A stretch of 64,000 bases of DNA from Cohaesibacter marisflavi (lineage in GTDB: Bacteria; Pseudomonadota; Alphaproteobacteria; Rhizobiales; Cohaesibacteraceae): positions 1 to 64,000 of the forward strand of contig NZ_FOVR01000016.1 of the NCBI RefSeq assembly GCF_900115225.1, given 5' to 3'. Within the stretch, counting starts at the first letter, position 1; each line of letters begins with the position of its first letter. The notes under the pieces were generated by a model, which saw nothing but the letters and a program-made list of their open reading frames with translations, was not told the DNA's origin and made no database searches. Positions 1-64,000 of the stretch are shown piece by piece. A program made the translations under genes and the position numbers.

Positions 1-1344
1 TATCTCTGGGGTGGCATCCGGCAAGGCATTGGTAAGGCCTTCGCCTCAGATCCGACCATCGCCTCCATCGGCGTCGATAGCTGGGCCGTGGACTTCGTGC
101 CCGTGGATGAGGATGGAGCGGCCTTGTTGCCCTTTGTAAGCTATCGAGATGCCCGCACCGAAGGCATCATGCCCGATTTCTATCGCAGAAGCAGGATCAG
201 CGCCCATGAGCTGTTCGAGAAGACCGGCATCCAGTCGCTGGAACTCAACAGTCTCTATCAGCTTTATGCCCTCAAGGATCATCCGCTGGAAAGCTACAGC
301 CGGCTCGACCGCTTCATGCTGCTGCCCGACTGGATCCATTTCCAGCTGAGCGGCATCTGGTCCAGCGAATATACCAATGCCACCACCACCCAGATGCTCA
401 GCGTGCATGACAAAAGCTGGGATCCGGATCTCCTTCAGCAAGTCGCCATGCCCCCCAAAGTGATGCCGCGCATTCGCAATGCTGGCGATATCCTCGGACC
501 GCTCAAACCGGACTGGTGCTCTGAATGGGGCCTTGGCGAGGGCGCAGACCAGGCCCCGAACGTCGTTCTGTGCGGCACCCATGACACGGCCTCCGCCGTT
601 GCCGCCCTGCCCTCCCTGACGCCAGAGCCCTATTTTATATCCATGGGCACATGGGCGCTGGTGGGCCGCGAGGCGCAGGTGCCCGATCTCTCCGACTATG
701 CCTTCCGCCATGGCCTCTCCAATGAGGGCGGCGTGTTTGACACCTATCGCCAGCTGCGCAATGTGTCCGGCCTTTGGCTGATCCAGCGGGTGCGCGAAGA
801 ACTGGCCCCTGACAGCGATTTTGCCGACTGGGTCGCCGACGCCGAACAAGCCGAACCGGGACGATCCCTCATCGATCCCATGGCCGATCGCTATTTCCGC
901 GCAGCCTCCATGGTCCAGACCATACAGACAGCCTGCCGGGAGACGGGCCAACCCGTGCCGCAGAGCCGGGGCGAGCTGGCCCGCTGCATTTTCGAAAGCC
1001 TGGCGCTCAATTTCGCCGACGTACTCATGGACTTCTCCAAGGGGAAAACGATCTCAGAGCTGCATATCGTTGGCGGCGGTGCCCGCAATGGCCTGCTTTG
1101 CCAGCTGACCGCCGATTTCCTCGGCAGTCCGGTGATCGCCGGGCCGTTTGAGGCATCCGCTCTGGGCAACGCCGTGGTGCAGATGATCGGCCTTGGCTGG
1201 ATTGCGGATCTTGATGAAGGGCGGCGGATCATTCGCAACAGCGAAGACCTGCCCCAATATCAGCCGCATACCTCCCGCAAGCAGACATGCATTCGCCAGC
1301 GTTATCACATGCTATTTCACAAAGAAAAGGAACTGGCCAAATGA
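1..1344 (+). CDS. rhaB: Rhamnulokinase (5' end outside window)
   Basis: This gene phosphorylates L-rhamnulose to L-rhamnulose-1-phosphate, the second step of rhamnose catabolism. The reading frame is open from base 1, so the N-terminus lies outside the window. The visible part begins just before the family motif GVDSWAVDFV and follows the E. coli RhaB pattern closely: EYTNATTTQ, a HDTASAV segment, the phosphate-binding MGTWALVG, the NEGG stretch, ACRETGQPVPQS, and the FGGY C-terminal nucleotide fold with HIVGGGARN. Its TGA overlaps the ATG of rhaA (ATGA), which indicates translational coupling. The order rhaB-rhaA-rhaD matches the enteric rhaBAD operon. The family assignment is firm; the start cannot be seen. 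Confidence 0.95.
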   Translation, partial: YLWGGIRQGIGKAFASDPTIASIGVDSWAVDFVPVDEDGAALLPFVSYRDARTEGIMPDFYRRSRISAHELFEKTGIQSLELNSLYQLYALKDHPLESYSRLDRFMLLPDWIHFQLSGIWSSEYTNATTTQMLSVHDKSWDPDLLQQVAMPPKVMPRIRNAGDILGPLKPDWCSEWGLGEGADQAPNVVLCGTHDTASAVAALPSLTPEPYFISMGTWALVGREAQVPDLSDYAFRHGLSNEGGVFDTYRQLRNVSGLWLIQRVREELAPDSDFADWVADAEQAEPGRSLIDPMADRYFRAASMVQTIQTACRETGQPVPQSRGELARCIFESLALNFADVLMDFSKGKTISELHIVGGGARNGLLCQLTADFLGSPVIAGPFEASALGNAVVQMIGLGWIADLDEGRRIIRNSEDLPQYQPHTSRKQTCIRQRYHMLFHKEKELAK

Positions 1345-2588
1345 CCCGCCTAAATTATGATGCCGCCCGCGACGCTTTTGCGGAATGGGGCGTAGATGCC
1401 GATGCTGCCATCAAACAGCTGGCCGATATTCCCATCTCCATGCATTGCTGGCAGGGCGATGATGTTGTCGGCTTTGAGCAAAGCGAAGGCGGCAGCGCCG
1501 GTGGCATCCAGATCACCGGCAACTATCCCGGACGCGCCCGCACAGCAGCAGAGCTGCGCGCCGATCTCGAATTTGCCTATGGCAAGATCCCGGGCAAGCA
1601 TCGCCTCAATCTGCATGCAAGCTATCTCGACACAGACGAGACGCCGGCCCGGGACGAACTGGACTATCACCATTTTGCCAGTTGGGTCGATTGGGCAAAG
1701 GACAACGGCCTCGGGCTCGACTTCAACCCGACCTTCTTTGGCCACCCCAAGGTGGATGAGAATCTGACCCTTTCGCATCCGGACAAGGACATCCGCAACT
1801 TCTGGATTCGCCATGGTCAATGCTGCCGTGCCATTGCTGCCAAATTCGGCGAAGAGCTGGGCAGCCCTTGCGTCAACAATATCTGGGTGCCCGATGGCTA
1901 CAAAGATACACCGATTGACCGGCTGGCCGCCCGCGAACGTCTGGAAAGCGCCATCGACGAGATGATCGCACAGCCCTATGATGCCGCCCATATGCTCGAT
2001 GCCGTGGAAGCCAAACTGTTCGGCATCGGGGTGGAAGCCTGCACCGTGGGCAGCCATGAATTCTACATGGGCTATGCCATCCGCAAGGGCACACTCCTGT
2101 GCCTTGATATGGGCCATTTCCACCCGACCGAGAATGTGGCAGACAAGCTGTCCTCCGTCTCCCAGTCGGTCAAGGAAATCCTGCTGCATGTCAGCCGCCC
2201 GATGCGCTGGGATAGCGACCATGTGATCCTGCTCAACGACGATATTCTGGCCATGGCGCAGGAACTGGTCTTCGGCAACCTGCTGCCACGCACCCATATC
2301 GGGCTGGATTTCTTCGATGCGACCATCGCCCGCACATCCTCATGGGTGATCGGCACACGCAACATGCAGAAAGCTCTGCTGCGTGCCCTGCTCATGCCAC
2401 AGGCCGAGCTGAAGTCGATCGAGGAAAAACTCGACTTCACCCAACGCTTCCTGATGACCGAAGAACTCAAGGATCTGCCTTATGGCGTGATCTGGGATGA
2501 ATTCTGCGCGCGCAACAATGTTCCAACTGGCAAGGCGCTCATCGCCGACCTCAACAGCTATCAGGCCAGTGTGGCCCCCCGCGGATAA
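1341..2588 (+). CDS. rhaA: L-rhamnose isomerase, E. coli RhaA type
   Basis: This is a cytoplasmic metal-dependent isomerase that converts L-rhamnose to L-rhamnulose. The product is 415 residues, close to the E. coli enzyme (419). It follows the RhaA pattern throughout: ISMHCWQGDDVVGFE near residue 35, RLNLHASYLD, GLDFNPTFF, the metal-site stretch LDMGHFHPTE, HVSRPMRWDSDHV and IGLDFFDA. It ends in a typical PRG tail. The ATG at 1341 was chosen because it overlaps the rhaB stop codon and has AAAGGA just upstream; an in-frame start 18 codons earlier lies inside rhaB. This is the RhaA family, not the short-type isomerase (RhaI) used by many rhizobia. Confidence 0.95.
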   Translation: MTRLNYDAARDAFAEWGVDADAAIKQLADIPISMHCWQGDDVVGFEQSEGGSAGGIQITGNYPGRARTAAELRADLEFAYGKIPGKHRLNLHASYLDTDETPARDELDYHHFASWVDWAKDNGLGLDFNPTFFGHPKVDENLTLSHPDKDIRNFWIRHGQCCRAIAAKFGEELGSPCVNNIWVPDGYKDTPIDRLAARERLESAIDEMIAQPYDAAHMLDAVEAKLFGIGVEACTVGSHEFYMGYAIRKGTLLCLDMGHFHPTENVADKLSSVSQSVKEILLHVSRPMRWDSDHVILLNDDILAMAQELVFGNLLPRTHIGLDFFDATIARTSSWVIGTRNMQKALLRALLMPQAELKSIEEKLDFTQRFLMTEELKDLPYGVIWDEFCARNNVPTGKALIADLNSYQASVAPRG

Positions 2589-2599
2589 GGATTAAAAGC

Positions 2600-3442
2600 A
2601 TGACAGTATTTTCGCACCCGATCCCCTTTGTGCAACAGGTCGCCTCTCTGGCGCGCCTTTGCTGGGAAATGGGATGGAATGAAGCCAACGGTGGCAATAT
2701 TTCATGGCGTCTGCCAACCGATGAAGTGGAAAGCGTGCTCGCACGCCGCTACCCGAACGTGACACCCGCTGCCCCCGTCACACTGCCCCAGCCGCAGCCG
2801 ACCCTCGATGGGGACTATTTCATCGTCACAGGCACGGGGCAATATTTCCGCCACGCCACGGAGTTTCCCGATCAGGTCTTCGGCATCGTCCGCATCGTTG
2901 AGGGCGGCTCTGCCTATCAGACCGTCTGGGGCTTTAGCAATGGCGGACGCCCAACCTCGGAATTTGCCACCCATCTGGCTGGCCATGCGGTCCGCAAGCG
3001 CGTCTCTGAAGGCCGCGAGCGGATCATCATGCATTGCCATGCCCCCGAATTCATTGCCCTCAGCTACATCCTGCCCCTTGATAGCAAGGAGTTGACGATG
3101 GCGCTCTGGACCAAGATGCCCGAATGCATCGTGATCTTCCCCGATGGCGTGCGCATCGTTCCCCCCATGCTGCCCGGCACCACACAGATCGCAGATGCCT
3201 CCATCAAGGAAATGGAAAAGGGGCGCATCATTTCCTGGTCGCACCACGGCATTTTCGCCTCCGAAGCCACACCGGATTCCGTCTTCGGGCTGATCGAAAC
3301 CATCGAGAAAGCCGCAGGCATCCACCGCAAGGTGCTGTCCGCCGGTGGCGAAAAACAAACAATCTCGAAAGAACTGCTCGGCCAACTCACCGACTATTTC
3401 GAAAAACTGCTCGTCCAGAAACCCGACTTCCTGGACGATTAA
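2600..3442 (+). CDS. rhaD: Rhamnulose-1-phosphate aldolase
   Basis: This class II aldolase cleaves L-rhamnulose-1-phosphate into dihydroxyacetone phosphate and L-lactaldehyde. It has 280 residues (E. coli RhaD has 274). The N-terminal NEANGGNISWRL is the phosphate-binding region. Zinc ligands are visible in MHCHAPEFIALSY (two His) and WSHHGIFA (third His). The C-terminal GGEKQTISKE matches the E. coli enzyme. AAGGA precedes the ATG at good spacing, and only 11 bases separate it from rhaA. Being a stand-alone aldolase, it differs from the bifunctional aldolase/dehydrogenase seen in several rhizobial rhamnose operons. No lactaldehyde dehydrogenase, transporter or regulator for rhamnose follows, so those genes are probably upstream of the window. 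Confidence 0.95.
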   Translation: MTVFSHPIPFVQQVASLARLCWEMGWNEANGGNISWRLPTDEVESVLARRYPNVTPAAPVTLPQPQPTLDGDYFIVTGTGQYFRHATEFPDQVFGIVRIVEGGSAYQTVWGFSNGGRPTSEFATHLAGHAVRKRVSEGRERIIMHCHAPEFIALSYILPLDSKELTMALWTKMPECIVIFPDGVRIVPPMLPGTTQIADASIKEMEKGRIISWSHHGIFASEATPDSVFGLIETIEKAAGIHRKVLSAGGEKQTISKELLGQLTDYFEKLLVQKPDFLDD

Positions 3443-3450
3443 AAGGCAAC

Positions 3451-3490
3451 GAAAGAGGCCCTCTCGGGAGGAAAACCAAGGGCCTCTTTC
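3451..3490 (+). terminator. Terminator of the rhamnose operon
   Basis: A perfect 12-base inverted repeat (GAAAGAGGCCCT at 3451-3462 and its complement at 3479-3490) starts 8 bases after the rhaD stop codon. The loop is 16 bases and there is only a short T-run inside the 3' arm. It lies between the convergent rhaD and MocR genes and may act in both directions. Confidence 0.75.
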
Positions 3491-3562
3491 ATGCATTGAA
3501 AAACATAAATACCCTGAATGAAACCACGTCATCCCCACGTCCAGAGCGAATAAACCATTGCA

Positions 3563-4915
3563 TCAGGGCCCAGCGTTAAAAGACTTGAGCGCCTTCTGAA
3601 CGCAAACGAGTGCCTCTTCCAGACTCTTGCGGTTGGATGGCGAGCCTATGCAAAGGCGAATGCCTTCAGGGACTTTTACAAAATCTCGGCTGGCGACAAA
3701 CTGCCTGAGGGGCGAAGCAACCACATTCCTCTCTTTCAACGCAGCCAGAAATTCGCCCGTGCGAATGCCCGAGGGCAAATTGAGCATCACATGCATGCTG
3801 CAAGGGTCCGTTATCAGGTCAAATCCACCCAACACACGTCGGACGATTTTTTGCCGCTTGGCAATCTCGCGCCGCTTCAGACTGACAACCGCTTCATAAT
3901 GGCCTGTTGCGACCAGATCGGTCGCAACGGAAACCATCAAGGGTGTGCTCATCCAGACAGTTGCCCTCTGCGCTTTGTCGATCTGCCTTGAAAAGGCTGT
4001 TGGTGCCACCAGATAACAGATGCGCAATCCCGGAGCCCAGCTCTTTGACAATGTCCGGCTATAAAAGACATGATCAGGCGCGAGGTCGCTGAGAGACACT
4101 GGCGGCTGCTCCAGCAGGAACCCATAGGCATCATCTTCCAGAGCCAGAATATTGCGTCTTTTCAGGACGTCCGCAATCGCATGGCGCCGTTTGACGGACA
4201 TCGTAACCGACGTCGGGTTCTGAACATTCGGCATGGTGAACAGCATCCGCACGCTTTCGTCGTCACAAACCGCATCAAGCGATGCGGGGCAAATGCCATC
4301 TTCGTCACTCTCGACAGTGACCACATCGAGGTGAAGCATTTCGCACGCAAGCCGAACGACCGGATAGGTATAGTCTTCCACGGCGACCGCCTGCCCCGCG
4401 TGACAGGCACTCATCAGCGCCAGCATCAGCGCATGCTGTCCCCCGGAACAGATGGTCAACTGCGCAAGATCAAACGGAGCTCCCTCCCGATCATCATTAA
4501 GCCAATCAGCGATCCGGCAGCGATCATATTCCGCTCCAACGCTGTTTCGATAATCAAGACTATCACAGCCCTTGTCGGCCAGCACTCTGGCAACAGAGTC
4601 AGCGAATAGCGCGTCCTGCTCGGGTAGGATGAAGCGGTTAAGACTAAAATCCACGATAGATTGATCCGGATCGGCCAAGGCGAAATCTACCGCCCGCCCT
4701 TCGCCCTTCATGCGCACGAATGTGCCACGCCCGACTTCCCCCACGGTCAGCCCCATCGCTTCCAATTTGGCAAACACACGTGTTGCCGTACCCTGAGACA
4801 AGCCAAAGCGGTAGGCAAGCTCTCGATGGGTGGGCAACCTATCGCCCGGCACCAGTTTGCCTGTCTGTATATCCTGAGCCAATTCAGCAACAACTTTTCG
4901 AAACTTGGTTCGCAT
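3563..4915 (-). CDS. MocR/PdxR-type regulator (GntR HTH fused to aminotransferase fold)
   Basis: A 450-residue two-domain regulator. Residues 1-68 form a GntR-type winged helix (GDRLPTHRELAYRFGLSQGTATRVFAKLEAMGL). Residues 90-440 form a fold-type-I aminotransferase-like domain that should bind PLP. Cofactor residues are visible: N233 in MPNVQNPTS, D262 in EDDAYG and the Schiff-base K291 in SRTLSKSWAPGLR. MocR proteins normally control a neighbouring transport or amino-compound gene in response to PLP or an amino-acid adduct. The divergent class-V PLP enzyme is the obvious target, and two matching palindromes lie between the two genes. The effector and the regulated reaction cannot be read from sequence. 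Confidence 0.9.
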   Translation of the reverse strand: MRTKFRKVVAELAQDIQTGKLVPGDRLPTHRELAYRFGLSQGTATRVFAKLEAMGLTVGEVGRGTFVRMKGEGRAVDFALADPDQSIVDFSLNRFILPEQDALFADSVARVLADKGCDSLDYRNSVGAEYDRCRIADWLNDDREGAPFDLAQLTICSGGQHALMLALMSACHAGQAVAVEDYTYPVVRLACEMLHLDVVTVESDEDGICPASLDAVCDDESVRMLFTMPNVQNPTSVTMSVKRRHAIADVLKRRNILALEDDAYGFLLEQPPVSLSDLAPDHVFYSRTLSKSWAPGLRICYLVAPTAFSRQIDKAQRATVWMSTPLMVSVATDLVATGHYEAVVSLKRREIAKRQKIVRRVLGGFDLITDPCSMHVMLNLPSGIRTGEFLAALKERNVVASPLRQFVASRDFVKVPEGIRLCIGSPSNRKSLEEALVCVQKALKSFNAGP

Positions 4916-4949
4916 GGCACCCGTCCGGAAGCATTCTCAGCTAATCACT

Positions 4950-4972
4950 TGATACAATTTCACATTGTATCA
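4950..4972. promoter_or_regulatory. Candidate MocR operator, site 1
   Basis: A perfect inverted repeat, TGATACAAT-N5-ATTGTATCA, centred about 45 bases upstream of the MocR start codon. It shares the ACAATTT core with site 2 near the divergent gene. Binding by the MocR protein is inferred from position only. Confidence 0.5.
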
Positions 4973-5071
4973 CAATTATAATTTAGCCTGGAAGTCCCAG
5001 ACGAACTGCACTGGTAAGTTATACTAATAATTGTCTTATATACATTCTGTCCGTTGCTCGACCATCTCATG

Positions 5072-5087
5072 ACAATTTACAAATTGT
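5072..5087. promoter_or_regulatory. Candidate MocR operator, site 2
   Basis: A perfect palindrome ACAATTT-AC-AAATTGT, 50 bases upstream of the class-V PLP enzyme. It matches the core of site 1 (ACAATTT...ATTGT), so one regulator probably binds both. Confidence 0.45.
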
Positions 5088-5136
5088 AGCAAATCAGACT
5101 GATCCATGTCTGCCATTTCTGCATGAGGCAACCACC

Positions 5137-6285
5137 ATGAAACTCCTTCCGACCCAAAGACATCTTTTCGATATTCCGCAAGACATTGCCTATTTCAATT
5201 GCGCCTACAACGCGCCGCTTCTGCGCGAAGCTGGCGCCGCGCTCACTGAGGGCGCCTTATCAAAATGCCATCCCTGGAACCGCACGCCGTCTGACTTTTT
5301 CGAGCCGGCAGAGGAATTCCGGCGACTGGCCGCGCAAGCCTTTGGTGGAGATGCTGATTGTTACGCCGTAATCCCTTCCGCTAGCTATGGCACATCAGCC
5401 GTTGGGCGGATTTTTGAAACCATTCTGTCCAAAGGCGACGAAATTCTAGGTCTCGACGAAGCATTTCCTTCCAACTATCTGCCATGGTTGCGCGCAAGCG
5501 AGACAACCGGGGCAAAACTGATCATTGCCCCAACGCCACAAGATCTGGACTGGACCCGCACGGTTCTTGACAGGATCACCACCAAGACAAAGCTGGTCGC
5601 TGTGCCCAATTGCCACTGGACCAATGGTGCCATTCTGGATCTGGAAGCCATCGCCGATGCCACCCGGTCAGTTGGCGCCTCCCTCGTTCTCGAGGTTACC
5701 CAGTCTTTAGGTGCCGTGCCGTTGGATCTTGACAGGGTCCGACCGGATTTCATGATCGCCGCGGGCTACAAATGGTTGCTCTTTCCCTATGGCCTCAGCC
5801 TGTTTTACGCCGCTCCCCAATGGCACCACGCACGCCCTTTGGAGGAAACATGGCTGGGACGTGATGGGGCCGAGGCATTCGAGAATCTGGTCAACTACAC
5901 CGATCAGTACCAACCGGGCGCCCGTCGCTTTGACATGGGACAGAAATCCATTCCGACCCTACTGCCGGCGGGCCTTATCGGCCTGCGCCAATTGGGAGAT
6001 TGGGGCATAGAGACGATCGCCACCTCTCTTCGCAGTATCAATGAGCGCATTGCCCAATTGCTGGAACCGGTCGGGTTTCAGCCCGTGCCGGAAGCCTTCC
6101 GTAGCCCGCATATTCTGGGCGCCTCCTCAGAAAAAGCCCTCTCGCCCAGCATCACCGCAGATTTGGCCGCCAGAAAGATCTATATCAGTCGTCGGGGCAA
6201 TGCCTTGCGCTTCGCTCCGCATCTGCATGTCACAGAAAGCGATCTTGAGCAACTTGCCGACGCAATCAAAACGCTGTGCCCTTAA
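5137..6285 (+). CDS. Class-V aminotransferase-fold PLP enzyme, substrate unknown
   Basis: A 382-residue fold-type-I PLP enzyme of the class-V (cysteine desulfurase/kynureninase-like) group. Visible features are the N-terminal YFNCAYNAPLL substrate loop, SASYGTSAVG (phosphate contact), PNCHWTNGAILDLEAI, and AAGYKWLLFPYG with the Schiff-base lysine K212. The residue that normally contacts the pyridine nitrogen is Asp in a DxxQSxG motif; here that motif reads LEVTQSLGAVPLD, so it appears to be Glu186. There is no cysteine-desulfurase active-site loop, so an ordinary IscS/SufS role is unlikely. GAGG precedes the ATG. It stands alone, divergent from the MocR regulator, and is probably regulated by it. 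The reaction is not assignable from sequence. Confidence 0.85.
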   Translation: MKLLPTQRHLFDIPQDIAYFNCAYNAPLLREAGAALTEGALSKCHPWNRTPSDFFEPAEEFRRLAAQAFGGDADCYAVIPSASYGTSAVGRIFETILSKGDEILGLDEAFPSNYLPWLRASETTGAKLIIAPTPQDLDWTRTVLDRITTKTKLVAVPNCHWTNGAILDLEAIADATRSVGASLVLEVTQSLGAVPLDLDRVRPDFMIAAGYKWLLFPYGLSLFYAAPQWHHARPLEETWLGRDGAEAFENLVNYTDQYQPGARRFDMGQKSIPTLLPAGLIGLRQLGDWGIETIATSLRSINERIAQLLEPVGFQPVPEAFRSPHILGASSEKALSPSITADLAARKIYISRRGNALRFAPHLHVTESDLEQLADAIKTLCP

Positions 6286-6400
6286 GCGACCAGCCAGAAG
6301 GCACGCACCGAACATCAAGACCAGTGGCACTTGATGCGCTGAAAACTCAGGAAAGGCGCTCTAAATCTGTGCGCCTCTCGCACACGTGAACGAACTTCCG

Positions 6401-6428
6401 TTGACATTAGACTTTAGATGGAGAGAAT
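6401..6428 (+). promoter_or_regulatory. Candidate sigma-70 promoter of the riboswitch transcript
   Basis: A consensus -35 box TTGACA (6401-6406) is followed after 16 bases by GAGAAT (6423-6428), directly ahead of the cobalamin aptamer. The spacing and placement are right; the -10 match is partial. Confidence 0.5.
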
Positions 6429-6431
6429 GGC

Positions 6432-6622
6432 ACTTATCGGTTTCCTTATGGAATGAAAAGGGAATCCGGTGCGTGACCGGTTTTCATCGGCCATAAATCC
6501 GGAGCTGTCCCCGCAACTGTAAGCGACGAGTATTCCCCATGATACCACTGGATCAGGAAGGATCCGGGAAGGTGGGAGAGTATGACGACCCGCGAGCCAG
6601 GAGACCTGCCGATCACTGTTTC
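6432..6622 (+). ncRNA. Cobalamin (B12) riboswitch aptamer
   Basis: All landmarks of the class are present in order: the GGTTTCC helix start near 6439, AAAGGGAA followed by CCGGTGCGTGACCGG, the highly conserved core CCCCGCAACTGTAAGCGACGAG near 6510, a variable arm, and the 3' B12 box (AGCCAGGAGACCTGCC, 6595-6610). It is on the plus strand. Adenosyl- or methyl-cobalamin binding normally represses the downstream gene. The first downstream reading frame is a 41-codon ORF whose ribosome-binding site can pair with an upstream CTCCTT, so translational control is likely. The nearest large gene is the SLC13 permease at 7008. Confidence 0.93.
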
Positions 6623-6720
6623 AACCAACCCGGGCGGGGCGTCCTGGTAGAGGGTAGCATGGCAGATCTGTTGCTTCCGCTTGCTGAGAAGGCGAGCCAC
6701 ATTGACCGTTCCATTCCCAC

Positions 6721-6746
6721 CTCCTTGAGCCCTGTCGCAAAAGGAG
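6721..6746 (+). promoter_or_regulatory. Candidate RBS-sequestering hairpin (riboswitch expression platform)
   Basis: CTCCTT (6721-6726) is exactly complementary to AAGGAG (6741-6746), which is the Shine-Dalgarno sequence of the ORF at 6756. Formation of this 6-bp stem would hide the ribosome-binding site. This is the usual output of cobalamin riboswitches in Gram-negative bacteria. Confidence 0.5.
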
Positions 6747-6755
6747 CACGGGATT

Positions 6756-6881
6756 ATGCTTGATGCCACAAACTCTCCCCCAAAGACCCCAGGCCGAAAG
6801 TGGTACCACCAATTGAAAACCGATCATTCAGACCGTTTCGTTGGTCCATTTCCAGAGCTGCGCGTGAGCACCCACCTGTAA
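6756..6881 (+). CDS. 41-residue ORF under cobalamin riboswitch, unknown
   Basis: The ATG at 6756 has a strong AAAGGAG nine bases upstream and follows the B12 riboswitch with no other start between. The predicted peptide has 41 residues, begins MLDATNSPPKTPGRKWYHQL and ends RVSTHL. It is hydrophilic, has three His residues and no membrane segment or signal peptide. It does not resemble CbtB or any other small cobalt-uptake protein I know. It could be a genuine small protein, a leader peptide coupling translation to the permease 126 bases downstream, or the remnant of a decayed B12-regulated gene. Support comes from context (riboswitch, RBS, occluding stem), not from homology. Confidence 0.45.
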   Translation: MLDATNSPPKTPGRKWYHQLKTDHSDRFVGPFPELRVSTHL

Positions 6882-6925
6882 CCCATTTTTAGAAAGCGGG
6901 CCGACTTGCAGGTATTTGCCATTGC

Positions 6926-6956
6926 AGGGAGCAGACATTTTGTCCCTTTGCTCCCT
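6926..6956 (+). terminator. Hairpin between small ORF and SLC13 gene
   Basis: AGGGAGCA (6926-6933) pairs with TGCTCCCT (6949-6956) across a 15-base loop. No T-run follows, so this is a weak terminator at best and may be an mRNA processing or attenuation element. Transcription from the riboswitch promoter may reach the permease. Confidence 0.35.
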
Positions 6957-7007
6957 TAAATGCGCTGTCCTTGTCAGTTCTTTGCCTCATCCAACAGGAA
7001 GTAATTT

Positions 7008-8843
7008 ATGCCCTGGGATATGATTTTCACCTTCATCGTGCTCGGCGTCGCGGTGGTTCTTTTCCTTGCCGACAAGCTACGACTGGATCTTGTCGCCATC
7101 ATCGTCATGCTGTCTCTTGGCCTGAGCGGCGTTCTTACCCCTTCGGAAATGCTTTCCGGCTTCGGCTCCACCGTGGTCATTCTGATCGCCGGCTTGTTCA
7201 TTGTCGGCGAGGCGTTGGCCCAAACCGGCATCTCCTATGCCGTGGGCGACAAGATCGTTCAGATTGCCGGCGACAAGGAATGGAAACTGATCACACTGCT
7301 CATGCTGGCTGTTGCTGCGCTGGCGTCGGTCATGAGCGTTACCGGCTCGGGCGCTATCTTCATTCCGATTGCCATTCGTCTGGCCAACCGGGCAGCCATC
7401 TCGCCTTCCCGCCTGCTTTTGCCACTGGCCTATGGCGCCCTCATCGGCGGTATGCTAACGCTGATCGGCACGCCTCCCAACCTTGTGGCCAATGCGGAGT
7501 TGCAAAAGGCTGGTATGGAGCCGTTCAACTTCTTCATCTTCACCCCCATCGGCCTCATCATGCTGGCAATGGCCATCATACATATGCTCATCTACGGCCG
7601 GTTTCTGCTTCCCAGAAAAGCCAGTGGCGAACATGTGACCAACAAGGGTCGACGGACACTGCAAAGCCTGCTGAGGACTTACGATATCGAGGACAAGATT
7701 GTTCGCCTCACCGTCAATGCCGAGTCAAAGCTGGTGGGAGAAACCGTGGTCAGTGCCAGACTGCGCAGCGCCGTTGGCATCACACTATTTGCACTGGAGC
7801 GCAGAGGCGAAAAAGGCGACAAGCCTGAAGTGATCTCGGTGGATACGGAAACGACCTTTGAGGCAGACGATGTCCTGTTCGGCGTTGTCGATGCGCCACT
7901 ATCCGAGGAAGAGGCCGCCTTTCTGGGAGTAAAAATAACGCCCCTGGGGGAACATGACTATCACCTTTCAGCGCGCGAACTCGGCATGGCCGATTTGGTC
8001 ATTCCGCAGGAATCCAACCTTGTCGGTCAAACCATTCTGGAAGCTGGCTTTCGCTTGAAACACGGCTTGAGTGTTGTTGGAGCCATGCGCCGAGGCAAAC
8101 CCCTACATGACAGTTTCGGCAAAACGGAGCTGGAATTTGGCGACCAGTTACTCGTCGTGGGTGACTGGGGGCGGATCAGGGAAATGCGGACCTATCGGGA
8201 AAACTTTCTGCTCCTGTCTTTTCCCGAGGAAATGGAAAGCTACCTGCCACGGCGAAAATTCGCGCCGATGGCGCTTGGTATTCTGGCCATCATGCTTGCG
8301 CTCATCATTTTCCGTATCGTGCCGAGCGTGACAGCTGTGGTTCTGGCAGCAACCGCCATGGTCTGCTCCGGCTGCCTTTCGCCAAAGCGTGCCTATGAGT
8401 CCATCAATTGGCCCAGTCTGGTGCTCATTGCGGGCATGATCCCCATGGCGGCCGCCTTGGACAAGACGGGCGGATTGGCGCTGATTGTGGATAGCATCGT
8501 GGCGCTCACGGGTGATCGTTCCCCCTATATTATGCTGATCGCCCTCTTCCTGCTCACTTCAATCTTCAGTCAGTTCACCTCCAACACAGCCACCGCCGTG
8601 CTGATTGCACCAGTCGCCTTTCAGGTTGCCGGTATCATGGGCGTACGGCCAGAACCGATGCTGATGAGTGTGGCCATTGCCGCTTCAACAGCCTTTTGTA
8701 CTCCGGTCGCCTCCCCCATCAACACACTTGTGATGGGGCCCGGAAATTATCGCTTTATGGATTATGTCCGCATTGGCGTGCCTTTGCAGATCCTGTCCAT
8801 CATTCTGTCGGCGTTTATTATTCCTGTTTTCCTGCCATTCTGA
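7008..8843 (+). CDS. SLC13-family permease with two TrkA-C domains
   Basis: A 611-residue inner-membrane transporter of the SLC13/divalent-anion-sodium symporter superfamily. The N-terminal membrane half (about residues 1-200) starts with several hydrophobic helices and contains the family-type LIGTPPNLVANAEL hairpin. It is followed by two soluble TrkA-C (RCK_C) domains at about 225-305 and 310-395, where charged residues dominate. A second membrane half (415-611) contains the matching FTSNTATAVLIAPVAF repeat. Relatives move sulfate, dicarboxylates or other oxyanions; the substrate here is unknown. AGGAAG precedes the ATG. It is the first long gene after the cobalamin riboswitch, which is unusual for this family. 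A terminator follows directly. Confidence 0.9.
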   Translation: MPWDMIFTFIVLGVAVVLFLADKLRLDLVAIIVMLSLGLSGVLTPSEMLSGFGSTVVILIAGLFIVGEALAQTGISYAVGDKIVQIAGDKEWKLITLLMLAVAALASVMSVTGSGAIFIPIAIRLANRAAISPSRLLLPLAYGALIGGMLTLIGTPPNLVANAELQKAGMEPFNFFIFTPIGLIMLAMAIIHMLIYGRFLLPRKASGEHVTNKGRRTLQSLLRTYDIEDKIVRLTVNAESKLVGETVVSARLRSAVGITLFALERRGEKGDKPEVISVDTETTFEADDVLFGVVDAPLSEEEAAFLGVKITPLGEHDYHLSARELGMADLVIPQESNLVGQTILEAGFRLKHGLSVVGAMRRGKPLHDSFGKTELEFGDQLLVVGDWGRIREMRTYRENFLLLSFPEEMESYLPRRKFAPMALGILAIMLALIIFRIVPSVTAVVLAATAMVCSGCLSPKRAYESINWPSLVLIAGMIPMAAALDKTGGLALIVDSIVALTGDRSPYIMLIALFLLTSIFSQFTSNTATAVLIAPVAFQVAGIMGVRPEPMLMSVAIAASTAFCTPVASPINTLVMGPGNYRFMDYVRIGVPLQILSIILSAFIIPVFLPF

Positions 8844-8862
8844 TGGCATCAAACAAAAAAAG

Positions 8863-8890
8863 AGGCCGGTTTCAAACAAACCGGCCTTTT
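8863..8890 (+). terminator. Terminator after SLC13 permease
   Basis: Stem AGGCCGGTTT (8863-8872) / AAACCGGCCT (8878-8887) with a 5-base loop and TTTT on the 3' side. An A-run on the 5' side means it could also terminate leftward transcription. It lies between the convergent permease and the SufR-like gene. Confidence 0.85.
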
Positions 8891-8946
8891 AAAATGTACC
8901 TTTAGCCTCAAGAACAGGCTGGACATATCGCAGCCAAAAACGACCC

Positions 8947-9639
8947 TCATGCCTCAAGCTTCTGCTCGGTGATATGATAGGCACATCGGCGGGCATCACT
9001 CAGGATATGCTCGACGCGCTCGATAGCCACGCCCGGCCCGAGCAAGGCGCGAAACACCTCCAGCTCGGAACGGCAAAAGCCCCGACACAAACGCGCAGCT
9101 GCACAAATGGGGCAGTGATTTTCATATAGCAGCAAGCTGCCGTCCGCCCTCTCCTCCATCGTCGACATATAGCCTTCGGCCGTACGCAATTCAGCCAGCC
9201 GCTCAACCCGCTCGGCCAGCGAAGAACACCGATCCAGCTCCGCGCGATAGCGCTCTTGAGCCCGAGCCCCGCGCAAGGAGACAATCTTGTCCAGCGCTTC
9301 TGGCCCCAGCGTTGTCTGTATTGAATCCAGCAGATCAACCGCCAAATCGGAATGCGAATCCGGGAAATGATCATGCCCTTTTTGCGTTAGGGACCAATAG
9401 ACCGACGGGCGCCCGCGACCCTCGACGCGGCGTTCTTCGGCAACAAGCCCCTCTTCAGACAATCTGATCAGATGTTGCCGAGCCCCTTCTCCCGTGGTCT
9501 TCAGGCGTTTCCCCATCTGGGCAGACGTCATGGCACCGTTCATCTTAAGGGTCATCAACACCCTTTCACCGGCTAATCCTGAGGAGTTTTTTCTTTTTTC
9601 CAAGTTTTTACTTGACATATTCGGCCATTTGTTTTTCAA
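8947..9639 (-). CDS. SufR-like transcriptional regulator with C-terminal cysteine cluster
   Basis: A 230-residue DeoR/ArsR-like winged-helix regulator. Residues 22-90 hold the HTH (TSAQMGKRLKTTGEGARQHL, then a wing GRGRPSVYW). The C-terminal part has cysteines C176, C179, C185 and C189 (HCPICAAARLCRGFC) and C219 (RRCAYHI). That is the layout of SufR-type regulators, which sense an Fe-S cluster through three or four C-terminal Cys. It is divergent from superoxide dismutase, and two copies of (C/A)AAGT-N4-ACTTG flank the start region. Redox or iron control of sod is a reasonable inference. The start codon is uncertain: one of these repeats falls inside the first codons, and a later start is possible. 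Confidence 0.8.
   Translation of the reverse strand: MKNKWPNMSSKNLEKRKNSSGLAGERVLMTLKMNGAMTSAQMGKRLKTTGEGARQHLIRLSEEGLVAEERRVEGRGRPSVYWSLTQKGHDHFPDSHSDLAVDLLDSIQTTLGPEALDKIVSLRGARAQERYRAELDRCSSLAERVERLAELRTAEGYMSTMEERADGSLLLYENHCPICAAARLCRGFCRSELEVFRALLGPGVAIERVEHILSDARRCAYHITEQKLEA
9601..9614. promoter_or_regulatory. Candidate SufR-like operator A
   Basis: Inverted repeat CAAGT-TTTT-ACTTG. It overlaps the 5' end of the annotated regulator frame and precedes the sod gene by about 100 bases. A second related copy lies 37 bases further right. Confidence 0.4.
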
Positions 9640-9651
9640 AGTAGTTACTTG
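9638..9651. promoter_or_regulatory. Candidate SufR-like operator B
   Basis: Inverted repeat AAAGT-AGTT-ACTTG, the near-copy of operator A, located in the regulator/sod intergenic region. Confidence 0.4.
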
Positions 9652-9709
9652 TTTTAATATCAGAACGCGCTCGAAAACGCAAGCTCGGGCCGACCAAAGG
9701 AGAAAACCA

Positions 9710-10312
9710 ATGGCATTTGAACTTCCAGCTCTTCCTTATTCCCATTCCGCACTCGCAGCAGCTGGCATGAGCCAGGAAACCCTCGAGCTGCATCATGACA
9801 AACATCATCAGGCTTATGTAACGGCCCTCAACGGCTTCGTTGACGCCAATGCAGATCTTCAGGGCAAATCTCTGGAAGAAATTATTGCTCTGACCTATGG
9901 CAATGACGCCCGCCAGGGCATCTTCAACCAGGCTGGTCAGCACTGGAACCACATCCACTTCTGGAACGCCCTGTCCCCGAATGGTGGCGGCATTCCGGGC
10001 AAACTGGAAGCCAAACTGATCGAAGCATTCGGCTCCGTTGACCAGTTCAAGGCAGACTTCAAGACCGCAGCAACCACCCAGTTCGGGTCCGGTTGGGCAT
10101 GGCTGGTTCAGAAGGCAGACGGCACGCTCGCAGTCACCAAGACCCCGAACGGCGTCAACCCGCTGGCTACCGGCGAAGGCAAAGCCCTTCTCAGCCTCGA
10201 CGTTTGGGAGCACAGCTACTATGTGGACTTCCGCAACCGTCGCCCTGACTATGTAACCAACTTCCTCGACAAACTCGCAAACTACGAATTTGCCGAAGCA
10301 AACCTTGGCTAA
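9710..10312 (+). CDS. sodB: Superoxide dismutase, Fe/Mn family (Fe-type features)
   Basis: Dismutates superoxide to oxygen and hydrogen peroxide in the cytoplasm. The product has 200 residues. Metal ligands are visible: H28 (LHHDKHHQAYV), the His of QHWNHIHFW, and Asp and His of the signature DVWEHSYYVD. The second-shell Gln in NQAGQHWNH sits where Fe enzymes carry it, so Fe is favoured. Many alphaproteobacterial members accept either metal. The ATG at 9710 was chosen for its AAAGGAG; the frame is open further upstream, but that would cross the divergent promoter. A terminator follows at 10399. Confidence 0.95.
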   Translation: MAFELPALPYSHSALAAAGMSQETLELHHDKHHQAYVTALNGFVDANADLQGKSLEEIIALTYGNDARQGIFNQAGQHWNHIHFWNALSPNGGGIPGKLEAKLIEAFGSVDQFKADFKTAATTQFGSGWAWLVQKADGTLAVTKTPNGVNPLATGEGKALLSLDVWEHSYYVDFRNRRPDYVTNFLDKLANYEFAEANLG

Positions 10313-10398
10313 GGTGATGATTTGCCTTCACGTCTCGCAGCTCGGGGCGTGAGGGCAATGGAAACAGCAACTGACCCGCTTTTCCAGATTCAAGATGA

Positions 10399-10435
10399 GC
10401 CACGCCAGCTGCAAGGCGGCGTGGTCTCTTTTTCC
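10399..10435 (+). terminator. Terminator after sodB
   Basis: GCCACGCC (10399-10406) pairs with GGCGTGGT (10418-10425) and is followed by CTCTTTTT. A second, weaker hairpin without a T-run (10326-10360) precedes it. Confidence 0.65.
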
Positions 10436-10501
10436 TTGCCTGATGCCCCAATTTCCTCCTCCTTCCAAATTAAATGAACCGAGACAGGGTGCAGACAAAC
10501 A

Positions 10502-11050
10502 ATGACTTTTCTCTCCCGCGAAAACACCGCCCACCATGCACCGCTGCCCGACACCGAGCAGAGGGACGGCATATCCAGCACTGAGTTCCGTGGCGCCATG
10601 GCGGCACTGGCCGCGTCCGTCTGTGTTGTCACCGCTGGCAAGGAGCAAGCCCGACAAGGGCGCACAGTGACGGCAGCCTTTTCTCTGTCGATCGATCCTC
10701 CCACGATCCTCGTGTCCATTGATTCAAACGCGTCTCTTGCCCACATCATGAGTGCAGAAAAGGAATTCTCCTTTGCGCAACTTTCTGAAAAGCAGCAGGC
10801 AACAGCGGATGCCTTTGCGGGTAAGGAAGTGCCAGAAAAGCGCTTTGATCATGGCAACTGGTCGCAATGGTCCAGCGGCATGCCCTGCCTGTTCGATGCA
10901 GTTGCCGCATTCGATTGTGAGGTCACCGCAGAAGTCGAACTCTCGGGCCATCGCCTCTTTGCCGGACGCATCCGTAGCATGATTCTGGACAATAGCCTGC
11001 CCCCGCTCATCTGGCATAAACGGCACTATACATCCGTCTTTCTTGGCTGA
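10502..11050 (+). CDS. Flavin reductase-domain protein
   Basis: A 182-residue protein of the flavin-reductase-like (split-barrel FMN) family. The core starts near residue 29 with FRGAMAALAASVCVVTA. The FMN-contacting TVTAAFSLSIDPPTILVSIDSNASLAHIM follows at 57-85, and the C-terminal LFAGRIRSMIL and PLIWHKRHYTSV close the barrel. Such proteins supply reduced flavin to two-component monooxygenases, but no monooxygenase partner lies next to it, so its partner is unknown. It stands alone between the sod terminator and the efflux operon. Confidence 0.85.
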   Translation: MTFLSRENTAHHAPLPDTEQRDGISSTEFRGAMAALAASVCVVTAGKEQARQGRTVTAAFSLSIDPPTILVSIDSNASLAHIMSAEKEFSFAQLSEKQQATADAFAGKEVPEKRFDHGNWSQWSSGMPCLFDAVAAFDCEVTAEVELSGHRLFAGRIRSMILDNSLPPLIWHKRHYTSVFLG

Positions 11051-11181
11051 TCGCGGCATTTCGCGCGAACGCCATCCCCCCATTGTCCATTGTTGATGAT
11101 GATGGGATCTCACTCTTTTTGCACCTTAAAACCTGAAACGGACTGGCCCGAATGACCGGCCTTTCCCAGAGAAGGCTGACC

Positions 11182-12426
11182 ATGCCAACAGTTCCAATCC
11201 GATATCGGACCCCCGACGTCTCGTCTCCAGCCGCTGCTTTCAAACGCGGTATCCTCTCAGTACTGGGCGCGTTTTCCCTCCTTCATATGCTGGTGATCCC
11301 TGCACAGGCGCAGGGCAGACCTCCCATGCCCGTTGGTATCGTGGTGGTGCAACCCGATCAGGTTGCTATCTCCTCCGAACTGCCCGGCCGTGTCAGCGCA
11401 ACCCGCATTGCAGAAGTGCGCGCCCGTGCGGGCGGCATCGTCGAAGAGCGTATTTTCGAACAGGGCAGCCTTGTGGAAGCGGGAGACCTGCTTTTCCGGC
11501 TCGATGCCGCGCCTTATGAAATCGCGGTGGAAGCCGCCAAGGCTTCGGTTGCCCGGGCGGAAGCCGTTCTGGCAGACACCCGCCAGACCGAAAAGCGACT
11601 TGTCCAGCTAAAGGAACGCAATGTCGCCAGCACGGCTGATCTGGAAACCGCCCAGACAAACCGTCTGCAAGCCGAAGCCAGCCTGGCCGAGGCGCAGGCC
11701 CAGCTGCGCGCCGCTGAAGTCAATCTCAGCTATACGGAAATTCGCGCCCCAATCGCCGGGCGTACAGGACGTACGCAGGTAACAGAAGGGGCTCTGGTCG
11801 CGGCCCAAGGCGCGGTCCTGACAACCATTCAGCAGCTCGACGTAGTCTACGCGGATATGCAGCAGCCCGTTTCCGAGCTGCTCCGCTTGCGCAGAGCCCT
11901 TGCTGATGGGGCCCTCAATGAGGTTGCTCCGGCAACGGCCGAGGTAGATCTCTATCTCGACGACGGGTCTCTTTATCCCCATTCCGGCCAGCTGCTGTTT
12001 GCCGAGTCAACCGTTCAGCGTTCAAGTGGTCAGGTAACCTTGCGTGCACAATTCCCCAATCCCGAAGGCACCTTGCTGCCGGGCATGTATGTCCGCGTTT
12101 CTGTCGAACAGGCAACGCAGGACGACGCACTCCTTCTGCCCCAACAGGCAGTGCGCCGCACCGCTTCCGGAGACGCGCAGGTGCTGGTGGTCAATGACAG
12201 CGGGATTGTTGAAACACGCCCGGTCAAGCCGGGACGTACCACGGGCAATTCCATCCTCATCGACAGTGGTCTGCAAGGCGGCGAAATGGTGATCGTGGAC
12301 GGATTCCAGAAGATCGGCCCGGGTGCGCCTGTCGCTCCGGTCTGCTGGACTGATCCGGCAAAGCAGGACGCCACCCCGCCCGAAGCCTGTACACAGCGCG
12401 TTGATGCGTTGCCCAACAACGGATGA
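11182..12426 (+). CDS. RND efflux periplasmic adaptor (AcrA/MexA family)
   Basis: Membrane-fusion subunit that bridges an RND pump and an outer-membrane channel. After a cytoplasmic N-terminal stretch there is a hydrophobic export segment ending in AQAQG. A lipoyl half-motif (VRARAGGIVEERIFEQGSLVEAGDLLFRLD), a long alpha-helical hairpin rich in Ala/Glu (EAVLADTRQTEKRL...LAEAQAQLRAAE), the second lipoyl half (IRAPIAGRTGRTQVTEGALV) and the beta-barrel (GMYVRVSVEQ) follow. The start at 11182 has AGAAGG five bases upstream; an in-frame ATG at 11152 is also possible. It is co-transcribed with the pump gene 13 bases downstream. No TolC-like channel gene is adjacent. Confidence 0.9.
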   Translation: MPTVPIRYRTPDVSSPAAAFKRGILSVLGAFSLLHMLVIPAQAQGRPPMPVGIVVVQPDQVAISSELPGRVSATRIAEVRARAGGIVEERIFEQGSLVEAGDLLFRLDAAPYEIAVEAAKASVARAEAVLADTRQTEKRLVQLKERNVASTADLETAQTNRLQAEASLAEAQAQLRAAEVNLSYTEIRAPIAGRTGRTQVTEGALVAAQGAVLTTIQQLDVVYADMQQPVSELLRLRRALADGALNEVAPATAEVDLYLDDGSLYPHSGQLLFAESTVQRSSGQVTLRAQFPNPEGTLLPGMYVRVSVEQATQDDALLLPQQAVRRTASGDAQVLVVNDSGIVETRPVKPGRTTGNSILIDSGLQGGEMVIVDGFQKIGPGAPVAPVCWTDPAKQDATPPEACTQRVDALPNNG

Positions 12427-12439
12427 AGTGAGACCCGAC

Positions 12440-15400
12440 ATGGCCAGATTTTTTATTGATAACCCGGTTCTCGCCTGGGTGATCGCCATCTTCATCACCA
12501 TCGCCGGATTGCTGTCGCTTCCCTCCTTGCCGATTTCGCAATATCCGGATGTGGCCCCGCCACAGGTGACCATTTCCACGCGCTTTGCAGGGGCATCCTC
12601 GGAAGATCTGTATCTGCAGGTCACCCAGCCGATTGAGCAGGAGCTGAACGGCGTCCCCGGGATGATCTACTTTGAATCGACCTCTGAATCCACCGGCGCA
12701 GTCACCATCACGGTAACCTTCGCGTCGGGAACAAGCGTGGCGCAAGCCGTGGTGGACACACAGAACCGCCTGAGACGGGTCGAGTCTTCCCTCCCTCCTC
12801 GGGTGCAGCAAGAAGGCTTGCTCGTTGAGGAAGCCGGCTCTAGCTATCTGATGTTCATTTCCATGGTGGGTGCGGAAGGATCCGGATATGACGCCGTTTC
12901 GATTGCGGATTATGCAACTCGCAATGTGCTCAACGAAATCCGCCGGGTGCCCGGCGTAGGCAAGGCACGGCTTTTCTCTGCAGAGCGCGCCATGCGGATC
13001 TGGATCGATCCGGCCAAGCTCGTGGGTCTCGATCTGTCGGTAACGGACATCACGGCCGCTATCTCGGAGCAAAATGCTCAGGTCGCCGCAGGTTCCGTCG
13101 GCGTTGATCCGGCCCCGGACGGACAACAGACACAGGCAACCATTCTGGTAACAGGCCAGTTACGCACACCGGAGGAATTCGGGCAGATTGTTCTGCGTGC
13201 CCATGATGACGGAGCACTCGTGCGCCTCTCCGACGTTGCCCGGGTTGAAGTCGACGCGGAATTCTACTCCTTCAAATCATTCCTCAACGGCAAGGACGCC
13301 GCCCAAATCGGCATTCAGCTTTCTCCCACGGGCAACGCTCTTGAGACGGCGCAACAGGTGCGCACATTGCTTGCGGAGCTGGAACCAAGTTTCCCGGAAG
13401 GCATCAGCTATGAAGTGCCATATGACACGACGCCCTTTGTTTCCGCCTCCATCGAGAAGGTGGTGCATACGTTGCTTGAGGCTATCGTGCTGGTCTTCAT
13501 CGTCATGCTGGTCTTCTTGCAAAGCTTTCGCTACACGCTGATCCCCATGTTGGTCGTCCCCATCGCATTGGCCGGAACGCTGGCGGTAATGCTCGGAGCG
13601 GGCTATTCGATCAACGTGCTGACCATGTTCGCCATGATTCTTGCCATCGGCATTCTCGTGGATGACGCCATTGTGGTGGTGGAGAATGTGGAACGCATCA
13701 TGTCAGAGGAAGGGCTCCCCCCCAAGGAAGCTGCGAAAAAGGCCATGGGCCAGATTTCCGGTGCGATCATTGGCATCACGCTGGCTCTTATGGCTGTCTT
13801 TGTGCCGTTGGCCTTCTTTCCCGGCTCGGTCGGCATCATCTATCAGCAATTCTCGTTGACCATGGTGGTATCGATCTTCTTTTCCGCGTTCCTCGCCTTG
13901 TCCCTGACACCGGCGCTCTGTGCAACCTTCCTCAAGCCGATTGCCAAGGGCCACAGCCATGCCAGAAAAGGCCCTGCGGGCTGGTTCAACCGGACCTTTG
14001 ACCGCGCATCTAAGGGATATTCACGGCTGGTGGGCGGTTTAATCCGACGTGCAGGCCGAATGATGGTCATCTATGCGGCTCTTGTTGCGGGGCTTGGCTG
14101 GTTCTATGTCCAGATCCCATCCGCCTTCCTGCCTCAGGAAGATCAGGGCTATCTGATTGCAAGCATGCAATCACCGCCTGAAGCCACCTCCTTCCGTATG
14201 CGGCAGATCACCAAGGCCGCAGAGGGTTTTGCCCTGTCTCATGAAGCGGTCGACAATATCGTGACCGTTCAGGGCTTTTCCTTCTCGGGACAGGGGCCAA
14301 ATTCGGCCATCAGCTTCATTACCCTCAAGGACTGGGCCGAGCGGGAAAGGCCCGATCTCAGTGCTGGAGCGCTTGCTGGGCAGTTTTCCGGTATGCTCTT
14401 CTCGCTCAGAGACAGCTTCGCCTTTGCCATTTCGCCACCGCCAATCCCCGGGCTCGGCACCGGCTCCGGTTTTGCCTTCCGCCTTCAGGATCGAACCAAC
14501 CAGGGCAACGCCGCGCTTCAGGAAGCTGCCGGGCAGATCATGGCAGCTGGAGCAAAAAGCCCGATCCTTGGTCAGATGTATATTGAAGGTCTCTCCCCCG
14601 GACCGCAGCTACACCTCAAGGTGGATCGCGAAAAGGCCAACGCTTTCGGTGTCACCTTTGGCGAGATCAACCGCACCATTTCGGTTGCCCTTGGCTCTGG
14701 CTATGTCAACGACTTCCCTAACGAGGGAAGAATGCAAAGCGTCATCGTACAGGCCGAGCCATCCACCCGAGCCAGCATTGATGAAGTCATGAAACTCAAT
14801 GTGCGCAATGTGCAGGGTGGTATGGTCCCACTCTCCTCTTTCGCATCAATGGATTGGGGGTTTGGACCGTCTCAGATCGTTGGCTATAACGGATACCCGA
14901 CCATCCGCATCAATGGCGAAGCCGCTCCGGGTTATTCCTCCGGTGAGGCTCTGGAAGAGATGCAACGGCTGGCTTCTGAATTGCCGTCCGGCTTTGGCTA
15001 TCAGTGGACCGGCCAGTCGCTGCAGGAAATTGAAAGCGGCAATCAGGCACCAATCCTGATCGGCTTGTCGATCCTCTTCGTTTTCCTCTGCCTTGCAGGC
15101 CTTTACGGAAGCTGGTCGATCCCCTTCTCGGTCATGCTGATCGTGCCTATGGGCGCCATTGGCGCCGTGGCTGCGGTCACTCTGACAGGGCTTTCCAACG
15201 ACGTCTTCTTCACCGTGGGGCTGATCACCATCGTCGGCTTGTCGGCAAAGAACGCGATTCTGATTGTCGAAGTGGCAAAGGATCTCATCAGCGAAGGGAA
15301 AGGACTGCTGGAGGCAACCGTCGAAGCCTGTCGCCTCCGCTTCCGTCCGATCCTGATGACGTCTCTGGCCTTCACCATGGGTGTTGTTCCCATGGCCACG

Positions 15401-15595
15401 GCAACCGGCCCCTCGGCCGCCAGCCAGAATGCCATCGGCATCAATGTGGTGGGAGGCATGATCTCGGCAACGATCCTTGGCGTGCTGTTCGCTCCGGTCT
15501 TTTTTGTCTTCGTGATGAAGCTGACCGGAACCTACAAGCGTCTTGGCCCGAAAACGGAGACACCATCCGAAGCAGCCACTCAACCGGCTGAATAA
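12440..15595 (+). CDS. RND multidrug efflux pump (AcrB/MexB, HAE1 family)
   Basis: A 1051-residue proton-driven inner-membrane exporter. The start MARFFIDNPVLAWVIAIF and the porter motif LPISQYPDVAPPQVTIST are typical. The proton-relay acids lie in ILVDDAIVVVENVE near residue 406, and the partner Lys in LSAKNAILIVEVAKDL near 940. The length is standard for HAE1 pumps. The ATG at 12440 was selected because the frame upstream overlaps the adaptor gene. Substrate range cannot be inferred. The AraC regulator beyond the following hairpin is convergent and not necessarily linked. Confidence 0.95.
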   Translation: MARFFIDNPVLAWVIAIFITIAGLLSLPSLPISQYPDVAPPQVTISTRFAGASSEDLYLQVTQPIEQELNGVPGMIYFESTSESTGAVTITVTFASGTSVAQAVVDTQNRLRRVESSLPPRVQQEGLLVEEAGSSYLMFISMVGAEGSGYDAVSIADYATRNVLNEIRRVPGVGKARLFSAERAMRIWIDPAKLVGLDLSVTDITAAISEQNAQVAAGSVGVDPAPDGQQTQATILVTGQLRTPEEFGQIVLRAHDDGALVRLSDVARVEVDAEFYSFKSFLNGKDAAQIGIQLSPTGNALETAQQVRTLLAELEPSFPEGISYEVPYDTTPFVSASIEKVVHTLLEAIVLVFIVMLVFLQSFRYTLIPMLVVPIALAGTLAVMLGAGYSINVLTMFAMILAIGILVDDAIVVVENVERIMSEEGLPPKEAAKKAMGQISGAIIGITLALMAVFVPLAFFPGSVGIIYQQFSLTMVVSIFFSAFLALSLTPALCATFLKPIAKGHSHARKGPAGWFNRTFDRASKGYSRLVGGLIRRAGRMMVIYAALVAGLGWFYVQIPSAFLPQEDQGYLIASMQSPPEATSFRMRQITKAAEGFALSHEAVDNIVTVQGFSFSGQGPNSAISFITLKDWAERERPDLSAGALAGQFSGMLFSLRDSFAFAISPPPIPGLGTGSGFAFRLQDRTNQGNAALQEAAGQIMAAGAKSPILGQMYIEGLSPGPQLHLKVDREKANAFGVTFGEINRTISVALGSGYVNDFPNEGRMQSVIVQAEPSTRASIDEVMKLNVRNVQGGMVPLSSFASMDWGFGPSQIVGYNGYPTIRINGEAAPGYSSGEALEEMQRLASELPSGFGYQWTGQSLQEIESGNQAPILIGLSILFVFLCLAGLYGSWSIPFSVMLIVPMGAIGAVAAVTLTGLSNDVFFTVGLITIVGLSAKNAILIVEVAKDLISEGKGLLEATVEACRLRFRPILMTSLAFTMGVVPMATATGPSAASQNAIGINVVGGMISATILGVLFAPVFFVFVMKLTGTYKRLGPKTETPSEAATQPAE

Positions 15596-15602
15596 CAGCA
15601 TT

Positions 15603-15630
15603 GATGGCCTATTGGAACCAATAGGCCATC
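15603..15630. terminator. Long hairpin between RND pump and AraC gene
   Basis: A perfect 13-bp inverted repeat (GATGGCCTATTGG, AA, then its complement) centred between two convergent genes. There is no T-run on either side, so termination may rely on the stem alone. Confidence 0.55.
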
Positions 15631-15664
15631 ATACTCTGCCTCACAAAGATCTGAATTTTATCGA

Positions 15665-16576
15665 CTAAACAGCCCCATGCGTCCTTAGCTGCTCGATATC
15701 GCTTTTGGGAGGCAGGCCGAACAGGCGGGCATATTCGCGACTGAACTGGGAGGGGCTTTCATAGCCCACCTCAAATGAGGCGCTCGCGGCATCAAGGCGA
15801 CTATTGAGCATCAGCTGTCGCGCTTCATTCAGCCGCAGCCATTTTTGATATTGCAGCGGGCTCATCGTGGTCAGATCACGAAAGTGCTGGTGAAAGGCCG
15901 AGCCGCTCATTTGCGCACGGGCTGCGAGGTCATCTACCCGCATGGACGCAGCGTAATTCAGCTTCATCCAGTTAAGAACTGTCATGATACGATGATTTGG
16001 GCTGCCAGAAGCGGCAAAGGACCAGAGGCGCATGCCCTGATCGCTCATCAGAAGTCTGTAATGGAGTTCCTGCTTGATCAAAGGTGCCAGAACCGGAATT
16101 GCATCTGGCTCATCAAGCAATGCTACCAGCCGCTCAACAGGATCAAAGATCCTGGGCGTCAACTCTCCGACAGCAACACTGCTGCGATCCTTGAGCCGTT
16201 GCGAGGGCGCAATCATATTCTGCGCAACCATTTCTGCCAGCAAACGCAAATCAAGCGTCAGGATCAACCCGAGGCAAGGAGCCTCCGGACTTGCTTCGAT
16301 AATCTGGGTACGGCCCGGAATCTCGAGCGACGTGATCAGAAAGCGCGAAGGGTCATAACGATAGGGCACCCCACCAACCAGCATCTGCTTGGCTCCCTGC
16401 ACGACAACCAGAAGAGCAGGTTCCACCAGACAGAGATCAGGCTCCGTTGGAAGAGGACGCCGAAAAAAACCAAGCCCGGGAATGGGGGTGTCAACATTCT
16501 CCGCCTCTGCCGTCCAAAGATCGATGATCTGTGCGAGAGGCTGCATGCTTGCGCTTGGTACATGATGGTTTGGCAT
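15665..16576 (-). CDS. AraC-family regulator with AraC_N domain
   Basis: A regulator of about 303 residues. The N-terminal cupin-like AraC_N domain (VEPALLVVVQGAKQMLVGG...YRYDPSRFLITS) resembles YqhC-type proteins. The C-terminal double HTH covers about the last 95 residues (MRVDDLAARAQMSGSAFHQHFRDLTTMSPLQYQKWLRLNEARQL and the FEVGYESPSQFSREYARLFG signature). The ATG at 16576 is preferred: it has AAGGA upstream and lies after the terminator of the preceding gene. An upstream ATG at 16633 overlaps that gene's stop codon. It sits directly behind an alpha/beta hydrolase on the same strand, the likely target. Confidence 0.88.
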   Translation of the reverse strand: MPNHHVPSASMQPLAQIIDLWTAEAENVDTPIPGLGFFRRPLPTEPDLCLVEPALLVVVQGAKQMLVGGVPYRYDPSRFLITSLEIPGRTQIIEASPEAPCLGLILTLDLRLLAEMVAQNMIAPSQRLKDRSSVAVGELTPRIFDPVERLVALLDEPDAIPVLAPLIKQELHYRLLMSDQGMRLWSFAASGSPNHRIMTVLNWMKLNYAASMRVDDLAARAQMSGSAFHQHFRDLTTMSPLQYQKWLRLNEARQLMLNSRLDAASASFEVGYESPSQFSREYARLFGLPPKSDIEQLRTHGAV

Positions 16577-16598
16577 CAATCCATCCTTCGGCTCAAAA

Positions 16599-16624
16599 CC
16601 CAAGCCGCCCGAGAGCGGCTTGGG
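16599..16624 (-). terminator. Terminator of the alpha/beta hydrolase gene
   Basis: Perfect 10-bp stem CCCAAGCCGC / GCGGCTTGGG with a 6-base loop. On the minus strand it is followed by TTTT. It lies just after the hydrolase stop codon (16633) and before the AraC start, which argues for separate transcription of the AraC gene. Confidence 0.75.
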
Positions 16625-16632
16625 AGGGTGCA

Positions 16633-17589
16633 TTACAAATTGTCGTTAAAGAATCCCGTGATCTTGTCGAAAGGAATCTTGTCCATCTGATCGTAGAGAT
16701 CGGTATGGGTGGCTCCTTCAACAATCACCAGTTCCTTTGGCTCGGCAGCCGCTTCATAGGCGCTTTCACTGAAATAGCGCGAATGGGCCTTCTCACCGTG
16801 GATCAAAAGCATGGGCCGCGGGGAAATCTCGTCAATATAGCTCAACAGCGGCATATTCATGAAGGACAGCGGATTGGTCACCGTCCACGCAGCATTCGAG
16901 TTGATTGCACGAGGATGGAAGCCACGGTCCTTGGATTTGTAGTAAGCGGCATATTGCACGACGAATTCTGGCTCACCACCCTGAAGCTCAAGGGAAACGG
17001 GACCATAGGCCGGGCTGCCTTTCTCGGCATCTTCCCAGCGCTGACGCCCCAACTGCTCAAGAGCTTCAGTACGCTCTTGGGCCGTGGTGCTATCGAAGTA
17101 GCCTTTAGACATGACACGGGACATGTCATACATCGTGCTTGCGACCACAGCCTTGATGCGCTTATCCACGGCTGCGGCGTTCAAAGCCATGCCACCGAAC
17201 CCGCAAATACCAATAATGCCGATACGATCGCGATTCACATTATCCAGTAGACCAAGACAATCCACCGCAGCGCTGAAATCTTCGCTATTGATATCTGGAG
17301 AGGCAACATTGCGCGGCTCGCCAGTGCTCTCGCCCGTATAGGACGGGTCAAAAGCCAGAGTAACAAATCCGCGTTCGGCCATGGTCTGGGCATAAAGGCC
17401 AGATGACTGTTCTTTCACAGCACCGAACGGGCCGCTAACGGCAAGAGCAGCAAACGGAGCCTTGCCATTCTTGGGCGTGTAGAGATCCCCGGCTAGCGTG
17501 ATTCCATAGCGGTTGGTGAAGGTAACCTTGCGATGATCGACCTTGTCACTTTTGGGGAAGGTCTTATCCCAATCCTGAGTGAGTTCCAT
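16633..17589 (-). CDS. Alpha/beta hydrolase with Cys-type nucleophile elbow
   Basis: A 318-residue cytoplasmic alpha/beta-hydrolase of the dienelactone-hydrolase/YcjY-like group. The N-terminal strand pattern VTFTNRYGITLAGDLYTP and a LAVSGPFG oxyanion strand are seen. The nucleophile elbow reads GIIGICGFGGMA, so the central residue is Cys rather than Ser, as in dienelactone hydrolases. The acid and His regions are represented by PMLLIHGEKAHSRYFSE and VEGATHTDLYD. No signal peptide is present. The start at 17589 has AAAGGA six bases upstream. The neighbouring AraC gene may control it. The substrate is unknown. Confidence 0.8.
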   Translation of the reverse strand: MELTQDWDKTFPKSDKVDHRKVTFTNRYGITLAGDLYTPKNGKAPFAALAVSGPFGAVKEQSSGLYAQTMAERGFVTLAFDPSYTGESTGEPRNVASPDINSEDFSAAVDCLGLLDNVNRDRIGIIGICGFGGMALNAAAVDKRIKAVVASTMYDMSRVMSKGYFDSTTAQERTEALEQLGRQRWEDAEKGSPAYGPVSLELQGGEPEFVVQYAAYYKSKDRGFHPRAINSNAAWTVTNPLSFMNMPLLSYIDEISPRPMLLIHGEKAHSRYFSESAYEAAAEPKELVIVEGATHTDLYDQMDKIPFDKITGFFNDNL

Positions 17590-18098
17590 AACCTGTCCTT
17601 TCAACATTCATTCATCGACGCATTGTCGGATTATTGTTGTATATCGCCATCATGTGCTCGATCGGTAGATCAATATTGCAGAATACTTGCCTATTTCTCC
17701 AGAGTTTGGTTTTTTTGAACTCCAGTCGCCATCCCGTCGGCGCATGATTCCCGATAATCAATAGACGTCTGCTCTTTCAACTGGCATAGGGAATATTGAT
17801 CCACCATATTTTTGCAGATGATAATTCGCAGGCTCTAACAACGACCGGGAACCTGAACACCCCAGGAAGCGCAAAAAGCCGCGGTTTCTGGAAGCTTATT
17901 AAAAACGATTAGCGTCTTATACCGGAAATGGGCATCAGCTATGTGCTAATACTCATTGCAGTTTGCATAAATATTATGCATGCTTTGCACAAGCTGTAGG
18001 CAATTATCACTTTTGGGTATTGACCCTCTTTGAGATTGTAGCCAGCTGTTCCCCTCTGGAAGGTGATTGCTCTGCGCACTAGCGCAGAAAAAACTTTA
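17590..18098. other. Long intergenic region with palindromes, no convincing gene
   Basis: No reading frame here has plausible coding features. Two copies of GATCAATATT in opposite orientation lie at 17668-17677 and 17792-17801. A palindrome TGCATAA-ATA-TTATGCA lies at 17964-17980. The region is flanked by a leftward hydrolase gene and ends in a rightward intrinsic terminator with no gene feeding it, so an untranslated RNA may be encoded. Confidence 0.5.
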
Positions 18099-18127
18099 TA
18101 GCTGAACTTCGGTTCAGCTATTTTTTT
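18099..18127 (+). terminator. Orphan intrinsic terminator with UUCG tetraloop
   Basis: TAGCTGAAC (18099-18107), TTCG loop, GTTCAGCTA (18112-18120), then seven Ts. This is a textbook rho-independent terminator on the plus strand, yet no plus-strand gene ends within 2.5 kb upstream. A small hairpin (TCTGCGC-ACTA-GCGCAGA) sits just before it. It most likely ends a small RNA or a long 5' leader. Confidence 0.8.
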
Positions 18128-18301
18128 GCCCGAATGCATCTGGCCAGACCAGACATATCCCGCACGAAAATAGGCAATAAAACCCTTTTCAAATCATATC
18201 TTTATTATTTTCTCAGGTCCTCAATCGCGTTTGAGGTCTCGCGAAAAATATACCCGACCCATGATGCCTTCATCGATATTCTCAAACCTACTGGAGGCAC
18301 A

Positions 18302-19318
18302 ATGCGTCTGATTCTTTCCCTTCTAGCGATTCTCTTTTTCAGCCATTCAGGCACTGCAGCACCGACCGACCATATGACCGGCTTCCGACAAATCTCACTG
18401 GCAGGCAGCGATGTCATGATGTGGTACCCGACCGATCAAACAGCCCCTATCACCAAGGTTGCCGAGAACAAGGTCTTCTTCGGCGTTGATGTCATCAAAC
18501 AGGCTCCCATCGCTGACGCGCCACATCCGCTGGTGATCCTGTCTCATGGTTATAGCGGCCTCTGGCGCAATCAGGCCTGGTTGGCTGGCCATCTGGCAAG
18601 GGCGGGATATGTCGTTGCGTCCTTTAATCACTCCGGCACCAGTTTTCCTGATATGAACCCGTCTTGGGCCAAGGATCTTACAGAGCGTCCCCATCAGGTT
18701 TCACGCATTCTCTCAGCCCTGCTGCAAGATCCCTTTTTCGGCTCGACAATCGATCAATCCCGCATCTCTGTCATAGGCCACTCGCTGGGAGGCTCAACCG
18801 CACTCCTTCTTGCGGGAGGAACATTTAGCCCGTCGCGTCTTCTCGATGCCTGCGGAGATGATACCAGCAAAATGGTCTGCACCGTTTATCGCAAGGGCGG
18901 GCTGACGCAGAGCATGGCCCCAGTCTCAGCCAGAGATGAGCGCGTCTCTTCTGTTGTATTGCTGGATATGGAGGGCATTCACGCTTTCACACCCGATAGC
19001 CTTGCCTCCATCGAGATTCCGCTACTGGCCCTCGCCTCCGGCGTGGAAGATCCGGCACTGCCTATCGATTGGGAGAGCCGACAGCAGGCCGCCTTGCTGC
19101 CAACTTCGGTCAGTCGCTATGCAGAGGTCATCGGAGCAACCCATTTCTCCTTCATGAGCCGCTGCAAACCCGGTGCCAGCGCCCTATTGGAACAGGATGC
19201 CTATGTCTGTGAAGGAGAAACCGCACCAAGAGAGCAACTGCACCAACAGATTGCCCAAACCATCCTCACCTTTCTGAGGTCCGGTAAGCACTTGGTGTCT
19301 GCCCTGCAAGCGCCTTGA
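18302..19318 (+). CDS. Secreted dienelactone-hydrolase-like alpha/beta hydrolase
   Basis: A 338-residue predicted periplasmic hydrolase. Residues 1-20 (MRLILSLLAILFFSHSGTAA) form a Sec signal peptide. The catalytic fold shows HPLVILSHGYSG (oxyanion region), the nucleophile elbow ISVIGHSLGGSTAL with GxSxG, and a C-terminal His in EVIGATHFSFM. Conserved cysteines (LLDACGDD, MVCTVYR) may form a disulfide. The family is related to predicted dienelactone hydrolases and platelet-activating-factor-type acetylhydrolases. GGAGG precedes the ATG at 18302; the frame is open upstream but lacks an RBS there. Its 3' end overlaps the convergent AraC gene by 53 bases. The substrate is unknown. Confidence 0.82.
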   Translation: MRLILSLLAILFFSHSGTAAPTDHMTGFRQISLAGSDVMMWYPTDQTAPITKVAENKVFFGVDVIKQAPIADAPHPLVILSHGYSGLWRNQAWLAGHLARAGYVVASFNHSGTSFPDMNPSWAKDLTERPHQVSRILSALLQDPFFGSTIDQSRISVIGHSLGGSTALLLAGGTFSPSRLLDACGDDTSKMVCTVYRKGGLTQSMAPVSARDERVSSVVLLDMEGIHAFTPDSLASIEIPLLALASGVEDPALPIDWESRQQAALLPTSVSRYAEVIGATHFSFMSRCKPGASALLEQDAYVCEGETAPREQLHQQIAQTILTFLRSGKHLVSALQAP

Positions 19319-20279
19319 AAACGCGGTTGAAATTGGACTTGGTCTGGAAGCCGGCCTCCAGCATGATCTCCGTCACTGACATGTCGGTTTCCCTCAAGAG
19401 ACGCATGGCTTCCTCAACACGATAGCGATTGACCAGATCCGTTATCGTAACACCGTAAATATCATTCACGGCCCGGGAGATGGTCCGGGCTGGCACATGA
19501 GCCCGTCGCGCCAAACGCGCCAGCGTCAGGTCGTAATCCTTATAGAGCCCTTGATTGAACAGCGCCTCAACAATAGCCAGCGTTTCAACCACTTGCACAT
19601 CATCTTGCTCTTTATACGAAGCGACTTCCGCAACGGGTGCGTCCTCAGCGGTGTTGGGATCAAGATCTGGCGGCATCTCCATGCCCGTCCGCCCCAGAAG
19701 CGCAACCATGATGACCAAAAGCACCACACTTACCGTCACAGCAACGACAGGCGCGGCGAAAACGGTATATCCCGAGCTTAAAAGCGCAGAGACAATCAGA
19801 TCCGAAACAGCGCTCATGGCCAATACAAATGCCAGCCCCTTGCGCATGCGCGATATGGTCATCTCGCTGCCAAACCTGGCATTGGGCGAGATCCCGCTTT
19901 CCGGCTGGCTTGCATAAACAAGCCATGCATAAACAAGAAAGATCAGGCTGAGCAAAGGATCGATGGCAAAAGGCAGCAAGAACACAGCCAGAATGACTGC
20001 GACGGGCCCCACAGCATGCTTCCACCAGACAACAGGCCGATTATCAAGATCAGCGATGGCGAAATAGGCAAAGATCGGCACCAGCGATGCAGAGATCGGC
20101 TGCAAGGTTCGAAGCCAGTCGCTTTCCCAGCTCCATCGCAAGCCGACAATCGCAGTTTGAAACGCAGCAGCGGCAAGAAAAATCAGAAAAGTTTGGCTGG
20201 ATGTTTGCCGCCTCAACAGAATAATCAGCAGAGCCAAAAGCAACGCTGTAGCGAGAAAAGGAACGGGTATTGCAGGCAT
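19266..20279 (-). CDS. AraC-family regulator with membrane-spanning N-terminal domain
   Basis: A protein of about 337 residues. The first 220 residues are strongly hydrophobic with about six or seven predicted membrane helices (FLATALLLALLIILL, TFLIFLAAAAFQTAIV, AVGPVAVILAVFLLPFAI, VVAVTVSVVLLVIMVALL). A linker of about 50 residues precedes a C-terminal AraC HTH pair (RRAHVPARTISRAVNDIYGVTITDLVNRYRVEEAMRLL and LEAGFQTKSNFNRVFKALAGQTPSAYR). It is likely a one-component membrane sensor that binds DNA directly. The ATG at 20279 is preferred over an upstream GTG. Its overlap with the secreted hydrolase suggests a functional link, but no target site was recognised. Confidence 0.85.
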   Translation of the reverse strand: MPAIPVPFLATALLLALLIILLRRQTSSQTFLIFLAAAAFQTAIVGLRWSWESDWLRTLQPISASLVPIFAYFAIADLDNRPVVWWKHAVGPVAVILAVFLLPFAIDPLLSLIFLVYAWLVYASQPESGISPNARFGSEMTISRMRKGLAFVLAMSAVSDLIVSALLSSGYTVFAAPVVAVTVSVVLLVIMVALLGRTGMEMPPDLDPNTAEDAPVAEVASYKEQDDVQVVETLAIVEALFNQGLYKDYDLTLARLARRAHVPARTISRAVNDIYGVTITDLVNRYRVEEAMRLLRETDMSVTEIMLEAGFQTKSNFNRVFKALAGQTPSAYRTSER

Positions 20280-20379
20280 GGCGGATCTCTCACGAGTGCG
20301 TTTTGAAAAGAGGCGCAGCCATTTCACATAACCATCATCGAGGCAAGATGCAATGACAAGAGCGCAGAGACGCCATATG

Positions 20380-20413
20380 GAAAAGCCCGCCGGATGACAC
20401 CAGCGGGCTTTTC
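20380..20413 (-). terminator. Terminator of the sugar ABC operon
   Basis: Perfect 11-bp stem GAAAAGCCCGC / GCGGGCTTTTC with a 12-base loop, 24 bases beyond the ATPase stop codon. Read leftward, the 3' arm ends in TTTTC. Confidence 0.8.
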
Positions 20414-20437
20414 ATTTAGAGCAGAAAGAAATGCCGA

Positions 20438-21508
20438 CTATTCATCCGCATGGAACAAATGTGCCTGATCGGCATCAAACGTCAGATCAAGCCGCTCACC
20501 TGCTGTCAGGATCAAATCCTCATCAAAGGATGCAATCACCTTGCCGCCGCTTAGCAGAGACACATCAACAACGGTTTCCGTACCGAGGCGTTCGGTGAGA
20601 GTAACCGCGCCATGCAACATGCCTTCACCAGCCTTTGCCAACTTCAGATATTGTGGCCGAATGCCCATCGTGGCCTTGCCGCCCTTGGTGAAGGTGCGCC
20701 CGCGCGTTTTAACGGTGGTCGGTTCAAGAGCGCCATTGCTGACGACGGCACTGCCTTCACCGAGCTCCTGAACATCGACCTCCAGAAAGTTCATGGACGG
20801 AGCCCCCAGAAATCCAGCAACGAACTTGTTCGCGGGCTCGTGATATAGCTCCATGGGTTTGCCAACCTGCATCACCTTGCCATCCTTGAGCACGACAATC
20901 TTGTCGGCAAGGGTCATGGCTTCCACCTGATCATGAGTCACATAGATCATGGTCGCGGCGAGTTGTTCATGCAGACGACCGATTTCCATGCGCATATCCA
21001 TGCGCAAGGCGGCGTCAAGGTTGGAGAGCGGTTCATCGAACAGGAAGACCGAAGGCTTGCGCGTGATGGCCCGCCCGATGGCAACCCGCTGACGCTGTCC
21101 GCCGGACAGCTGGCTTGGCTTGCGATCCAGAAGATCTTCCATTTGCAGAATACGCGCCGCCTCCTGCACCTTGCTCTCCTTCTCCTCCTTGGACGCCTTG
21201 GCGATGGTAAGGCCGAAGGCCATATTTTCCCGCACCGTCATGTGGGGGAAAATGGCATAGCTCTGGAAAACCATCGCGATGCCGCGCTCCTTGGGCTGCA
21301 CGTCATTGACCACAGAGCCACCGATTTCCAGCGTACCGGAGGTGATGTCCTCAAGCCCGGCAATCATGCGCAACAGAGTTGACTTACCGCAGCCAGAAGG
21401 GCCGACAAAGACGACAAATTCCCCATCCTCGATGGTAATATCGACGCCTTTGATCACTTCAACCCGCCCAAAGCTCTTGCGAATATCCTTGAGAATGACG
21501 TCAGCCAT
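20438..21508 (-). CDS. Sugar ABC transporter ATPase (UgpC/MsmK family)
   Basis: A 356-residue ATP-binding subunit. Walker A GPSGCGKST, the Q-loop VFQSYAIFPHM, signature LSGGQRQRVA, Walker B VFLFDEPLSNLD and the switch His (VTHDQVEAM) are all present. The C-terminal third (about 240-356) is the OB-like regulatory/TOBE domain with GAPSMNFLEV and MGIRPQYL. The start MADVILKDIRKSFG overlaps the glycosidase stop codon by 8 bases and has a purine-rich SD. It is the last gene of the lacI operon and energises the two permeases encoded upstream. Confidence 0.95.
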   Translation of the reverse strand: MADVILKDIRKSFGRVEVIKGVDITIEDGEFVVFVGPSGCGKSTLLRMIAGLEDITSGTLEIGGSVVNDVQPKERGIAMVFQSYAIFPHMTVRENMAFGLTIAKASKEEKESKVQEAARILQMEDLLDRKPSQLSGGQRQRVAIGRAITRKPSVFLFDEPLSNLDAALRMDMRMEIGRLHEQLAATMIYVTHDQVEAMTLADKIVVLKDGKVMQVGKPMELYHEPANKFVAGFLGAPSMNFLEVDVQELGEGSAVVSNGALEPTTVKTRGRTFTKGGKATMGIRPQYLKLAKAGEGMLHGAVTLTERLGTETVVDVSLLSGGKVIASFDEDLILTAGERLDLTFDADQAHLFHADE

Positions 21509-22499
21509 GGTTCCCCCCTTGCTGGCTCTCTCCGGCCACATGCAGATAGCCCTGTTCATCAACACTCACCGGCTCAGGATCTCTTACCTTGCCGATGAAA
21601 GTCTCTCGTCCATTGTCATCAAAACCAAGGATGACCAGCCCTTCATCTGTTTTGAGAATCCGCGCAGCATAACGGCGGCATGGTAGCCCGCCATCCAGAA
21701 AGCCCGGCGCCACGGTCCACGGCCCACGCGGATTGTCGGCGATGAGATAATGGTTGCCGGTAACGGGTGGCGTGCCCGCCGTGGCCTTTTGCTCTTCAGA
21801 CCAATGCTCTGCCGATGTGCAAAAGAGGCAATACCAACGCTCCCCGACATTGAAGACTTGCGGCACTTCCAACTGGCCGAACCCGCCAACGAAAACAGGG
21901 GGCTGAAGTGTCCAGTTATAAAGATCTGGCGAGGTCGCAAAACCAATGGCTCCCGCCGCATTGGCCTCGGCAATATCCGGTGCCCGGGCGGTGAAATACA
22001 TCAACCAGCCATGGCCATCAGGATCTTTCATGACCCACGGATCGCGCATGGCCCGATCATGCCAATGACCAACCATATGCTCGGTTTCATACGCGCTGGC
22101 GACAGGGCCAACGAGATCTAGACAGGGCTGGTCACCAACCCGCGTCCAGTTATGCATATCTTTTGATGTGGCATGCCCGATCCGTTGATAAAGCGCATTC
22201 TCAGCCTTGCAGGTGCCGGTATAAAAGAGATGCCATGTGCCGTCCGGCCCTTGCAACACAGAGCCGGTCCATGTCGTCTTGTCATCAAAGGCAGGGCCTT
22301 CAGACGGAGCAAAGCAGGTGCCCAGATGGGTCCAATTGACCAGATCGGAACTGATCGCATGCCCTTGGGATACATTCAGGTGTCTGAGATCGGAATCCCC
22401 CAGTGCCTTGTCAGCCTTGAGGAAATATCCATGCCAGCAGGTGCCGTCATGGGCGTACCAACTGTCCCAGATCCATTGCTTTTCAAGTTCTATTACCAT
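21501..22499 (-). CDS. Five-bladed beta-propeller glycosidase (GH32/GH43-like)
   Basis: A 332-residue cytoplasmic glycoside hydrolase with no signal peptide. It has the repeat pattern of the GH32/GH68/GH43/GH130 propellers. WIWDSWYAHDGTCWHGYFL at the N-terminus would carry the first catalytic acid, AMRDPWVMKDPDG resembles the RDP motif of clan GH-J, and GQLEVPQVF would supply the general acid Glu. Blades also show SSDLVNWTHLG, GPDGTWHLFYTGT and SPDLYNWTLQ. It is embedded in an ABC sugar-uptake operon, so it probably cleaves an imported oligosaccharide. The exact family and substrate (fructoside, arabinoside or other) cannot be settled by eye. Confidence 0.8.
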   Translation of the reverse strand: MVIELEKQWIWDSWYAHDGTCWHGYFLKADKALGDSDLRHLNVSQGHAISSDLVNWTHLGTCFAPSEGPAFDDKTTWTGSVLQGPDGTWHLFYTGTCKAENALYQRIGHATSKDMHNWTRVGDQPCLDLVGPVASAYETEHMVGHWHDRAMRDPWVMKDPDGHGWLMYFTARAPDIAEANAAGAIGFATSPDLYNWTLQPPVFVGGFGQLEVPQVFNVGERWYCLFCTSAEHWSEEQKATAGTPPVTGNHYLIADNPRGPWTVAPGFLDGGLPCRRYAARILKTDEGLVILGFDDNGRETFIGKVRDPEPVSVDEQGYLHVAGESQQGGNHG

Positions 22500-22506
22500 T
22501 GTTCTT

Positions 22507-23388
22507 TTAACCTTTGACCCCGGTGGACGCGATGGAGGCGATAAACGCCCGCTGCATGATCAGATAGAAGAGCAGAACGGGGATGGAGATGAGCGTCAGA
22601 TAGGCCATCAGTTCACCCCACGCGACATCCAGTTGGAAGAAATAGCCAAGCCCCACCATGATCGGTCTGTGCGCTTCATCCTGAACAACGATCAGCGGCC
22701 AGAGATATTGCTCGTTATACATCTTGAGTGCCTTAAGAATGGCTGCTGTCGCCAGCACTGGCCCGGACAGGGGCATCACGACCCGCCGGTAGACTGCCAG
22801 CCAACTGGCTCCTTCCGCTCGTGCCGCTTCGATCAGCTCGCGCGGCAGATCCTTGAAATATTGCACGAACAGGAAGACCGTCAGCGCATCGACAATCCAA
22901 GGAATGATCTGTACCCGATAGGTGTTGAGCCACCCCCACTCCATGCCTTCAAGCCCCAGCCATGGCAGGCGCGAGACCAGCAGCAGAAGAGGCACGGCAA
23001 TGGTCTCGAACGGAATGATGAGCGTTGCCAGAATGATCGACAACAACACATTGCGTCCCGTCCATTCCAGATAGACAAAGGAAAAGGCCGCAACAGAGCA
23101 GATAATGATCGACAGGATGACGGTCGTTACGGTGATCAGTACCGAGTTGAGCATGAAGCGCCCGATCGGCGCCCGATCAAACGCCGCGAAATAGTTATCA
23201 AGACTCACGTCTCCCACCGGCAGAAATGCTCTGAGAGAGCTGGTATCAGCCAGCAACTGCGCATCCGGTTTGAGGGATGACACCATCATGAAGATAAGCG
23301 GGAAGAGGAAGATCGCCGCCACCAGCCCCAGCACCAGATAGCGGGACACCAGCAGCAAACCTTCATTCTTTGGAGATACCTGTGCCAT
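22507..23388 (-). CDS. Sugar ABC permease, MalG type
   Basis: A 293-residue inner-membrane permease with about six membrane helices. The N-terminal YLVLGLVAAIFLFPLIFMMVSSLK is typical of MalG-type subunits. The cytoplasmic EAA loop reads ELIEAARAEGASWLAVYRRVVMPLSGP and would contact the ATPase. Its start shares one base with the stop of the MalF-type gene (TAATG), so the two are translationally coupled. Substrate specificity comes from the operon's binding protein. Confidence 0.93.
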   Translation of the reverse strand: MAQVSPKNEGLLLVSRYLVLGLVAAIFLFPLIFMMVSSLKPDAQLLADTSSLRAFLPVGDVSLDNYFAAFDRAPIGRFMLNSVLITVTTVILSIIICSVAAFSFVYLEWTGRNVLLSIILATLIIPFETIAVPLLLLVSRLPWLGLEGMEWGWLNTYRVQIIPWIVDALTVFLFVQYFKDLPRELIEAARAEGASWLAVYRRVVMPLSGPVLATAAILKALKMYNEQYLWPLIVVQDEAHRPIMVGLGYFFQLDVAWGELMAYLTLISIPVLLFYLIMQRAFIASIASTGVKG

Positions 23389-24461
23389 TAGCGTTTCTCC
23401 CTCGTCAGATAGCGCTGCACCAGCGAAATCAGCAGAACGATGAAAAAGAGGATGACCGAAATGGTCGACCCGCCGGAAATATCCTGCTTGCCATAGCCGC
23501 GCTCAACCGCCTGAAATACCAGCGTCTGGGTTGAATCCAGCGGTCCGCCATTGGTCATGACATCAATCTGGGCAAACAGCGCGAAGGCCTGCATGGTGAT
23601 CACGATCAACACCAGAACCGCCGTGTTGCGCAGTCCCGGCCATGTCACATAGCGGAAGGTCTGCCAGCTTGAGGAACCCTCGATAGCGGCCACTTCATAA
23701 AGCGTTGCCGGAATGGTTTGCAGCCCCGATAGCCAGATCACCATATGAAAGCCCATGGCCTGCCAGGCCGACATGACGATAATGGACCCCAGCGCCGTAT
23801 CCGTATTGCCCAGCCAGTCTACCGGCTCGAATGCCCCAAAGGTGAGCGCCGCCAGAACATTGTTGAGCAGCCCGTCATCCCCGTCATAGATGAAGCGCCA
23901 GAGCAGCGAAATCACGACAATGGAAATGACCACCGGCGTGAAATAGATGGCCCTGAAAGCGTTGATCCCCCGTAATTTCTGGTTGATCAGCAAAGCAAGC
24001 CCCAGCGCTCCGCCCCCTTGCAACGGAACGATGATCAGCACAAACAGCATGGTGTTGGTGAGCGCCTTCATGAAGACCACATCCTTGGCCACCACAACGC
24101 GGGCATTCTCGCCACTTTGCCAGCGGAACCACTCCCGCATGCCCTTATATTGCGGGAAGTCTGGATTGCGCGTGATCGTGCGCACGCGGGGATAGGAAAT
24201 TGCCCCATCGGCATCCCGCACGACTTGTCCGGCCTCATCGCGCTCAGGCTCCAGCGTCAGGATCGAGACACCAAGCAGATTCTCGTAATTCGACAATCCG
24301 ACAAATTCGGTCGGATTCGGCGAGATCAGCCGCTGGTTGGTCAGGGAAAACCAGAAGGCGAAAAAGAAGGGCAAAATAATGAAGAGAAACAGCAAGATAA
24401 AGCCAGGCAAGGCAAAAGCCCATCCTGCCCCATTCGAGCGTGTAAGCTTCGAAGCCATCAT
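23388..24461 (-). CDS. Sugar ABC permease, MalF type
   Basis: A 357-residue permease. The first helix (WAFALPGFILLFLFIILPFFFAFWFSLTNQRL) is followed by a periplasmic loop of about 80 residues that is larger than usual. The remaining helices include the EAA loop TLYEVAAIEGSSSWQTFRYVTWPGLRN. The ATG at 24461 has GGAG upstream; the frame extends further 5' but that part has no coding character. A strong hairpin separates it from the binding-protein gene. Confidence 0.92.
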   Translation of the reverse strand: MMASKLTRSNGAGWAFALPGFILLFLFIILPFFFAFWFSLTNQRLISPNPTEFVGLSNYENLLGVSILTLEPERDEAGQVVRDADGAISYPRVRTITRNPDFPQYKGMREWFRWQSGENARVVVAKDVVFMKALTNTMLFVLIIVPLQGGGALGLALLINQKLRGINAFRAIYFTPVVISIVVISLLWRFIYDGDDGLLNNVLAALTFGAFEPVDWLGNTDTALGSIIVMSAWQAMGFHMVIWLSGLQTIPATLYEVAAIEGSSSWQTFRYVTWPGLRNTAVLVLIVITMQAFALFAQIDVMTNGGPLDSTQTLVFQAVERGYGKQDISGGSTISVILFFIVLLISLVQRYLTREKR

Positions 24462-24591
24462 AATCTCCGGCTCAGCTGGGTAAGAGCAGGCATCCGCCGG
24501 AAGACATCTTCCGACAGGGCCACCCGGATAGGGGCTCATTCCCATAAGGAAGCAAGCCACACGGTGGTTCAGTGCTCAACGAAAAGAGCAA

Positions 24592-24613
24592 GGGCCCGCA
24601 GCTAAGCGGGCCC
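24592..24613 (-). terminator. Intercistronic hairpin after sugar-binding protein
   Basis: GGGCCCGC / GCGGGCCC (8 bp) with a 6-base loop just downstream of the binding-protein stop codon. Leftward it is followed by TTGCTCTTTT. Such hairpins often cause partial termination and protect the abundant binding-protein mRNA. Confidence 0.6.
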
Positions 24614-24622
24614 GAAACAGGA

Positions 24623-25882
24623 TCAGTGTCCGTAACCGCTGTTTTTCTCGATGTCGGCATTGATCTCGTCAACGGCCGCATCAAGAGTGTCGGCAACATC
24701 GGCGCCATTGGCCAGATCTGCCATGGCCTTGGTGAAGACCTTGGACTGGACCACATAACCCGGCGTCACCGGACGTACCTTTGCTTGTGCGTTGGAGAGA
24801 TCATAGAAGACAGCCAACGGCCCGCCATCCTTGTAGTTTTCCGTCATCTGAGCCGCAGAGGCCGTGGACGGAATGAGGCCGATACCATCGGAGAAGGCCG
24901 CCAGATATTTATCCTGCAAGGCAAATTCGATAAAGGCAGAAGCTCCATCCGGATGCTCGGATGTTTTGGCAACACCAAATTGCCAGGAACCGGCCCCGAT
25001 CATCGGACCATTGCCCATGTCAGGAGCAGGCAGGAAAACGACATCATCCACTTCGGCCATTGTGGCCACTGCGCGCCAATTGCCGTTCCACTGGAAAGCA
25101 AAGCTGCCATCAATGAAGCCGGTCTGCTGATCAGCCGGACTTTCAGAGGTTCCCGGTGCGTAGCCTTCCGTAAACAGGCTCTGCCACCATTCGCCAAAGG
25201 CCAGCCCGGCGTCGCCGTTCAAGGCACCTTCAGCGGTCTTGTAGGTGGAGCGGTCCACGATATCGCCGCCAAAGCTTTGCAGGAATGGAGAATAGGCGTA
25301 AGGATACCACTCGCCCTGATCATTCATACCCAGATCCAGCGCATATTTATAATTGCCTGAAGCCTTGGCCTTCTTGAGGGCATCCATGAACTCGTCTTTT
25401 GTCCATGGTTTATCCAGCGTTGGTGTGCGCAGGCCCAACTCTTCCAGAGTGGAGGTGCGGGCGTAAAGCGCAACAGCGGCATCCCAAAGACCGATGGAAT
25501 AGAGCTTGCCATCCCACACGCCCTTTGTACCGGGCAGGAAATTCTCGATCTTGGATTCATCAATCTGCAAGGGCTGCATATAGCCAGACCATGCCCAGTT
25601 CGGCATGATAGGGCCATCAACATCGATGATATCAGGCAGGTTGCCAGCCAGCGCAGCCGCCACAACGGAATCGTTGTAGCTTGTCTGCGGGAAGCTTTCG
25701 ATGTTGACTTTCCAGTCACTCTGGCTGGTGTTGAAGTCATCAACGATCTGGTTAATGATCTTGCTTTCAACATCATTACCCGCACCATGATACCACATGG
25801 TCAGATCGGTTTGCGCCAAGGCTGCACCAGACATGAGTGTCGACGCGCAGAATGAAGCAACAAGTATCTTCGTGAGTTTCAT
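24623..25882 (-). CDS. Sugar ABC solute-binding protein
   Basis: A 419-residue periplasmic binding protein of the family-1 (MalE/UgpB) type. Residues 1-23 form a Sec signal peptide (MKLTKILVASFCASTLMSGAALA, cleavage near AQT). The mature part starts LTMWYHGAGNDVESKIINQIVDDFN and contains AALAGNLPDIIDVDGP and the family-type FIDGSFAFQWNGNWR. Its ATG overlaps the lacI stop codon (ATGA) and uses a GGGAGG Shine-Dalgarno, so it is the second gene of the operon. The ligand is unknown; the operon's beta-propeller glycosidase suggests an oligosaccharide. Confidence 0.93.
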   Translation of the reverse strand: MKLTKILVASFCASTLMSGAALAQTDLTMWYHGAGNDVESKIINQIVDDFNTSQSDWKVNIESFPQTSYNDSVVAAALAGNLPDIIDVDGPIMPNWAWSGYMQPLQIDESKIENFLPGTKGVWDGKLYSIGLWDAAVALYARTSTLEELGLRTPTLDKPWTKDEFMDALKKAKASGNYKYALDLGMNDQGEWYPYAYSPFLQSFGGDIVDRSTYKTAEGALNGDAGLAFGEWWQSLFTEGYAPGTSESPADQQTGFIDGSFAFQWNGNWRAVATMAEVDDVVFLPAPDMGNGPMIGAGSWQFGVAKTSEHPDGASAFIEFALQDKYLAAFSDGIGLIPSTASAAQMTENYKDGGPLAVFYDLSNAQAKVRPVTPGYVVQSKVFTKAMADLANGADVADTLDAAVDEINADIEKNSGYGH

Positions 25883-27000
25883 TGGTTATTCCTCCCTTTA
25901 GAATTCAAAACACTGACTGTATTGAGCGCTGTCACCGATGACCGCCAGCACACAGGGCTACCCACCAGCCCCGGAAGCTCCGGCTTTTCCTCCTGCTCTG
26001 ACATCAAAGCCAGCAAATGCCGGGCGGCAATCTGCCCCATGGTGAAATAGGGCAACTCAACCGTGGTGAGTGGCGGAAACAGAGTTTCGGCAATCACGCG
26101 ATAATTGTCATAGCCAGCAACCGAGATATCCTCCGGCACCCGGATGCCGCGCGAGCGCAACAGGCCATACAGACGCAGCGCCATTTCATCATTGCCGCAG
26201 CAGATGACGGTTGGCGGTTCTTCAAGAGAAAGCAGGCGATCAAGCGCCTGCATCAATATCTGGCTTTCACGCTCCTGCCCTTCCTCATAGCCCATGCTCA
26301 CCAGCTCATCGGCATAAGGAATATCAGCCTCGGCCAACGCCTCGCGATAACCGCGATAGCGCAATCCCGTTGCAACGAGTGTACGGTCCAGCGTCAGATA
26401 GCCGATCCGCCGATGACCGCTCTGGATGAGTTTGGCCACAAGATCCTTCTGCCCCTGCTTGTCATCAGGCAACACGCTCGGATGCCCTTCAGGATCAAAG
26501 CAGTTGGCGAGCACAATAGGAAAATCATCCGGCACCTTGGGCAAAGTCACCCGTTTGTGGTGATCGGCCACATAGATGATGCCTTCGACCCGATGCTGCA
26601 GAAAGGTACGGATCAGATGCGGCACCTGATCGGAAACACCATCGGTATCGGAGATCATCAATGTCTTGCCGCTGGAGCCCATGACATGCTGAATACCCTG
26701 CACGATGAAAAGATCAGGCAAGCCTTCCGGCTCGATGGGTTCGATGCCATGCGAAATAGCACCAGTGATCAAGCCAACCAGCCCTGACTTGTTCGAGCGC
26801 ATCATGCGCGCCGCATTGGAGGGCACATAGCCCAACTCTGCCATGGCGGCATCCACGGCATCACGGGTCTGTTTCTTGACCGGCGCATCCCCGTTCAACA
26901 CCCGCGAAACGGTCTTGGGTGATACACCTGCCAGCTTGGCTACATCGTAAATGGTTGCCACTTTGCTCTCGTCTTTCTCTTGATGACGAACCGAAATCAT
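25879..27000 (-). CDS. LacI-family repressor of the sugar ABC operon
   Basis: A repressor of up to 373 residues. The HTH (ATIYDVAKLAGVSPKTVSRVLNGDAPVKK) lies at about 15-42, followed by the hinge YVPSNAARMMRSNKSGLVGLITG and a periplasmic-binding-fold ligand domain (VICCGNDEMALRLYGLLRSRGIRVPEDISVAGYDNY). A GTG at 26961 could be the true start, since LacI proteins usually begin just before the HTH. It is the promoter-proximal gene of the operon, and two tandem palindromes lie immediately upstream. Autoregulation of the whole operon by the imported sugar is therefore likely. Confidence 0.93.
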   Translation of the reverse strand: MISVRHQEKDESKVATIYDVAKLAGVSPKTVSRVLNGDAPVKKQTRDAVDAAMAELGYVPSNAARMMRSNKSGLVGLITGAISHGIEPIEPEGLPDLFIVQGIQHVMGSSGKTLMISDTDGVSDQVPHLIRTFLQHRVEGIIYVADHHKRVTLPKVPDDFPIVLANCFDPEGHPSVLPDDKQGQKDLVAKLIQSGHRRIGYLTLDRTLVATGLRYRGYREALAEADIPYADELVSMGYEEGQERESQILMQALDRLLSLEEPPTVICCGNDEMALRLYGLLRSRGIRVPEDISVAGYDNYRVIAETLFPPLTTVELPYFTMGQIAARHLLALMSEQEEKPELPGLVGSPVCWRSSVTALNTVSVLNSKGRNNQ

Positions 27001-27004
27001 AAAA

Positions 27005-27031
27005 TGACATCGGTGTCTGACATCGATGTCA
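27005..27031. promoter_or_regulatory. Tandem LacI-type operators
   Basis: TGACATCGATGTCA (27018-27031) is a perfect 14-bp palindrome. The adjoining TGACATCGGTGTCT (27005-27018) is a near copy sharing one base with it. They lie 4-31 bases upstream of the lacI start, where they would block transcription of the operon. The central CG and even symmetry fit LacI-family sites. Confidence 0.65.
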
Positions 27032-27295
27032 TAAAGTCAAAAAGAGTGAGTGTCAAGGCAATACCCAACCATCCTTGGTATAGGAACCGAGAGCAAAGCA
27101 AGTCAACAAACGCGTAAAAGCTTGAAATGACGCGCATTTGCTCAAGATGAAAAAGGAGAGAAATTTCTGCTGTGACGATTTGGATCGACAAATCTTCTAA
27201 GCGCGTCCAACACACCCATTTTATCGCTCAAAAGAGAAAACTCTCTTTCAGCTCTTCAGCATAGCATGAACGCATGCCCCAAGGGGGAACCCACC

Positions 27296-28102
27296 TTATA
27301 GCTTGGCAATTTCCAGATTGATCCCGCGCAGACGCAGCTTTTCAATCGCCTCTTCAGACAACCCTTCATCTGTGATGATGGTATCAAATGTCTCGGTCGG
27401 CACTGTGCGATAAAGCGCACGATCAAAGAAACGACTACTATCGAGCATCAGAACCGTTCTTTCAGCCGCCTCGATCATCGCCCTTTTCATCAGCATTACA
27501 TCAAGCAGAGTTTCCGATGCGCATTCCAGATCCAGCGCCTGTGCAGACATGAAGAAGCAATCGCAGCGGATATCAACCAGAAAATCCAGTCCCGGCTGTC
27601 CGAGCAATCCGTAAGAACCGAAGCGACAGGAGCCCCCGGGAACAATCAGTTTGATATGCTCCTTGTAGGCAAGGGTCGTTGCAACATAGAGGTCGTTGGT
27701 GATGACGGTGAGCGGGATGGACTGGACCGAGAGTTCCTCGGCCAACATATGCGCAATCACGGCGCCCGAATCGATAATGATGCTCTGCTTGGGCTCGATC
27801 ATCTGCAGCGTGTGACGCACAATCGAGTTCTTCTCCTCAATCGCGGTCCGGCGCGCCAGATCGGTCGAGGGTTCGAAATTGGTTCTGGAACGAATACGTA
27901 CCGCCCCGCCATGGGTTCGGCGCACAATGCCCTCGGCCGCCAGCGAATCCAGATCCCGCCTCACGGTGGAGACGGAAATATTGAACATACGTGCCAATTC
28001 CTGGTTCGTACCGGACACATTGGTTTGAAACCACTGAATCAATTGTTGTCGTCGCTCAGCAGGCAACAGTTCTTCAGACAGAGATACAGGTGTTTCGACC
28101 AA
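27296..28102 (-). CDS. DeoR-family transcriptional regulator
   Basis: A 268-residue regulator. The DeoR HTH occupies residues 14-68 (LPAERRQQLIQWFQ...NQELARMFNISVSTVRRDLDSLAAEGIVRRTHGGAV). The DeoRC sugar-phosphate-sensor domain follows, with IIDSGAVIAHML and DLYVATTL. The start is a TTG at 28102 with GGAG at good spacing. It lies downstream of and in the same direction as the TRAP genes, 144 bases away, with an inverted repeat ahead of it. It may control the TRAP/hyuAB locus, though DeoR proteins usually sense phosphorylated sugars. Confidence 0.9.
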   Translation of the reverse strand: MVETPVSLSEELLPAERRQQLIQWFQTNVSGTNQELARMFNISVSTVRRDLDSLAAEGIVRRTHGGAVRIRSRTNFEPSTDLARRTAIEEKNSIVRHTLQMIEPKQSIIIDSGAVIAHMLAEELSVQSIPLTVITNDLYVATTLAYKEHIKLIVPGGSCRFGSYGLLGQPGLDFLVDIRCDCFFMSAQALDLECASETLLDVMLMKRAMIEAAERTVLMLDSSRFFDRALYRTVPTETFDTIITDEGLSEEAIEKLRLRGINLEIAKL

Positions 28103-28141
28103 GATAAACTCCAGTTGTTTCAGGATCGTCAGGGCTGACGG

Positions 28142-28164
28142 AGTATTTAACTAGGAAAAATACT
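28142..28164. promoter_or_regulatory. Candidate DeoR operator
   Basis: AGTATTT-N9-AAATACT, an inverted repeat with 7-bp arms, about 40 bases upstream of the TTG start of the DeoR gene. An autoregulatory role is inferred from position. Confidence 0.35.
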
Positions 28165-28245
28165 TCATTCAACCCTGACTTGAACCTATACCGAAAATCG
28201 AGATTGGGGAAATGGACGATTTTATCCAATCCAGACCTAATCCAA

Positions 28246-29550
28246 CTATAGTGCAGACGGCAGCCAAAGGACGATTTGCGGAAAAACGGCCAACAACGCA
28301 GTCCCCAGACACAGCAGGAAGAAGAAAGGAGCCGCAGCAAGAATCGTGGCGCCAAGACTTCGCTCTGTCAGAGCCTGGAGAATGTAGAGATTGAGCCCGA
28401 TAGGCGGAGTGATCGTGCTCATTTCAATCATGATCACCAGATAGACCCCGAACCAGAGCGGATCATAGCCAGCCTGCATGATCAAAGGCACAGCAATCGG
28501 AACGGTCATCACCGTCATCGAGGTGCCGTCAAGAAACATGCCCAGCACGATATACAGAACAGCAAGGATCAACAGCACACCGTATGGCGACAGATTAAGC
28601 CCCGCGATCATCTCGGTGATCATGGTCGGCAGATGCATATAGGCAATGGCCGCCGACAGAAAGGCCGAGGAAGCAATCAGCATGCAGATCATGGAGGAGA
28701 TGCGCAGCGTATTCATCAGACTTTCCACGAGCAGCTTGACGCTGAACTGGCCGGTCACGAAGGTGATCACAATAGCGCAGAACACGCCGACAGCCGCCGC
28801 TTCAGATGGCGTCGCAAGACCGGAATAGATCGAACCGAGCACAACAAACATCAATGTGGCAATCGGCACCAATTCGCCGAGTCCCTTGAGCATGGCCCGA
28901 CCAGAGACATCACCATCATATTTCGGTGCCATATGCGGAAAGGCAATCGACATGATAGCAATATACCCTGAATAGAGGGCTGCCATCATCATGCCCGGAA
29001 CGATACCGGCGATGAACAGCTTGGCAATGGAAACCTCTGCCAGCACACCATAAATGATCATGGCAATCGAGGGCGGAATCAGCAAGCCAAAGCTCCCTGC
29101 CCCGGCCAGAGAGCCGGCAGCAAGCGACATGCTATAGTCGCGCTTTCTCAATTCCGGCACGGTAATCTTGCCCACGGTGGCCGTGGTGGCTGTCGAAGAG
29201 CCGGAGATTGCTGCAAACAGGGTGCAACCGAATACGTTGGTGTGGAGCAACCCGCCCGGTATCTTGGCAACCAGAGGCGCCAGACCGCGGAACAGGCGTT
29301 CGGAAATATCAGTCCGGAAAATGATATCCCCCATCCAGATAAAGATGGGAATGGCCGCCAGTTCCCAGGAAACAGCGGAGGAGGAAATCACCTTGGTGGC
29401 AATGGCCCCGATGCGCACCCACGGAAAATCAAGAATAAGCCACATGGCCCCGGCGCCAGAAAGCAGCAGGCCGGCAAAAATCCAGGTTCCAGCGCCCAGG
29501 AACAAGGCGAGAAGCGCCAAAAGAAGAACTGAAGCAACAGCAACAGACAT
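28246..29550 (-). CDS. TRAP transporter large permease (DctM)
   Basis: A 434-residue inner-membrane protein with about twelve helices, the usual DctM length. Family motifs include FGCTLFAAISGSSTATTATVGKITVPELRKRDY and LAGAGSFGLLIPPSIAMIIYGV near residues 105-170, and the C-terminal STITPPIGLNLYIL. It drives sodium-dependent uptake of an organic acid with DctQ and DctP. It follows dctQ by 19 bases on the minus strand. Confidence 0.95.
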   Translation of the reverse strand: MSVAVASVLLLALLALFLGAGTWIFAGLLLSGAGAMWLILDFPWVRIGAIATKVISSSAVSWELAAIPIFIWMGDIIFRTDISERLFRGLAPLVAKIPGGLLHTNVFGCTLFAAISGSSTATTATVGKITVPELRKRDYSMSLAAGSLAGAGSFGLLIPPSIAMIIYGVLAEVSIAKLFIAGIVPGMMMAALYSGYIAIMSIAFPHMAPKYDGDVSGRAMLKGLGELVPIATLMFVVLGSIYSGLATPSEAAAVGVFCAIVITFVTGQFSVKLLVESLMNTLRISSMICMLIASSAFLSAAIAYMHLPTMITEMIAGLNLSPYGVLLILAVLYIVLGMFLDGTSMTVMTVPIAVPLIMQAGYDPLWFGVYLVIMIEMSTITPPIGLNLYILQALTERSLGATILAAAPFFFLLCLGTALLAVFPQIVLWLPSAL

Positions 29551-29569
29551 TATTATACCCTTTCAACAC

Positions 29570-30172
29570 TCAAATGGTGAGCGAACGCTCTGATGTATGC
29601 CCAACGGCGAAAAGCCGGAGCACTCTGACAAGAACCTGTAGGCTCAACAGCACGAGCCCGATGAGGAAGAAGCTCTCAGGTATCCAGAGCGGGATCTTGA
29701 TATAGTGTTGCCCGACCGTGCCGCGCGCCCAGTATTTGTAAACGGAGTGCCACTGGTAGCTAATCAGGAACCAGAGAATGGCTTCGACCGAAATCAGACA
29801 GAACACCTCGGCAATCCACTTACCATAAGTCGGCAAAAGATTGGTCAGCGCTGTCACCCGGATCATTGCCCCATGTTCCAGAGCCCAAGCGGCAGCAAGA
29901 AATGTGGTTGCTGCAACGCCATAGCCAACAAGCGTGTCCGCCATGAAGGTGGAAAGGGAGAAGAAGCGCAGACAGATTTCAAGGATGATCAAAAGCGTCA
30001 TCAGGGCGATTATGACGGCCGAAATCACAGCGCAAAAGAGATTCAGGCTGCTGGAAATTCGGCTTAGAACTGCCAGCCAGACCGGATCATTCGGGTGAGA
30101 TGGGAATGTAAATGGAGAAACATCAGAAGCCACTTCGTCTTCTGGTGCTTCAAATCCTGGATTCGTGGACAT
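29570..30172 (-). CDS. TRAP transporter small permease (DctQ)
   Basis: A 200-residue four-helix membrane protein. An unusually long hydrophilic N-terminus (about 35 residues) precedes the first helix (LFCAVISAVIIALMTLLIILEICLRFF). The family-type W-A-LEHGAMIRV segment follows near residue 95. It pairs with the DctM encoded directly after it. Confidence 0.92.
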   Translation of the reverse strand: MSTNPGFEAPEDEVASDVSPFTFPSHPNDPVWLAVLSRISSSLNLFCAVISAVIIALMTLLIILEICLRFFSLSTFMADTLVGYGVAATTFLAAAWALEHGAMIRVTALTNLLPTYGKWIAEVFCLISVEAILWFLISYQWHSVYKYWARGTVGQHYIKIPLWIPESFFLIGLVLLSLQVLVRVLRLFAVGHTSERSLTI

Positions 30173-30217
30173 CTAGTCGTGACCTTAAGAAAAGGGAGGC
30201 GTGACTTGAAATAGAAA

Positions 30218-30244
30218 CCGGTGCCTGCATGAGGCAGGCACCGG
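30218..30244 (-). terminator. Intercistronic hairpin after dctP
   Basis: CCGGTGCCTGC / GCAGGCACCGG, 11 bp with a 5-base loop, located 8 bases past the dctP stop codon and before dctQ. There is no strong T-run. It is probably an mRNA-stabilising or attenuating element. Confidence 0.65.
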
Positions 30245-30251
30245 CGTAATA

Positions 30252-31265
30252 TTAGCTGGATTTCTGGGCTTCAAAGGCTTCAAGCACAGTGGCACCTTTT
30301 TCGCCTGCTTCAGAGAGCCATTCGTCTCTGACCTTTTTGCCCGCATTCTGCAGCAGCTCAAAGACTTCATCAGGCACATCTTCGTCATGGGTGATTGTCA
30401 TGCCATGATCAGCCATGACCTTGTAGGACTTCTCGATGGAATCGACGACAATCTTCCAGGCGTAGGCATCACAAGCATCACAGATTTCCATGATCGCAGT
30501 CTGGACGTCAGCAGGCAGCGCATCGAAGGCGGGTTTGTTGACGTGGCAGACAAACAGCCCCATGGCATAGTTGATCTCGGTAAAGTCGGAGACATAATCC
30601 CAGATGGAAAGCTGCATGCCACCATCAGCCGAGGTCAGAACCGCATCAATACCACCGGTGGAAAGCTGAGGGATAAGGTCCCCCCAGGCGATTTGCAGCG
30701 GAGACGCGCCAGCATTGACCAGCGTCTGGGTGCCGTTCACATCATAGGTGCGGATACGAAGACCTTCGATGGCATCAACCGAGGTGATCGGCATCTTGGC
30801 ATGGATACCGGACGGCGCGTTTGGCATAGCCCAAAGCAGCTTCATGTCATGATCTTCAAAGATCTTGGAATATTCGGGCTTGGCAGTTTTCCAAAGCAGC
30901 ATGGCTTCTTCAGGAGACCGCGCCATGAAAGGCAGGGAAGTAAGGTTGAACAAAGGATCGATGCCGCCCAACTGCGTCATCAGGGTAATGGCGATCTGAA
31001 CCGCGCCATCTTCGACAGCGTCGAAATGGTCAGCAGACTTGTACCCCAGAGCGCCACCGCCCTGGTAGGTGATCTGCAGAGCATCGCCCACTTTTTTCTT
31101 GAGTTCATCAATAAAGAATTTGCAGGCCTGACCGGTCAGAGACTGACTGCCATATTCGTCAGCCAGATCCCATTTCACGCCAGCAGAAAAGGCAGGTGTT
31201 CCAACCAAGGTGGCTGCGCCCAGAATGGTTGAGTATTTAAGAAGGTCACGTCTTGAAATCGTCAT
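30252..31265 (-). CDS. TRAP solute-binding protein (DctP), Tat-type signal
   Basis: A 337-residue periplasmic receptor. The N-terminus MTISRRDLLKYSTILGAATLVGTPAFSA has a twin-arginine motif and a hydrophobic core, so Tat export is likely. The mature domain shows the DctP pattern, including AIEGLRIRTYDVNGTQ, whose Arg typically binds a ligand carboxylate, and AWGDLIPQLSTGGIDAVLTSADGG. The gene heads the leftward TRAP operon and is divergent from the SDR-DAO-hyuAB operon. The substrate is probably a carboxylate processed by those enzymes, such as an oxoproline- or hydantoin-type compound. Confidence 0.93.
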   Translation of the reverse strand: MTISRRDLLKYSTILGAATLVGTPAFSAGVKWDLADEYGSQSLTGQACKFFIDELKKKVGDALQITYQGGGALGYKSADHFDAVEDGAVQIAITLMTQLGGIDPLFNLTSLPFMARSPEEAMLLWKTAKPEYSKIFEDHDMKLLWAMPNAPSGIHAKMPITSVDAIEGLRIRTYDVNGTQTLVNAGASPLQIAWGDLIPQLSTGGIDAVLTSADGGMQLSIWDYVSDFTEINYAMGLFVCHVNKPAFDALPADVQTAIMEICDACDAYAWKIVVDSIEKSYKVMADHGMTITHDEDVPDEVFELLQNAGKKVRDEWLSEAGEKGATVLEAFEAQKSS

Positions 31266-31576
31266 TTAATCCTCCAGTCGGCATTCGACCCAGTGGTTCC
31301 GCTTCCGGCTCTTTGTTAAGAGCGAAATGAAAGGTGTGTCCCCATTTCTCCCATATGCAGCCACAAAATTCCAAATATTGTCAAGATACCTAATAGACAC
31401 CGGTACCAAAAACCGACTAATTGCTAAAAATAAGCTCAAATGCTCAAAAATTGAGCGCTTCATGCTCGTTTTCCCGGTGGGTTACGAAAGAAAATGATAG
31501 AATTTCGGTTTACTGCGCATCGATTATGGATATATCCTCTCACCATCCACCAATTCCATCACGGGACGAAAGCACG
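31266..31576. promoter_or_regulatory. Divergent promoter region with GCTCAA palindrome
   Basis: A 311-base AT-rich region between dctP and the SDR gene. It contains GCTCAA-AAA-TTGAGC (31442-31456), preceded by another GCTCAAA at 31434. A regulator binding here could control both the TRAP operon and the hyuAB operon. No coding sequence is evident. Confidence 0.45.
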
Positions 31577-32290
31577 ATGAGCAAGACGCAAAATACAAGA
31601 ATTGCTCTCATTAGCGGGGCAAATCGGGGCATTGGAGCCGCAATTGCGTGCCATCTGCGCGCAAATGGGTATGGAGTTTCTCTTGGGGCCCGTGATGTAT
31701 CTATGCTAGAAAAGGTGCACGGCAAGCAAGATTCAACGATGCATTTTGGTAGATTTGATGCTTATGACAAAGTCAGCGCCAAGGAATGGGTTGAATCAGC
31801 AGTGAACCACTTCGGCCGCATTGATGCGCTGGTAAACAATGCTGGCAACGGAAATCGACTCAGTCTGCTGGACGACGATGAAGATGCGCTAGATGAACTT
31901 CTGGAAGTGAATGTCAAGGCGCCCCTACGCATGACAAGGCTGTGTCTGCCCCACCTGGCAAAGACAGGACACGGACGTATTATCAATATCGTTTCCCTGT
32001 CTGGCAAGCGGGTACGTAACGAATTTGTCGGTTACAATATGTCAAAGTTCGCAGCCATGGGGCTTACGCACACAACCAGACATGTCACCTGGGAACAAGG
32101 TATACGAGCGACTGCAATTTGCCCCGGTTTTGTCCGTTCGGACATGAGCTCCTACACCGCCAAGGTCTCTCCGGAAGACATGACACAGCCGGAAACCATC
32201 GCCCATCTGGTCCGCACCGCAATCGAACTTCCCAACAATGCGGCCATGGCAGAGATGCTGGTCAATTGTCGCCTCGAAGACATGCTCTAG
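31577..32290 (+). CDS. Short-chain dehydrogenase/reductase
   Basis: A 237-residue NAD(P)-dependent oxidoreductase. The cofactor motif SGANRGIGAAIACHL (residues 13-27), the NNAGN motif near residue 90, the catalytic Ser in NIVSLSGKRV and the YxxxK motif GYNMSKFA are present. The ATG at 31577 was chosen because it directly precedes the typical SDR start; the frame is open upstream. It is the first gene of an operon with a FAD oxidase and hyuAB, 12 bases ahead of the next gene. The substrate is not known. Confidence 0.88.
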   Translation: MSKTQNTRIALISGANRGIGAAIACHLRANGYGVSLGARDVSMLEKVHGKQDSTMHFGRFDAYDKVSAKEWVESAVNHFGRIDALVNNAGNGNRLSLLDDDEDALDELLEVNVKAPLRMTRLCLPHLAKTGHGRIINIVSLSGKRVRNEFVGYNMSKFAAMGLTHTTRHVTWEQGIRATAICPGFVRSDMSSYTAKVSPEDMTQPETIAHLVRTAIELPNNAAMAEMLVNCRLEDML

Positions 32291-32302
32291 AGGACAAAAA
32301 CC

Positions 32303-33625
32303 ATGCCTGTACCACTTCTAGAACGCATCACACCGCAAACCCACCAGCCCCAGAGTGCCGACGTGGTCATCATCGGCGCAGGCATTGCAGGTACCTCGGC
32401 GGCGCTTTTTTTTGCCGAAGCGGGCCTCAAGGTGGTCGTGTGCGAAAAGGGCCTCGTGGGCGCAGAACAATCAAGCCGCAACTGGGGTTGGGTCCGTCAG
32501 ATGGGCCGCGATGCAGCCGAGCTGCCGCTGACCATGCGATCTCTCAGCCTGTGGCGGAAATTGGACGAAACATACGGCATTGAAACGGGCTTTCGTGAGA
32601 CCGGTATCACTTATGTCGCCCGCACCCGCGCCGAAGAAAAGGAACTGACAGACTGGAGCAAGATCGGCCAGGCCGCCAATCTCAACAGTCGAGTGCTTGC
32701 CCCCAAGGAGCTGGAAGAGCTCCTGCCCGGCATCGCTCCCCGCTTTCGCATGGGCCTTTATACCGCCGACGATGGCCGTGCCGAACCGGGCAAGGCAGCG
32801 CCAGCCATTGCCGGAGCCGCCCAGAAGCTGGGCGCAACATTCCTTGAGCATTGCGCGGTGCGCGGCATTGAAACCGAAGCGGGCAAGCTTTCAGCCATCG
32901 TGACAGAACATGGCCCCATCAAGACGCCAACCGCCATCCTTGCCGCTGGCGCATGGAGCCGATTGTTCCTTGGCAATCTGGGGCTCAATTTCCCGCAATT
33001 GAAGGTTCTGGGCACCGCTGCCCGCGTGGAAGGCGTGTCCGATGTGCCGACCATGGCAGTGGGTGGTGGCGATTTTGCCTTCAGGGAAACAGTAGATGGT
33101 GCGCATTTCGTGGCACTCAGAAACTATAATATTGCCCCCCTCACCCCCGATCATTTCCGGCTCTTCTTTGACTACCTACCGGTTCTCATGAAGAGCTGGC
33201 GCGAGTTGAATGTGCGCCTGACCAAAATGTTCTTTTCCGAGCTCCGGGTTCCCCGCACCTGGTCCCTCAATGAAGAAACGCCTTTTGAGAAGGTGCGCAT
33301 TCTTGATCCGGCTCCGCACATGCCTTTCAACATCAGGGCCTTGAAAACCCTGAAGACGGCATTCCCGAAGTTTGTCTCTGCGCACATCACGCATAATTGG
33401 GCAGGCATTATCGACACCACCCCCGACGCGGTGCCGGCGATCGGCCCGATCGAGCAGATCCCCGGCCTACATATCGCCTCCGGCTTTTCTGGACATGGAT
33501 TTGGCATCGGACCGGGCGCGGGCGAACTCATCGCAGAGATCGTAAGGGGCGTAAAACCAGCGGTGGATCCAAAACCGTTTCGCTTTGACCGGTTTGGCAA
33601 AACCCAATCACCGAAGCTGAGTTAG
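32303..33625 (+). CDS. FAD-dependent oxidoreductase, D-amino-acid oxidase (DAO) family
   Basis: A 440-residue DAO-fold flavoprotein. The ADP-binding motif ADVVIIGAGIAGTSAALFFAEAGLKVVVCEK starts at residue 19. A Gly/Trp-rich stretch EQSSRNWGWVRQMGRD follows at about 54, and the C-terminal FAD-binding IASGFSGHGFGIGPGAGELIAE closes the fold. There is no signal peptide. Relatives oxidise amino acids, N-methyl amino acids or Amadori compounds. In this operon with SDR and hyuAB it probably oxidises an amino-acid-like product of the ring opening, or prepares the substrate. GAGGAC lies upstream. Confidence 0.87.
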   Translation: MPVPLLERITPQTHQPQSADVVIIGAGIAGTSAALFFAEAGLKVVVCEKGLVGAEQSSRNWGWVRQMGRDAAELPLTMRSLSLWRKLDETYGIETGFRETGITYVARTRAEEKELTDWSKIGQAANLNSRVLAPKELEELLPGIAPRFRMGLYTADDGRAEPGKAAPAIAGAAQKLGATFLEHCAVRGIETEAGKLSAIVTEHGPIKTPTAILAAGAWSRLFLGNLGLNFPQLKVLGTAARVEGVSDVPTMAVGGGDFAFRETVDGAHFVALRNYNIAPLTPDHFRLFFDYLPVLMKSWRELNVRLTKMFFSELRVPRTWSLNEETPFEKVRILDPAPHMPFNIRALKTLKTAFPKFVSAHITHNWAGIIDTTPDAVPAIGPIEQIPGLHIASGFSGHGFGIGPGAGELIAEIVRGVKPAVDPKPFRFDRFGKTQSPKLS

Positions 33626-33657
33626 TCAGTATAGTTCCATATAAGAGAGAGAATACA

Positions 33658-35712
33658 ATGGTTTGGAGAATTGGAGTAGATTCTGGTGGCACCTTCACCG
33701 ACATCTGCTTGTTTGAAGAGGAAACCGGACGCCTGGAAATCTGGAAACTGTCATCCTCTCCCGACGATCCGTCCCGTGCCATCGCACAGGGCGTTGTTGA
33801 AGGCCTGGAGCAGGTTGATACGACCGCAAGTGAATTGGGCTTTCTGGGCCATGGAACGACGGTTGCCACCAACGCTCTTATCGAGCTGCGCGGCGTCAAG
33901 ACCGGCCTGCTGATTTCCGATGGTTTCCGCGATCTTCTCGAACTGGGCCGCCAGAAACGTCCAAGCCTGTATGACATGAATGTCGACAAACCCGAGCAGC
34001 TGGTCTCCCGCGACCTGCGCCGTCAGGTACCGGAGCGTCTCAAGTCCGATGGCACCGTCGACCTGCCTCTGGATGTGGACGCCCTCAAGAAAGAAGTGCA
34101 ACTGCTTGCCGAGCAGGATGTGAAGGCCGTTGCCATTTGCTTCCTATATGGCTTCCTCAACACCGAGCATGAAGCACTGGCCAAGAAGATCGTCGCAGAA
34201 ATGCTGCCAGACGTCTTCGTCTCCACCAGCCACGAGGTCGCACCTGAATTCCGTGAATTCGAACGGCTCTCCACCACAGTGGTCAACGCCTATCTCGGCC
34301 CAGTGATGAAGCGCTATATCGAAAGACTGCGCAAACGTCTCGAAGAAGTGGGCCTCAAGGTTGCCCCACAGCTCACCCAGTCCAACGGTGGCGTGATCGG
34401 TTTTGACGCAGCCGCAGACCTGCCTGTACGCACCGTGCTCTCCGGTCCGTCCACCGGCGTTGTCGCCGCGCAGGAAATCGGCAAAATGGCAGGCTTCCCC
34501 AACATCATTACCTTTGATGTCGGCGGCACATCCTCTGACGTTGCCCTCCTGCAGAACGGCACCTGCAATCTGACCGGTGAAGCCGACGTGCATGGCTATC
34601 CAATCAAGGCACCGATGCTCGACATCCATACCGTCGGGGCTGGTGGTGGGTCCATCGCCCATGTCGATAGCGGCGGCCTGTTGAAGGTTGGCCCACGCTC
34701 GGCTGGCGCCTATCCGGGCCCGGTCTGCTATGGCAATGGCAACGAAGAACCAACCGTGACCGACGCCAATATCGTTTTGCAGACCCTCAACCCGGTTGAG
34801 ATCCTTGGTGGCCGCATGAAAGTGCGCCGTGATCTGGCTCTGGAAGCGGTTCAGCGCCTTGCAGACCAGCTTGGTCTGGGCGTCATGGAAACCGCAGACG
34901 GCATCTTGCAGGTTGTTATTGCCAACATGGCAAAAGCCATCCGCGTGATCTCCGTGCAGCGTGGCCATGACCCGCGTGATTATACCCTGATGGCCTTTGG
35001 CGGCGCCGGTCCACTGCATGCGGCTCGCCTCGCGCAGGAGCTTGATATTTCACGCATGATCATCCCGCTGACGCCGGGGGCTCTTTGTGCACTTGGTCTG
35101 CTGCTCACTGATCTGCGTGCCGACTTTGCCATCTCTCGCCTCACAGAACTGAACGCCAACTCTCTGGACGCCGTCGAAGGCGGTTTTGCAGAATTGTCCG
35201 CTCAGGCTCAGGAATGGTTTGTCAGCGACAACATTCCTGAAGAGCGCCGCAAGGAAGTCCGCACAGTGGACATGCGCTACGCCGGCCAGAATTACGAACT
35301 CTCCGTTCCTGTCCCCGCAGGTCCGATCACCCTTGATACCTTCAAGCAGCTGGAAGAAGGCTTCGAAGCCGTCCATAAACAGCGCTTTGGCTTCATCGCC
35401 AAAGGCGAAAAAATCCAGCTGGTCACCTTGAGGCTCGAGGCCATCGGCGAAGTCAAGAAAGCCCAGCTCCAGTCCTATCCGTTCGACGGTCCCTCGGCAG
35501 ATGTCGCCAAGATCGGCGAACGCGACGTATGGCTGGCCTCTGCAGGCGACTTCGTAACCAGCCCGGTCTATGACCGCAAGCTTCTCAAACATGGCAACCA
35601 GATCTCCGGACCGGCCATCATCGAGCAGATGGACACAACCAGCGTCATCCTGCCTGAAATGACCGCCACCGTGGACGCCAACCTCAATCTTATTGTGGAG
35701 ATCGCCCAATGA
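33658..35712 (+). CDS. hyuA: Hydantoinase/oxoprolinase subunit A
   Basis: A 684-residue ATP-dependent amidohydrolase subunit. The N-terminus MVWRIGVDSGGTFTDICLFEE is the HyuA phosphate-binding start. Further family segments are FLGHGTTVATNALIEL (about residue 63), QSNGGVIGF, VLSGPSTGVVAAQE, ITFDVGGTSSDVALL near 285, and TVGAGGGSIAHVDSGGLLKVGPRSAGAYPGP. Together with HyuB it hydrolyses a lactam such as 5-oxoproline, or an N-substituted hydantoin, at the cost of ATP. Its TGA overlaps the hyuB ATG. The exact ring substrate is unresolved. Confidence 0.94.
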   Translation: MVWRIGVDSGGTFTDICLFEEETGRLEIWKLSSSPDDPSRAIAQGVVEGLEQVDTTASELGFLGHGTTVATNALIELRGVKTGLLISDGFRDLLELGRQKRPSLYDMNVDKPEQLVSRDLRRQVPERLKSDGTVDLPLDVDALKKEVQLLAEQDVKAVAICFLYGFLNTEHEALAKKIVAEMLPDVFVSTSHEVAPEFREFERLSTTVVNAYLGPVMKRYIERLRKRLEEVGLKVAPQLTQSNGGVIGFDAAADLPVRTVLSGPSTGVVAAQEIGKMAGFPNIITFDVGGTSSDVALLQNGTCNLTGEADVHGYPIKAPMLDIHTVGAGGGSIAHVDSGGLLKVGPRSAGAYPGPVCYGNGNEEPTVTDANIVLQTLNPVEILGGRMKVRRDLALEAVQRLADQLGLGVMETADGILQVVIANMAKAIRVISVQRGHDPRDYTLMAFGGAGPLHAARLAQELDISRMIIPLTPGALCALGLLLTDLRADFAISRLTELNANSLDAVEGGFAELSAQAQEWFVSDNIPEERRKEVRTVDMRYAGQNYELSVPVPAGPITLDTFKQLEEGFEAVHKQRFGFIAKGEKIQLVTLRLEAIGEVKKAQLQSYPFDGPSADVAKIGERDVWLASAGDFVTSPVYDRKLLKHGNQISGPAIIEQMDTTSVILPEMTATVDANLNLIVEIAQ

Positions 35713-37331
35713 GCACGATCGATCCAATCACCGTAGAAGTCATCGGCTCCGCCCTGTCTTCCATCGTGGAAGAAATGGGCGAAGCACTGGTGCGCGCGTC
35801 ATATTCCACCAATATCAAGGAACGCCGCGACTGCTCCACGGCCCTGTTCGACAACAAGGGCAACACCCTGTGTCAGGCAGAGCATATCCCGATGCATCTT
35901 GGCAGCTTCATCGGCATTCTGCCTCATATCATGAAGCGCTTCGATATCGCCGACATCAAGCCCGGTGACGTCTTCATCGGCAACGATGCCTACGAAGGCG
36001 GCGCAACCCACCTGCCTGATATCGTGATGGCAGAACCGATCTATGTCGAAGAAATGCTGGTTGGCTGGGCCGTGAACACCGCCCACCATTCCGACTTCGC
36101 CGACCTCGGCCATGAACATATCTTCCAGGAAGGCATCCGCATTCCGCCGGTTCGTCTCTATAAGGCTGGCGAGCTGCAGGAAGACATCCAGAACCTGTTC
36201 CTGCTGAACTGTCAGGTGCCGCACGAGCGCATCTCCGACTTGCGCGCCCAGATGTCGGCTAACCGCCTCTGCGTTCAGCGCATGCAGGATCTCTGCGCCA
36301 AATATGGCACGGAGAAAGTGCTCGCCGCCGGTGAAGAGTTGCAGGATTATGCCGAACGCAAGATGCGCGCCGGTATCGCAGCCATTCCCGATGGCACCTA
36401 TTCCTTCTCTGATATTTTTGACAGCAACCAGTGGAAGGAACGCATGGAATTCTCGGTTGACATCACAGTCGCCGGAGATGAAATGACGCTCGCATTTGAC
36501 GGCCCACCGCAGGTGCGCTCAGGCCTCAACATGATCTATACCTCGCTTCTGGCCTCTTGCTACTATGCGGTCAAGGCGGTGGTTGATCCGACCATCCTGC
36601 CAAATGCAGGTCTGGCCCGTCCATTGACGGTCACCGCGCCTGAAGGCTCAATCCTCAACTGCAAGCATCCCGCTGCCGTTGAAGGCCGCATCGCGGCTTG
36701 CCAGCGCGTTGCCGACATTATCGAAGGCGCTCTTGCCAAGGCCATCCCGAGCAAGGTTCCTGCTGCGGGTAACGGCTGCTGCACAGGCGCCATTTTCAAT
36801 GGCACCCGCGAAGACGGGTCCATCTGGGTGTATCTGGAAACCATTGGCGGCGGCGGTGGTGCTCGCCCGACCAAGGACGGTCTGTCCGGTATTCAGGTAC
36901 ACCTGACCAACACATCCAACCTGCCCGTTGAAGCACTTGAGCTGGAATATCCGCTCACGCTGCTGCGCTACGAGCTGGTGGATGGATCTGCCGGTGGTGG
37001 GCAATATCGGGGCGGCATGGGCATTCGGCGCGTTTATCGCGTGGAACAGCCCTGCCGTTTCTCGGTCGAAGCCTCCCGCGTCAGTTCCTGCGCATGGGGA
37101 CTGGAAGGCGGCAAGCCAGGTGAGATGACCCATCTGGACTTTGGCGACGGACGCACCGAGTTCAAGGGCATGGCCGATCTCAAACCCGGCCAAGTCGTCG
37201 AAATCGTCACCCCCGGCGGCGGTGGCTATGGCGATCCGGCCAAGCGGTCCGAGGAAGCCATCGAGCGCGATCTCGCAGAAGACCGCATCTCCAAGGATTA
37301 TGCAAAACAGGTTTACGGTTACACGCAATAA
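35709..37331 (+). CDS. hyuB: Hydantoinase/oxoprolinase subunit B
   Basis: A 540-residue partner of HyuA. Family motifs are seen: RASYSTNIKERRDCSTALFDNKGNTLCQAEHIPMHLGS (about 35-70), the VFIGNDAYEGGATHLPDIVM metal-site region, NTAHHSDF, the Gly-rich YLETIGGGGGARPTKDG, and the C-terminal ITPGGGGYGDPAKR-type tail (IVTPGGGGYGDPAKRSEEAIERDL). It is translationally coupled to hyuA through an ATGA overlap. A terminator follows 11 bases after the stop. Confidence 0.94.
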   Translation: MSTIDPITVEVIGSALSSIVEEMGEALVRASYSTNIKERRDCSTALFDNKGNTLCQAEHIPMHLGSFIGILPHIMKRFDIADIKPGDVFIGNDAYEGGATHLPDIVMAEPIYVEEMLVGWAVNTAHHSDFADLGHEHIFQEGIRIPPVRLYKAGELQEDIQNLFLLNCQVPHERISDLRAQMSANRLCVQRMQDLCAKYGTEKVLAAGEELQDYAERKMRAGIAAIPDGTYSFSDIFDSNQWKERMEFSVDITVAGDEMTLAFDGPPQVRSGLNMIYTSLLASCYYAVKAVVDPTILPNAGLARPLTVTAPEGSILNCKHPAAVEGRIAACQRVADIIEGALAKAIPSKVPAAGNGCCTGAIFNGTREDGSIWVYLETIGGGGGARPTKDGLSGIQVHLTNTSNLPVEALELEYPLTLLRYELVDGSAGGGQYRGGMGIRRVYRVEQPCRFSVEASRVSSCAWGLEGGKPGEMTHLDFGDGRTEFKGMADLKPGQVVEIVTPGGGGYGDPAKRSEEAIERDLAEDRISKDYAKQVYGYTQ

Positions 37332-37342
37332 GCAGCAACCTC

Positions 37343-37379
37343 GGGATCTCTGGCACCAGCTGGAGATCCCACCCTTTTT
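37343..37379 (+). terminator. Terminator of the hyuAB operon
   Basis: GGGATCTC (37343-37350) pairs with GAGATCCC (37363-37370), followed by ACCCTTTTTG with five Ts. Confidence 0.8.
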
Positions 37380-37387
37380 GCTTTTTC

Positions 37388-37424
37388 AAAAAACAGATGC
37401 AGCGGACCACCAGCCGCCCGCTGC
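37388..37424 (-). terminator. Candidate terminator of the GntR gene
   Basis: On the minus strand, GCAGCGG / CCGCTGC (37399-37405 with 37418-37424) is followed after five bases by six Ts. It is about 150 bases beyond the GntR stop codon. Confidence 0.45.
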
Positions 37425-37571
37425 CCACCCACATGGCTTTGGCCGCAAGTCCTTTCAGCCCCTTAGATGACAAAAACGCATGACGCAGCAATTCGGCAAA
37501 CTCGCGACACCTGACCGGATAGAAAAAACCCAGTTCAGCCATGTGATTTCTCTTGGCAAGGAAAGGCTATC

Positions 37572-38384
37572 TCAGATTTCGATGACGAGATTCATGCGCG
37601 CGCTCGGGGTAAGCAGCATGGAATATTGCAGCGGCGTTTCCCGCTCGTCGCCATACACCGTCTTCTCCACCTCGAACATGATGTCCCCGCTGTTGCAGTG
37701 GAAAATCTCACATTCTTTCGGCGTTGAAACCCGGCAATTGATGACCCGTTTGGCATGTTTCACCTCGCGACCATATTTGGTCTGCATCAGGCTATAGAGC
37801 GACGTGTCATCATGAATCTCATCCAGCAATCCGGGAAAAAGATCCAACGAGAAGTAAGAGCTTTCAATCGTGATGGGCGTGCTGTCGGCTGTGATCAGGC
37901 GACTGATGTGAAGCAGTTTGCTCCCCGGCGCGATAGCCAGCTTGTCGCCAAGATCCTCGTCGGCGTCCTGCTCTCCCATCTCAAGAATTTCTTTTTCCAC
38001 CCGATAGCGGCGCAAGGCAAAGCTTTCAGAGAAACCGCCAAGATTCAGCAGGCTGGTTTCCATCTTTGGCAGGGTGACAAAGGTGCCCTTGCCATGCCGC
38101 TTTTCCAGAACCCCTTCATCCTCAAGCTCCGTAATCGCGCGGCGCACGGTGATGCGAGAGACGTCGTAGCGCTTGCACAATTCGGTCTCCGTCGGAATCG
38201 CATCGCCGGGCCCGAGTGCGCAGGACGAAATCATTTCCTTGAGCGCAAATTTGAGCTGCTCATAGAGTGGGGCCGCTGCATTCTTGGCAAGTGGATTCGA
38301 ATTCTCAGACAATCGCTTAACTTTCAGTTTCGGCTTCCGGATGCGGAACGCCCACACCCCACGTCCCCTATTCGGCCCTCGCAC
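37572..38384 (-). CDS. GntR/UTRA-family regulator (FrlR-like position)
   Basis: A regulator of up to 270 residues. The winged helix is at about 40-105 (PLYEQLKFALKEMISSCALGPGDAIPTETELCKRYDVSRITVRRAITELEDEGVLEKRHGKGTFV). The UTRA effector domain covers 120-268 and typically binds a phosphorylated sugar. The listed start is GTG; the N-terminal 30 residues look unusual and the true start may be internal. It is divergent from the frlB-like gene, with a tandem ACGTCATA repeat in between. That arrangement resembles FrlR control of Amadori-product genes, where the effector would be a fructosamine 6-phosphate. Confidence 0.88.
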   Translation of the reverse strand: MRGPNRGRGVWAFRIRKPKLKVKRLSENSNPLAKNAAAPLYEQLKFALKEMISSCALGPGDAIPTETELCKRYDVSRITVRRAITELEDEGVLEKRHGKGTFVTLPKMETSLLNLGGFSESFALRRYRVEKEILEMGEQDADEDLGDKLAIAPGSKLLHISRLITADSTPITIESSYFSLDLFPGLLDEIHDDTSLYSLMQTKYGREVKHAKRVINCRVSTPKECEIFHCNSGDIMFEVEKTVYGDERETPLQYSMLLTPSARMNLVIEI

Positions 38385-38570
38385 CTTAAAATCGCGCGGC
38401 GCATAAAATCAAGTTATGCCTCTTGCGCGCTCCAATCTGCGGCCCGATTCCCCGCCAGACTAACCGAATGGAGCGCAAAGACGAAAGCGCCTTTGCCATT
38501 TTCCAGCTTTTTTAGCCAACAACTGCAAAAGCTGTGTTGACTCCGGCTCCAACGAGGGAATAAATAATAG

Positions 38571-38590
38571 GACGTCATATAACGTCATAA
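38571..38590. promoter_or_regulatory. Tandem 10-bp repeat, candidate GntR operator
   Basis: ACGTCATA occurs twice exactly 10 bases apart (38572-38579 and 38582-38589), which also makes GACGT-N6-ACGTC an inverted repeat. It sits 11 bases upstream of the frlB-like start codon and touches its Shine-Dalgarno. A repressor bound here would block transcription of the deglycase/kinase pair. Confidence 0.5.
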
Positions 38591-38600
38591 GGATCTCATC

Positions 38601-39584
38601 ATGAATGATCAAGTAAAAAATACCGGCCTTGATGAGGCTATTGCTGCGGTTGCAGCACGCGAGTCAGTCACGGAATTCTATTTTGTCGCATGTGGGGGAT
38701 CCAACGCCCTTCTCATGCAGGGCCAGTACATCATGGACCGCGAGGCCAAAGGCGTCGCAGCCTATTCCTACAGCTCCGCTGAATTCCTTGCTCGTGCGCC
38801 TGTCCGTCTCGGCAAGAATTCCGTTGTTGTTACCTGCTCCCATTCGGGCAACACCCCAGAAACCATCGCTGCAACCCGCTATGCACGCGAAGCTGGTGCC
38901 CTGACCATCGCCTTCACCCACAAGCCGGAATCCGAGCTTGATGAAGCTGCTGAAAAGTCCATCTATTATGAATTCGATCCGCTGACCGTTGGTGAAAAGC
39001 ACAACGCTCTGCTTCTGGTGCAGCTGGTTCTGGGCTCCCTGAAAGAGCTGGAAGGCAACACCAAGATCGATCAGGTCAAAGCCGCACTGCCAACGCTTCA
39101 TGACAAGGCAGAAAAAGTCAAAGCTGCTCACGCAGACAATGCTAAAGCCTGGGCTGAATCCTACAAGCGCGAACCAGTCATCTACACGATGAGCTCCGGT
39201 TCCTGCTACTCCATTGCCTATTCCTTTGCTATCTGCCTTCTCCAGGAAATGCAGTGGGTTAACTCCGCAGCGATCCATTCTGGCGAATATTTCCACGGTC
39301 CTTTCGAAATCACCGATTTCGACACTCCGTTCATCGTTTTGAAAACCCTTGCCAATTCCCGCAAGATGGACGAACGCGCTCTGGCATTTGCCGAGAAATA
39401 TTCCAAACGCCTGCTGGTTCTCGATGCTGAAGAATTCGGCGTTGAAGAGGTTGCCGGTGATGCAGCGGAATATCTGGTTCCAATCATGTTCACCGCCCTG
39501 CTGCGCACCTATGCCGTTGCACTCAGCGACTCCCGCGGTCATCCGCTGACCGTTCGTCGCTACATGTGGCGCATGGAATACTAA
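38601..39584 (+). CDS. frlB: Fructosamine-6-phosphate deglycase, FrlB-like (SIS domains)
   Basis: A 327-residue double-SIS enzyme. It parallels E. coli FrlB: FYFVACGGSNA near residue 27, the phosphate loop TCSHSGNTPETI (79-90), the active-site AIHSGEYFHGPFEI (E229 and H232, corresponding to catalytic residues of the FrlB/FraB deglycases) and the C-terminal RRYMWRMEY tail. It would split a fructose-6-phosphate amino-acid adduct into glucose 6-phosphate and the free amino acid. AAGGA precedes the ATG. The next gene is an FrlD-like kinase, which fits the two-step Amadori pathway. The amino-acid part of the substrate is unknown. Confidence 0.85.
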   Translation: MNDQVKNTGLDEAIAAVAARESVTEFYFVACGGSNALLMQGQYIMDREAKGVAAYSYSSAEFLARAPVRLGKNSVVVTCSHSGNTPETIAATRYAREAGALTIAFTHKPESELDEAAEKSIYYEFDPLTVGEKHNALLLVQLVLGSLKELEGNTKIDQVKAALPTLHDKAEKVKAAHADNAKAWAESYKREPVIYTMSSGSCYSIAYSFAICLLQEMQWVNSAAIHSGEYFHGPFEITDFDTPFIVLKTLANSRKMDERALAFAEKYSKRLLVLDAEEFGVEEVAGDAAEYLVPIMFTALLRTYAVALSDSRGHPLTVRRYMWRMEY

Positions 39585-39593
39585 TCTGTTTAC

Positions 39594-39622
39594 GCAGGTG
39601 GCGGCCTTCGCCACCTGCTTTT
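39594..39622 (+). terminator. Terminator/attenuator between frlB and frlD
   Basis: GCAGGTGGCG / CGCCACCTGC, a perfect 10-bp stem with a 5-base loop followed by TTTTC. It lies 9 bases after the frlB stop codon and 63 before frlD, so it probably lowers kinase expression relative to deglycase. Confidence 0.75.
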
Positions 39623-39684
39623 CAATATAAAGATCATCAAGAATAATCGCGTCGGAACAGCAAGAATAATCGAGAGGCTGCGAT

Positions 39685-40530
39685 ATGACCCCTTCCCCAA
39701 ACCGTGCAACCCTGCTTGGCATCGGAGATAATGTCGTCGACTTCTATCTCGACAGAAACGAATTTTTTCCCGGCGGGAATGCACTCAATGTCGCTGTTCT
39801 GGCCAAACGTTTCGGCCTTGATGATGCAGGCTATATCGGCATCGTCGGCAATGATGTGGAAGGTGGCCATGTTCTGGCTTCGCTCGCGGCAGAAAATGTC
39901 TGGTTTGAGCGCGTCAGACAGGCCTATGGGGAAAATGGCAAGGCCATCGTGCATCTTGACGAAAAGGGCGACCGCGTTTTCCTCAGATCCAACAAGGGTG
40001 GCATCCAGAAACGTTTGGGCCTGCGTATGGAAGAAGCCGATCTCGACGCCGTTGAACGCTATGGCCATGTACACAGCTCGCTTTTCAGCAACCTCGACCA
40101 TGAGTTGCCAAACATCCGCGAAAGAGCTCAAAGCGTCTCCTTCGATTTCTCATGGCGCCATGAATTGGATTACGTCAAAAGCATCGCCCCCCATATCACG
40201 ACAGCCTTCTTCTCTGGCTCGGCCCTCAATGATGGAGAGATCGACGATCTGATCGACACGGTTCACAAATTGGGCGTTTCCACCGTTGGCGTCACACGCG
40301 GCTCCGATGGAGCTTTCTGGATGGTTGATGGCAAACGTTACCGTCAGGGCATCAAGCCAACCAGAGTGATTGATACTCTTGGCGCGGGCGACTCTTTCAT
40401 CGCGGGCTATATCTCCAGCACCCTGATGGGCAATGCAGTCGAAGAAGCCCTTGATCAGGCGGCCACCTTCGCTGCCAAAACCTGCACGGTGTTCGGCGCC
40501 TTTGGCCATCCCTACAAGGTCGAGGGCTAG
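39685..40530 (+). CDS. frlD: PfkB-family fructosamine kinase, FrlD-like
   Basis: A 281-residue sugar kinase of the PfkB/ribokinase family. The N-terminus LLGIGDNVVDFYLDRNEFFPGGNALNVAVLAKRFGL parallels E. coli FrlD (fructoselysine 6-kinase). The C-terminal anion hole/catalytic motif is DTLGAGDSFIAGY, with the catalytic Asp in GAGD. It would phosphorylate an imported fructosamine at C6 to feed the deglycase encoded directly upstream. GAGAGG precedes the ATG. No dedicated transporter is next to the pair. It ends 19 bases before the convergent DUF2254 gene. Confidence 0.85.
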   Translation: MTPSPNRATLLGIGDNVVDFYLDRNEFFPGGNALNVAVLAKRFGLDDAGYIGIVGNDVEGGHVLASLAAENVWFERVRQAYGENGKAIVHLDEKGDRVFLRSNKGGIQKRLGLRMEEADLDAVERYGHVHSSLFSNLDHELPNIRERAQSVSFDFSWRHELDYVKSIAPHITTAFFSGSALNDGEIDDLIDTVHKLGVSTVGVTRGSDGAFWMVDGKRYRQGIKPTRVIDTLGAGDSFIAGYISSTLMGNAVEEALDQAATFAAKTCTVFGAFGHPYKVEG

Positions 40531-40549
40531 AAGCCTCCGCTCGCTTTCC

Positions 40550-41830
40550 TTATTCGATGGTCACAGCGCCAAGACGCGCTTTATCCTCTTCCATTCCCAA
40601 GGCTGCATTGGCTCTTTTGAGCGCCAGAGCGGCCTGTTCTTTGGCAGCCTGCCGGAAAGCCACGCTCCCAGTTTGACCAAGAGCCTGAAGCGCCTTGCGT
40701 AAACGCAATTGTATTTCGATGTGGCTGGCCCCATCCCGCGCGATCTGCATGAAGGCATCCTCAAACAGATCTGTCTCTTCAATGGGCGGCACATAGATGT
40801 CCGGAAATTCCACATCCGTTACGGCCTCGCTCTGCTCATCTGACCAGAGGCCAAGCAACCGCGTCAGGCGCCCTATGATATCGATGGCGGTGCCGGAATC
40901 ATTGATACCCGGCGAAAGCGCGCGTGTAGCGATTTCGCCAAGCACACAGAAGCCAAAGCGCGGATCCTGATCAAAGCTGCGCTCCTGCCCTATGGTGATT
41001 GCCTCTTCTAAGGCCTTGCCGACAGCTTCCATGGCCTTTTCATCCGCCTCCTCACCATCCGGATGCTCGGGCTCCAGCACAATGCGCGCCAACGGGGCAT
41101 GATCGAAGATGAAATGGCCGGGAACAACACCAAGATAGACGCGCGCGCCAGCCTCTTTCACGCAATCATGCAAATGCTGCATGTCGATATGCTGCACATA
41201 GCCAGATTGATTGGAGCAGATAGTCTTGGCAGTTTCCGGCACGCGTTCTTCGCGTCTGAGCGGCTGGCCTCCTAGAAATGGCTGGGAAAGGCGCAACGAT
41301 ATCGCCTGACGTGTTGCCTGCTCAACCCGATCTGCCGCCTTTTCCACGCGCCCCAACTGGGTGAGATAATCAATCCATTTCAGCAAAGAGACAACGATCA
41401 GCGCGATAACAAGGATCGTCACCCCAAACAGCACGGCCCGTCCCTGCGGACCATAGGCCCCCGTCTTGAGCACAACAATGCCAACGATACTGAACAGGAA
41501 AGACCCGATAAAGGTCGACAGGACATTCTGAGACATATGATCCTGAATGAGCAATCGGGTCGCGCGCGGCGTCGCATTGCTCGTGGCGGAGCGATAGGCC
41601 GACGTCATGACACTGAGAGAGAATGTGGTGACCGTCAGCATGCTCGACGCAATGATGGTCAGAATGCTGTTCACCGCATCTGCACTGATATCAACACCCG
41701 GATTCCACGGCACAAGCGTTTCGGCCAATGTCGCCACTATGGCAGCGCCAATTCCCAGTAGGCCAATAAGCGCTGCGCGCACCCATAGCCGACGTGTCAA
41801 TTGCAGCAAAAGCCACTGCCATTTTGTCAT
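40550..41830 (-). CDS. DUF2254 family membrane protein
   Basis: A 426-residue predicted inner-membrane protein matching the DUF2254 pattern. The N-terminal third has about four helices (LWVRAALIGLLGIGAAIVATLAETLVP, ILTIIASSMLTVTTFSLSVMT, FIGSFLFSIVGIVVL, GVTILVIALIVVSLLKWIDYL). A large soluble domain follows with IDMQHLHDCVKEAG, PGHFIFDH and the conserved DPRFGFCVLGEIATRALSPGINDSGTA. The function of the family is unknown. The ATG at 41830 has AAAGGA upstream, while the longer frame lacks an RBS. It is transcribed alone between the frlBD pair and the amino-sugar locus. Confidence 0.85.
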   Translation of the reverse strand: MTKWQWLLLQLTRRLWVRAALIGLLGIGAAIVATLAETLVPWNPGVDISADAVNSILTIIASSMLTVTTFSLSVMTSAYRSATSNATPRATRLLIQDHMSQNVLSTFIGSFLFSIVGIVVLKTGAYGPQGRAVLFGVTILVIALIVVSLLKWIDYLTQLGRVEKAADRVEQATRQAISLRLSQPFLGGQPLRREERVPETAKTICSNQSGYVQHIDMQHLHDCVKEAGARVYLGVVPGHFIFDHAPLARIVLEPEHPDGEEADEKAMEAVGKALEEAITIGQERSFDQDPRFGFCVLGEIATRALSPGINDSGTAIDIIGRLTRLLGLWSDEQSEAVTDVEFPDIYVPPIEETDLFEDAFMQIARDGASHIEIQLRLRKALQALGQTGSVAFRQAAKEQAALALKRANAALGMEEDKARLGAVTIE

Positions 41831-41930
41831 TCCCGTTCCTTTCCTCAACAAAACAGCATGAGCTGCCAGAGATCGGTCTATCAAATAAACGGACAAAGCC
41901 GGGCTTTGGTTCCCTTCCCCCTCACGCAAA

Positions 41931-41965
41931 GAAAGGGCCGCCTTCTCATGAAGACAGCCCTTTTC
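41931..41965 (-). terminator. Candidate terminator of the murQ/ABC operon
   Basis: GAAAGGGC (41931-41938) pairs with GCCCTTTTC (41957-41965) with one bulge and an 18-base loop, about 65 bases beyond the ATPase stop codon. Read leftward it ends in CTTTC. Strength is uncertain. Confidence 0.45.
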
Positions 41966-42027
41966 TCTTGAATGTGCCTATTTGGTCTTATCTTACGGCT
42001 CAAAATCAGCCAAGCGCAGTGCAATGC

Positions 42028-43005
42028 CTATTCATCAAAATAATGCAGGGTCGCAGGGTCAAAACCGAGCGTAAGTTGCTGATTGGGCGCAATGGCATGC
42101 TGGCCGAACAGGCGCACCGTCACCATATGCTCGCCAACCATCGCGATCACATTCGTATCCCCGCCAAGCTGTTCCACATGCTGCACCTTGGCCGAAAGCG
42201 GTCCATTCTCATCGAGATAGATATATTCCGGGCGCAAACCGATGACACGCGTGTCCCCGTCTTTCAGCAGGGAAGCTGGCAGGAAATTCATGGCTGGGGA
42301 GCCAAGGAACCCGGCCACGAACTTGTTCGCGGGCTTGTTGTAAAGCTCCATCGGGCTGCCCACCTGCTCCACGCGTCCATCGCGCAAGACCACAATCTTG
42401 TCCGCAAGCGTCATGGCTTCGGTCTGATCATGGGTCACATAGATCATGGTCGCATCGAGCTGCTTGTGCAGGCTTGCAATTTCCAGCCGCGTACTGACCC
42501 GCAAGGCGGCATCAAGGTTGGACAGCGGCTCATCGAGCAAGAACAGCTTTGGCTGCCGCACTACGGCCCGACCGATGGCCACGCGCTGACGCTGTCCGCC
42601 GGACAGCTCGGAAGGGAAGCGCTTGAGATAGTCATCAAGCTGCAGCATGCGGCTGGCTTCCTGCACGCGCTCGGCAATCTCGGCCTTACTGACCCCTTCC
42701 TGCTTCAAGGCCAACGACATATTGTTGGCCACATTGAGATGCGGATAAAGCGCGTAGGATTGAAACACCATGGCAATGCCGCGCTTGGAGGGCGGCACCG
42801 TATTGACCAGCTTGCCGTCGATATGCACCTCGCCCGCCGTAGCCTCCTCAAGGCCGGCAATCACACGCAACAAGGTGGATTTACCGCAGCCGGAAGGTCC
42901 GACAAAAACCACGAACTCCCCCTGCTCCACCTCGATGCTGATATCCTTGAGCACCTCGGTATCCCCAAAGGCCTTGTAAACATTTTTCAGAGTTAGCGCG
43001 CTCAT
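42028..43005 (-). CDS. Sugar ABC transporter ATPase (UgpC/MsmK family), amino-sugar locus
   Basis: A 325-residue ATP-binding subunit with Walker A GPSGCGKST, Q-loop VFQSYALYPHL, signature LSGGQRQRVA, Walker B LFLLDEPLSNLD and the switch His in THDQTEAM. The C-terminal regulatory domain is shorter than in the paralogue at 20438-21508. Its start overlaps the Gfo/Idh stop codon (ATGA). It is the last gene of the leftward murQ-ABC operon and powers the two permeases encoded upstream. Confidence 0.94.
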   Translation of the reverse strand: MSALTLKNVYKAFGDTEVLKDISIEVEQGEFVVFVGPSGCGKSTLLRVIAGLEEATAGEVHIDGKLVNTVPPSKRGIAMVFQSYALYPHLNVANNMSLALKQEGVSKAEIAERVQEASRMLQLDDYLKRFPSELSGGQRQRVAIGRAVVRQPKLFLLDEPLSNLDAALRVSTRLEIASLHKQLDATMIYVTHDQTEAMTLADKIVVLRDGRVEQVGSPMELYNKPANKFVAGFLGSPAMNFLPASLLKDGDTRVIGLRPEYIYLDENGPLSAKVQHVEQLGGDTNVIAMVGEHMVTVRLFGQHAIAPNQQLTLGFDPATLHYFDE

Positions 43006-44036
43006 TGCGTATTGTCCTCAAGAAGTACAGTCTTGCCGGTTCGGATGCTTTCATCAGCAGCAAGGCAAACGGCCAGCGACTGAACAGCGTCCTCCATATG
43101 GCGGGTCAAATCGATGTCTTCGCGTATGGCCTTCAGGATATAAGCCTGCTCGGCAGCACACAGCTCATTGTGCCCCGGCTCACCCGTCAGATCGATATGC
43201 TGATCCCCTTCTGGCCTATGCACCAGAATGCCACCGACCTTGGTGTGACCATCCACATCGGCACTCGCCCCCTTGTTGCCATCCACAATGGAGACAGCCC
43301 CATTCGGAGAAACAATGTCTTTGACGAAAAAGGCTGTCTCCGACATCATCGGCCCCCAGCCCGCCTCATACCAGCCAACCGAGCCGTCTGAGAAAGTCAC
43401 CTGGAGCTGGCCATAATTATACATGTCCGGTCCGATTTCATCGGAGAGGCGCAGACCGATCCCGTTGACCTTGACCGGCTTGGCATCGGTGATCTGACAC
43501 ATCACATCCACATAATGCACCCCGCAATCCACGATCGGGCTGGTGGTCTGCATCAGAGCCTTGTGGGTTTCCCATTCATGGCCGCTTGATTGCTGATTGA
43601 GATTAAGCCGGAAGACATAAGGCCCGCCGAGATTGCGCGCTTCGGCAACAAAACGCACCCATGAGGGGTGATGGCGCAGGATATAGCCCACCACCAGCTT
43701 TTTGCCTGTCCGCTTGGCGGTCTCGACCACCCGTTTGGCGCCATCCACGGTCATGGACAGTGGCTTTTCGACAAACACATGGGCCCCGGCTTCCATGGCC
43801 GCGCAGGCGAAATCCACATGGGTATCGGTATAGGTTGCGATGACCACCAGATCGGGCTTGCTCGCGGCCAGAGCCTTGTAGAAGTCATCATTTACCGGAT
43901 AGCTAGACAAGGGCCCTTCCGGCACTTCGCTTGTACGATTGACCAGCGCGACGATTTCAGAGTCTGGATGATTGTGATGGGCGAGCGCATGGGCGTAGCC
44001 CATGTTGCCCAACCCTGCAATAAGTGTCCGGATCAT
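43002..44036 (-). CDS. Gfo/Idh/MocA-family dehydrogenase
   Basis: A 344-residue NAD(P)-dependent oxidoreductase. The Rossmann motif MIRTLIAGLGNMGYAHALAHH is at the N-terminus, followed by VVIATYTDTHVDFA, the EKP motif HVFVEKPLSM (near residue 95) and the C-terminal substrate domain with IVDCGVHYVDVMCQIT, where His and Asp are typical catalytic residues. The true ATG at 44036 overlaps the permease stop codon (ATGA); the longer frame runs into that gene. Placed between permease and ATPase genes, it probably oxidises the imported sugar or a derivative. The substrate is unknown. Confidence 0.9.
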   Translation of the reverse strand: MIRTLIAGLGNMGYAHALAHHNHPDSEIVALVNRTSEVPEGPLSSYPVNDDFYKALAASKPDLVVIATYTDTHVDFACAAMEAGAHVFVEKPLSMTVDGAKRVVETAKRTGKKLVVGYILRHHPSWVRFVAEARNLGGPYVFRLNLNQQSSGHEWETHKALMQTTSPIVDCGVHYVDVMCQITDAKPVKVNGIGLRLSDEIGPDMYNYGQLQVTFSDGSVGWYEAGWGPMMSETAFFVKDIVSPNGAVSIVDGNKGASADVDGHTKVGGILVHRPEGDQHIDLTGEPGHNELCAAEQAYILKAIREDIDLTRHMEDAVQSLAVCLAADESIRTGKTVLLEDNTQ

Positions 44037-44872
44037 TTGACTGCCCCTGACGTGATGCCGCGGATCAATTGCCGCGAGAAAATGATATAGAGAATGAGAA
44101 CCGGCAGAATCGCCATGGACAGAGCGGAGAGCACCGCATTCCAATCCGTGACAAACTGGCCGATAAAGACCTGGCTGCCCAGCGTCAGTGTTTTGGTTTC
44201 TTCCGCAGGCGCAAGGATGAGCGGGAACCACAGATCATTCCAGATCGGGATCATGTTGAACACCGCAACGGTCGCCATGGCTGGCCGCACCAGCGGCACG
44301 ACGATACGGGCAAAAATGGTATATTCGCTAAGCCCGTCTACCCGTCCGGCATCTTTCAGATCATCAGACACCTGCCGCATGAATTCACTCAGGATGAACA
44401 CCGCCAGCGGCAACCCTTGTGCCGTATAAACGAGGATCAGAGACCAGAGCGTATTGACCAGCCCCGTGGCAACCATCATTTCCAGAATGGCCACCGTGCC
44501 AATGCGGATTGGGATCATGATGCCAAGAGCCAGATAGAGCCCCATGATCATGTTACCCTTGAAGCGATATTCGCTAAGCGCAAAGGCCGCCATGGAGCCA
44601 AACAGCAGAATGAGAAACAGAGAGCCAACCGTGACGATCATCGAGTTCTGGAAATAGAGAAAGAAGTCCCCCTGCTTCATCACCGTTTCATAGCCGATCA
44701 GCGAAAAGCTGTCGCTATTGGGCATGGATAACGGCTCGCGAAAAATCGCCCGACGGGACTTGAAACTGTTGATCAGGATGACGAACACCGGAAACAGCGC
44801 AATCAGCGTGTAAATGATGAGCGCACCATGCATGGCGGCAGCGCTGACAGGATTGGATCGTGCCTTGTTCAT
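44033..44872 (-). CDS. Sugar ABC permease, MalG type, amino-sugar locus
   Basis: A 279-residue six-helix permease. The N-terminal ALIIYTLIALFPVFVILINSFKSRRAIFREPLSMP is typical of MalG-type subunits. The EAA loop region reads DDLKDAGRVDGLSEYTIFARIVVPLVRPA. A near-consensus AGGAGG precedes the ATG and overlaps the stop of the partner permease. The gene is coupled by ATGA to the Gfo/Idh dehydrogenase downstream. Confidence 0.93.
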   Translation of the reverse strand: MNKARSNPVSAAAMHGALIIYTLIALFPVFVILINSFKSRRAIFREPLSMPNSDSFSLIGYETVMKQGDFFLYFQNSMIVTVGSLFLILLFGSMAAFALSEYRFKGNMIMGLYLALGIMIPIRIGTVAILEMMVATGLVNTLWSLILVYTAQGLPLAVFILSEFMRQVSDDLKDAGRVDGLSEYTIFARIVVPLVRPAMATVAVFNMIPIWNDLWFPLILAPAEETKTLTLGSQVFIGQFVTDWNAVLSALSMAILPVLILYIIFSRQLIRGITSGAVK

Positions 44873-44881
44873 GATGCCCTC

Positions 44882-45796
44882 CTAAAGCTGGTAGCGCCGC
44901 AGGCGCGTCTGGATGCCAAACAGATAGATGCACACCCCGACCAGAATGATCGCAAACATGGTCCCCGCCACGGCCGACCCCATATAGGGATCCCCCAGTT
45001 GAAGCTGGAACCCGAAGAAGGTGCGATAAAGGAAGGTGCCCAGAATGTCTGTCGAGAAATCAGGTCCGGCCAATGCCCCTTGGGCGGCGTAGATCAGGTC
45101 GAAGGCATTGAAGTTGCCCACGAAAGTGAGGATCGAGATGATGCCAATGGAAGGCAGGATCAGTGGCAACTTGATCTTCCAGAAAGCGTTGATGCCCGTA
45201 ATGCCATCAATCTCCCCTGCTTCAAGAATTTCTTCAGGAATTGAGAGCAGCGCCGCATAGATCAGCATCATCGGAATACCAACAAACTGCCAGACAGAAA
45301 TCAGCGATAGCGTTATCAGCGCATAGGCTTCCTTGCCAAGCCATGGAGCGAACAGGGATTTAAGCCCCACCGCATCCAGCATGGAAGGTGCAATGCCCCA
45401 GATCGGCGACAGGATCAGCTTCCAGGCAAACCCCACAATCACGAAGCTGAGGATCGTAGGAATAAAAATGGCCGAGCGATAAAGCGCAGCAAAGCGCAAA
45501 CGCGGATGGCTGAGCAGCGCCGCCAGCGCGACCCCGATCGGGTTCTGCACCAGCATATGGATGAAGAAGAATTTGAAGTTGTTGCCCAGCGCATTCCAGA
45601 ATTGCTCGGACCAACGCGGATCGCCGAACAGCATGTTGAAATTGTCCAGTCCGACAAAGGTGCGCACCTGATCGACATCGGTATAAAGGGCCAGGCGTAG
45701 GGTATTAAACAGCGGGAAAATCATAACCGCCGTATAAACAATAACCGCTGGTGCCAGAAAAATGACAATATGCCATCGGAAGCGGGAAGCTTGCAT
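44882..45796 (-). CDS. Sugar ABC permease, MalF type, amino-sugar locus
   Basis: A 304-residue permease beginning MQASRFRWHIVIFLAPAVIVYTAVMIFPLFNTLRLALY, with six predicted helices and the EAA loop EILEAGEIDGITGINAFWKIKLPLILP. The ATG at 45796 has GGAGATCGTG directly upstream; the longer frame includes the hairpin region and is rejected. It lies between the binding-protein hairpin and the MalG-type gene. Confidence 0.92.
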   Translation of the reverse strand: MQASRFRWHIVIFLAPAVIVYTAVMIFPLFNTLRLALYTDVDQVRTFVGLDNFNMLFGDPRWSEQFWNALGNNFKFFFIHMLVQNPIGVALAALLSHPRLRFAALYRSAIFIPTILSFVIVGFAWKLILSPIWGIAPSMLDAVGLKSLFAPWLGKEAYALITLSLISVWQFVGIPMMLIYAALLSIPEEILEAGEIDGITGINAFWKIKLPLILPSIGIISILTFVGNFNAFDLIYAAQGALAGPDFSTDILGTFLYRTFFGFQLQLGDPYMGSAVAGTMFAIILVGVCIYLFGIQTRLRRYQL

Positions 45797-45918
45797 CACG
45801 ATCTCCAGTAGCGAAAACCCGGTTTCCAGAACGCCGATACGGCAGCAGGCCATTGGCGCGAGGGCTCTGAAGGGTGTCGATGAGGGCACTCTCCCCAAAG
45901 GGGAAGAGAAGGCTCAGA

Positions 45919-45943
45919 GGCCGACTCATCGTCGAAGTCGGCC
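45919..45943 (-). terminator. Intercistronic hairpin after amino-sugar binding protein
   Basis: GGCCGACT / AGTCGGCC, 8 bp with a 9-base loop, 45 bases beyond the binding-protein stop codon. No T-run follows. It matches the position of hairpins after the other binding-protein genes in this window. Confidence 0.55.
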
Positions 45944-45987
45944 AGACAGAAATCTCTGCCTGACCGCATTTTCACAGTCGGGATGGA

Positions 45988-47235
45988 TTATTTCTGGGGT
46001 TTATACCAGCTATCCAGACCATCCTGAAGTTTCTTGCCGAGCTCTTCTGGCGTAGCCGTTCCCTTGATGGCGGCAGCAGAAGCGCCCCATGTTTCGTTTT
46101 CAAGGTTTGGCGTGCCACGCGACAGGATCTGATAGGTGGAGCGAATGGTGGTTTCGCAATCACCGCGCCAGCTGACAAATTCTTCTGCAAGCGGATCGCT
46201 GATTTCAACCGGCGCACTGGAGAGCGGGAAGAAACCGGGAAGAGCGTTGCCGAAGATTTCCGCGAATTCCGGCGAAGCAACCCATGCAAGGAAAGTCTTT
46301 GCCGCTTCCGGATTTTCAGTCTTGGCGTTCATGCCAATGCCGATATCAACATGATCGGAGATATAGCAGGTGTCACTCTTGGCTTTGACAGGGGGCTTGA
46401 AGGCACCCATCTTGAAATCAGCCTGTTCGTTGAACATGGCAATTTCCCAAGAACCGGCAGGATAGATGGCAGCACGACCAAGGGTAAACAGGTTCTGGCT
46501 GTCCGGATAGGTCTGGGCTTCAAAGCCGTCGCCCAAATAAGGCGCCCATTTGTGGAGCACTTCATAAGGCTCGACCCACTGCGGGTCAGTCAGCTTCTGT
46601 TCGCCCTTGATCAGAGCCAGACGGCCTTCTTCACCTTTCCAGTAGGTTGGGCCGATATTCTGATAGCCCATGGTGGCAGCTTCCCACTGGTCGTTGGTGC
46701 CCATGGCCATTGGAATATAACTGCCGTCTTCCTTGATCTTGTCCAGAACAGCAAAGAATTCCTCTTCGGTTTCCGGAGCGGTAAGGCCAAGCTCGTCAAA
46801 GGCATCCTTGTTGTAGATGAAGCCATGAATAACAGATGCCATCGGCACACAGAAAGTATGCGCGGCGTCATCGGTCTGCCAGGCAGCCTTGGCAACATCG
46901 GAGAAGTTGCTCATGGCATCCATTGAGGTCAGATCTTCCAGATAGCCAGCCTTGTAAAGCGCAAGAGAGGCATCAAACGGACGGCAGCTGATCAGATCGC
47001 CAGCCGTGCCCGCACCGAGCTTGGAGTTGATGGCCGAGTTATATTCGGTCGGAGCCATTGGGGTGAATTTCAACTTGATGCCAGGATTGCTGGCTTCAAA
47101 CGCAGGAATGATCTTGTCCTGCCAGAGTTTCAGATCGTCGTTCCGCCAGCTTTCGATGGTCAGGGTAACGTCTTCCGCATAAGCGGCGCTGCTGAGCAAT
47201 GTTGCAGCCAGTATAGCAATTGGAGTGAACTTCAT
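45988..47235 (-). CDS. Sugar ABC solute-binding protein, amino-sugar locus
   Basis: A 415-residue periplasmic receptor of the family-1 type. Residues 1-20 (MKFTPIAILAATLLSSAAYA) are a Sec signal peptide with cleavage before EDVTL. The mature domain contains INSKLGAGTAGDLISCRPFD, LFTLGRAAIYPAGSWEIA and a C-terminal LGKKLQDGLDSWY. Cysteine pairs (ISCRPF, HTFCVP, DTCYIS, GDCETT) suggest disulfides. It is encoded just after the murQ-like gene, so its ligand may be N-acetylmuramic acid, a related amino sugar or a muropeptide fragment. That is an inference from context. Confidence 0.92.
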   Translation of the reverse strand: MKFTPIAILAATLLSSAAYAEDVTLTIESWRNDDLKLWQDKIIPAFEASNPGIKLKFTPMAPTEYNSAINSKLGAGTAGDLISCRPFDASLALYKAGYLEDLTSMDAMSNFSDVAKAAWQTDDAAHTFCVPMASVIHGFIYNKDAFDELGLTAPETEEEFFAVLDKIKEDGSYIPMAMGTNDQWEAATMGYQNIGPTYWKGEEGRLALIKGEQKLTDPQWVEPYEVLHKWAPYLGDGFEAQTYPDSQNLFTLGRAAIYPAGSWEIAMFNEQADFKMGAFKPPVKAKSDTCYISDHVDIGIGMNAKTENPEAAKTFLAWVASPEFAEIFGNALPGFFPLSSAPVEISDPLAEEFVSWRGDCETTIRSTYQILSRGTPNLENETWGASAAAIKGTATPEELGKKLQDGLDSWYKPQK

Positions 47236-47290
47236 AACTAGGTTGAACCTCTCTGTTTAGGGTTGCCCGATCCTCGGTTATTCCGAATTG

Positions 47291-48202
47291 TTATTCTTGA
47301 ATCTGGTCTGGTTTTGCGAGCCGCCCCAGAGCGCCTCGCAAGTTGCCTTTTGCCTTATCAAGCAGGGCTTGCGCCTCCTCGACGCAAAGATTGCCAGCCG
47401 CAATGAGACTGGCAAGTTTCACATTGCCGCTGGCAAGCGACATTGCATTTTCTGCCTGTTCGACGGGCACATCGGCAATGACTTGCACGATTTGGCTCGC
47501 CCGTTTCTTAAGCTTGAGATTATCCGCCTTGAGATTGACCATCATGCCATCATGCACATGACCCAACTGGATCGCCATCAAGGTGGATAGAGTATTCATG
47601 GCTATTTTCTGCGCTGTTGCGGCCCCCATGCGGGTCGATCCGGAGATCACCTCCGGGGCAGTCTGCAAGAGAATAGAGCAATCCCCTAGCGCGAGCAGCG
47701 GCGTATTCGGGTTATGGGCTATCGCAATAATGCGCGCCCCTTTTTGCTTCGCAATCCGAGCTGCTTCCAGCGTATAGGGAGTGGAACCACTGGCAGACAC
47801 GGCCACAAGCGTGTCACTAGCCCCAATATCGGCAAGAGCAATGGACAGACTATCCGTCTCATCTTCGGTATCGCCAGGCATCTGGAAATTGGTCGGGATA
47901 CCACCCGCCATAAGAACCCGCACCGCACCGGCTTCAATTCCGAATGTACCACCAAGTTCGAGAGCATCGGCCAGCATCATCAGGGCAGACGAGCCTGCAG
48001 CGGCATAAATCAGGGATCCACCGCTGGCGAGCGAAGCGGCCATATGATCCGCCCCAACGCAAAGATCAGGAAGCACATCAGCAACGACTGTCGCAGCCTC
48101 AACCTGGCTCTCAACGAGCAGAGCCGCAACCTCCAGCGGCGCCCGCGCATCCAGACCAACAGCATCGGCATGCAGCTTTTCAGTCATACTGACCACGGCC
48201 AT
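47291..48202 (-). CDS. murQ: N-acetylmuramic acid 6-phosphate etherase-like protein (divergent MurQ)
   Basis: A 303-residue SIS-domain lyase of the MurQ/GCKR family, which cleaves the D-lactyl ether of MurNAc-6-phosphate to give GlcNAc-6-phosphate. The family core APEVISGSTRMGAATAQKIAMNTLST is clear. The two catalytic glutamates appear conserved by position: DALELGGTFG (E. coli Glu83 region) and GDTEDETDS (Glu114 region). However, the usual GAGTSGR loop reads AAGSSALMM, so this is a divergent member. Translation may start at GTG 48196, since AGGGAG sits six bases before it and too close to the ATG at 48202. It heads the leftward ABC operon. Confidence 0.8.
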   Translation of the reverse strand: MAVVSMTEKLHADAVGLDARAPLEVAALLVESQVEAATVVADVLPDLCVGADHMAASLASGGSLIYAAAGSSALMMLADALELGGTFGIEAGAVRVLMAGGIPTNFQMPGDTEDETDSLSIALADIGASDTLVAVSASGSTPYTLEAARIAKQKGARIIAIAHNPNTPLLALGDCSILLQTAPEVISGSTRMGAATAQKIAMNTLSTLMAIQLGHVHDGMMVNLKADNLKLKKRASQIVQVIADVPVEQAENAMSLASGNVKLASLIAAGNLCVEEAQALLDKAKGNLRGALGRLAKPDQIQE

Positions 48203-48229
48203 CTCCCTGTTTTTTACATCTCAATATAA

Positions 48230-48242
48230 TACCTATTAGGTA
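48230..48242. promoter_or_regulatory. Candidate GntR operator between murQ and its regulator
   Basis: TACCT-ATT-AGGTA, an inverted repeat 28 bases upstream of murQ and about 230 upstream of the GntR gene. A GGTAT-N5-TTGGTC element follows at 48313. The intergenic region is otherwise AT-rich. Confidence 0.35.
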
Positions 48243-48474
48243 CCAAATGTCTATCGCAAAATATGGCGCAATTTCATGCATTGTGGGCAAAAATTTTATG
48301 CATATGCAATTTTGGTATTGTTTTGGTCTTCCTTTAATTGCATCATTGCGGTATGAAATAAATAGACCAACGCGCAACCGGGGCTGACCTCATAATCAAA
48401 GCATACGCCCGGTCTGCCAGCGCTTGGGAAGACAGATCTGGCGAGGCATTCATAGCGACATGGGGACACCCCGA

Positions 48475-49230
48475 ATGACTGTAGAAGACTTCCTTCGGCC
48501 CGGAGAGTGGCTCAGCAAAAAGACAGGACCGCTCTATGCTGTCCTGAGCCGCCGCATTGAAAAGGGCATTGAACAGGGGCTTCTGCTGCCGGGCCATTCG
48601 CTGCCTGCCGAGCGGGAAATCGCCGAGTTGGCCGAACTTTCCCGCGTTACCGTGCGCAAGGCCATTCAGGAGCTGGTGAAAAAGGGCGTCGTCGAGCAAC
48701 GTCAGGGCTCCGGCTCCTTTGTGCGCGAACCAGCCAGCAAGGTGGAACAGTCGCTTTCCCATCTCACCTCCTTCACAGAGGACATGCTGGCGCGCGGCCT
48801 CAAAACATCCTCCAACTGGTTGGAGCGTGAAATTCGGCACCCTTCGCCGGATGAAATCCTGACCCTAGGCCTTTCCGCAAGCGGTCATGTTGCCTGCCTG
48901 CATCGCCTGCGTGAGGCCAATGGCCAGCCCATGGCGCTGGAACGGGCCGTTTTGCCCGTCGATATTCTACCCGATCCGGAAGAAGTCAAAAGCTCGCTCT
49001 ATGACATTCTGGAGCGCAATGGCAATCGCCCCGTGCGCGCGGTTCAGAAGATCTCCGCAGTCAATCTGGAAGCCCCTCAGGCAGAGTTGCTCGGGGTCAC
49101 CCCGGGCATCGCCGGGCTCAGCATCCAGCGCATTTCCTACCTGCAGAGCGGCAGAGCCATCGAATACACCAAATCTTTATACCGTGGCGACACCTATGAT
49201 TTCGTCGCGGAAATGAGTTTTCCCAGATAA
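48475..49230 (+). CDS. GntR/UTRA-family regulator (NagR/YvoA-like)
   Basis: A regulator of about 251 residues. The winged helix starts about 18 residues in (GPLYAVLSRRIEKGIEQGLLLPGHSLPAEREIAELAELSRVTVRKAIQELVKKGVVEQRQGSGSFV). The UTRA domain follows and in NagR-type proteins binds GlcN-6-P or GlcNAc-6-P. The ATG at 48475 has GGGGAC upstream; a TTG at 48424 gives a longer but unlikely form. It heads the rightward arm with the SIS deaminase, nagA, kinase and cutC and is divergent from murQ. It probably controls both arms. Confidence 0.88.
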   Translation: MTVEDFLRPGEWLSKKTGPLYAVLSRRIEKGIEQGLLLPGHSLPAEREIAELAELSRVTVRKAIQELVKKGVVEQRQGSGSFVREPASKVEQSLSHLTSFTEDMLARGLKTSSNWLEREIRHPSPDEILTLGLSASGHVACLHRLREANGQPMALERAVLPVDILPDPEEVKSSLYDILERNGNRPVRAVQKISAVNLEAPQAELLGVTPGIAGLSIQRISYLQSGRAIEYTKSLYRGDTYDFVAEMSFPR

Positions 49231-49269
49231 GCCCCAATCGGGTTTGCGATAAAAAGAAAGCTGTTTGTC

Positions 49270-50289
49270 ATGACCAAAATGCGACAAGAAACCGAAGAGA
49301 TTCCGGTAGCCGTCGCCCGGTTGCTCGAAACCGCACCTGAAACCATCGCCCCCATCGCCAAGGCCTTCAAGACCTTTGACCCTCGGGTCGTCGTCACCAT
49401 CGCCCGTGGGTCTTCAGACCATGCTGCCTATTTCCTCAAATATGCCATCGAACTGGTGCTCGGCCTGCCCGTCGCCTCGCAAGGTCCTTCCATCGCCTCC
49501 ATCTATGGCGCTCCGATGAAAATGGGAGGAGCAGCGACGATTGCCATTTCCCAGTCCGGTGCCAGCTCCGACATTGTTGCCATGGCCGAAACAGCGCGCA
49601 AGGGAGGAGCCCTCACCGCCGCCCTGGTCAACACCCTTCCCTCGCCGCTCTCGCAGGCCTGTGAGCATGCATTAGACATCAGGGCTGGCACGGAATATGC
49701 CGTTGCAGCGACCAAATCCTACGTCAACTCGATTGTCGCCGGCCTCGCCCTCATCGCTTATTGGGCTGAAGACGACGCCTTGAAAACAGCGCTTGAGCGT
49801 CTGCCCGAACAACTCGAAAAGGCCGAAAGCCTCGACTGGTCTCATATGTTGGAACCTGTGGCAAAGGCCCAGTCGCTATATATGCTCGGGCGCGGCCCGA
49901 CTATGGCGATCGCGGCCGAAGCCGCCCTCAAATGCAAGGAAACCAGCGAGCTGCATGCTGAAGCCTATTCCTCGGCTGAAATGCTGCACGGACCGGTGTC
50001 GCTGGTGGATCGGGACTTCCCCGTCATTGCCTTTGCCGCACGCGACGCCGCTGAAAGCTCTATCGTTGACATCGTCAAGGGCGTTGTTGCCAAGAACCCG
50101 CATTGCTATATTTCATCCGACCAATCAGCCGATGCCATCCAGCTGCCCTTTGTCGCCACGGGTCATCCGCTGACCGATGCGCTGGCCCTGATCGTGCCAT
50201 TCTATCGCTTCGTGGAGCAGCTCTCTCTCAAGCGCGGACTGGACCCGGACAATCCGGCTGCGCTCAAGAAAGTGACGGTGACGCGATGA
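49270..50289 (+). CDS. SIS-domain amino-sugar phosphate deaminase/isomerase (NagB-II type)
   Basis: A 339-residue protein with two SIS domains and no glutaminase domain, so it resembles the isomerase half of GlmS. Phosphate loops are TIARGSSDHAA (about residue 42) and AISQSGASSDIVAMAE (about 94). The C-terminal ELHAEAYSSAEMLHGPVSLV and the end SLKRGLDPDNPAALKKVTVTR are typical of AgaS/NagB-II proteins. It should convert glucosamine-6-phosphate to fructose-6-phosphate and ammonia, acting after NagA. Its stop codon overlaps the nagA ATG. Confidence 0.87.
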   Translation: MTKMRQETEEIPVAVARLLETAPETIAPIAKAFKTFDPRVVVTIARGSSDHAAYFLKYAIELVLGLPVASQGPSIASIYGAPMKMGGAATIAISQSGASSDIVAMAETARKGGALTAALVNTLPSPLSQACEHALDIRAGTEYAVAATKSYVNSIVAGLALIAYWAEDDALKTALERLPEQLEKAESLDWSHMLEPVAKAQSLYMLGRGPTMAIAAEAALKCKETSELHAEAYSSAEMLHGPVSLVDRDFPVIAFAARDAAESSIVDIVKGVVAKNPHCYISSDQSADAIQLPFVATGHPLTDALALIVPFYRFVEQLSLKRGLDPDNPAALKKVTVTR

Positions 50290-51455
50290 CCAAGCCGACA
50301 GCCTTTTGCGCCGACCGCATTTTCGATGGCAATCGCTTCACGGGAAAAGCGGCATTGCTTGTTGATGGAGACACGGTTACAGGCATCGTGAAGCAGGATT
50401 CAATCCCCTCCCATTATGCGCAGCACGCCAACAAGGCACCAATGATCGTGCCGGGTTTTGTCGATTTGCAGGTCAATGGCGGCGGTGGCGCTCTGCTCAA
50501 CGAGACACCCACGCAAGAGGGCATCGCAACCATTTGTGAGGCACACGCTCGCTTTGGCACCACGGCCTTGATGCCAACGCTCATCACCGACGGGCCAGAC
50601 GTGCGCGACCGGGCGCTGGAGGCAGGCAAACAGGCAGCAAAAGCAAAGACCGCCGGTTTCCTCGGCCTTCATCTGGAAGGCCCACATCTATCCGTGCCAC
50701 GCAAAGGCGTGCATGTGGCCGATTTCATCCGCCCGATGGAAGAGCAGGATCTCTCCGTTCTCCTTGCCGCGCAAGGCACTTTCGGCAAGAGCATGATCAC
50801 CATCGCACCGGAAAATGTCACCATTGATCAGGTCAAAGCCCTAGTGGAGGCGGGTTGGCATGTCAGCCTCGGACACACCGATTGCGATGCCGAAACCGCC
50901 TTTGCCTATTTTGAGGCAGGGGCCAGCATGGCAACCCACCTCTTCAACGCCATGAGCCAGATGCGCAACCGCGAGCCCGGTCTGGTGGGCGCTGTACTGA
51001 CCACCGACAAGGCCTATTGCGGCATGATCGCCGATGGCTACCATATCGCCAACGCCAACATGCGCGTTGCCCTTCATGCCAAACAGGGGCCGGGACGCAT
51101 TTTCTTTGTTACCGACGCCATGTCACCCACGGGCACAGACGTAACGGAATTCATCCTTAGCGGCCGCCAGACCTTCCGCCGCGACGGGCGTCTCGCCCTT
51201 GCTGATGGCACGCTGGCTGGCGCCGATATCGACATGATCTCCATGGTCCGCAAAGCGCTCGCAACGCTACCACTATCACTGGAAGAAGCCCTGAAGATGG
51301 CCTCACGCTATCCGAGCGAAGCCATTGGAGCGCAGAGCAAGGGCAGGCTCAAACCCGGCTCTGATGCTGATTTCCTCCTGCTGGATGAAACGCTTTGCTT
51401 GCAATCCACATGGATCGGCGGCACCTGCGCCCATAGCAACAATAATAACAACTAG
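50286..51455 (+). CDS. nagA: N-acetylglucosamine-6-phosphate deacetylase
   Basis: A 389-residue amidohydrolase-fold enzyme that removes acetate from GlcNAc-6-phosphate. Metal and catalytic motifs are visible: PGFVDLQVNGGGG near residue 57, GLHLEGPHLS (metal Glu), HVSLGHTDCDAE (His), ATHLFNAMSQM (His) and the catalytic Asp in FFVTDAMSPTG. The C-terminal GRLKPGSDADFLLLD returns to the beta-sandwich. The ATG at 50286 overlaps the upstream stop codon (ATGA); the longer frame is inside the SIS gene. The last five residues are all Asn, encoded by a short AAC/AAT run, a harmless oddity. Confidence 0.94.
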   Translation: MTKPTAFCADRIFDGNRFTGKAALLVDGDTVTGIVKQDSIPSHYAQHANKAPMIVPGFVDLQVNGGGGALLNETPTQEGIATICEAHARFGTTALMPTLITDGPDVRDRALEAGKQAAKAKTAGFLGLHLEGPHLSVPRKGVHVADFIRPMEEQDLSVLLAAQGTFGKSMITIAPENVTIDQVKALVEAGWHVSLGHTDCDAETAFAYFEAGASMATHLFNAMSQMRNREPGLVGAVLTTDKAYCGMIADGYHIANANMRVALHAKQGPGRIFFVTDAMSPTGTDVTEFILSGRQTFRRDGRLALADGTLAGADIDMISMVRKALATLPLSLEEALKMASRYPSEAIGAQSKGRLKPGSDADFLLLDETLCLQSTWIGGTCAHSNNNNN

Positions 51456-51466
51456 GGGCCTGCTGA

Positions 51467-52375
51467 ATGATCGTATGCTTTGATATTGGCGGCTCCACAA
51501 TCAAGGGTGCTCTGGTGGACGATCCTCAAAAGATCAGCCCCGAGCCGCGCATTCCAACGCCGGGCACTGATTTCGAGGCCTTTGTCTCGGCACTACTGAG
51601 CGTCATTGATAGGGCAAAAAAGCCACCGCAGCGGGTTTCCATTTCCATTGCCGGTTTCCAGAATCCGAAAACCGGCCTTGGCATAGTTGCCAACATCCCT
51701 TGCCTGCATGGTCGCCCGATTGCCGCTGATCTGGAAAAGGCCCTTGGCCTTCCGGTGACTATAGCCAATGACGCCGACTGCTTTGCCATTGCGGAAGCCG
51801 AATTCGGTGCAGGCGCTGGCCATCGCGTGGTCTTCGGCGTTATTCTTGGCACGGGCGTTGGCGGTGGCCTCGTCATTGACGGGCAATTGATCAACAAAAA
51901 CGGCGGTTATGCTGGCGAATGGGGTCACGGACCTGTTGCCGCCACCATGGCAGGCTCACCACCAGCAACCCTACCCCGCTTCGCCTGTGGTTGCGGACTG
52001 GAAGGCTGCATCGACGCCACATGCGGCGCCCGTGGCCTTGAAAAGATCCATCGCCACATCCATGGTATCGATGCCACCTCGGAAGAAATCCTGAAAAGCT
52101 GGCACGATCGCGCACCTGCGGCCTGCCGGACCATCGATATCTATCTCGATATTCTCTCCGCTCCTCTGGCCTTGATCATCAATACCGTCGGAGCGTCGGT
52201 CGTCCCTGTGGGCGGCGGCCTTTCCAACGAGCCGAAACTGATCACCGCCATCGACCGGGCGGTCAGAAGCCGGATGCTGGTTGACCCGGAGACCCCGTTG
52301 GTTGTTCCTGCCCAAAACAAGGTGGAACCGGGCCTCATCGGTGCGGCCATTCTGGGCATGAGGCAAAGCACATAA
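51467..52375 (+). CDS. ROK-family sugar kinase (probable GlcNAc/MurNAc kinase)
   Basis: A 302-residue ROK protein without a DNA-binding domain, hence a kinase rather than a repressor. The ATP motif is MIVCFDIGGSTIKGALV. The catalytic Asp lies in IANDADCFAIAEA (about residue 103), with the Gly-rich GVILGTGVGGGLVIDG. The zinc motif GHGPV...CGCGLEGCIDATCG is complete. Within this operon it is the only visible candidate to phosphorylate imported amino sugar at C6 for MurQ and NagA. The specificity (GlcNAc, MurNAc or both) is not readable from sequence. Confidence 0.87.
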   Translation: MIVCFDIGGSTIKGALVDDPQKISPEPRIPTPGTDFEAFVSALLSVIDRAKKPPQRVSISIAGFQNPKTGLGIVANIPCLHGRPIAADLEKALGLPVTIANDADCFAIAEAEFGAGAGHRVVFGVILGTGVGGGLVIDGQLINKNGGYAGEWGHGPVAATMAGSPPATLPRFACGCGLEGCIDATCGARGLEKIHRHIHGIDATSEEILKSWHDRAPAACRTIDIYLDILSAPLALIINTVGASVVPVGGGLSNEPKLITAIDRAVRSRMLVDPETPLVVPAQNKVEPGLIGAAILGMRQST

Positions 52376-52411
52376 CCCCATTTTGCAACAGATGAACGGA
52401 GGCACTCCGCA

Positions 52412-53158
52412 ATGACTTCCAGCAAGCACGACGGCAAAGGCTCAACACTGCTGGAAATCTGCGTGGACAATAGGGACGGCCTTCAAACCGCGATCAGCTC
52501 GGGCGCCGACCGCATCGAACTTTGCTCTTCCCTTGCCTCCGGCGGACTCACTCCATCCATCGGCTTCATGGCCCTCGCGGCAAAAACAAGCCCGCTTCCA
52601 GTTCATGCTCTCATTCGCCCGCGCAGCGGTGACTTCTGTTTCAATGCGCAGGATATCGCCATCATGGCGCATGATATCGTGGCGGCGAGAAGCGCAGGCC
52701 TTGCCGGTGTTGTTATCGGGGCCTCAAAAGAGGATGGGCGACTGGACCTCGGTACGCTTGAAACCCTGATCAAGGCAGCAGGGCCATTGGACATCACCTT
52801 GCACCGCGCTTTTGACATGGTGTCGGATTTTACCGAAGCACTGGATCAGGCGGCCAGCCTTGGCATCAAGCGCATTCTCACCTCGGGCGGGGCCGCTTCG
52901 GCCCCTGAGGCAATCGATCACTTGCAAGAGTTGATCCGGCAAGGCGGCGATACCATAACCATCATGCCCGGCGGCGGTATCAACGCTGACACAGTCCAGC
53001 CATTCATCAAGATGGGCGCCAGAGAAATCCACGCCTCCTGCTCAAGCCCGCAAGGCCCGACGGGCAAGGTTGCAGACCTTGGCTTCTCTCTGCCCTCCGA
53101 GCGGCAAACCGATCCTGACAAGATCAGAGCGCTAAAAACCGGTCTCCTTGCTGTATAA
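52412..53158 (+). CDS. cutC: CutC family TIM-barrel protein
   Basis: A 248-residue TIM-barrel protein of the CutC family, historically linked to copper homeostasis but biochemically undefined. Conserved stretches are LLEICVDNRDGLQTAISSGADRIELCSSLASGGLTPS, VHALIRPRSGDFCFN, GVVIGASKEDGRLD, ITLHRAFDM, RILTSGGAASAPE and IMPGGGINADTV. GGAGG precedes the ATG 36 bases after the kinase gene, so it is the last gene of the amino-sugar operon. The location and barrel fold suggest an enzymatic role in carbohydrate metabolism here rather than metal handling. That is an inference. Confidence 0.9.
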   Translation: MTSSKHDGKGSTLLEICVDNRDGLQTAISSGADRIELCSSLASGGLTPSIGFMALAAKTSPLPVHALIRPRSGDFCFNAQDIAIMAHDIVAARSAGLAGVVIGASKEDGRLDLGTLETLIKAAGPLDITLHRAFDMVSDFTEALDQAASLGIKRILTSGGAASAPEAIDHLQELIRQGGDTITIMPGGGINADTVQPFIKMGAREIHASCSSPQGPTGKVADLGFSLPSERQTDPDKIRALKTGLLAV

Positions 53159-53159
53159 A

Positions 53160-53191
53160 AAAGCGCGAGACAGGAGCCTGCCTCGCGCTTT
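53160..53191. terminator. Bidirectional terminator between cutC and PLP-enzyme operons
   Basis: AAAGCGCGAG (53160-53169) / CTCGCGCTTT (53182-53191), 10 bp. Rightward it is followed by GATTTT, and leftward by a run of six Ts. It separates two convergent operons. Confidence 0.85.
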
Positions 53192-53221
53192 GATTTTCAA
53201 GTCAAGGCTGGCCTGACGCTA

Positions 53222-54691
53222 TCAGCCCATGAAGGAGGTGATGAGCTTGTCCCACTGGGGCAGATCATCTACCAGCTGATCCCAGAAAGCCTGATCCCGA
53301 CGGCTGTCAAAATCTTTCAGCTCAACGCCCTGCTGCTCGACCCAGGTGTAGTAACCCAGATTGAAGATGCGCTCGCGATCAATGCGGGTAAGCTCTGACA
53401 CATGATCCACCGAAGCACCGATGATCTGTGCGCCGAAGGCCTGCGCTGCAACGGTCTTGTCGAAGCGATTGCCGAAATATTTCTGCAAGGCTTTCGGCTG
53501 CTCGGTGCTATACATATCAGCCCCGTCGGTCGCGATTGTCATGATGACATCATCGGCCCCCAGCTTCTGATATTTGGCCAGCTTGATGGCGCCAAGCACG
53601 TTGGCAATGGAAGACAGTCCCAACGCGGACAGTTGTTCGATCAGCTCCGGCTCAACGCCACGATAGTCTTTCAGATAATCCTGCCCGTCCGGACGGTTGA
53701 ACACCAGATTGAGCATGTCCGACCCGGCTTCGGAAAGACCGATGACATAGTCGGAATTCATCACATTATGGATGAGCGGCACATGCTTGTCGCCGATGCC
53801 CTGAATATTATGGTCACCATAGCCATTATAAAGCAGGGTTGGGCATTCAAGCGCTTCGACCACGGCGATGTCAGCACCATAATGCTGCTTGAGGTGATCC
53901 CCGGCGGCCAGCGTCCCCGAAGAGCCGGAGGCTGAAACGAAACCAGCCATATTGAGTGTGCCGTCCCCGTTGAGAGCATCGAAAATACGCCCCAGAGCCG
54001 CACCGGTTACCGCGCGATGCGCTGCATAGTTGGCAAATTCGGCAAACTGGTTGAGGATCACATTGTCAGGATCCTGACTGAGCTGGTTGCAGGCGTCATA
54101 GATCTCCTTGACGTTGCTCTCGCAGCCCGGTGTGCGGATGATGTCGTCATTGCTGAGCGTCCAGCTTTCCAGCCAGTTGAAGCGCTCCTGACTCATCCCC
54201 TCGGGCAGAACAGCCACCCCGTGGCATTCCAGAATACGCGAAATGGCGACCCCGCCGCGGCAATAGTTGCCCGTGGAAGGCCATACGGCACGCTGGGAAT
54301 AGGGGTCGAAATTGCCCGACACCAATCGCTGCACGAGGCACGCATAGGCGGGCAACACCTTATGTGCCTTGATCATGGGGAAGCGGTTGCCAAGGGCGAT
54401 GACGATCTTGGCATCAACGCCTGTCAGTTCCTTGGGCAGCACAATGTGATCAGGCACATCGACCAGTCCCTTGCGCTCGGCATCATTGTGCCAATGAACG
54501 CGGAACAGGTTGCGTGAATCCGCTGCATCGGGATCAACGCTCTTCAGATCCGCCGCCATATCTCCCAGATGCGCAACCGGGTCTATCAGCTCGGCAAACA
54601 GTGGCAGGCGAATATCGTATCGGCGAAAAGACTCAGCAACCTTCTTGAGGGCTTTCTCGTCGGCGATTTCAGGTTTGAACACAAATGTCAT
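53222..54691 (-). CDS. Fold-type-II PLP-dependent enzyme, function unassigned
   Basis: A 489-residue enzyme of the tryptophan-synthase-beta/cysteine-synthase superfamily. The probable Schiff-base Lys is in FPMIKAHKVLPAYACLV (about residue 119-124). The substrate loop is PSTGNYCRGGVAISRILECHG, and the phosphate-binding loop is SASGSSGTLAAGDHLK near 260. It is about 100 residues longer than ordinary members, with an N-terminal extension of about 100 residues and a C-terminal tail. It is the last gene of the TRAP/carbamoylase/DAP-lyase operon, with its start overlapping the upstream stop codon (ATGA). It may deaminate or eliminate from an amino acid released by the carbamoylases. No closer assignment is justified. 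Confidence 0.82.
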   Translation of the reverse strand: MTFVFKPEIADEKALKKVAESFRRYDIRLPLFAELIDPVAHLGDMAADLKSVDPDAADSRNLFRVHWHNDAERKGLVDVPDHIVLPKELTGVDAKIVIALGNRFPMIKAHKVLPAYACLVQRLVSGNFDPYSQRAVWPSTGNYCRGGVAISRILECHGVAVLPEGMSQERFNWLESWTLSNDDIIRTPGCESNVKEIYDACNQLSQDPDNVILNQFAEFANYAAHRAVTGAALGRIFDALNGDGTLNMAGFVSASGSSGTLAAGDHLKQHYGADIAVVEALECPTLLYNGYGDHNIQGIGDKHVPLIHNVMNSDYVIGLSEAGSDMLNLVFNRPDGQDYLKDYRGVEPELIEQLSALGLSSIANVLGAIKLAKYQKLGADDVIMTIATDGADMYSTEQPKALQKYFGNRFDKTVAAQAFGAQIIGASVDHVSELTRIDRERIFNLGYYTWVEQQGVELKDFDSRRDQAFWDQLVDDLPQWDKLITSFMG

Positions 54692-55611
54692 GATTTTTTC
54701 GGTTCGGTAATCGGGGTGTAGTTTTCGGGTTCACGGTAACGCTGGAAATTGAACACGTTCTTGCGGATCTCGTCGCAGCGATCCAGATCAGCTTCAAAGA
54801 AGACGAGCTCGTCTTCCAGCGTCTTGGCCTGCGCCACGATCTGGCCGGTCGGATCGATGATGCAGGAGCCACCGATCAAATCGCAGCCTTCTTCCTTGCC
54901 AGCTTTGGCCACGCCGACGATCCACATGCCGTTCTGATAGGCCCCCGCCTGCATGACGAGTTCATTATGGAAGTCCTGCAGATGATCATGTTCAGGCGCT
55001 TGCGGATAATGCACCGGGGTGTTGTAGCCGATCATCACCAGCTCCGCATCGCGCAGGCCCAGCACGCGATAGGTTTCTGGCCAGCGACGGTCATTGCAGA
55101 TGCACATGCCCATCTTGCCACCAAAGGCATCAAAGGTCTGGAAGCCCAGATCGCCGCTTTCAAAATAACGCCGTTCCAGATGCTGGAAAGGACGCCAATC
55201 TTCATATTCACTATGACCGGGCAGATGGACCTTGCGATATTTCCCGACAATCTCACCGGTCTTGTCGACGATGATGGTGGTGTTGAAATGGCGCGTGGTG
55301 TCGCCTTCCTTGACCAGTTCTGCATAGCCGAGATAGAAGCCCATCTGGTATTTCTTGGCAGCATCAAACAGCGACTGGGTTTCAGCGCTTGGCATCTCCG
55401 TTTCGAAGAAGGAATCGATATCGGCCTGATCTTCAAAATACCAGCGCGGGAAGAAGGTGGTCAGCGCCAGCTCCGGGAAAGCGATCAGCTCAACGCCCAG
55501 CGCATGCGCCTCTTCCATCAGCTTGAGGCAACGGGCAACAACTTCCGTACGCGTTTCTTCACGCGCGATAGGCCCAAGCTGGGCCGCAGCAATTTTCAAT
55601 GGACGGGACAT
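54688..55611 (-). CDS. N-carbamoyl-D-amino-acid hydrolase (nitrilase superfamily)
   Basis: A 307-residue carbon-nitrogen hydrolase that follows the Agrobacterium D-carbamoylase over its full length (304 residues). The catalytic triad is in place: E47 in FPELALTTFFPRW, the Lys in GKYRKVHLPGHSEYE and the Cys in GMCICNDRRWPET. Other shared segments are RPFQHLERRYFESGDLGFQ, MQAGAYQNG and EEGCDLIGGSCII. It would remove the carbamoyl group of an N-carbamoyl-D-amino acid to give the D-amino acid, CO2 and ammonia. In this operon it is paired with an M20 carbamoylase and a DAP ammonia-lyase. No hydantoinase gene is adjacent. Confidence 0.9.
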   Translation of the reverse strand: MSRPLKIAAAQLGPIAREETRTEVVARCLKLMEEAHALGVELIAFPELALTTFFPRWYFEDQADIDSFFETEMPSAETQSLFDAAKKYQMGFYLGYAELVKEGDTTRHFNTTIIVDKTGEIVGKYRKVHLPGHSEYEDWRPFQHLERRYFESGDLGFQTFDAFGGKMGMCICNDRRWPETYRVLGLRDAELVMIGYNTPVHYPQAPEHDHLQDFHNELVMQAGAYQNGMWIVGVAKAGKEEGCDLIGGSCIIDPTGQIVAQAKTLEDELVFFEADLDRCDEIRKNVFNFQRYREPENYTPITEPKKS

Positions 55612-55621
55612 AGCCTTATCC

Positions 55622-56869
55622 TTATTTTTCTTCAGCTTTAGTCAATGCAGCTTGCAGCAGCACGTTGGCGCCTGCCTGCAGCTCTTCGGGGGCGGTGTAT
55701 TCTTCAATATTGTGGCTGATGCCACCCTTTGAGGGCACGAAGACCATTGCGGTTGGACAGTTGGGTGCAAACATCTGAGCATCATGACCGGCGCCAGAAG
55801 GCATCCGGCGCACGGCATAGCCCTGCTCTTTGGCCGTACCAGCAATTAGATCAACCATGGAGCTATCAAACATCACCGGCTCGAAGCGAGCGAGTTTGCG
55901 CGCGATATAGCTCACGCCTTCAGCCTTGCAGATGGCTTCGATTTCAGCGGCCAGCATGCTTTCGGCTTGCTGCAGCTTGACTTCATCGATATTGCGCAGA
56001 TCCACTGTCATGCGAGCCTTGCGCGCGATCACATTGACCAGATTGGGGTCAAGCTCATTGACACCAACAGTCGCGACCTGGCTATCGCCAATTGCGCCAG
56101 CCACCTTGCGGGCGGCAACAGCAACTGCCGCGGCAGCAAACCCGGCGTCGTGGCGCAAACGCATCGGCGTTGTGCCGGCATGGTTGGATTCACCCTCGAT
56201 GACATATTCGGTCCAAGAAATACCCTGAACACCGGTGACAGCCCCGATGAGATCGCCTTCCTCTTCCAGAACTGGCCCCTGCTCCACATGGATTTCAAAG
56301 AAGCAATAAGGATCGATATGGCCCGGATCGGTTTCACCGGCATAGCCAATGCGCGCCAGTTCCTCGCCAACAACAAAGCCCTCCGCATCCTTGATAGCCA
56401 AGGCTTCATCGAGCGGCAAAGAGCCGCGATCCACCGCGCTGCCCATCATATCAGGCGCAAAGCGCGAGCCTTCCTCGTTGGTGAAGGCAGCAACCACAAT
56501 CGGACGCAGCGGCACATAGCCACTATCCTTGAGCACAGAAACCACTTCCAGCCCGGCCAGCACACCAAGGTTGCCGTCATAAAGACCACCGGTGGCCACC
56601 GTATCGATATGGGAACCAATCATGACCGGCGGCAGATCTTCACGACCGGGCAAAACGCCCTTGAGGTTCCCGACCTTGTCGACGGTAACTGTAAGCCCCA
56701 GCTCTTTCATCCAGCCGACAACCCGGTCGCGGCCGAGTTTGTCCGTGTCGCTGAGCGCCAACCGACACACGCCGCCGCCCTCAAGTGCGCCATCTTGCCC
56801 CAAAGCCATAAGGCGCCCGAGCAAGCGGTCGATATCGATCCGCAGATTGCTGAAAGTCGGGTGTGTCAT
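55622..56869 (-). CDS. M20-family N-carbamoyl-amino-acid hydrolase (hydantoinase/carbamoylase family)
   Basis: A 415-residue binuclear metalloamidase of the L-carbamoylase/allantoate amidohydrolase group. Metal-site motifs are GSHIDTV (His), YDGNLGVLAGLE (bridging Asp), FTNEEGSRFAP (catalytic and metal Glu), FEIHVEQGPVLEEE (His) and the C-terminal GGISHNIEEYT (His). The dimerisation lid includes GESNHAGTTPM and AGHDAQMF. Substrate could be an N-carbamoyl-L-amino acid or a ureido acid. Its start overlaps the end of the DAP-lyase gene by four bases. Confidence 0.92.
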   Translation of the reverse strand: MTHPTFSNLRIDIDRLLGRLMALGQDGALEGGGVCRLALSDTDKLGRDRVVGWMKELGLTVTVDKVGNLKGVLPGREDLPPVMIGSHIDTVATGGLYDGNLGVLAGLEVVSVLKDSGYVPLRPIVVAAFTNEEGSRFAPDMMGSAVDRGSLPLDEALAIKDAEGFVVGEELARIGYAGETDPGHIDPYCFFEIHVEQGPVLEEEGDLIGAVTGVQGISWTEYVIEGESNHAGTTPMRLRHDAGFAAAAVAVAARKVAGAIGDSQVATVGVNELDPNLVNVIARKARMTVDLRNIDEVKLQQAESMLAAEIEAICKAEGVSYIARKLARFEPVMFDSSMVDLIAGTAKEQGYAVRRMPSGAGHDAQMFAPNCPTAMVFVPSKGGISHNIEEYTAPEELQAGANVLLQAALTKAEEK

Positions 56870-58062
56870 TGTTCAAGTACCTCACTTGCTGATTTGCCAA
56901 CAATTGTCTTGTAGGCTTCCGGATCCGTGTCCCCTTCGCTGTTGACTACGAAGATGCGGCTATCAGGTCCGAGCCCCATTTGTTTGCGTAACGCATCGTC
57001 CTGCGCGGCGGCAACAAGGCCAGCCAGACCGGAGATGCCCGTTTCACCAGCCACAACGGGGCGATCATCACCACCGCGTTCGGCCAGATAACGCATCATC
57101 ACCGGCACGGCGCCATCATTGAGCGTCACCATGAAATCGGCGCCGGTCTTGAGCACTGGCCAGGCAATGAGCGATACCTCACCGCAGGAAAGTCCGGCCA
57201 TGGCCGAGTCGATATCACCGGTTACGGGCACCGGCTTACCTGCAACAAGACTCTCATACCAACAGGCGCATTGTTCCGGCTCCACCAGCGTGGTCACCGG
57301 ACGCTTGTCGCCATAAGCCTGCCAGAAACGGGCCGCGCTGGCCGATGCCATGCCGCCAACACCAGCCTGCAGAAAAATATGCGTGACGGGTGGCTCATCC
57401 TTGAGCTGTTCCAGCGCCTCATCAACCATCATCATATAGCCTTGAGTTACATCACGCGGCGCCGTCACCGTCTCGCCATCCGATGTATCGGGAATAACGA
57501 ACCAGCCTTGTTCCTTGGCCGTCACGCCAGCCAGACGCACGGCATCATCAAACGAGCCATCCACTTCGCGGATCTCCGCCCCATAGGCGGCAATGGCATC
57601 CTTGCGCTGCTGGGTGACCGATGAGCAGACAAAAATCACACAACGACAACCAAACATCTGCGCCCCCCAAGCCACCGAGCGGCCGTGATTGCCATCTGTC
57701 GCGGCGGTAACCGTCAGCCCTGCAACCCGCGCCTTCATGTCTGGAGAAGTAAGATCGGGAGCCACCTCGCCCGCTTCTTCGGTCAGATGGCGGCTCAAGG
57801 CACGACTGACGGCAAAGGCACCTCCCAAAGGCTTGAAGCTGCCCAACCCGAAGCGGACGGATTCATCCTTGAAATAGATTTTGCCAACATTGAGCTCTGA
57901 GGCCAGATCGGACAGTTCGCGGATTGGCGACGGCGAATAGCCCGGCCAGCAGCCAATCGTGCGGCGTGCGATATCCATGCCATCCTTTTCGAAAGGAAGA
58001 GAAGGAAGCGTCCGGGACGCAAGAGGATTCCGCGCCGCTCGTTCAAGAGAAATCTTCATCAT
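56866..58062 (-). CDS. Diaminopropionate ammonia-lyase
   Basis: A 398-residue fold-type-II PLP enzyme of the DAPAL family (E. coli YgeX is 398). It converts 2,3-diaminopropionate to pyruvate and two ammonia. Motifs match: CWPGYSPSPIRELSDLA, the Schiff-base Lys in FKDESVRFGLGSFKPLGGAFA, TAATDGNHGRSVAWGAQ whose Asp is needed for the D-isomer in characterised enzymes, and the phosphate loop LQAGVGGMASA. The C-terminal VNSEGDTDPEAYK is a family signature. The gene follows the TRAP genes and precedes both carbamoylases on the minus strand, so the imported compound probably yields DAP. Confidence 0.92.
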   Translation of the reverse strand: MMKISLERAARNPLASRTLPSLPFEKDGMDIARRTIGCWPGYSPSPIRELSDLASELNVGKIYFKDESVRFGLGSFKPLGGAFAVSRALSRHLTEEAGEVAPDLTSPDMKARVAGLTVTAATDGNHGRSVAWGAQMFGCRCVIFVCSSVTQQRKDAIAAYGAEIREVDGSFDDAVRLAGVTAKEQGWFVIPDTSDGETVTAPRDVTQGYMMMVDEALEQLKDEPPVTHIFLQAGVGGMASASAARFWQAYGDKRPVTTLVEPEQCACWYESLVAGKPVPVTGDIDSAMAGLSCGEVSLIAWPVLKTGADFMVTLNDGAVPVMMRYLAERGGDDRPVVAGETGISGLAGLVAAAQDDALRKQMGLGPDSRIFVVNSEGDTDPEAYKTIVGKSASEVLEQ

Positions 58063-58167
58063 TGTCTTTTCTTATTCTGGTTTGATCGGCTCTTTTGATC
58101 CTCGCCGTGCCATTGATGCGCATCATCCAAGGCAAGGAACAGAAAAACCGCTCACAAGGACGGAAAG

Positions 58168-58193
58168 GGCGGCGAACATGAATGCCCGCCGCC
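58168..58193 (-). terminator. Intercistronic hairpin after dctP of the DAP operon
   Basis: GGCGGCG / CGCCGCC, 7 bp with a 12-base loop, 18 bases past the dctP stop codon and before the DAP-lyase gene. On the minus strand CTTTCC follows. It is likely a partial terminator or mRNA stabiliser. Confidence 0.5.
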
Positions 58194-58210
58194 AAGGTGT
58201 AATCGTGCCA

Positions 58211-59251
58211 TTATTTATATTTGTCGATATCGGCCATCAGGGCATTGAGCATGTCCGTGCCTTCGGCACCGAATTTCTCTTCAATCAACTTGCGAACAGC
58301 TGGCTGCGCAATGGCTGCGAACTTCTCGGCTTCTGCCGGGCTAACCGCATTGATTTCCATTTTCTCAGCCAATTTCGGCAGACCCTTGTCAGATGCTTCG
58401 ATGATACGGGAAATACCGCGACCGGCATTGGTGGCCACTTCAGACGCCCAATCAACAATAGCTTTATGCTCAGGCTTGAGGCCCTCATAGAACTCGCCAT
58501 TCATGAACCAGACATATGGGGTGATGACATGGTTGGTGATGGAGAGATATTTTTGCACTTCGTCGAATTTGGCAAAGGCGATGATGGGGATCGGGTTCAT
58601 TTCGCCATCGGCAACACCGGTCTGGAGCGCAGTGTAAACCTCGGCCCAAGGCAGAGGCGTTGCCTGTGCACCAAGCGAATTGACCATGGCTTGATGTGTC
58701 GGCAGGGTCATGGTGCGGATGCGCAAGCCATCCATGTCTTCCACGGTCTTGATCGGACGCTTGGAGTTGGTGAAGGCAAAGAAGCCACCACTATCCAGAA
58801 TCGCAAGCGTATGTAGACCGGTTTTGGCATCCATATCGGCTGCGAATTTCTTGCCGAAATCGCTCTCCAGCGACATCACCTTGTCGGAAACATAGATATT
58901 GGGGAAGGCGAACGGAATATCGAACACACCAACCAGCGGATAATGCTGGGCAACACCACCAGCAGACGAAATGCTGGATTCCACGATGCCATCACGCACC
59001 TGCTGGATCACTTCGTTATCCTTGCCAAGCTGGCCATTGGGGAAGAGTTTCACTTCGATTTCGCCGTTTGACGCGGTTTCAACCAACGACTTGAAGACAG
59101 CCGTCATCGCACCAGAATGGCTTTCGGTCGGGTCTGCCGGGTTCAGATGCCCTATGCGAATCGTCACATCAGCGGCCAAGGCCGTTCCAGCCAAAACAGT
59201 TGCTGCGATGGTTCCCAACACCACAGACTTAACGGAATTCATGAGTTTCAT
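58211..59251 (-). CDS. TRAP solute-binding protein (DctP) of the DAP operon
   Basis: A 346-residue periplasmic receptor with a Sec signal peptide (residues 1-27, ending in AGTALA). The mature part begins DVTIRIGHLNPADPTESHSGAMTAVFK. DctP signatures include EVKLFPNGQLGKDNEVIQQVRDG, the ligand-carboxylate Arg in DGLRIRTMTLPTHQ and LPWAEVYTALQTGVADGEMNP. GGAG precedes the ATG at 59251. It completes a dctQMP set and should deliver an acidic compound, probably a carbamoyl or ureido amino acid, to the enzymes encoded next. Confidence 0.94.
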   Translation of the reverse strand: MKLMNSVKSVVLGTIAATVLAGTALAADVTIRIGHLNPADPTESHSGAMTAVFKSLVETASNGEIEVKLFPNGQLGKDNEVIQQVRDGIVESSISSAGGVAQHYPLVGVFDIPFAFPNIYVSDKVMSLESDFGKKFAADMDAKTGLHTLAILDSGGFFAFTNSKRPIKTVEDMDGLRIRTMTLPTHQAMVNSLGAQATPLPWAEVYTALQTGVADGEMNPIPIIAFAKFDEVQKYLSITNHVITPYVWFMNGEFYEGLKPEHKAIVDWASEVATNAGRGISRIIEASDKGLPKLAEKMEINAVSPAEAEKFAAIAQPAVRKLIEEKFGAEGTDMLNALMADIDKYK

Positions 59252-59287
59252 GTTATTGCTCCATTTGAATTGTATCAGTGCTCTGGA

Positions 59288-60568
59288 TTACAGCCCCAAT
59301 AGCCTTGGCACGAACAGGGTCATGTCCTCCCAAAATGCGACCAACATCAGGATCGCAATCTCTGCCAGGAGAAAAGGCCAAAGGGATTTGGTGATATTTT
59401 CTATTTTTTCTTTGGTAACCGATGCGAGCACAAACAGGCACGCACCGACTGGAGGCGTCATGAGTGAGATATTCAGAGCCAAAATGATCATGATCCCTGC
59501 ATGAACCGGGTTCATCCCGATGCTCTGAGTAAGAGGCACCAAAACCGGCGCCAGGATAATGAGTGTTGCGTTGATGTCCATGAACAGGCCGATGAACAGC
59601 AGCAACAGAAGGATCATGCCGACAATCACCTGCGGATTATCGCTGACCGAAAGGAAGAAAGTGGCGATTGCCTGCGGAATCTGGTTGAAGGTGAGCCACC
59701 ACCCCAGAATGGAGGCCGACGCGATGATCAGAAAGATAATCCCTGTGATACGGGTCGTTCTGACGATCATCTCGTAAAGATCTTTAAAGGTAAGAGCCCG
59801 ATAGATCACCCCGCCAACGAACAAGGCATAGGCAACCGCAATGGAGGCTGCCTCGGTCGGCGTGGCGATGCCTCCCAGAATGGAGCCAAGAATGAAAACC
59901 GGCAGCACCAGAGCCAGAATGCTCTCGCGGAAGGCGCTGAAGATCGCCAGAAGGCTGGGGCGCTTCTTCGACTTGGGCAGATTGAGCTTCTCGCCCATGG
60001 CCGCAATCACCGCCATGCAGATCAGGCAAATGAGCAGTCCCGGCAAAATGCCTGCCGCAAACAGCCCTGCGATGGAAACGCCCATTATCGAGCCATAGAT
60101 CACCGCAAGCGTCGAAGGCGGAATCGTCGGGCCAATGATGGACCCTGCCGCCGTAACCGCACAGGCAAAGGGTTTGGAATAGCCCTGCTTGACCATGGCA
60201 GGCACCAGCGTATTGCCAAAGGCGGCAGCGTCAGCCGTGGCAGCGCCCGTCAAACCGGCAAACATCACCGAGGCCACCATATTGGAATGAGCCATACCGC
60301 CGCGCATCCAGCCCACCAGCGCATCAGCGAACTTGACCAGATTGTTGGTAATGCCCGAACGGTTCATGATCTCACCGGCCAGAATAAAGAAAGGCATGGC
60401 CAGAAACGGAAACAGATCCAGCCCGGCGAACATCCGGTCTGGCGCCATGGAGAGGAACTTGCCGCCCCCCATATCCATGATGCCAACCATACCGGCCACA
60501 CCCAGCACAAAGCCGACCGGCATGCCAATCGCCAACAGCCCGAAGAAGGTAACAGCAACCCAAATCAT
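59288..60568 (-). CDS. TRAP transporter large permease (DctM) of the DAP operon
   Basis: A 426-residue inner-membrane permease of standard DctM length, with about twelve helices. It contains MAHSNMVASVMFAGLTGAATADAAAFGNTLVPAM, the family-type CAVTAAGSIIGPTIPPSTLAVIYGSIMGVSIAGLFAAGILPG, and LNISLMTPPVGACLFVLASV. It begins 2 bases after the dctQ stop codon. Confidence 0.95.
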   Translation of the reverse strand: MIWVAVTFFGLLAIGMPVGFVLGVAGMVGIMDMGGGKFLSMAPDRMFAGLDLFPFLAMPFFILAGEIMNRSGITNNLVKFADALVGWMRGGMAHSNMVASVMFAGLTGAATADAAAFGNTLVPAMVKQGYSKPFACAVTAAGSIIGPTIPPSTLAVIYGSIMGVSIAGLFAAGILPGLLICLICMAVIAAMGEKLNLPKSKKRPSLLAIFSAFRESILALVLPVFILGSILGGIATPTEAASIAVAYALFVGGVIYRALTFKDLYEMIVRTTRITGIIFLIIASASILGWWLTFNQIPQAIATFFLSVSDNPQVIVGMILLLLLFIGLFMDINATLIILAPVLVPLTQSIGMNPVHAGIMIILALNISLMTPPVGACLFVLASVTKEKIENITKSLWPFLLAEIAILMLVAFWEDMTLFVPRLLGL

Positions 60569-60570
60569 GC

Positions 60571-61089
60571 TTAAATCTCCACTCGGTCGGCAGCGGCGAC
60601 ACCGTCACCGGCAAAAAAGTCATGGACAGCCACCAGAGCCAACTGGCAACAGGCAAAAACAGCAGCAATCGGCACGCCCATGAAGGGCCAGCCCTTCGGG
60701 ATTTGCGCAATCATCGTGTATCGACCGAAACCACGCTCGACAAAGCCGATGCCATAAAAGAAAATCAGCGCGAAGAAAGCGAAGGCAATGACATCAAACA
60801 GCACCGCAAGCCATTTCCGCATGGAAGGCGGGAAGCGCTCGAAAAAGACCAGCACCCCGATATGCTCACGGTGCGCCACACCGCAGGAAACCGCCAAAAG
60901 CGCCATCCAGATCATCAGATAGCGCGCCAGCTCCTCGGTAAAGGTCCAATCCAGCGGAAGCACATAGCGAACAAGCACACCCAGCCACACATCGAGCACC
61001 AGCAAAACCATCAAGGCAACACAAAGGCGCTCAACAAACCAGTTAATACGCCTACTCATCAGAGATGCTCGTTTAGCGAGAAGGTCCAT
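60571..61089 (-). CDS. TRAP transporter small permease (DctQ) of the DAP operon
   Basis: A 172-residue four-helix protein. Helices include LCVALMVLLVLDVWLGVLVRYVL and LAVLFDVIAFAFFALIFFYGIGF. The family-type W-TEELARYLMIWMALLAVSCGVAHREHIGV segment is near residue 48. GGAG lies about nine bases before the ATG. It is the first gene of the leftward operon, divergent from the first RpiR regulator. Confidence 0.93.
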   Translation of the reverse strand: MDLLAKRASLMSRRINWFVERLCVALMVLLVLDVWLGVLVRYVLPLDWTFTEELARYLMIWMALLAVSCGVAHREHIGVLVFFERFPPSMRKWLAVLFDVIAFAFFALIFFYGIGFVERGFGRYTMIAQIPKGWPFMGVPIAAVFACCQLALVAVHDFFAGDGVAAADRVEI

Positions 61090-61157
61090 GCATCCACTCC
61101 AGATAGCCTGCCAACAGACCGAGACTGAAACAGATGTAACAGAAAGTCAATATTGAT

Positions 61158-61173
61158 TGATACTCAAGTTTCA
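61158..61173. promoter_or_regulatory. Imperfect palindrome between dctQ and rpiR1
   Basis: TGATACTCAAGTTTCA is symmetric at 12 of 16 positions (TGA-ACT....AGT-TCA). It lies between the divergent starts and resembles the TGAAA/TTTCA sites near the second RpiR gene. Binding by an RpiR regulator is a guess from position. Confidence 0.3.
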
Positions 61174-61209
61174 AATATTGTAGGCAGAAGCAAAAAAGCC
61201 GAGGCAAAA

Positions 61210-62058
61210 ATGAACGACAGCAGAGCCAAATCGATCGAAGTCCGCATTCACGCGGAATATGATCAACTCCCCGAATCCGAGCGCAAACTCGCAGACGTCA
61301 TCCTCGACTCTCCGGGTGACCTTAGCTCCTATACGGCAACAGAGTTGACCTCCCTTGCTGGCGTCTCGAAAGCCGCAGGAACCCGCCTGTTTCGTCGCCT
61401 CGGCTTTGCCAATTTCGAAGAAGCCAAACTGCTCGCCCGCGACCGCACCCATTGGGGGTCGCCGCTCTATCTGGAGCGCAAGAGTCGGAAGAATGTCATT
61501 CCGCTTTCCGACTACCTGAAGGAGGAGGTCAGCGTTCTGGAGAAAAGCCTCATGCGCCTCAACCCGGAAGACATTGATGCGGTCTGTGAAAAAATCCTCG
61601 CAGCGCGGCGCATTTATCTGCTCGGCTACAGAAACAGCAACATGCTCGCCAACTATCTGCGATGGCAGCTGTTGCAATTCCGTGGCGACGTGCAGCTGAT
61701 GCCCACGGGCGGGGAAACGGTTGGCGAATATATCGGTGATTTCCTGCCCGATGATCTGCTCATCGTATTTGCCCTGCGACGCCGACCGGTCCGCTTGGAA
61801 GCCATCATGAAGGCCAGCAAGGAAAAGCAGATCCCCATCCTGCTGTTCATCGACCCCACCGCACGCGGCCAACCCGGATTGGCCGACTGGACATTCACAA
61901 CCCATGTGGAAACCAGCACCACATTCGACAGCCTGTCAGCGGCCCTCTCGGTTGCCCGTTACATTGCAATATCTTCGCTCAACCGGGCAGGAACGCGCGG
62001 ACGGGCTCATCTGGAGCGCATCGAACGCGAGCATGAAGCATTGGGAGAATTCGAATAG
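61210..62058 (+). CDS. RpiR-family regulator (MurR/RpiR), copy 1
   Basis: A 282-residue regulator with an N-terminal HTH_6 (IEVRIHAEYDQLPESERKLADVILDSPGDLSSYTATELTSLAGVSKAAGTRLFRRLGFANFEEAK). A SIS domain covers about 115-255 (ARRIYLLGYRNSNMLANYLRWQL, LLIVFALRRRPVRLEAIMKA). The ATG at 61210 has GAGG five bases upstream; the longer frame begins at a TTG without an RBS. It is divergent from the TRAP/DAP operon and probably its regulator. The SIS residues that hold sugar phosphates are poorly conserved, in keeping with a non-sugar effector. Confidence 0.9.
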   Translation: MNDSRAKSIEVRIHAEYDQLPESERKLADVILDSPGDLSSYTATELTSLAGVSKAAGTRLFRRLGFANFEEAKLLARDRTHWGSPLYLERKSRKNVIPLSDYLKEEVSVLEKSLMRLNPEDIDAVCEKILAARRIYLLGYRNSNMLANYLRWQLLQFRGDVQLMPTGGETVGEYIGDFLPDDLLIVFALRRRPVRLEAIMKASKEKQIPILLFIDPTARGQPGLADWTFTTHVETSTTFDSLSAALSVARYIAISSLNRAGTRGRAHLERIEREHEALGEFE

Positions 62059-62179
62059 CCAAACCATAACCAGTGCTTCCTCGCCAGCCTGCCCTTTTCA
62101 GTCCCTCCGATATTCCCGAAATTGGCGCTTTCATTACCAACCCAAAAAGTGGTAGAAATGAAGCGTTAAAATGAAATTT

Positions 62180-62195
62180 TGAAAATTAATTTTCA
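62180..62195. promoter_or_regulatory. Perfect 16-bp palindrome upstream of rpiR2
   Basis: TGAAAATTAATTTTCA is perfectly symmetric and nested in a longer ATGAAA...TTTCAT repeat (62171-62196). It is 20 bases upstream of the second RpiR start. TGAAA/TTTCA half-sites recur before the binding-protein gene at 63258. Autoregulation is likely. Confidence 0.55.
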
Positions 62196-62215
62196 TTATC
62201 GGGTGATGATGCCAT

Positions 62216-63106
62216 ATGAGCGAGCAAGATAAGCCAAAAGCAATTGACGTCAGAATTTCGGAAATCTACGACCAGCTAACCAGCTCGGAGCGTCGATTGG
62301 CTGACGTTGTAATCGAGTCGCAAAGCAATCTGGCAAGCTTCACCGCCGGCGAATTGGCCGATCGGGCACGCATATCCAAGGCCACCGCAGCGCGATTCTT
62401 CAAACGCCTTGGCTACGCCAATTACAACGAAGCCCGCGTTATGAATCGCCAAGCGGAGGACTGGGGTTCCCCTCTCTATGAGCTCACGGGCATCGGCACC
62501 AAACGCCTCTCTCAGGGCGACTTCGGCCTGCATATTGCGCAGGATTTGCAAAACCTTACCCGAACTGCCGAGATGCTTGACACAGACGCCCTGGCACAAG
62601 CCATCAGCATGCTGACCAACGCCAAACGCATCTGGTCTCTTGGCTTCCGCAACTCCATGGCTTTGGCCACTTATGCCCGGGCTTTGCTTATCAACATCAA
62701 ACCCGACGTGCGCCTCATTCCCAGTGCGGGCATGTCCTTTGGTGAAGAACTGGCTGGCATGAACAAGGCGGAGGACACCTTCCTCATTTTCGGTTTTCGC
62801 CGCCGTCCGGCGCAACTGCGCGACGTGATGGAAGCGATTCATGATGCAGGAGCACCAAGCATTCTGATCACCGACATGACCGCCGGTCGCACCTCGCAAC
62901 TGGCCACCCTCACCTTGCGCTGTCACTGCCGCGGGCACACCATGTTTGACAGCTACGCCACCCCCATGAGCCTGATCAATTATATCTGCTCAGGTGTCAG
63001 CCAATCCCTTGGTGAAGAGTCTGTTGAGCGCCTCACTGAAATTGAAGCCCTGCATAGCAAATTGGATCAGCTAGGCGCGCCGCTGATCGGAAAAGACAGT
63101 GCATAA
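62216..63106 (+). CDS. RpiR-family regulator (MurR/RpiR), copy 2
   Basis: A 296-residue paralogue of the preceding regulator. The HTH_6 domain is at residues 7-85 (DVRISEIYDQLTSSERRLADVVIESQSNLASFTAGELADRARISKATAARFFKRLGYANYNEAR). The SIS domain follows (AKRIWSLGFRNSMALATYARALL, FLIFGFRRRPAQLRDVMEAI). The two proteins share the unusual FxRRRP motif, suggesting an origin by duplication. It sits between a perfect palindrome and an ABC binding-protein gene with a related repeat, so it likely regulates that transporter. Confidence 0.9.
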   Translation: MSEQDKPKAIDVRISEIYDQLTSSERRLADVVIESQSNLASFTAGELADRARISKATAARFFKRLGYANYNEARVMNRQAEDWGSPLYELTGIGTKRLSQGDFGLHIAQDLQNLTRTAEMLDTDALAQAISMLTNAKRIWSLGFRNSMALATYARALLINIKPDVRLIPSAGMSFGEELAGMNKAEDTFLIFGFRRRPAQLRDVMEAIHDAGAPSILITDMTAGRTSQLATLTLRCHCRGHTMFDSYATPMSLINYICSGVSQSLGEESVERLTEIEALHSKLDQLGAPLIGKDSA

Positions 63107-63127
63107 AAGTTAGTCAATTGCTCAAAA

Positions 63128-63145
63128 ATGAAACAATATTTTCAT
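63128..63145. promoter_or_regulatory. Candidate RpiR operator upstream of binding-protein gene
   Basis: ATGAAA-CAATAT-TTTCAT, an inverted repeat 113 bases upstream of the binding-protein start, sharing TGAAA/TTTCA arms with the palindrome ahead of rpiR2. Confidence 0.45.
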
Positions 63146-63257
63146 ATTGATCTTTTTATGAAAAAGTATTTTAATCAGAGCGATCGCAAACAACGACGAT
63201 CGACCTCACCAGAGCAAGCAACGCTCCCTCATGGAGCGACTTGAAAGGGAACATTTT

Positions 63258-64000
63258 ATGGCTTTTCACATCAATCGCCGCGATCTGTTGAAGACCGTGG
63301 CAGCGGGCGCTGCATTGGGTGCGCTGTCTCCAATCAATCGCGCCATGGCTGCAACCGAAGTTTCATGGATGACCTGGGAAAATCTGGCCAAGCCGGAATA
63401 TCTCCAGGCCTTCCTCGACGCCAACGCAGGCATCGACATTGCAAAAACCTTCATTGGCACCGACGATGAACAATTCGCCAAGCTGCGCGCTGGCGGTGCA
63501 GATTCCGTTGACCTGATCACTCCAGGCCTCGACAAGGTCGAATATTACGTTGAATCCGACCTGCTGCAGCCGATCGATTTCGACAAGGTCACCAACGGCA
63601 AGCTTCTTTATGACGCCTTCAAATCTTCTCCGCTGGGCAAGAAAGATGGCAAAACCTACGGCATTCCATTCTACTGGGGCATCAACCCGGTGGTTTACCG
63701 CGCCGACCTGATGGATGAAGAACCCGATTGGTCCGTCTTCTTTGAAGGCGACAAATACAAAGGCAAGCTGGCCATGCGCGACTATGCGCTGGAAGGCATC
63801 ATGATTGCCGCCATGTATCTAGGCATTCCGCGCGAAGAAATGTTCGTCATGGACGACAAGCAGCTGGCTGAAATCAAGAAAGCTCTGATGGCGCAGAAGA
63901 AACTGCTTCGCACCTACTGGAATTCCATTTCCGATCTGACCAACCTGTTTGCTTCCGGCGAAGTCGTCTGCGCTTTCTCCTGGGTACCGCCTTACTATGA
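63258..64000 (+). CDS. Polyamine-type ABC solute-binding protein, Tat signal (3' end outside window)
   Basis: The first 247 residues of a spermidine/putrescine-type (PotD/PotF-like) periplasmic binding protein. The N-terminus MAFHINRRDLLKTVAAGAAL has a twin-arginine motif and hydrophobic stretch, with cleavage likely after AMA. The mature part includes VSWMTWENLAKPEYLQAFLDANAG, ADSVDLITPGLDKVEYYVESDLLQPID, YGIPFYWGINPVVYRADL and KLAMRDYALEGIMIAAMYLG, all in the PotD-type order. AAAGGGA precedes the ATG. Transport partners presumably follow beyond the window. Confidence 0.9.
   Translation, partial: MAFHINRRDLLKTVAAGAALGALSPINRAMAATEVSWMTWENLAKPEYLQAFLDANAGIDIAKTFIGTDDEQFAKLRAGGADSVDLITPGLDKVEYYVESDLLQPIDFDKVTNGKLLYDAFKSSPLGKKDGKTYGIPFYWGINPVVYRADLMDEEPDWSVFFEGDKYKGKLAMRDYALEGIMIAAMYLGIPREEMFVMDDKQLAEIKKALMAQKKLLRTYWNSISDLTNLFASGEVVCAFSWVPPYY

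Follow-up and report, generated by a model that had tools for sequence, protein, structure and literature searches.

A putative module for the scavenging of ureido-substituted 2,3-diaminopropionate in Cohaesibacter marisflavi

Genes of the operon and its divergent arm

The window, the whole 64,000-nucleotide stretch of Cohaesibacter marisflavi DNA that was analysed, carries seven minus-strand genes that overlap or are closely spaced in the ORF list from 61089 down to 53222. A preliminary description had placed dctQ-dctM-dctP, a 2,3-diaminopropionate (DAP) ammonia-lyase, an M20 enzyme, a D-carbamoylase, and a second PLP enzyme on one strand here, and the ORFs and family scores confirm this set. 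It had also confined the cluster to 53222-61089, which proved too narrow, as further genes of the cluster, transcribed divergently, extend to the end of the window and past it: two RpiR regulators, a PotABCD-type importer, and a dihydropyrimidinase. TRAP import and the hydrolases are present but make up only half of the cluster. The features are as follows.

60571..61089, minus strand: DctQ, TRAP small permease (PF04290, 95.8 bits against a cut-off of 28.3)
59288..60568, minus strand: DctM, TRAP large permease (PF06808, 378.5 bits; TIGR00786, 407.9 against 268)
58211..59251, minus strand: DctP, TRAP solute-binding protein (PF03480, 250.7 bits; TIGR00787, 199.8 against 175)
58063..58210, minus strand: DctP-DAPAL spacer, 148 nt, with a G+C-rich inverted repeat near DctP, seen by eye
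56866..58062, minus strand: DAPAL*, a diaminopropionate ammonia-lyase (DAPAL) relative with an altered active-site segment (NF006058, 432.8 against 276)
55622..56869, minus strand: M20 carbamoylase (TIGR01879, 403.6 against 204; NF006769, 452.5 against 452)
54688..55611, minus strand: DCase, nitrilase-fold N-carbamoyl-D-amino-acid hydrolase (CN_hydrolase, 193.9; 1fo6, 425 bits)
53222..54691, minus strand: PLP2, CysK-fold PLP enzyme of an unnamed family (PALP, 33.2 bits; CysK, 73 against 351)
61153..62058, plus strand: RpiR/MurR-type regulator 1 (HTH_6 and SIS above cut-off)
62216..63106, plus strand: RpiR/MurR-type regulator 2 (HTH_6 and SIS above cut-off)
63231..64000, plus strand: PotD-like ABC solute-binding protein, truncated where the window stops (on the contig to 64340)
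Outside the window: PotA, PotB, PotC, then dihydropyrimidinase (contig 67122-68537)

The overlaps described earlier hold at two junctions, DAPAL/M20 and DCase/PLP2, each of 4 nt; the others are gapped (DctQ/DctM 2, DctM/DctP 36, DctP/DAPAL 148, and M20/DCase 10 nt). All three TRAP subunits score above their Pfam cut-offs. The N-terminus of DctP resembles a signal peptide by eye, and its closest solved structures are 4p47 (173 bits) and 4n8g (169 bits). A structural approach to its ligand was dropped after the AlphaFold model, built on 7 rows, reached a pLDDT of 40.6. The inverted repeat in the spacer is a possible element of expression control; it is absent from the terminator-like sites of our scan, whose total of 9, against 9.9 in shuffled sequence, is not above chance.

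Gene maps of the loci, made by tblastn, show the same gene order in all eight genus genomes with a close DAPAL, save one (G001) that is without the TRAP genes. Pairwise dN/dS is about 0.02-0.15 for the six operon genes other than DctQ, and the entire operon recurs on a Kiloniellaceae contig (L013) with 54-81% protein identity. The kept order, the low dN/dS, and this recurrence together indicate an arrangement beyond chance. Regulator 1 adjoins the operon in each of the same eight genomes; among the genus loci mapped, regulator 2 was not found next to it in G004 and G009. In the divergent arm, PotD, PotA, PotB, PotC, and the dihydropyrimidinase are 80%, 73%, 81%, 75%, and 82% identical to a set in Rhizobium sp. 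ACO-34A, and the HyuA-type hydantoinase model TIGR02033 is matched at 540.7 against 393.

A proposed route and the two carbamoylases

We interpret the cluster as a module that scavenges DAP bearing ureido groups, comprising the last steps of reductive uric-acid degradation uncoupled from the purine-specific first steps, and give this reading a probability of roughly 0.56. We infer each step of the route as well as the module itself. PotABCD would import a cyclic ureide such as ureidomethylhydantoin or 5-ureidodihydrouracil, whose ring would be opened by the dihydropyrimidinase, and the TRAP importer would take up an acid that is already ring-opened, such as 2,3-diureidopropionate or albizziin. 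We propose that DCase strips the alpha (2-)ureido group from the D form, in which case it would stand in for YgeW/UacY, and that the M20 enzyme strips the 3-ureido group. A PLP lyase, DAPAL* and/or PLP2, would convert DAP to pyruvate and two ammonia, and the RpiR regulators might sense the substrate or an intermediate. Because PotABCD and the dihydropyrimidinase are part of the cluster, cyclic ureides are probably also substrates. The dihydropyrimidinase is found in all eight trio loci with a close PotABCD and in none of four with TRAP but without a close PotABCD, two of these four being weak cases.

The module reading rests on this association, on the likeness of the enzyme set to a published pathway tail (HyuA, YgeW/UacY, YgeY, YgeX), on DCase-DAPAL linkage, on relatives of the carbamoylases in purine clusters, on three states of the terminal lyase, and on retained catalytic motifs. 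Weighing against it, searches of the genus for SsnA, YgfK, and selenium-dependent XDH detected no upper pathway, the lineages where PLP2 accompanies the full enzyme set number just three (the genus; L010, whose contig begins at DAPAL; and L013), and to our knowledge neither ureidomethylhydantoin nor diureidopropionate has been described as forming a pool in the environment.

The M20 enzyme retains its family motifs. DCase is similar in full length to the N-carbamoyl-D-amino-acid amidohydrolases 1fo6, its best solved relative, and 1erz, and shares FPELA, KYRK, and CNDRRWPE with them; it differs in its proposed natural substrate and in being linked to DAPAL among some members of the class. Besides the CNDRRWPE motif, it has the catalytic E, K, and C of N-carbamoyl-D-amino-acid hydrolases. 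Across 241 genomes, 10 of 57 same-genome DCase-DAPAL pairs lie within 5 kb, where 0.13 would be expected by position, and the pairs fall at scattered points of the DAPAL tree. Relatives of both carbamoylases within reductive-purine operons support the reading of the preliminary description, which allowed for a purine-derived substrate. One actinobacterial operon (L048) encodes M20 and DCase proteins with 59% and 55% identity to the window enzymes, in the one-strand order M20, YgfK N-terminal part, DCase, XDH, SsnA-like, PLP2, PALPc1. In L072 an M20-DCase-XDH group is located 6 kb from PLP2, and window-type M20 occurs together with XDH, SsnA-like, and PLP2 genes in L053 and L019.

The same enzymes might instead scavenge hydantoins and N-carbamoyl amino acids in general: the hydantoinase and the D- and L-carbamoylases would release common amino acids of either configuration, a part of which would then be deaminated by the PLP enzymes. 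The families of the two carbamoylases are broad, and no DAPAL lies within 5 kb of 57 of the 67 DCases sampled from the class, a count that also tells against a DAP module, as does the lack of window-type M20 within 5 kb in six of the ten DCase-DAPAL pairs. General scavenging does not, however, account for the specific and repeated DCase-DAPAL linkage or for window-type M20 and DCase within L048 and L072, and we regard it as unlikely, if still credible.

The two PLP enzymes

DAPAL* shares with YgeX its NF006058 score and residues K77, D120, and D189, the Schiff-base lysine and two catalytic aspartates of that enzyme. Two features set it apart from YgeX and count against the module reading: its score of 318 for the YgeX equivalog TIGR03528 lies under the cut-off of 532, and in the places where FKA and, after D189, a segment with GY are found in most relatives, it reads FKP and TSDGETV. 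The GY is also missing in five alignment rows outside PLP2 operons. DAPALs from PLP2 operons have an altered active-site segment and form one clade with DAPAL* (SH-aLRT 99).

PLP2 falls slightly below the PALP cut-off of 35. Its structure model (pLDDT 93.6) leads by Foldseek to cysteine synthases, and its core resembles the fold of CysK/OASS, beta-cyanoalanine synthase, and CBS (8b9y, E 8.8e-17, TM 0.79 by target). Only the fold agrees: at 489 residues against about 320, PLP2 misses the CysK equivalog and all other CysK cut-offs by far, and the motifs STGNYCRGG, HNIQGIGDKH, and YYTWVEQQ distinguish it from CysK/OASS. The genome collection holds at least 588 relatives.

Among the 80 best PLP2 loci, ten carry SsnA/YgfK/YgeW/YqeA-type genes, and a YgeX-type lyase was found in none of these ten. 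PALPc1 adjoins PLP2 at 29 of the 80 and has no meaningful BLASTP similarity to DAPAL* or PLP2. The terminal lyase appears in three states, canonical DAPAL without PLP2, DAPAL* with PLP2, and PLP2 without DAPAL, a pattern that favors the module reading. PLP2 may be the working terminal lyase, and we propose that it is at least as likely as DAPAL* to fill this role. We advance only tentatively, at less than even odds, the wider hypothesis that PLP2 represents a new lyase family, derived from CysK and specific for DAP (or ureidoalanine), which takes the place of YgeX in the reductive-purine clusters of several phyla and acts here beside an altered DAPAL, and that the biotechnological D-carbamoylase evolved for the 2-ureido group of D-2,3-diureidopropionate. 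In G010, M20 and PLP2 as a sufficient pair are a hint only, owing to a possibly young deletion.

Other contexts of PLP2 count against the module reading. It also occurs at loci without purine genes (F420/CoA-transferase, M24/Eut-like, and TauE contexts), and in a second sample of eight PLP2 loci of the class no SsnA-, YgfK-, YgeW-, DCase-, M20-, or DAPAL-type match was found. These eight loci, along with TauE/SafE-type exporter genes near PLP2 on two plasmids, the altered DAPAL* segment, and the CysK-like fold, would suit another compound with a ureido or amide group, such as a non-protein amino acid from plants or algae; the group eliminated by PLP2 or DAPAL* would then not be ammonia. The PLP2 active-site motifs are nevertheless almost constant between purine and other contexts, and a di-ureido compound best suits two carbamoylases, making such a beta-substituted alanine rather improbable.

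Relation to the reductive uric-acid pathway and other known systems

The reductive uric-acid pathway of E. coli and C. difficile was described in 2025, and the paper on the "yanthine" degradation cluster (Li et al. 2025, PMC12507026) gives its tail as HyuA, YgeW/UacY, YgeY, and YgeX via 2,3-diureidopropionate and albizziin. The preliminary description had named both intermediates. Its claim of a novel pathway has to be narrowed, since the tail is published and the pathway is not wholly new; the new points are the repeated DCase-DAPAL adjacency and PLP2 as a widespread unnamed family. Its scheme of two carbamoylases, differing in position or stereochemistry, that yield DAP for a lyase stands as a prediction from sequence, amended by the altered DAPAL segment and by PLP2, to which it gave no role and which may perform the lyase step. 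The parallel it drew with E. coli ygeX probably extends to the tail chemistry only.

SsnA was found in none of 18 genus genomes at 1e-20 (a search without control genomes), and in three of them, including the organism's own, its model scored no higher than 54 bits, the cut-off being 455, with one of 14 control genomes passing. YgfK exceeded its cut-off in 0/18 (1/14 controls passed) and selenium-dependent XDH likewise in 0/18, though no control passed, while urate-oxidase family PF06181 is present in 18/18. A uric-acid pathway of the E. coli type is thus improbable here, and without detected SsnA or YgfK in the genus the cluster has the appearance of a scavenging module. It is accordingly very improbable that the operon completes a reductive uric-acid pathway belonging to the organism itself, the upper genes being unlinked and elsewhere in the genome, even though its chemistry equals that of E. 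coli ygeW-ygeX-ygeY-hyuA. YgeW gave no tblastn match in the operon's own loci. A Mo enzyme followed by a YgfK-C-like ORF in the same genome (G000:C36:23535-27598) was rejected as an upper-pathway candidate because similar matches occur in operon-free G003 and G016 and none is listed for operon-bearing G013 and G017. In a phylum survey, SsnA matches in 44 of 397 genomes at 1e-50, one of them above the cut-off, are probably mostly other amidohydrolases; with most matches only below the cut-off, the survey was kept out of the terminal-lyase counts.

D-carbamoylase is an industrial enzyme for D-amino acids and would gain a natural role here. According to a recent commentary (Percudani 2025, PMC12990295), the order in which the ureido groups leave is an open question, as is the stereochemistry of the intermediates that carry them. 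With a D-carbamoylase in the cluster, one would expect an intermediate of D configuration that loses its 2-ureido group to DCase, which the window enzymes, being purifiable, could test; the analysis also names an unstudied PLP family for assay.

With the reductive uric-acid cluster of PMC12507026, the cluster described here has in common a hydantoinase-type enzyme, two proposed ureido removals, and a putative DAP lyase at the end. It differs in that DCase is the proposed counterpart of YgeW/UacY, YgeY has its counterpart in an M20 protein from the hydantoinase/carbamoylase subfamily, PLP2 is extra, TRAP and ABC importers are present, and the genus is without detected SsnA or YgfK. Two Rhizobium plasmid clusters (CP021374, NZ_CP048425) lack TRAP and PLP2 alongside, and the DAPAL of CP021374, the one read, has the canonical segment, unlike DAPAL*. 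Both nonetheless share the divergent layout of the cluster, DHPase-PotCBAD-RpiR // DAPAL-M20-DCase, and the CP021374 DHPase is 82% identical to the dihydropyrimidinase of the cluster.

Gene content of the operon and its divergent arm

The preliminary description placed TRAP genes, a diaminopropionate ammonia-lyase, an M20 carbamoylase, a D-carbamoylase and a second PLP enzyme on one strand with overlaps, and open reading frames and family searches agree. Gene content and order were observed directly: two junctions overlap by 4 nt, and the remaining four are spaced by 2, 36, 148 and 10 nt.

61089-53222 (-), seven genes, 5' to 3': DctQ, DctM, DctP, DAPAL (diaminopropionate ammonia-lyase relative), M20 (M20 carbamoylase), DCase (nitrilase-fold D-carbamoylase), PLP2 (CysK-fold PLP enzyme of an unnamed family)

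All seven genes are backed by Pfam or NCBIfam, PLP2 slightly under the Pfam cut-off; its scores on CysK models fall far below their cut-offs. The closest solved structures are N-carbamoyl-D-amino-acid amidohydrolases for DCase (1fo6 at 425 bits), hydantoinase/carbamoylase-family amidases for M20, and two diaminopropionate ammonia-lyases for DAPAL (236 and 234 bits). Adjoining the operon at ~47291-53158 are amino-sugar-catabolism-like genes (MurQ-like, GntR-type regulator, SIS protein, NagA-like, kinase and CutC), named from their translations except CutC, which was assigned by Pfam. A cobalamin riboswitch at 6421-6627 (+; 142.5 bits, gathering score 31.5) is the sole Rfam match in the window at the gathering threshold.

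The limits first proposed, 53222-61089, hold for the seven genes, but the cluster runs on divergently, past the window end, through RpiR1, RpiR2, PotD, PotA, PotB, PotC and dihydropyrimidinase (NF009941, 700.5 over 647; TIGR02033, 540.7 over 393). Two Rhizobium plasmids share this divergent layout, dihydropyrimidinase-PotCBAD-RpiR opposite DAPAL-M20-DCase, but lack TRAP and PLP2. In one of them, CP021374, the dihydropyrimidinase is 82% identical to that of the window cluster, the regulator is annotated as hypothetical though similar in sequence to RpiR proteins, and Mo-hydroxylase genes adjoin DCase.

We compared importers across DAPAL-M20-DCase (trio) loci having TRAP or close PotABCD. Dihydropyrimidinase was present in all eight with close PotABCD (G000, G001, G011, G012, G013, G017, L090, L200) and in none of the four that have TRAP but lack close PotABCD (G004, G009, L013, L141), of which L013 is a weak case with ~2.5 kb of sequence past its regulator, as is L141, with a distant Pot-type importer (35-47%, L185) ~5.5 kb past its regulator. 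Neither importer was found at trio loci L091, L138 and L170, the last on a short contig. From this small and partly related sample, we infer that PotABCD would import a ring compound and TRAP a ring-opened acid. Our search of the open-licence literature turned up no description of such a TRAP-fed pathway, as had been supposed at the outset.

Linkage and conservation

Across a class sample of 241 genomes, DAPAL was found in 44 (50 places), DCase in 46 (67 places) and both in 28 (p = 9e-14, a statistic that ignores kinship). Linkage is evident directly, with 10 DCase-DAPAL pairs within 5 kb against 0.13 expected from position alone. These pairs are dispersed over the DAPAL tree (five changes for the DCase-only group, four for the trio group), the pattern expected from repeated association. 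Six of the ten lack a window-type M20 within 5 kb (G020, G058, G080, G102, G136, G188).

PLP2 occurs in 9/20 family-set genomes, all nine from the window's genus. DAPAL is at least 71% identical in 8 of 18 genus genomes, and G002 and G005 carry a relative at 40-42%. All eight with close DAPAL retain the order DAPAL-M20-DCase-PLP2. Five of them have both TRAP and PotABCD/dihydropyrimidinase, G001 (contamination 8%) has PotABCD and dihydropyrimidinase without TRAP, and G004 and G009 have TRAP with no PotABCD/dihydropyrimidinase within ~19 kb past RpiR1. A close dihydropyrimidinase (≥91%) was detected in 6/18 genus genomes, exactly those with PotABCD beside the operon.

Pairwise dN/dS was ~0.02-0.15 for six of the seven operon genes (all but DctQ), with no value for pairs with saturated dS. 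Among G001, G011, G013 and G017, ratios are lower for PLP2 (0.033-0.044) than for DAPAL (0.065-0.106). Genome G010 carries a natural deletion derivative (L132, 7704-10664) in which M20 and PLP2 are intact, only the last 39 residues of DAPAL remain and DCase survives as a tail of ~60 nt; no TRAP match was found within the 17-kb locus and no second DAPAL anywhere in the genome.

PLP2 and the proposed terminal lyase step

Motif patterns were read from a 64-row DAPAL alignment that includes partial and repeated rows. In operons with PLP2 and M20/DCase, all nine readable DAPAL rows (seven from the genus) have Pro after K77 (YgeX numbering) and TSDG or TADS after D189, with no GY. DCase-linked rows without PLP2 have GY in the segment (11/11) and Ala after the lysine (10/10 covering that position). 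GY is also missing from five rows outside both groups (L151, L153, L161, L165, L171), and its loss by itself is therefore not diagnostic; Pro after K77 is confined to PLP2 operons in this alignment. DAPALs near PLP2 without DCase retain GY (L020, L021, L026, L028). The PLP2-operon DAPALs form one clade of nine rows (SH-aLRT 99) in a quick tree that kept the columns of the segment trait itself. PLP2 is present in 9/241 class genomes and, our own genome excepted, in none of the nine others with a DCase-DAPAL pair. Given these segment patterns and this distribution, three terminal-lyase states exist: canonical DAPAL alone, altered DAPAL accompanied by PLP2, and PLP2 in loci that lack DAPAL. Most simply, PLP2 would be able to carry out the terminal step.

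The genome collection holds at least 588 PLP2 relatives, among 592 stretches; we examined the best 80 loci, a sample biased to close kin. At the thresholds used, DAPAL was found in 10, DCase in seven and window-type M20 in seven. SsnA/YgfK/YgeW/YqeA-type matches occur in 10/80 (L019, L032, L038, L039, L044, L045, L048, L053, L076, L081), four of them contigs <13 kb (L032, L038, L044, L081) and one, L076, with its marker 8-10 kb from PLP2 on the opposite strand. No DAPAL/YgeX match was found in the locus DNA examined for any of the ten. As a control, 0/40 DAPAL-centred loci of the class carry a purine marker.

A CoA-transferase-like gene lies within 5 kb in 15/80 loci, mostly with an F420-type reductase. 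An unexplained conserved set recurs on alphaproteobacterial contigs (among them L033, L035, L040, L049, L054, L066 and L079), where two CoA-transferase-like genes and this reductase come after PLP2, often with F420 biosynthesis genes alongside; these neighbours were named from representative translations. Other loci among the 80 have M24/M20/proline-racemase/EutBC-like genes. In marine-type Alphaproteobacteria (L046, L052, L073, L077, L199), PLP2 accompanies OCD-like, M20, M24, proline-racemase-like and often EutB-like genes. TauE/SafE-type sulfite exporter genes near PLP2 on Bosea and Rhizobium plasmids (L095, L096) hint at a different leaving group. A second sample of eight loci from other class genomes contained the CoA-transferase set in four, an EutBC-like set in one and nothing recognised in three, with purine, DCase, M20 or DAPAL matches in 0/8. 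These non-purine contexts speak against a purely purine role of PLP2.

PLP2 active-site motifs are near-constant across all contexts, which we take to favour one reaction with varied precursor supply. The AlphaFold model (pLDDT 93.6) retrieves cysteine synthases, beta-cyanoalanine synthase and CBS in Foldseek.

Relation to the reductive uric-acid pathway

SsnA was found in 0/18 genus genomes in a search without a control; in three genus genomes its model scored no higher than 54 bits (cut-off 455), and 1/14 control genomes passes. YgfK exceeds its cut-off in 0/18 (1/14 controls passes), and selenium-dependent XDH in 0/18, with no control over cut-off either. Urate-oxidase family PF06181 is present in 18/18. 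On these grounds, uric acid is probably broken down oxidatively in the genus, and the cluster probably starts from imported ureides. A Mo-hydroxylase (G000:C36:23535-27598; 434 bits against a cut-off of 830 for the selenium-dependent XDH model) followed by a YgfK-C-like ORF also occurs in genus members without the operon.

The best independent support for a reductive link is L048, an Acidimicrobiales MAG contig encoding on one strand M20 (59% identity to the window protein), an N-terminal portion of YgfK (457 bits to TIGR03315, under its cut-off of 835), DCase (55%), XDH, an SsnA-like protein, PLP2 (55%) and its neighbour PALPc1. This XDH owes its name to the L053 copy, with which it is 75% identical, and the relative in L032 scores above the TIGR03311 cut-off. 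Contig L072 has consecutive M20 (58%), DCase (59%) and XDH with PLP2 6 kb off, and L053 (56%) and L019 (60%) combine window-type M20 with XDH, SsnA-like and PLP2. The SsnA-like proteins of L019, L032 and L081 have SsnA as top model at scores under its cut-off.

In Armatimonadota, L039 holds an XDH end, SsnA (38%), an F420-type reductase, YgeY, HyuA, PLP2, PALPc1, YgeW and YqeA, with no YgeX within 21 kb. Li et al. 2025 (PMC12507026) mention Chloroflexota clusters with an F420-type reductase and use PF00291 to mark YgeX, so their YgeX tally could include PLP2 and PALPc1.

According to Li et al. 2025, XdhD converts uric acid to yanthine, YgfK/UacX and SsnA reduce and open the ring, HyuA yields 2,3-diureidopropionate, YgeW or UacY albizziin, YgeY 2,3-diaminopropionate and YgeX pyruvate. 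According to a commentary (PMC12990295), two studies conflict over the order in which the ureido groups leave, and an R configuration is proposed but unproven. The ygeW-ygeY-hyuA-ssnA neighbourhood was already noted by Barba et al. 2013 (PMC4016543). We infer every substrate and reaction of the operon pathway, and its direction of flow. The enzymes of the cluster fit the tail of the reductive pathway, with dihydropyrimidinase in the place of HyuA, DCase in that of YgeW/UacY, M20 in that of YgeY, and DAPAL/PLP2 in that of YgeX.
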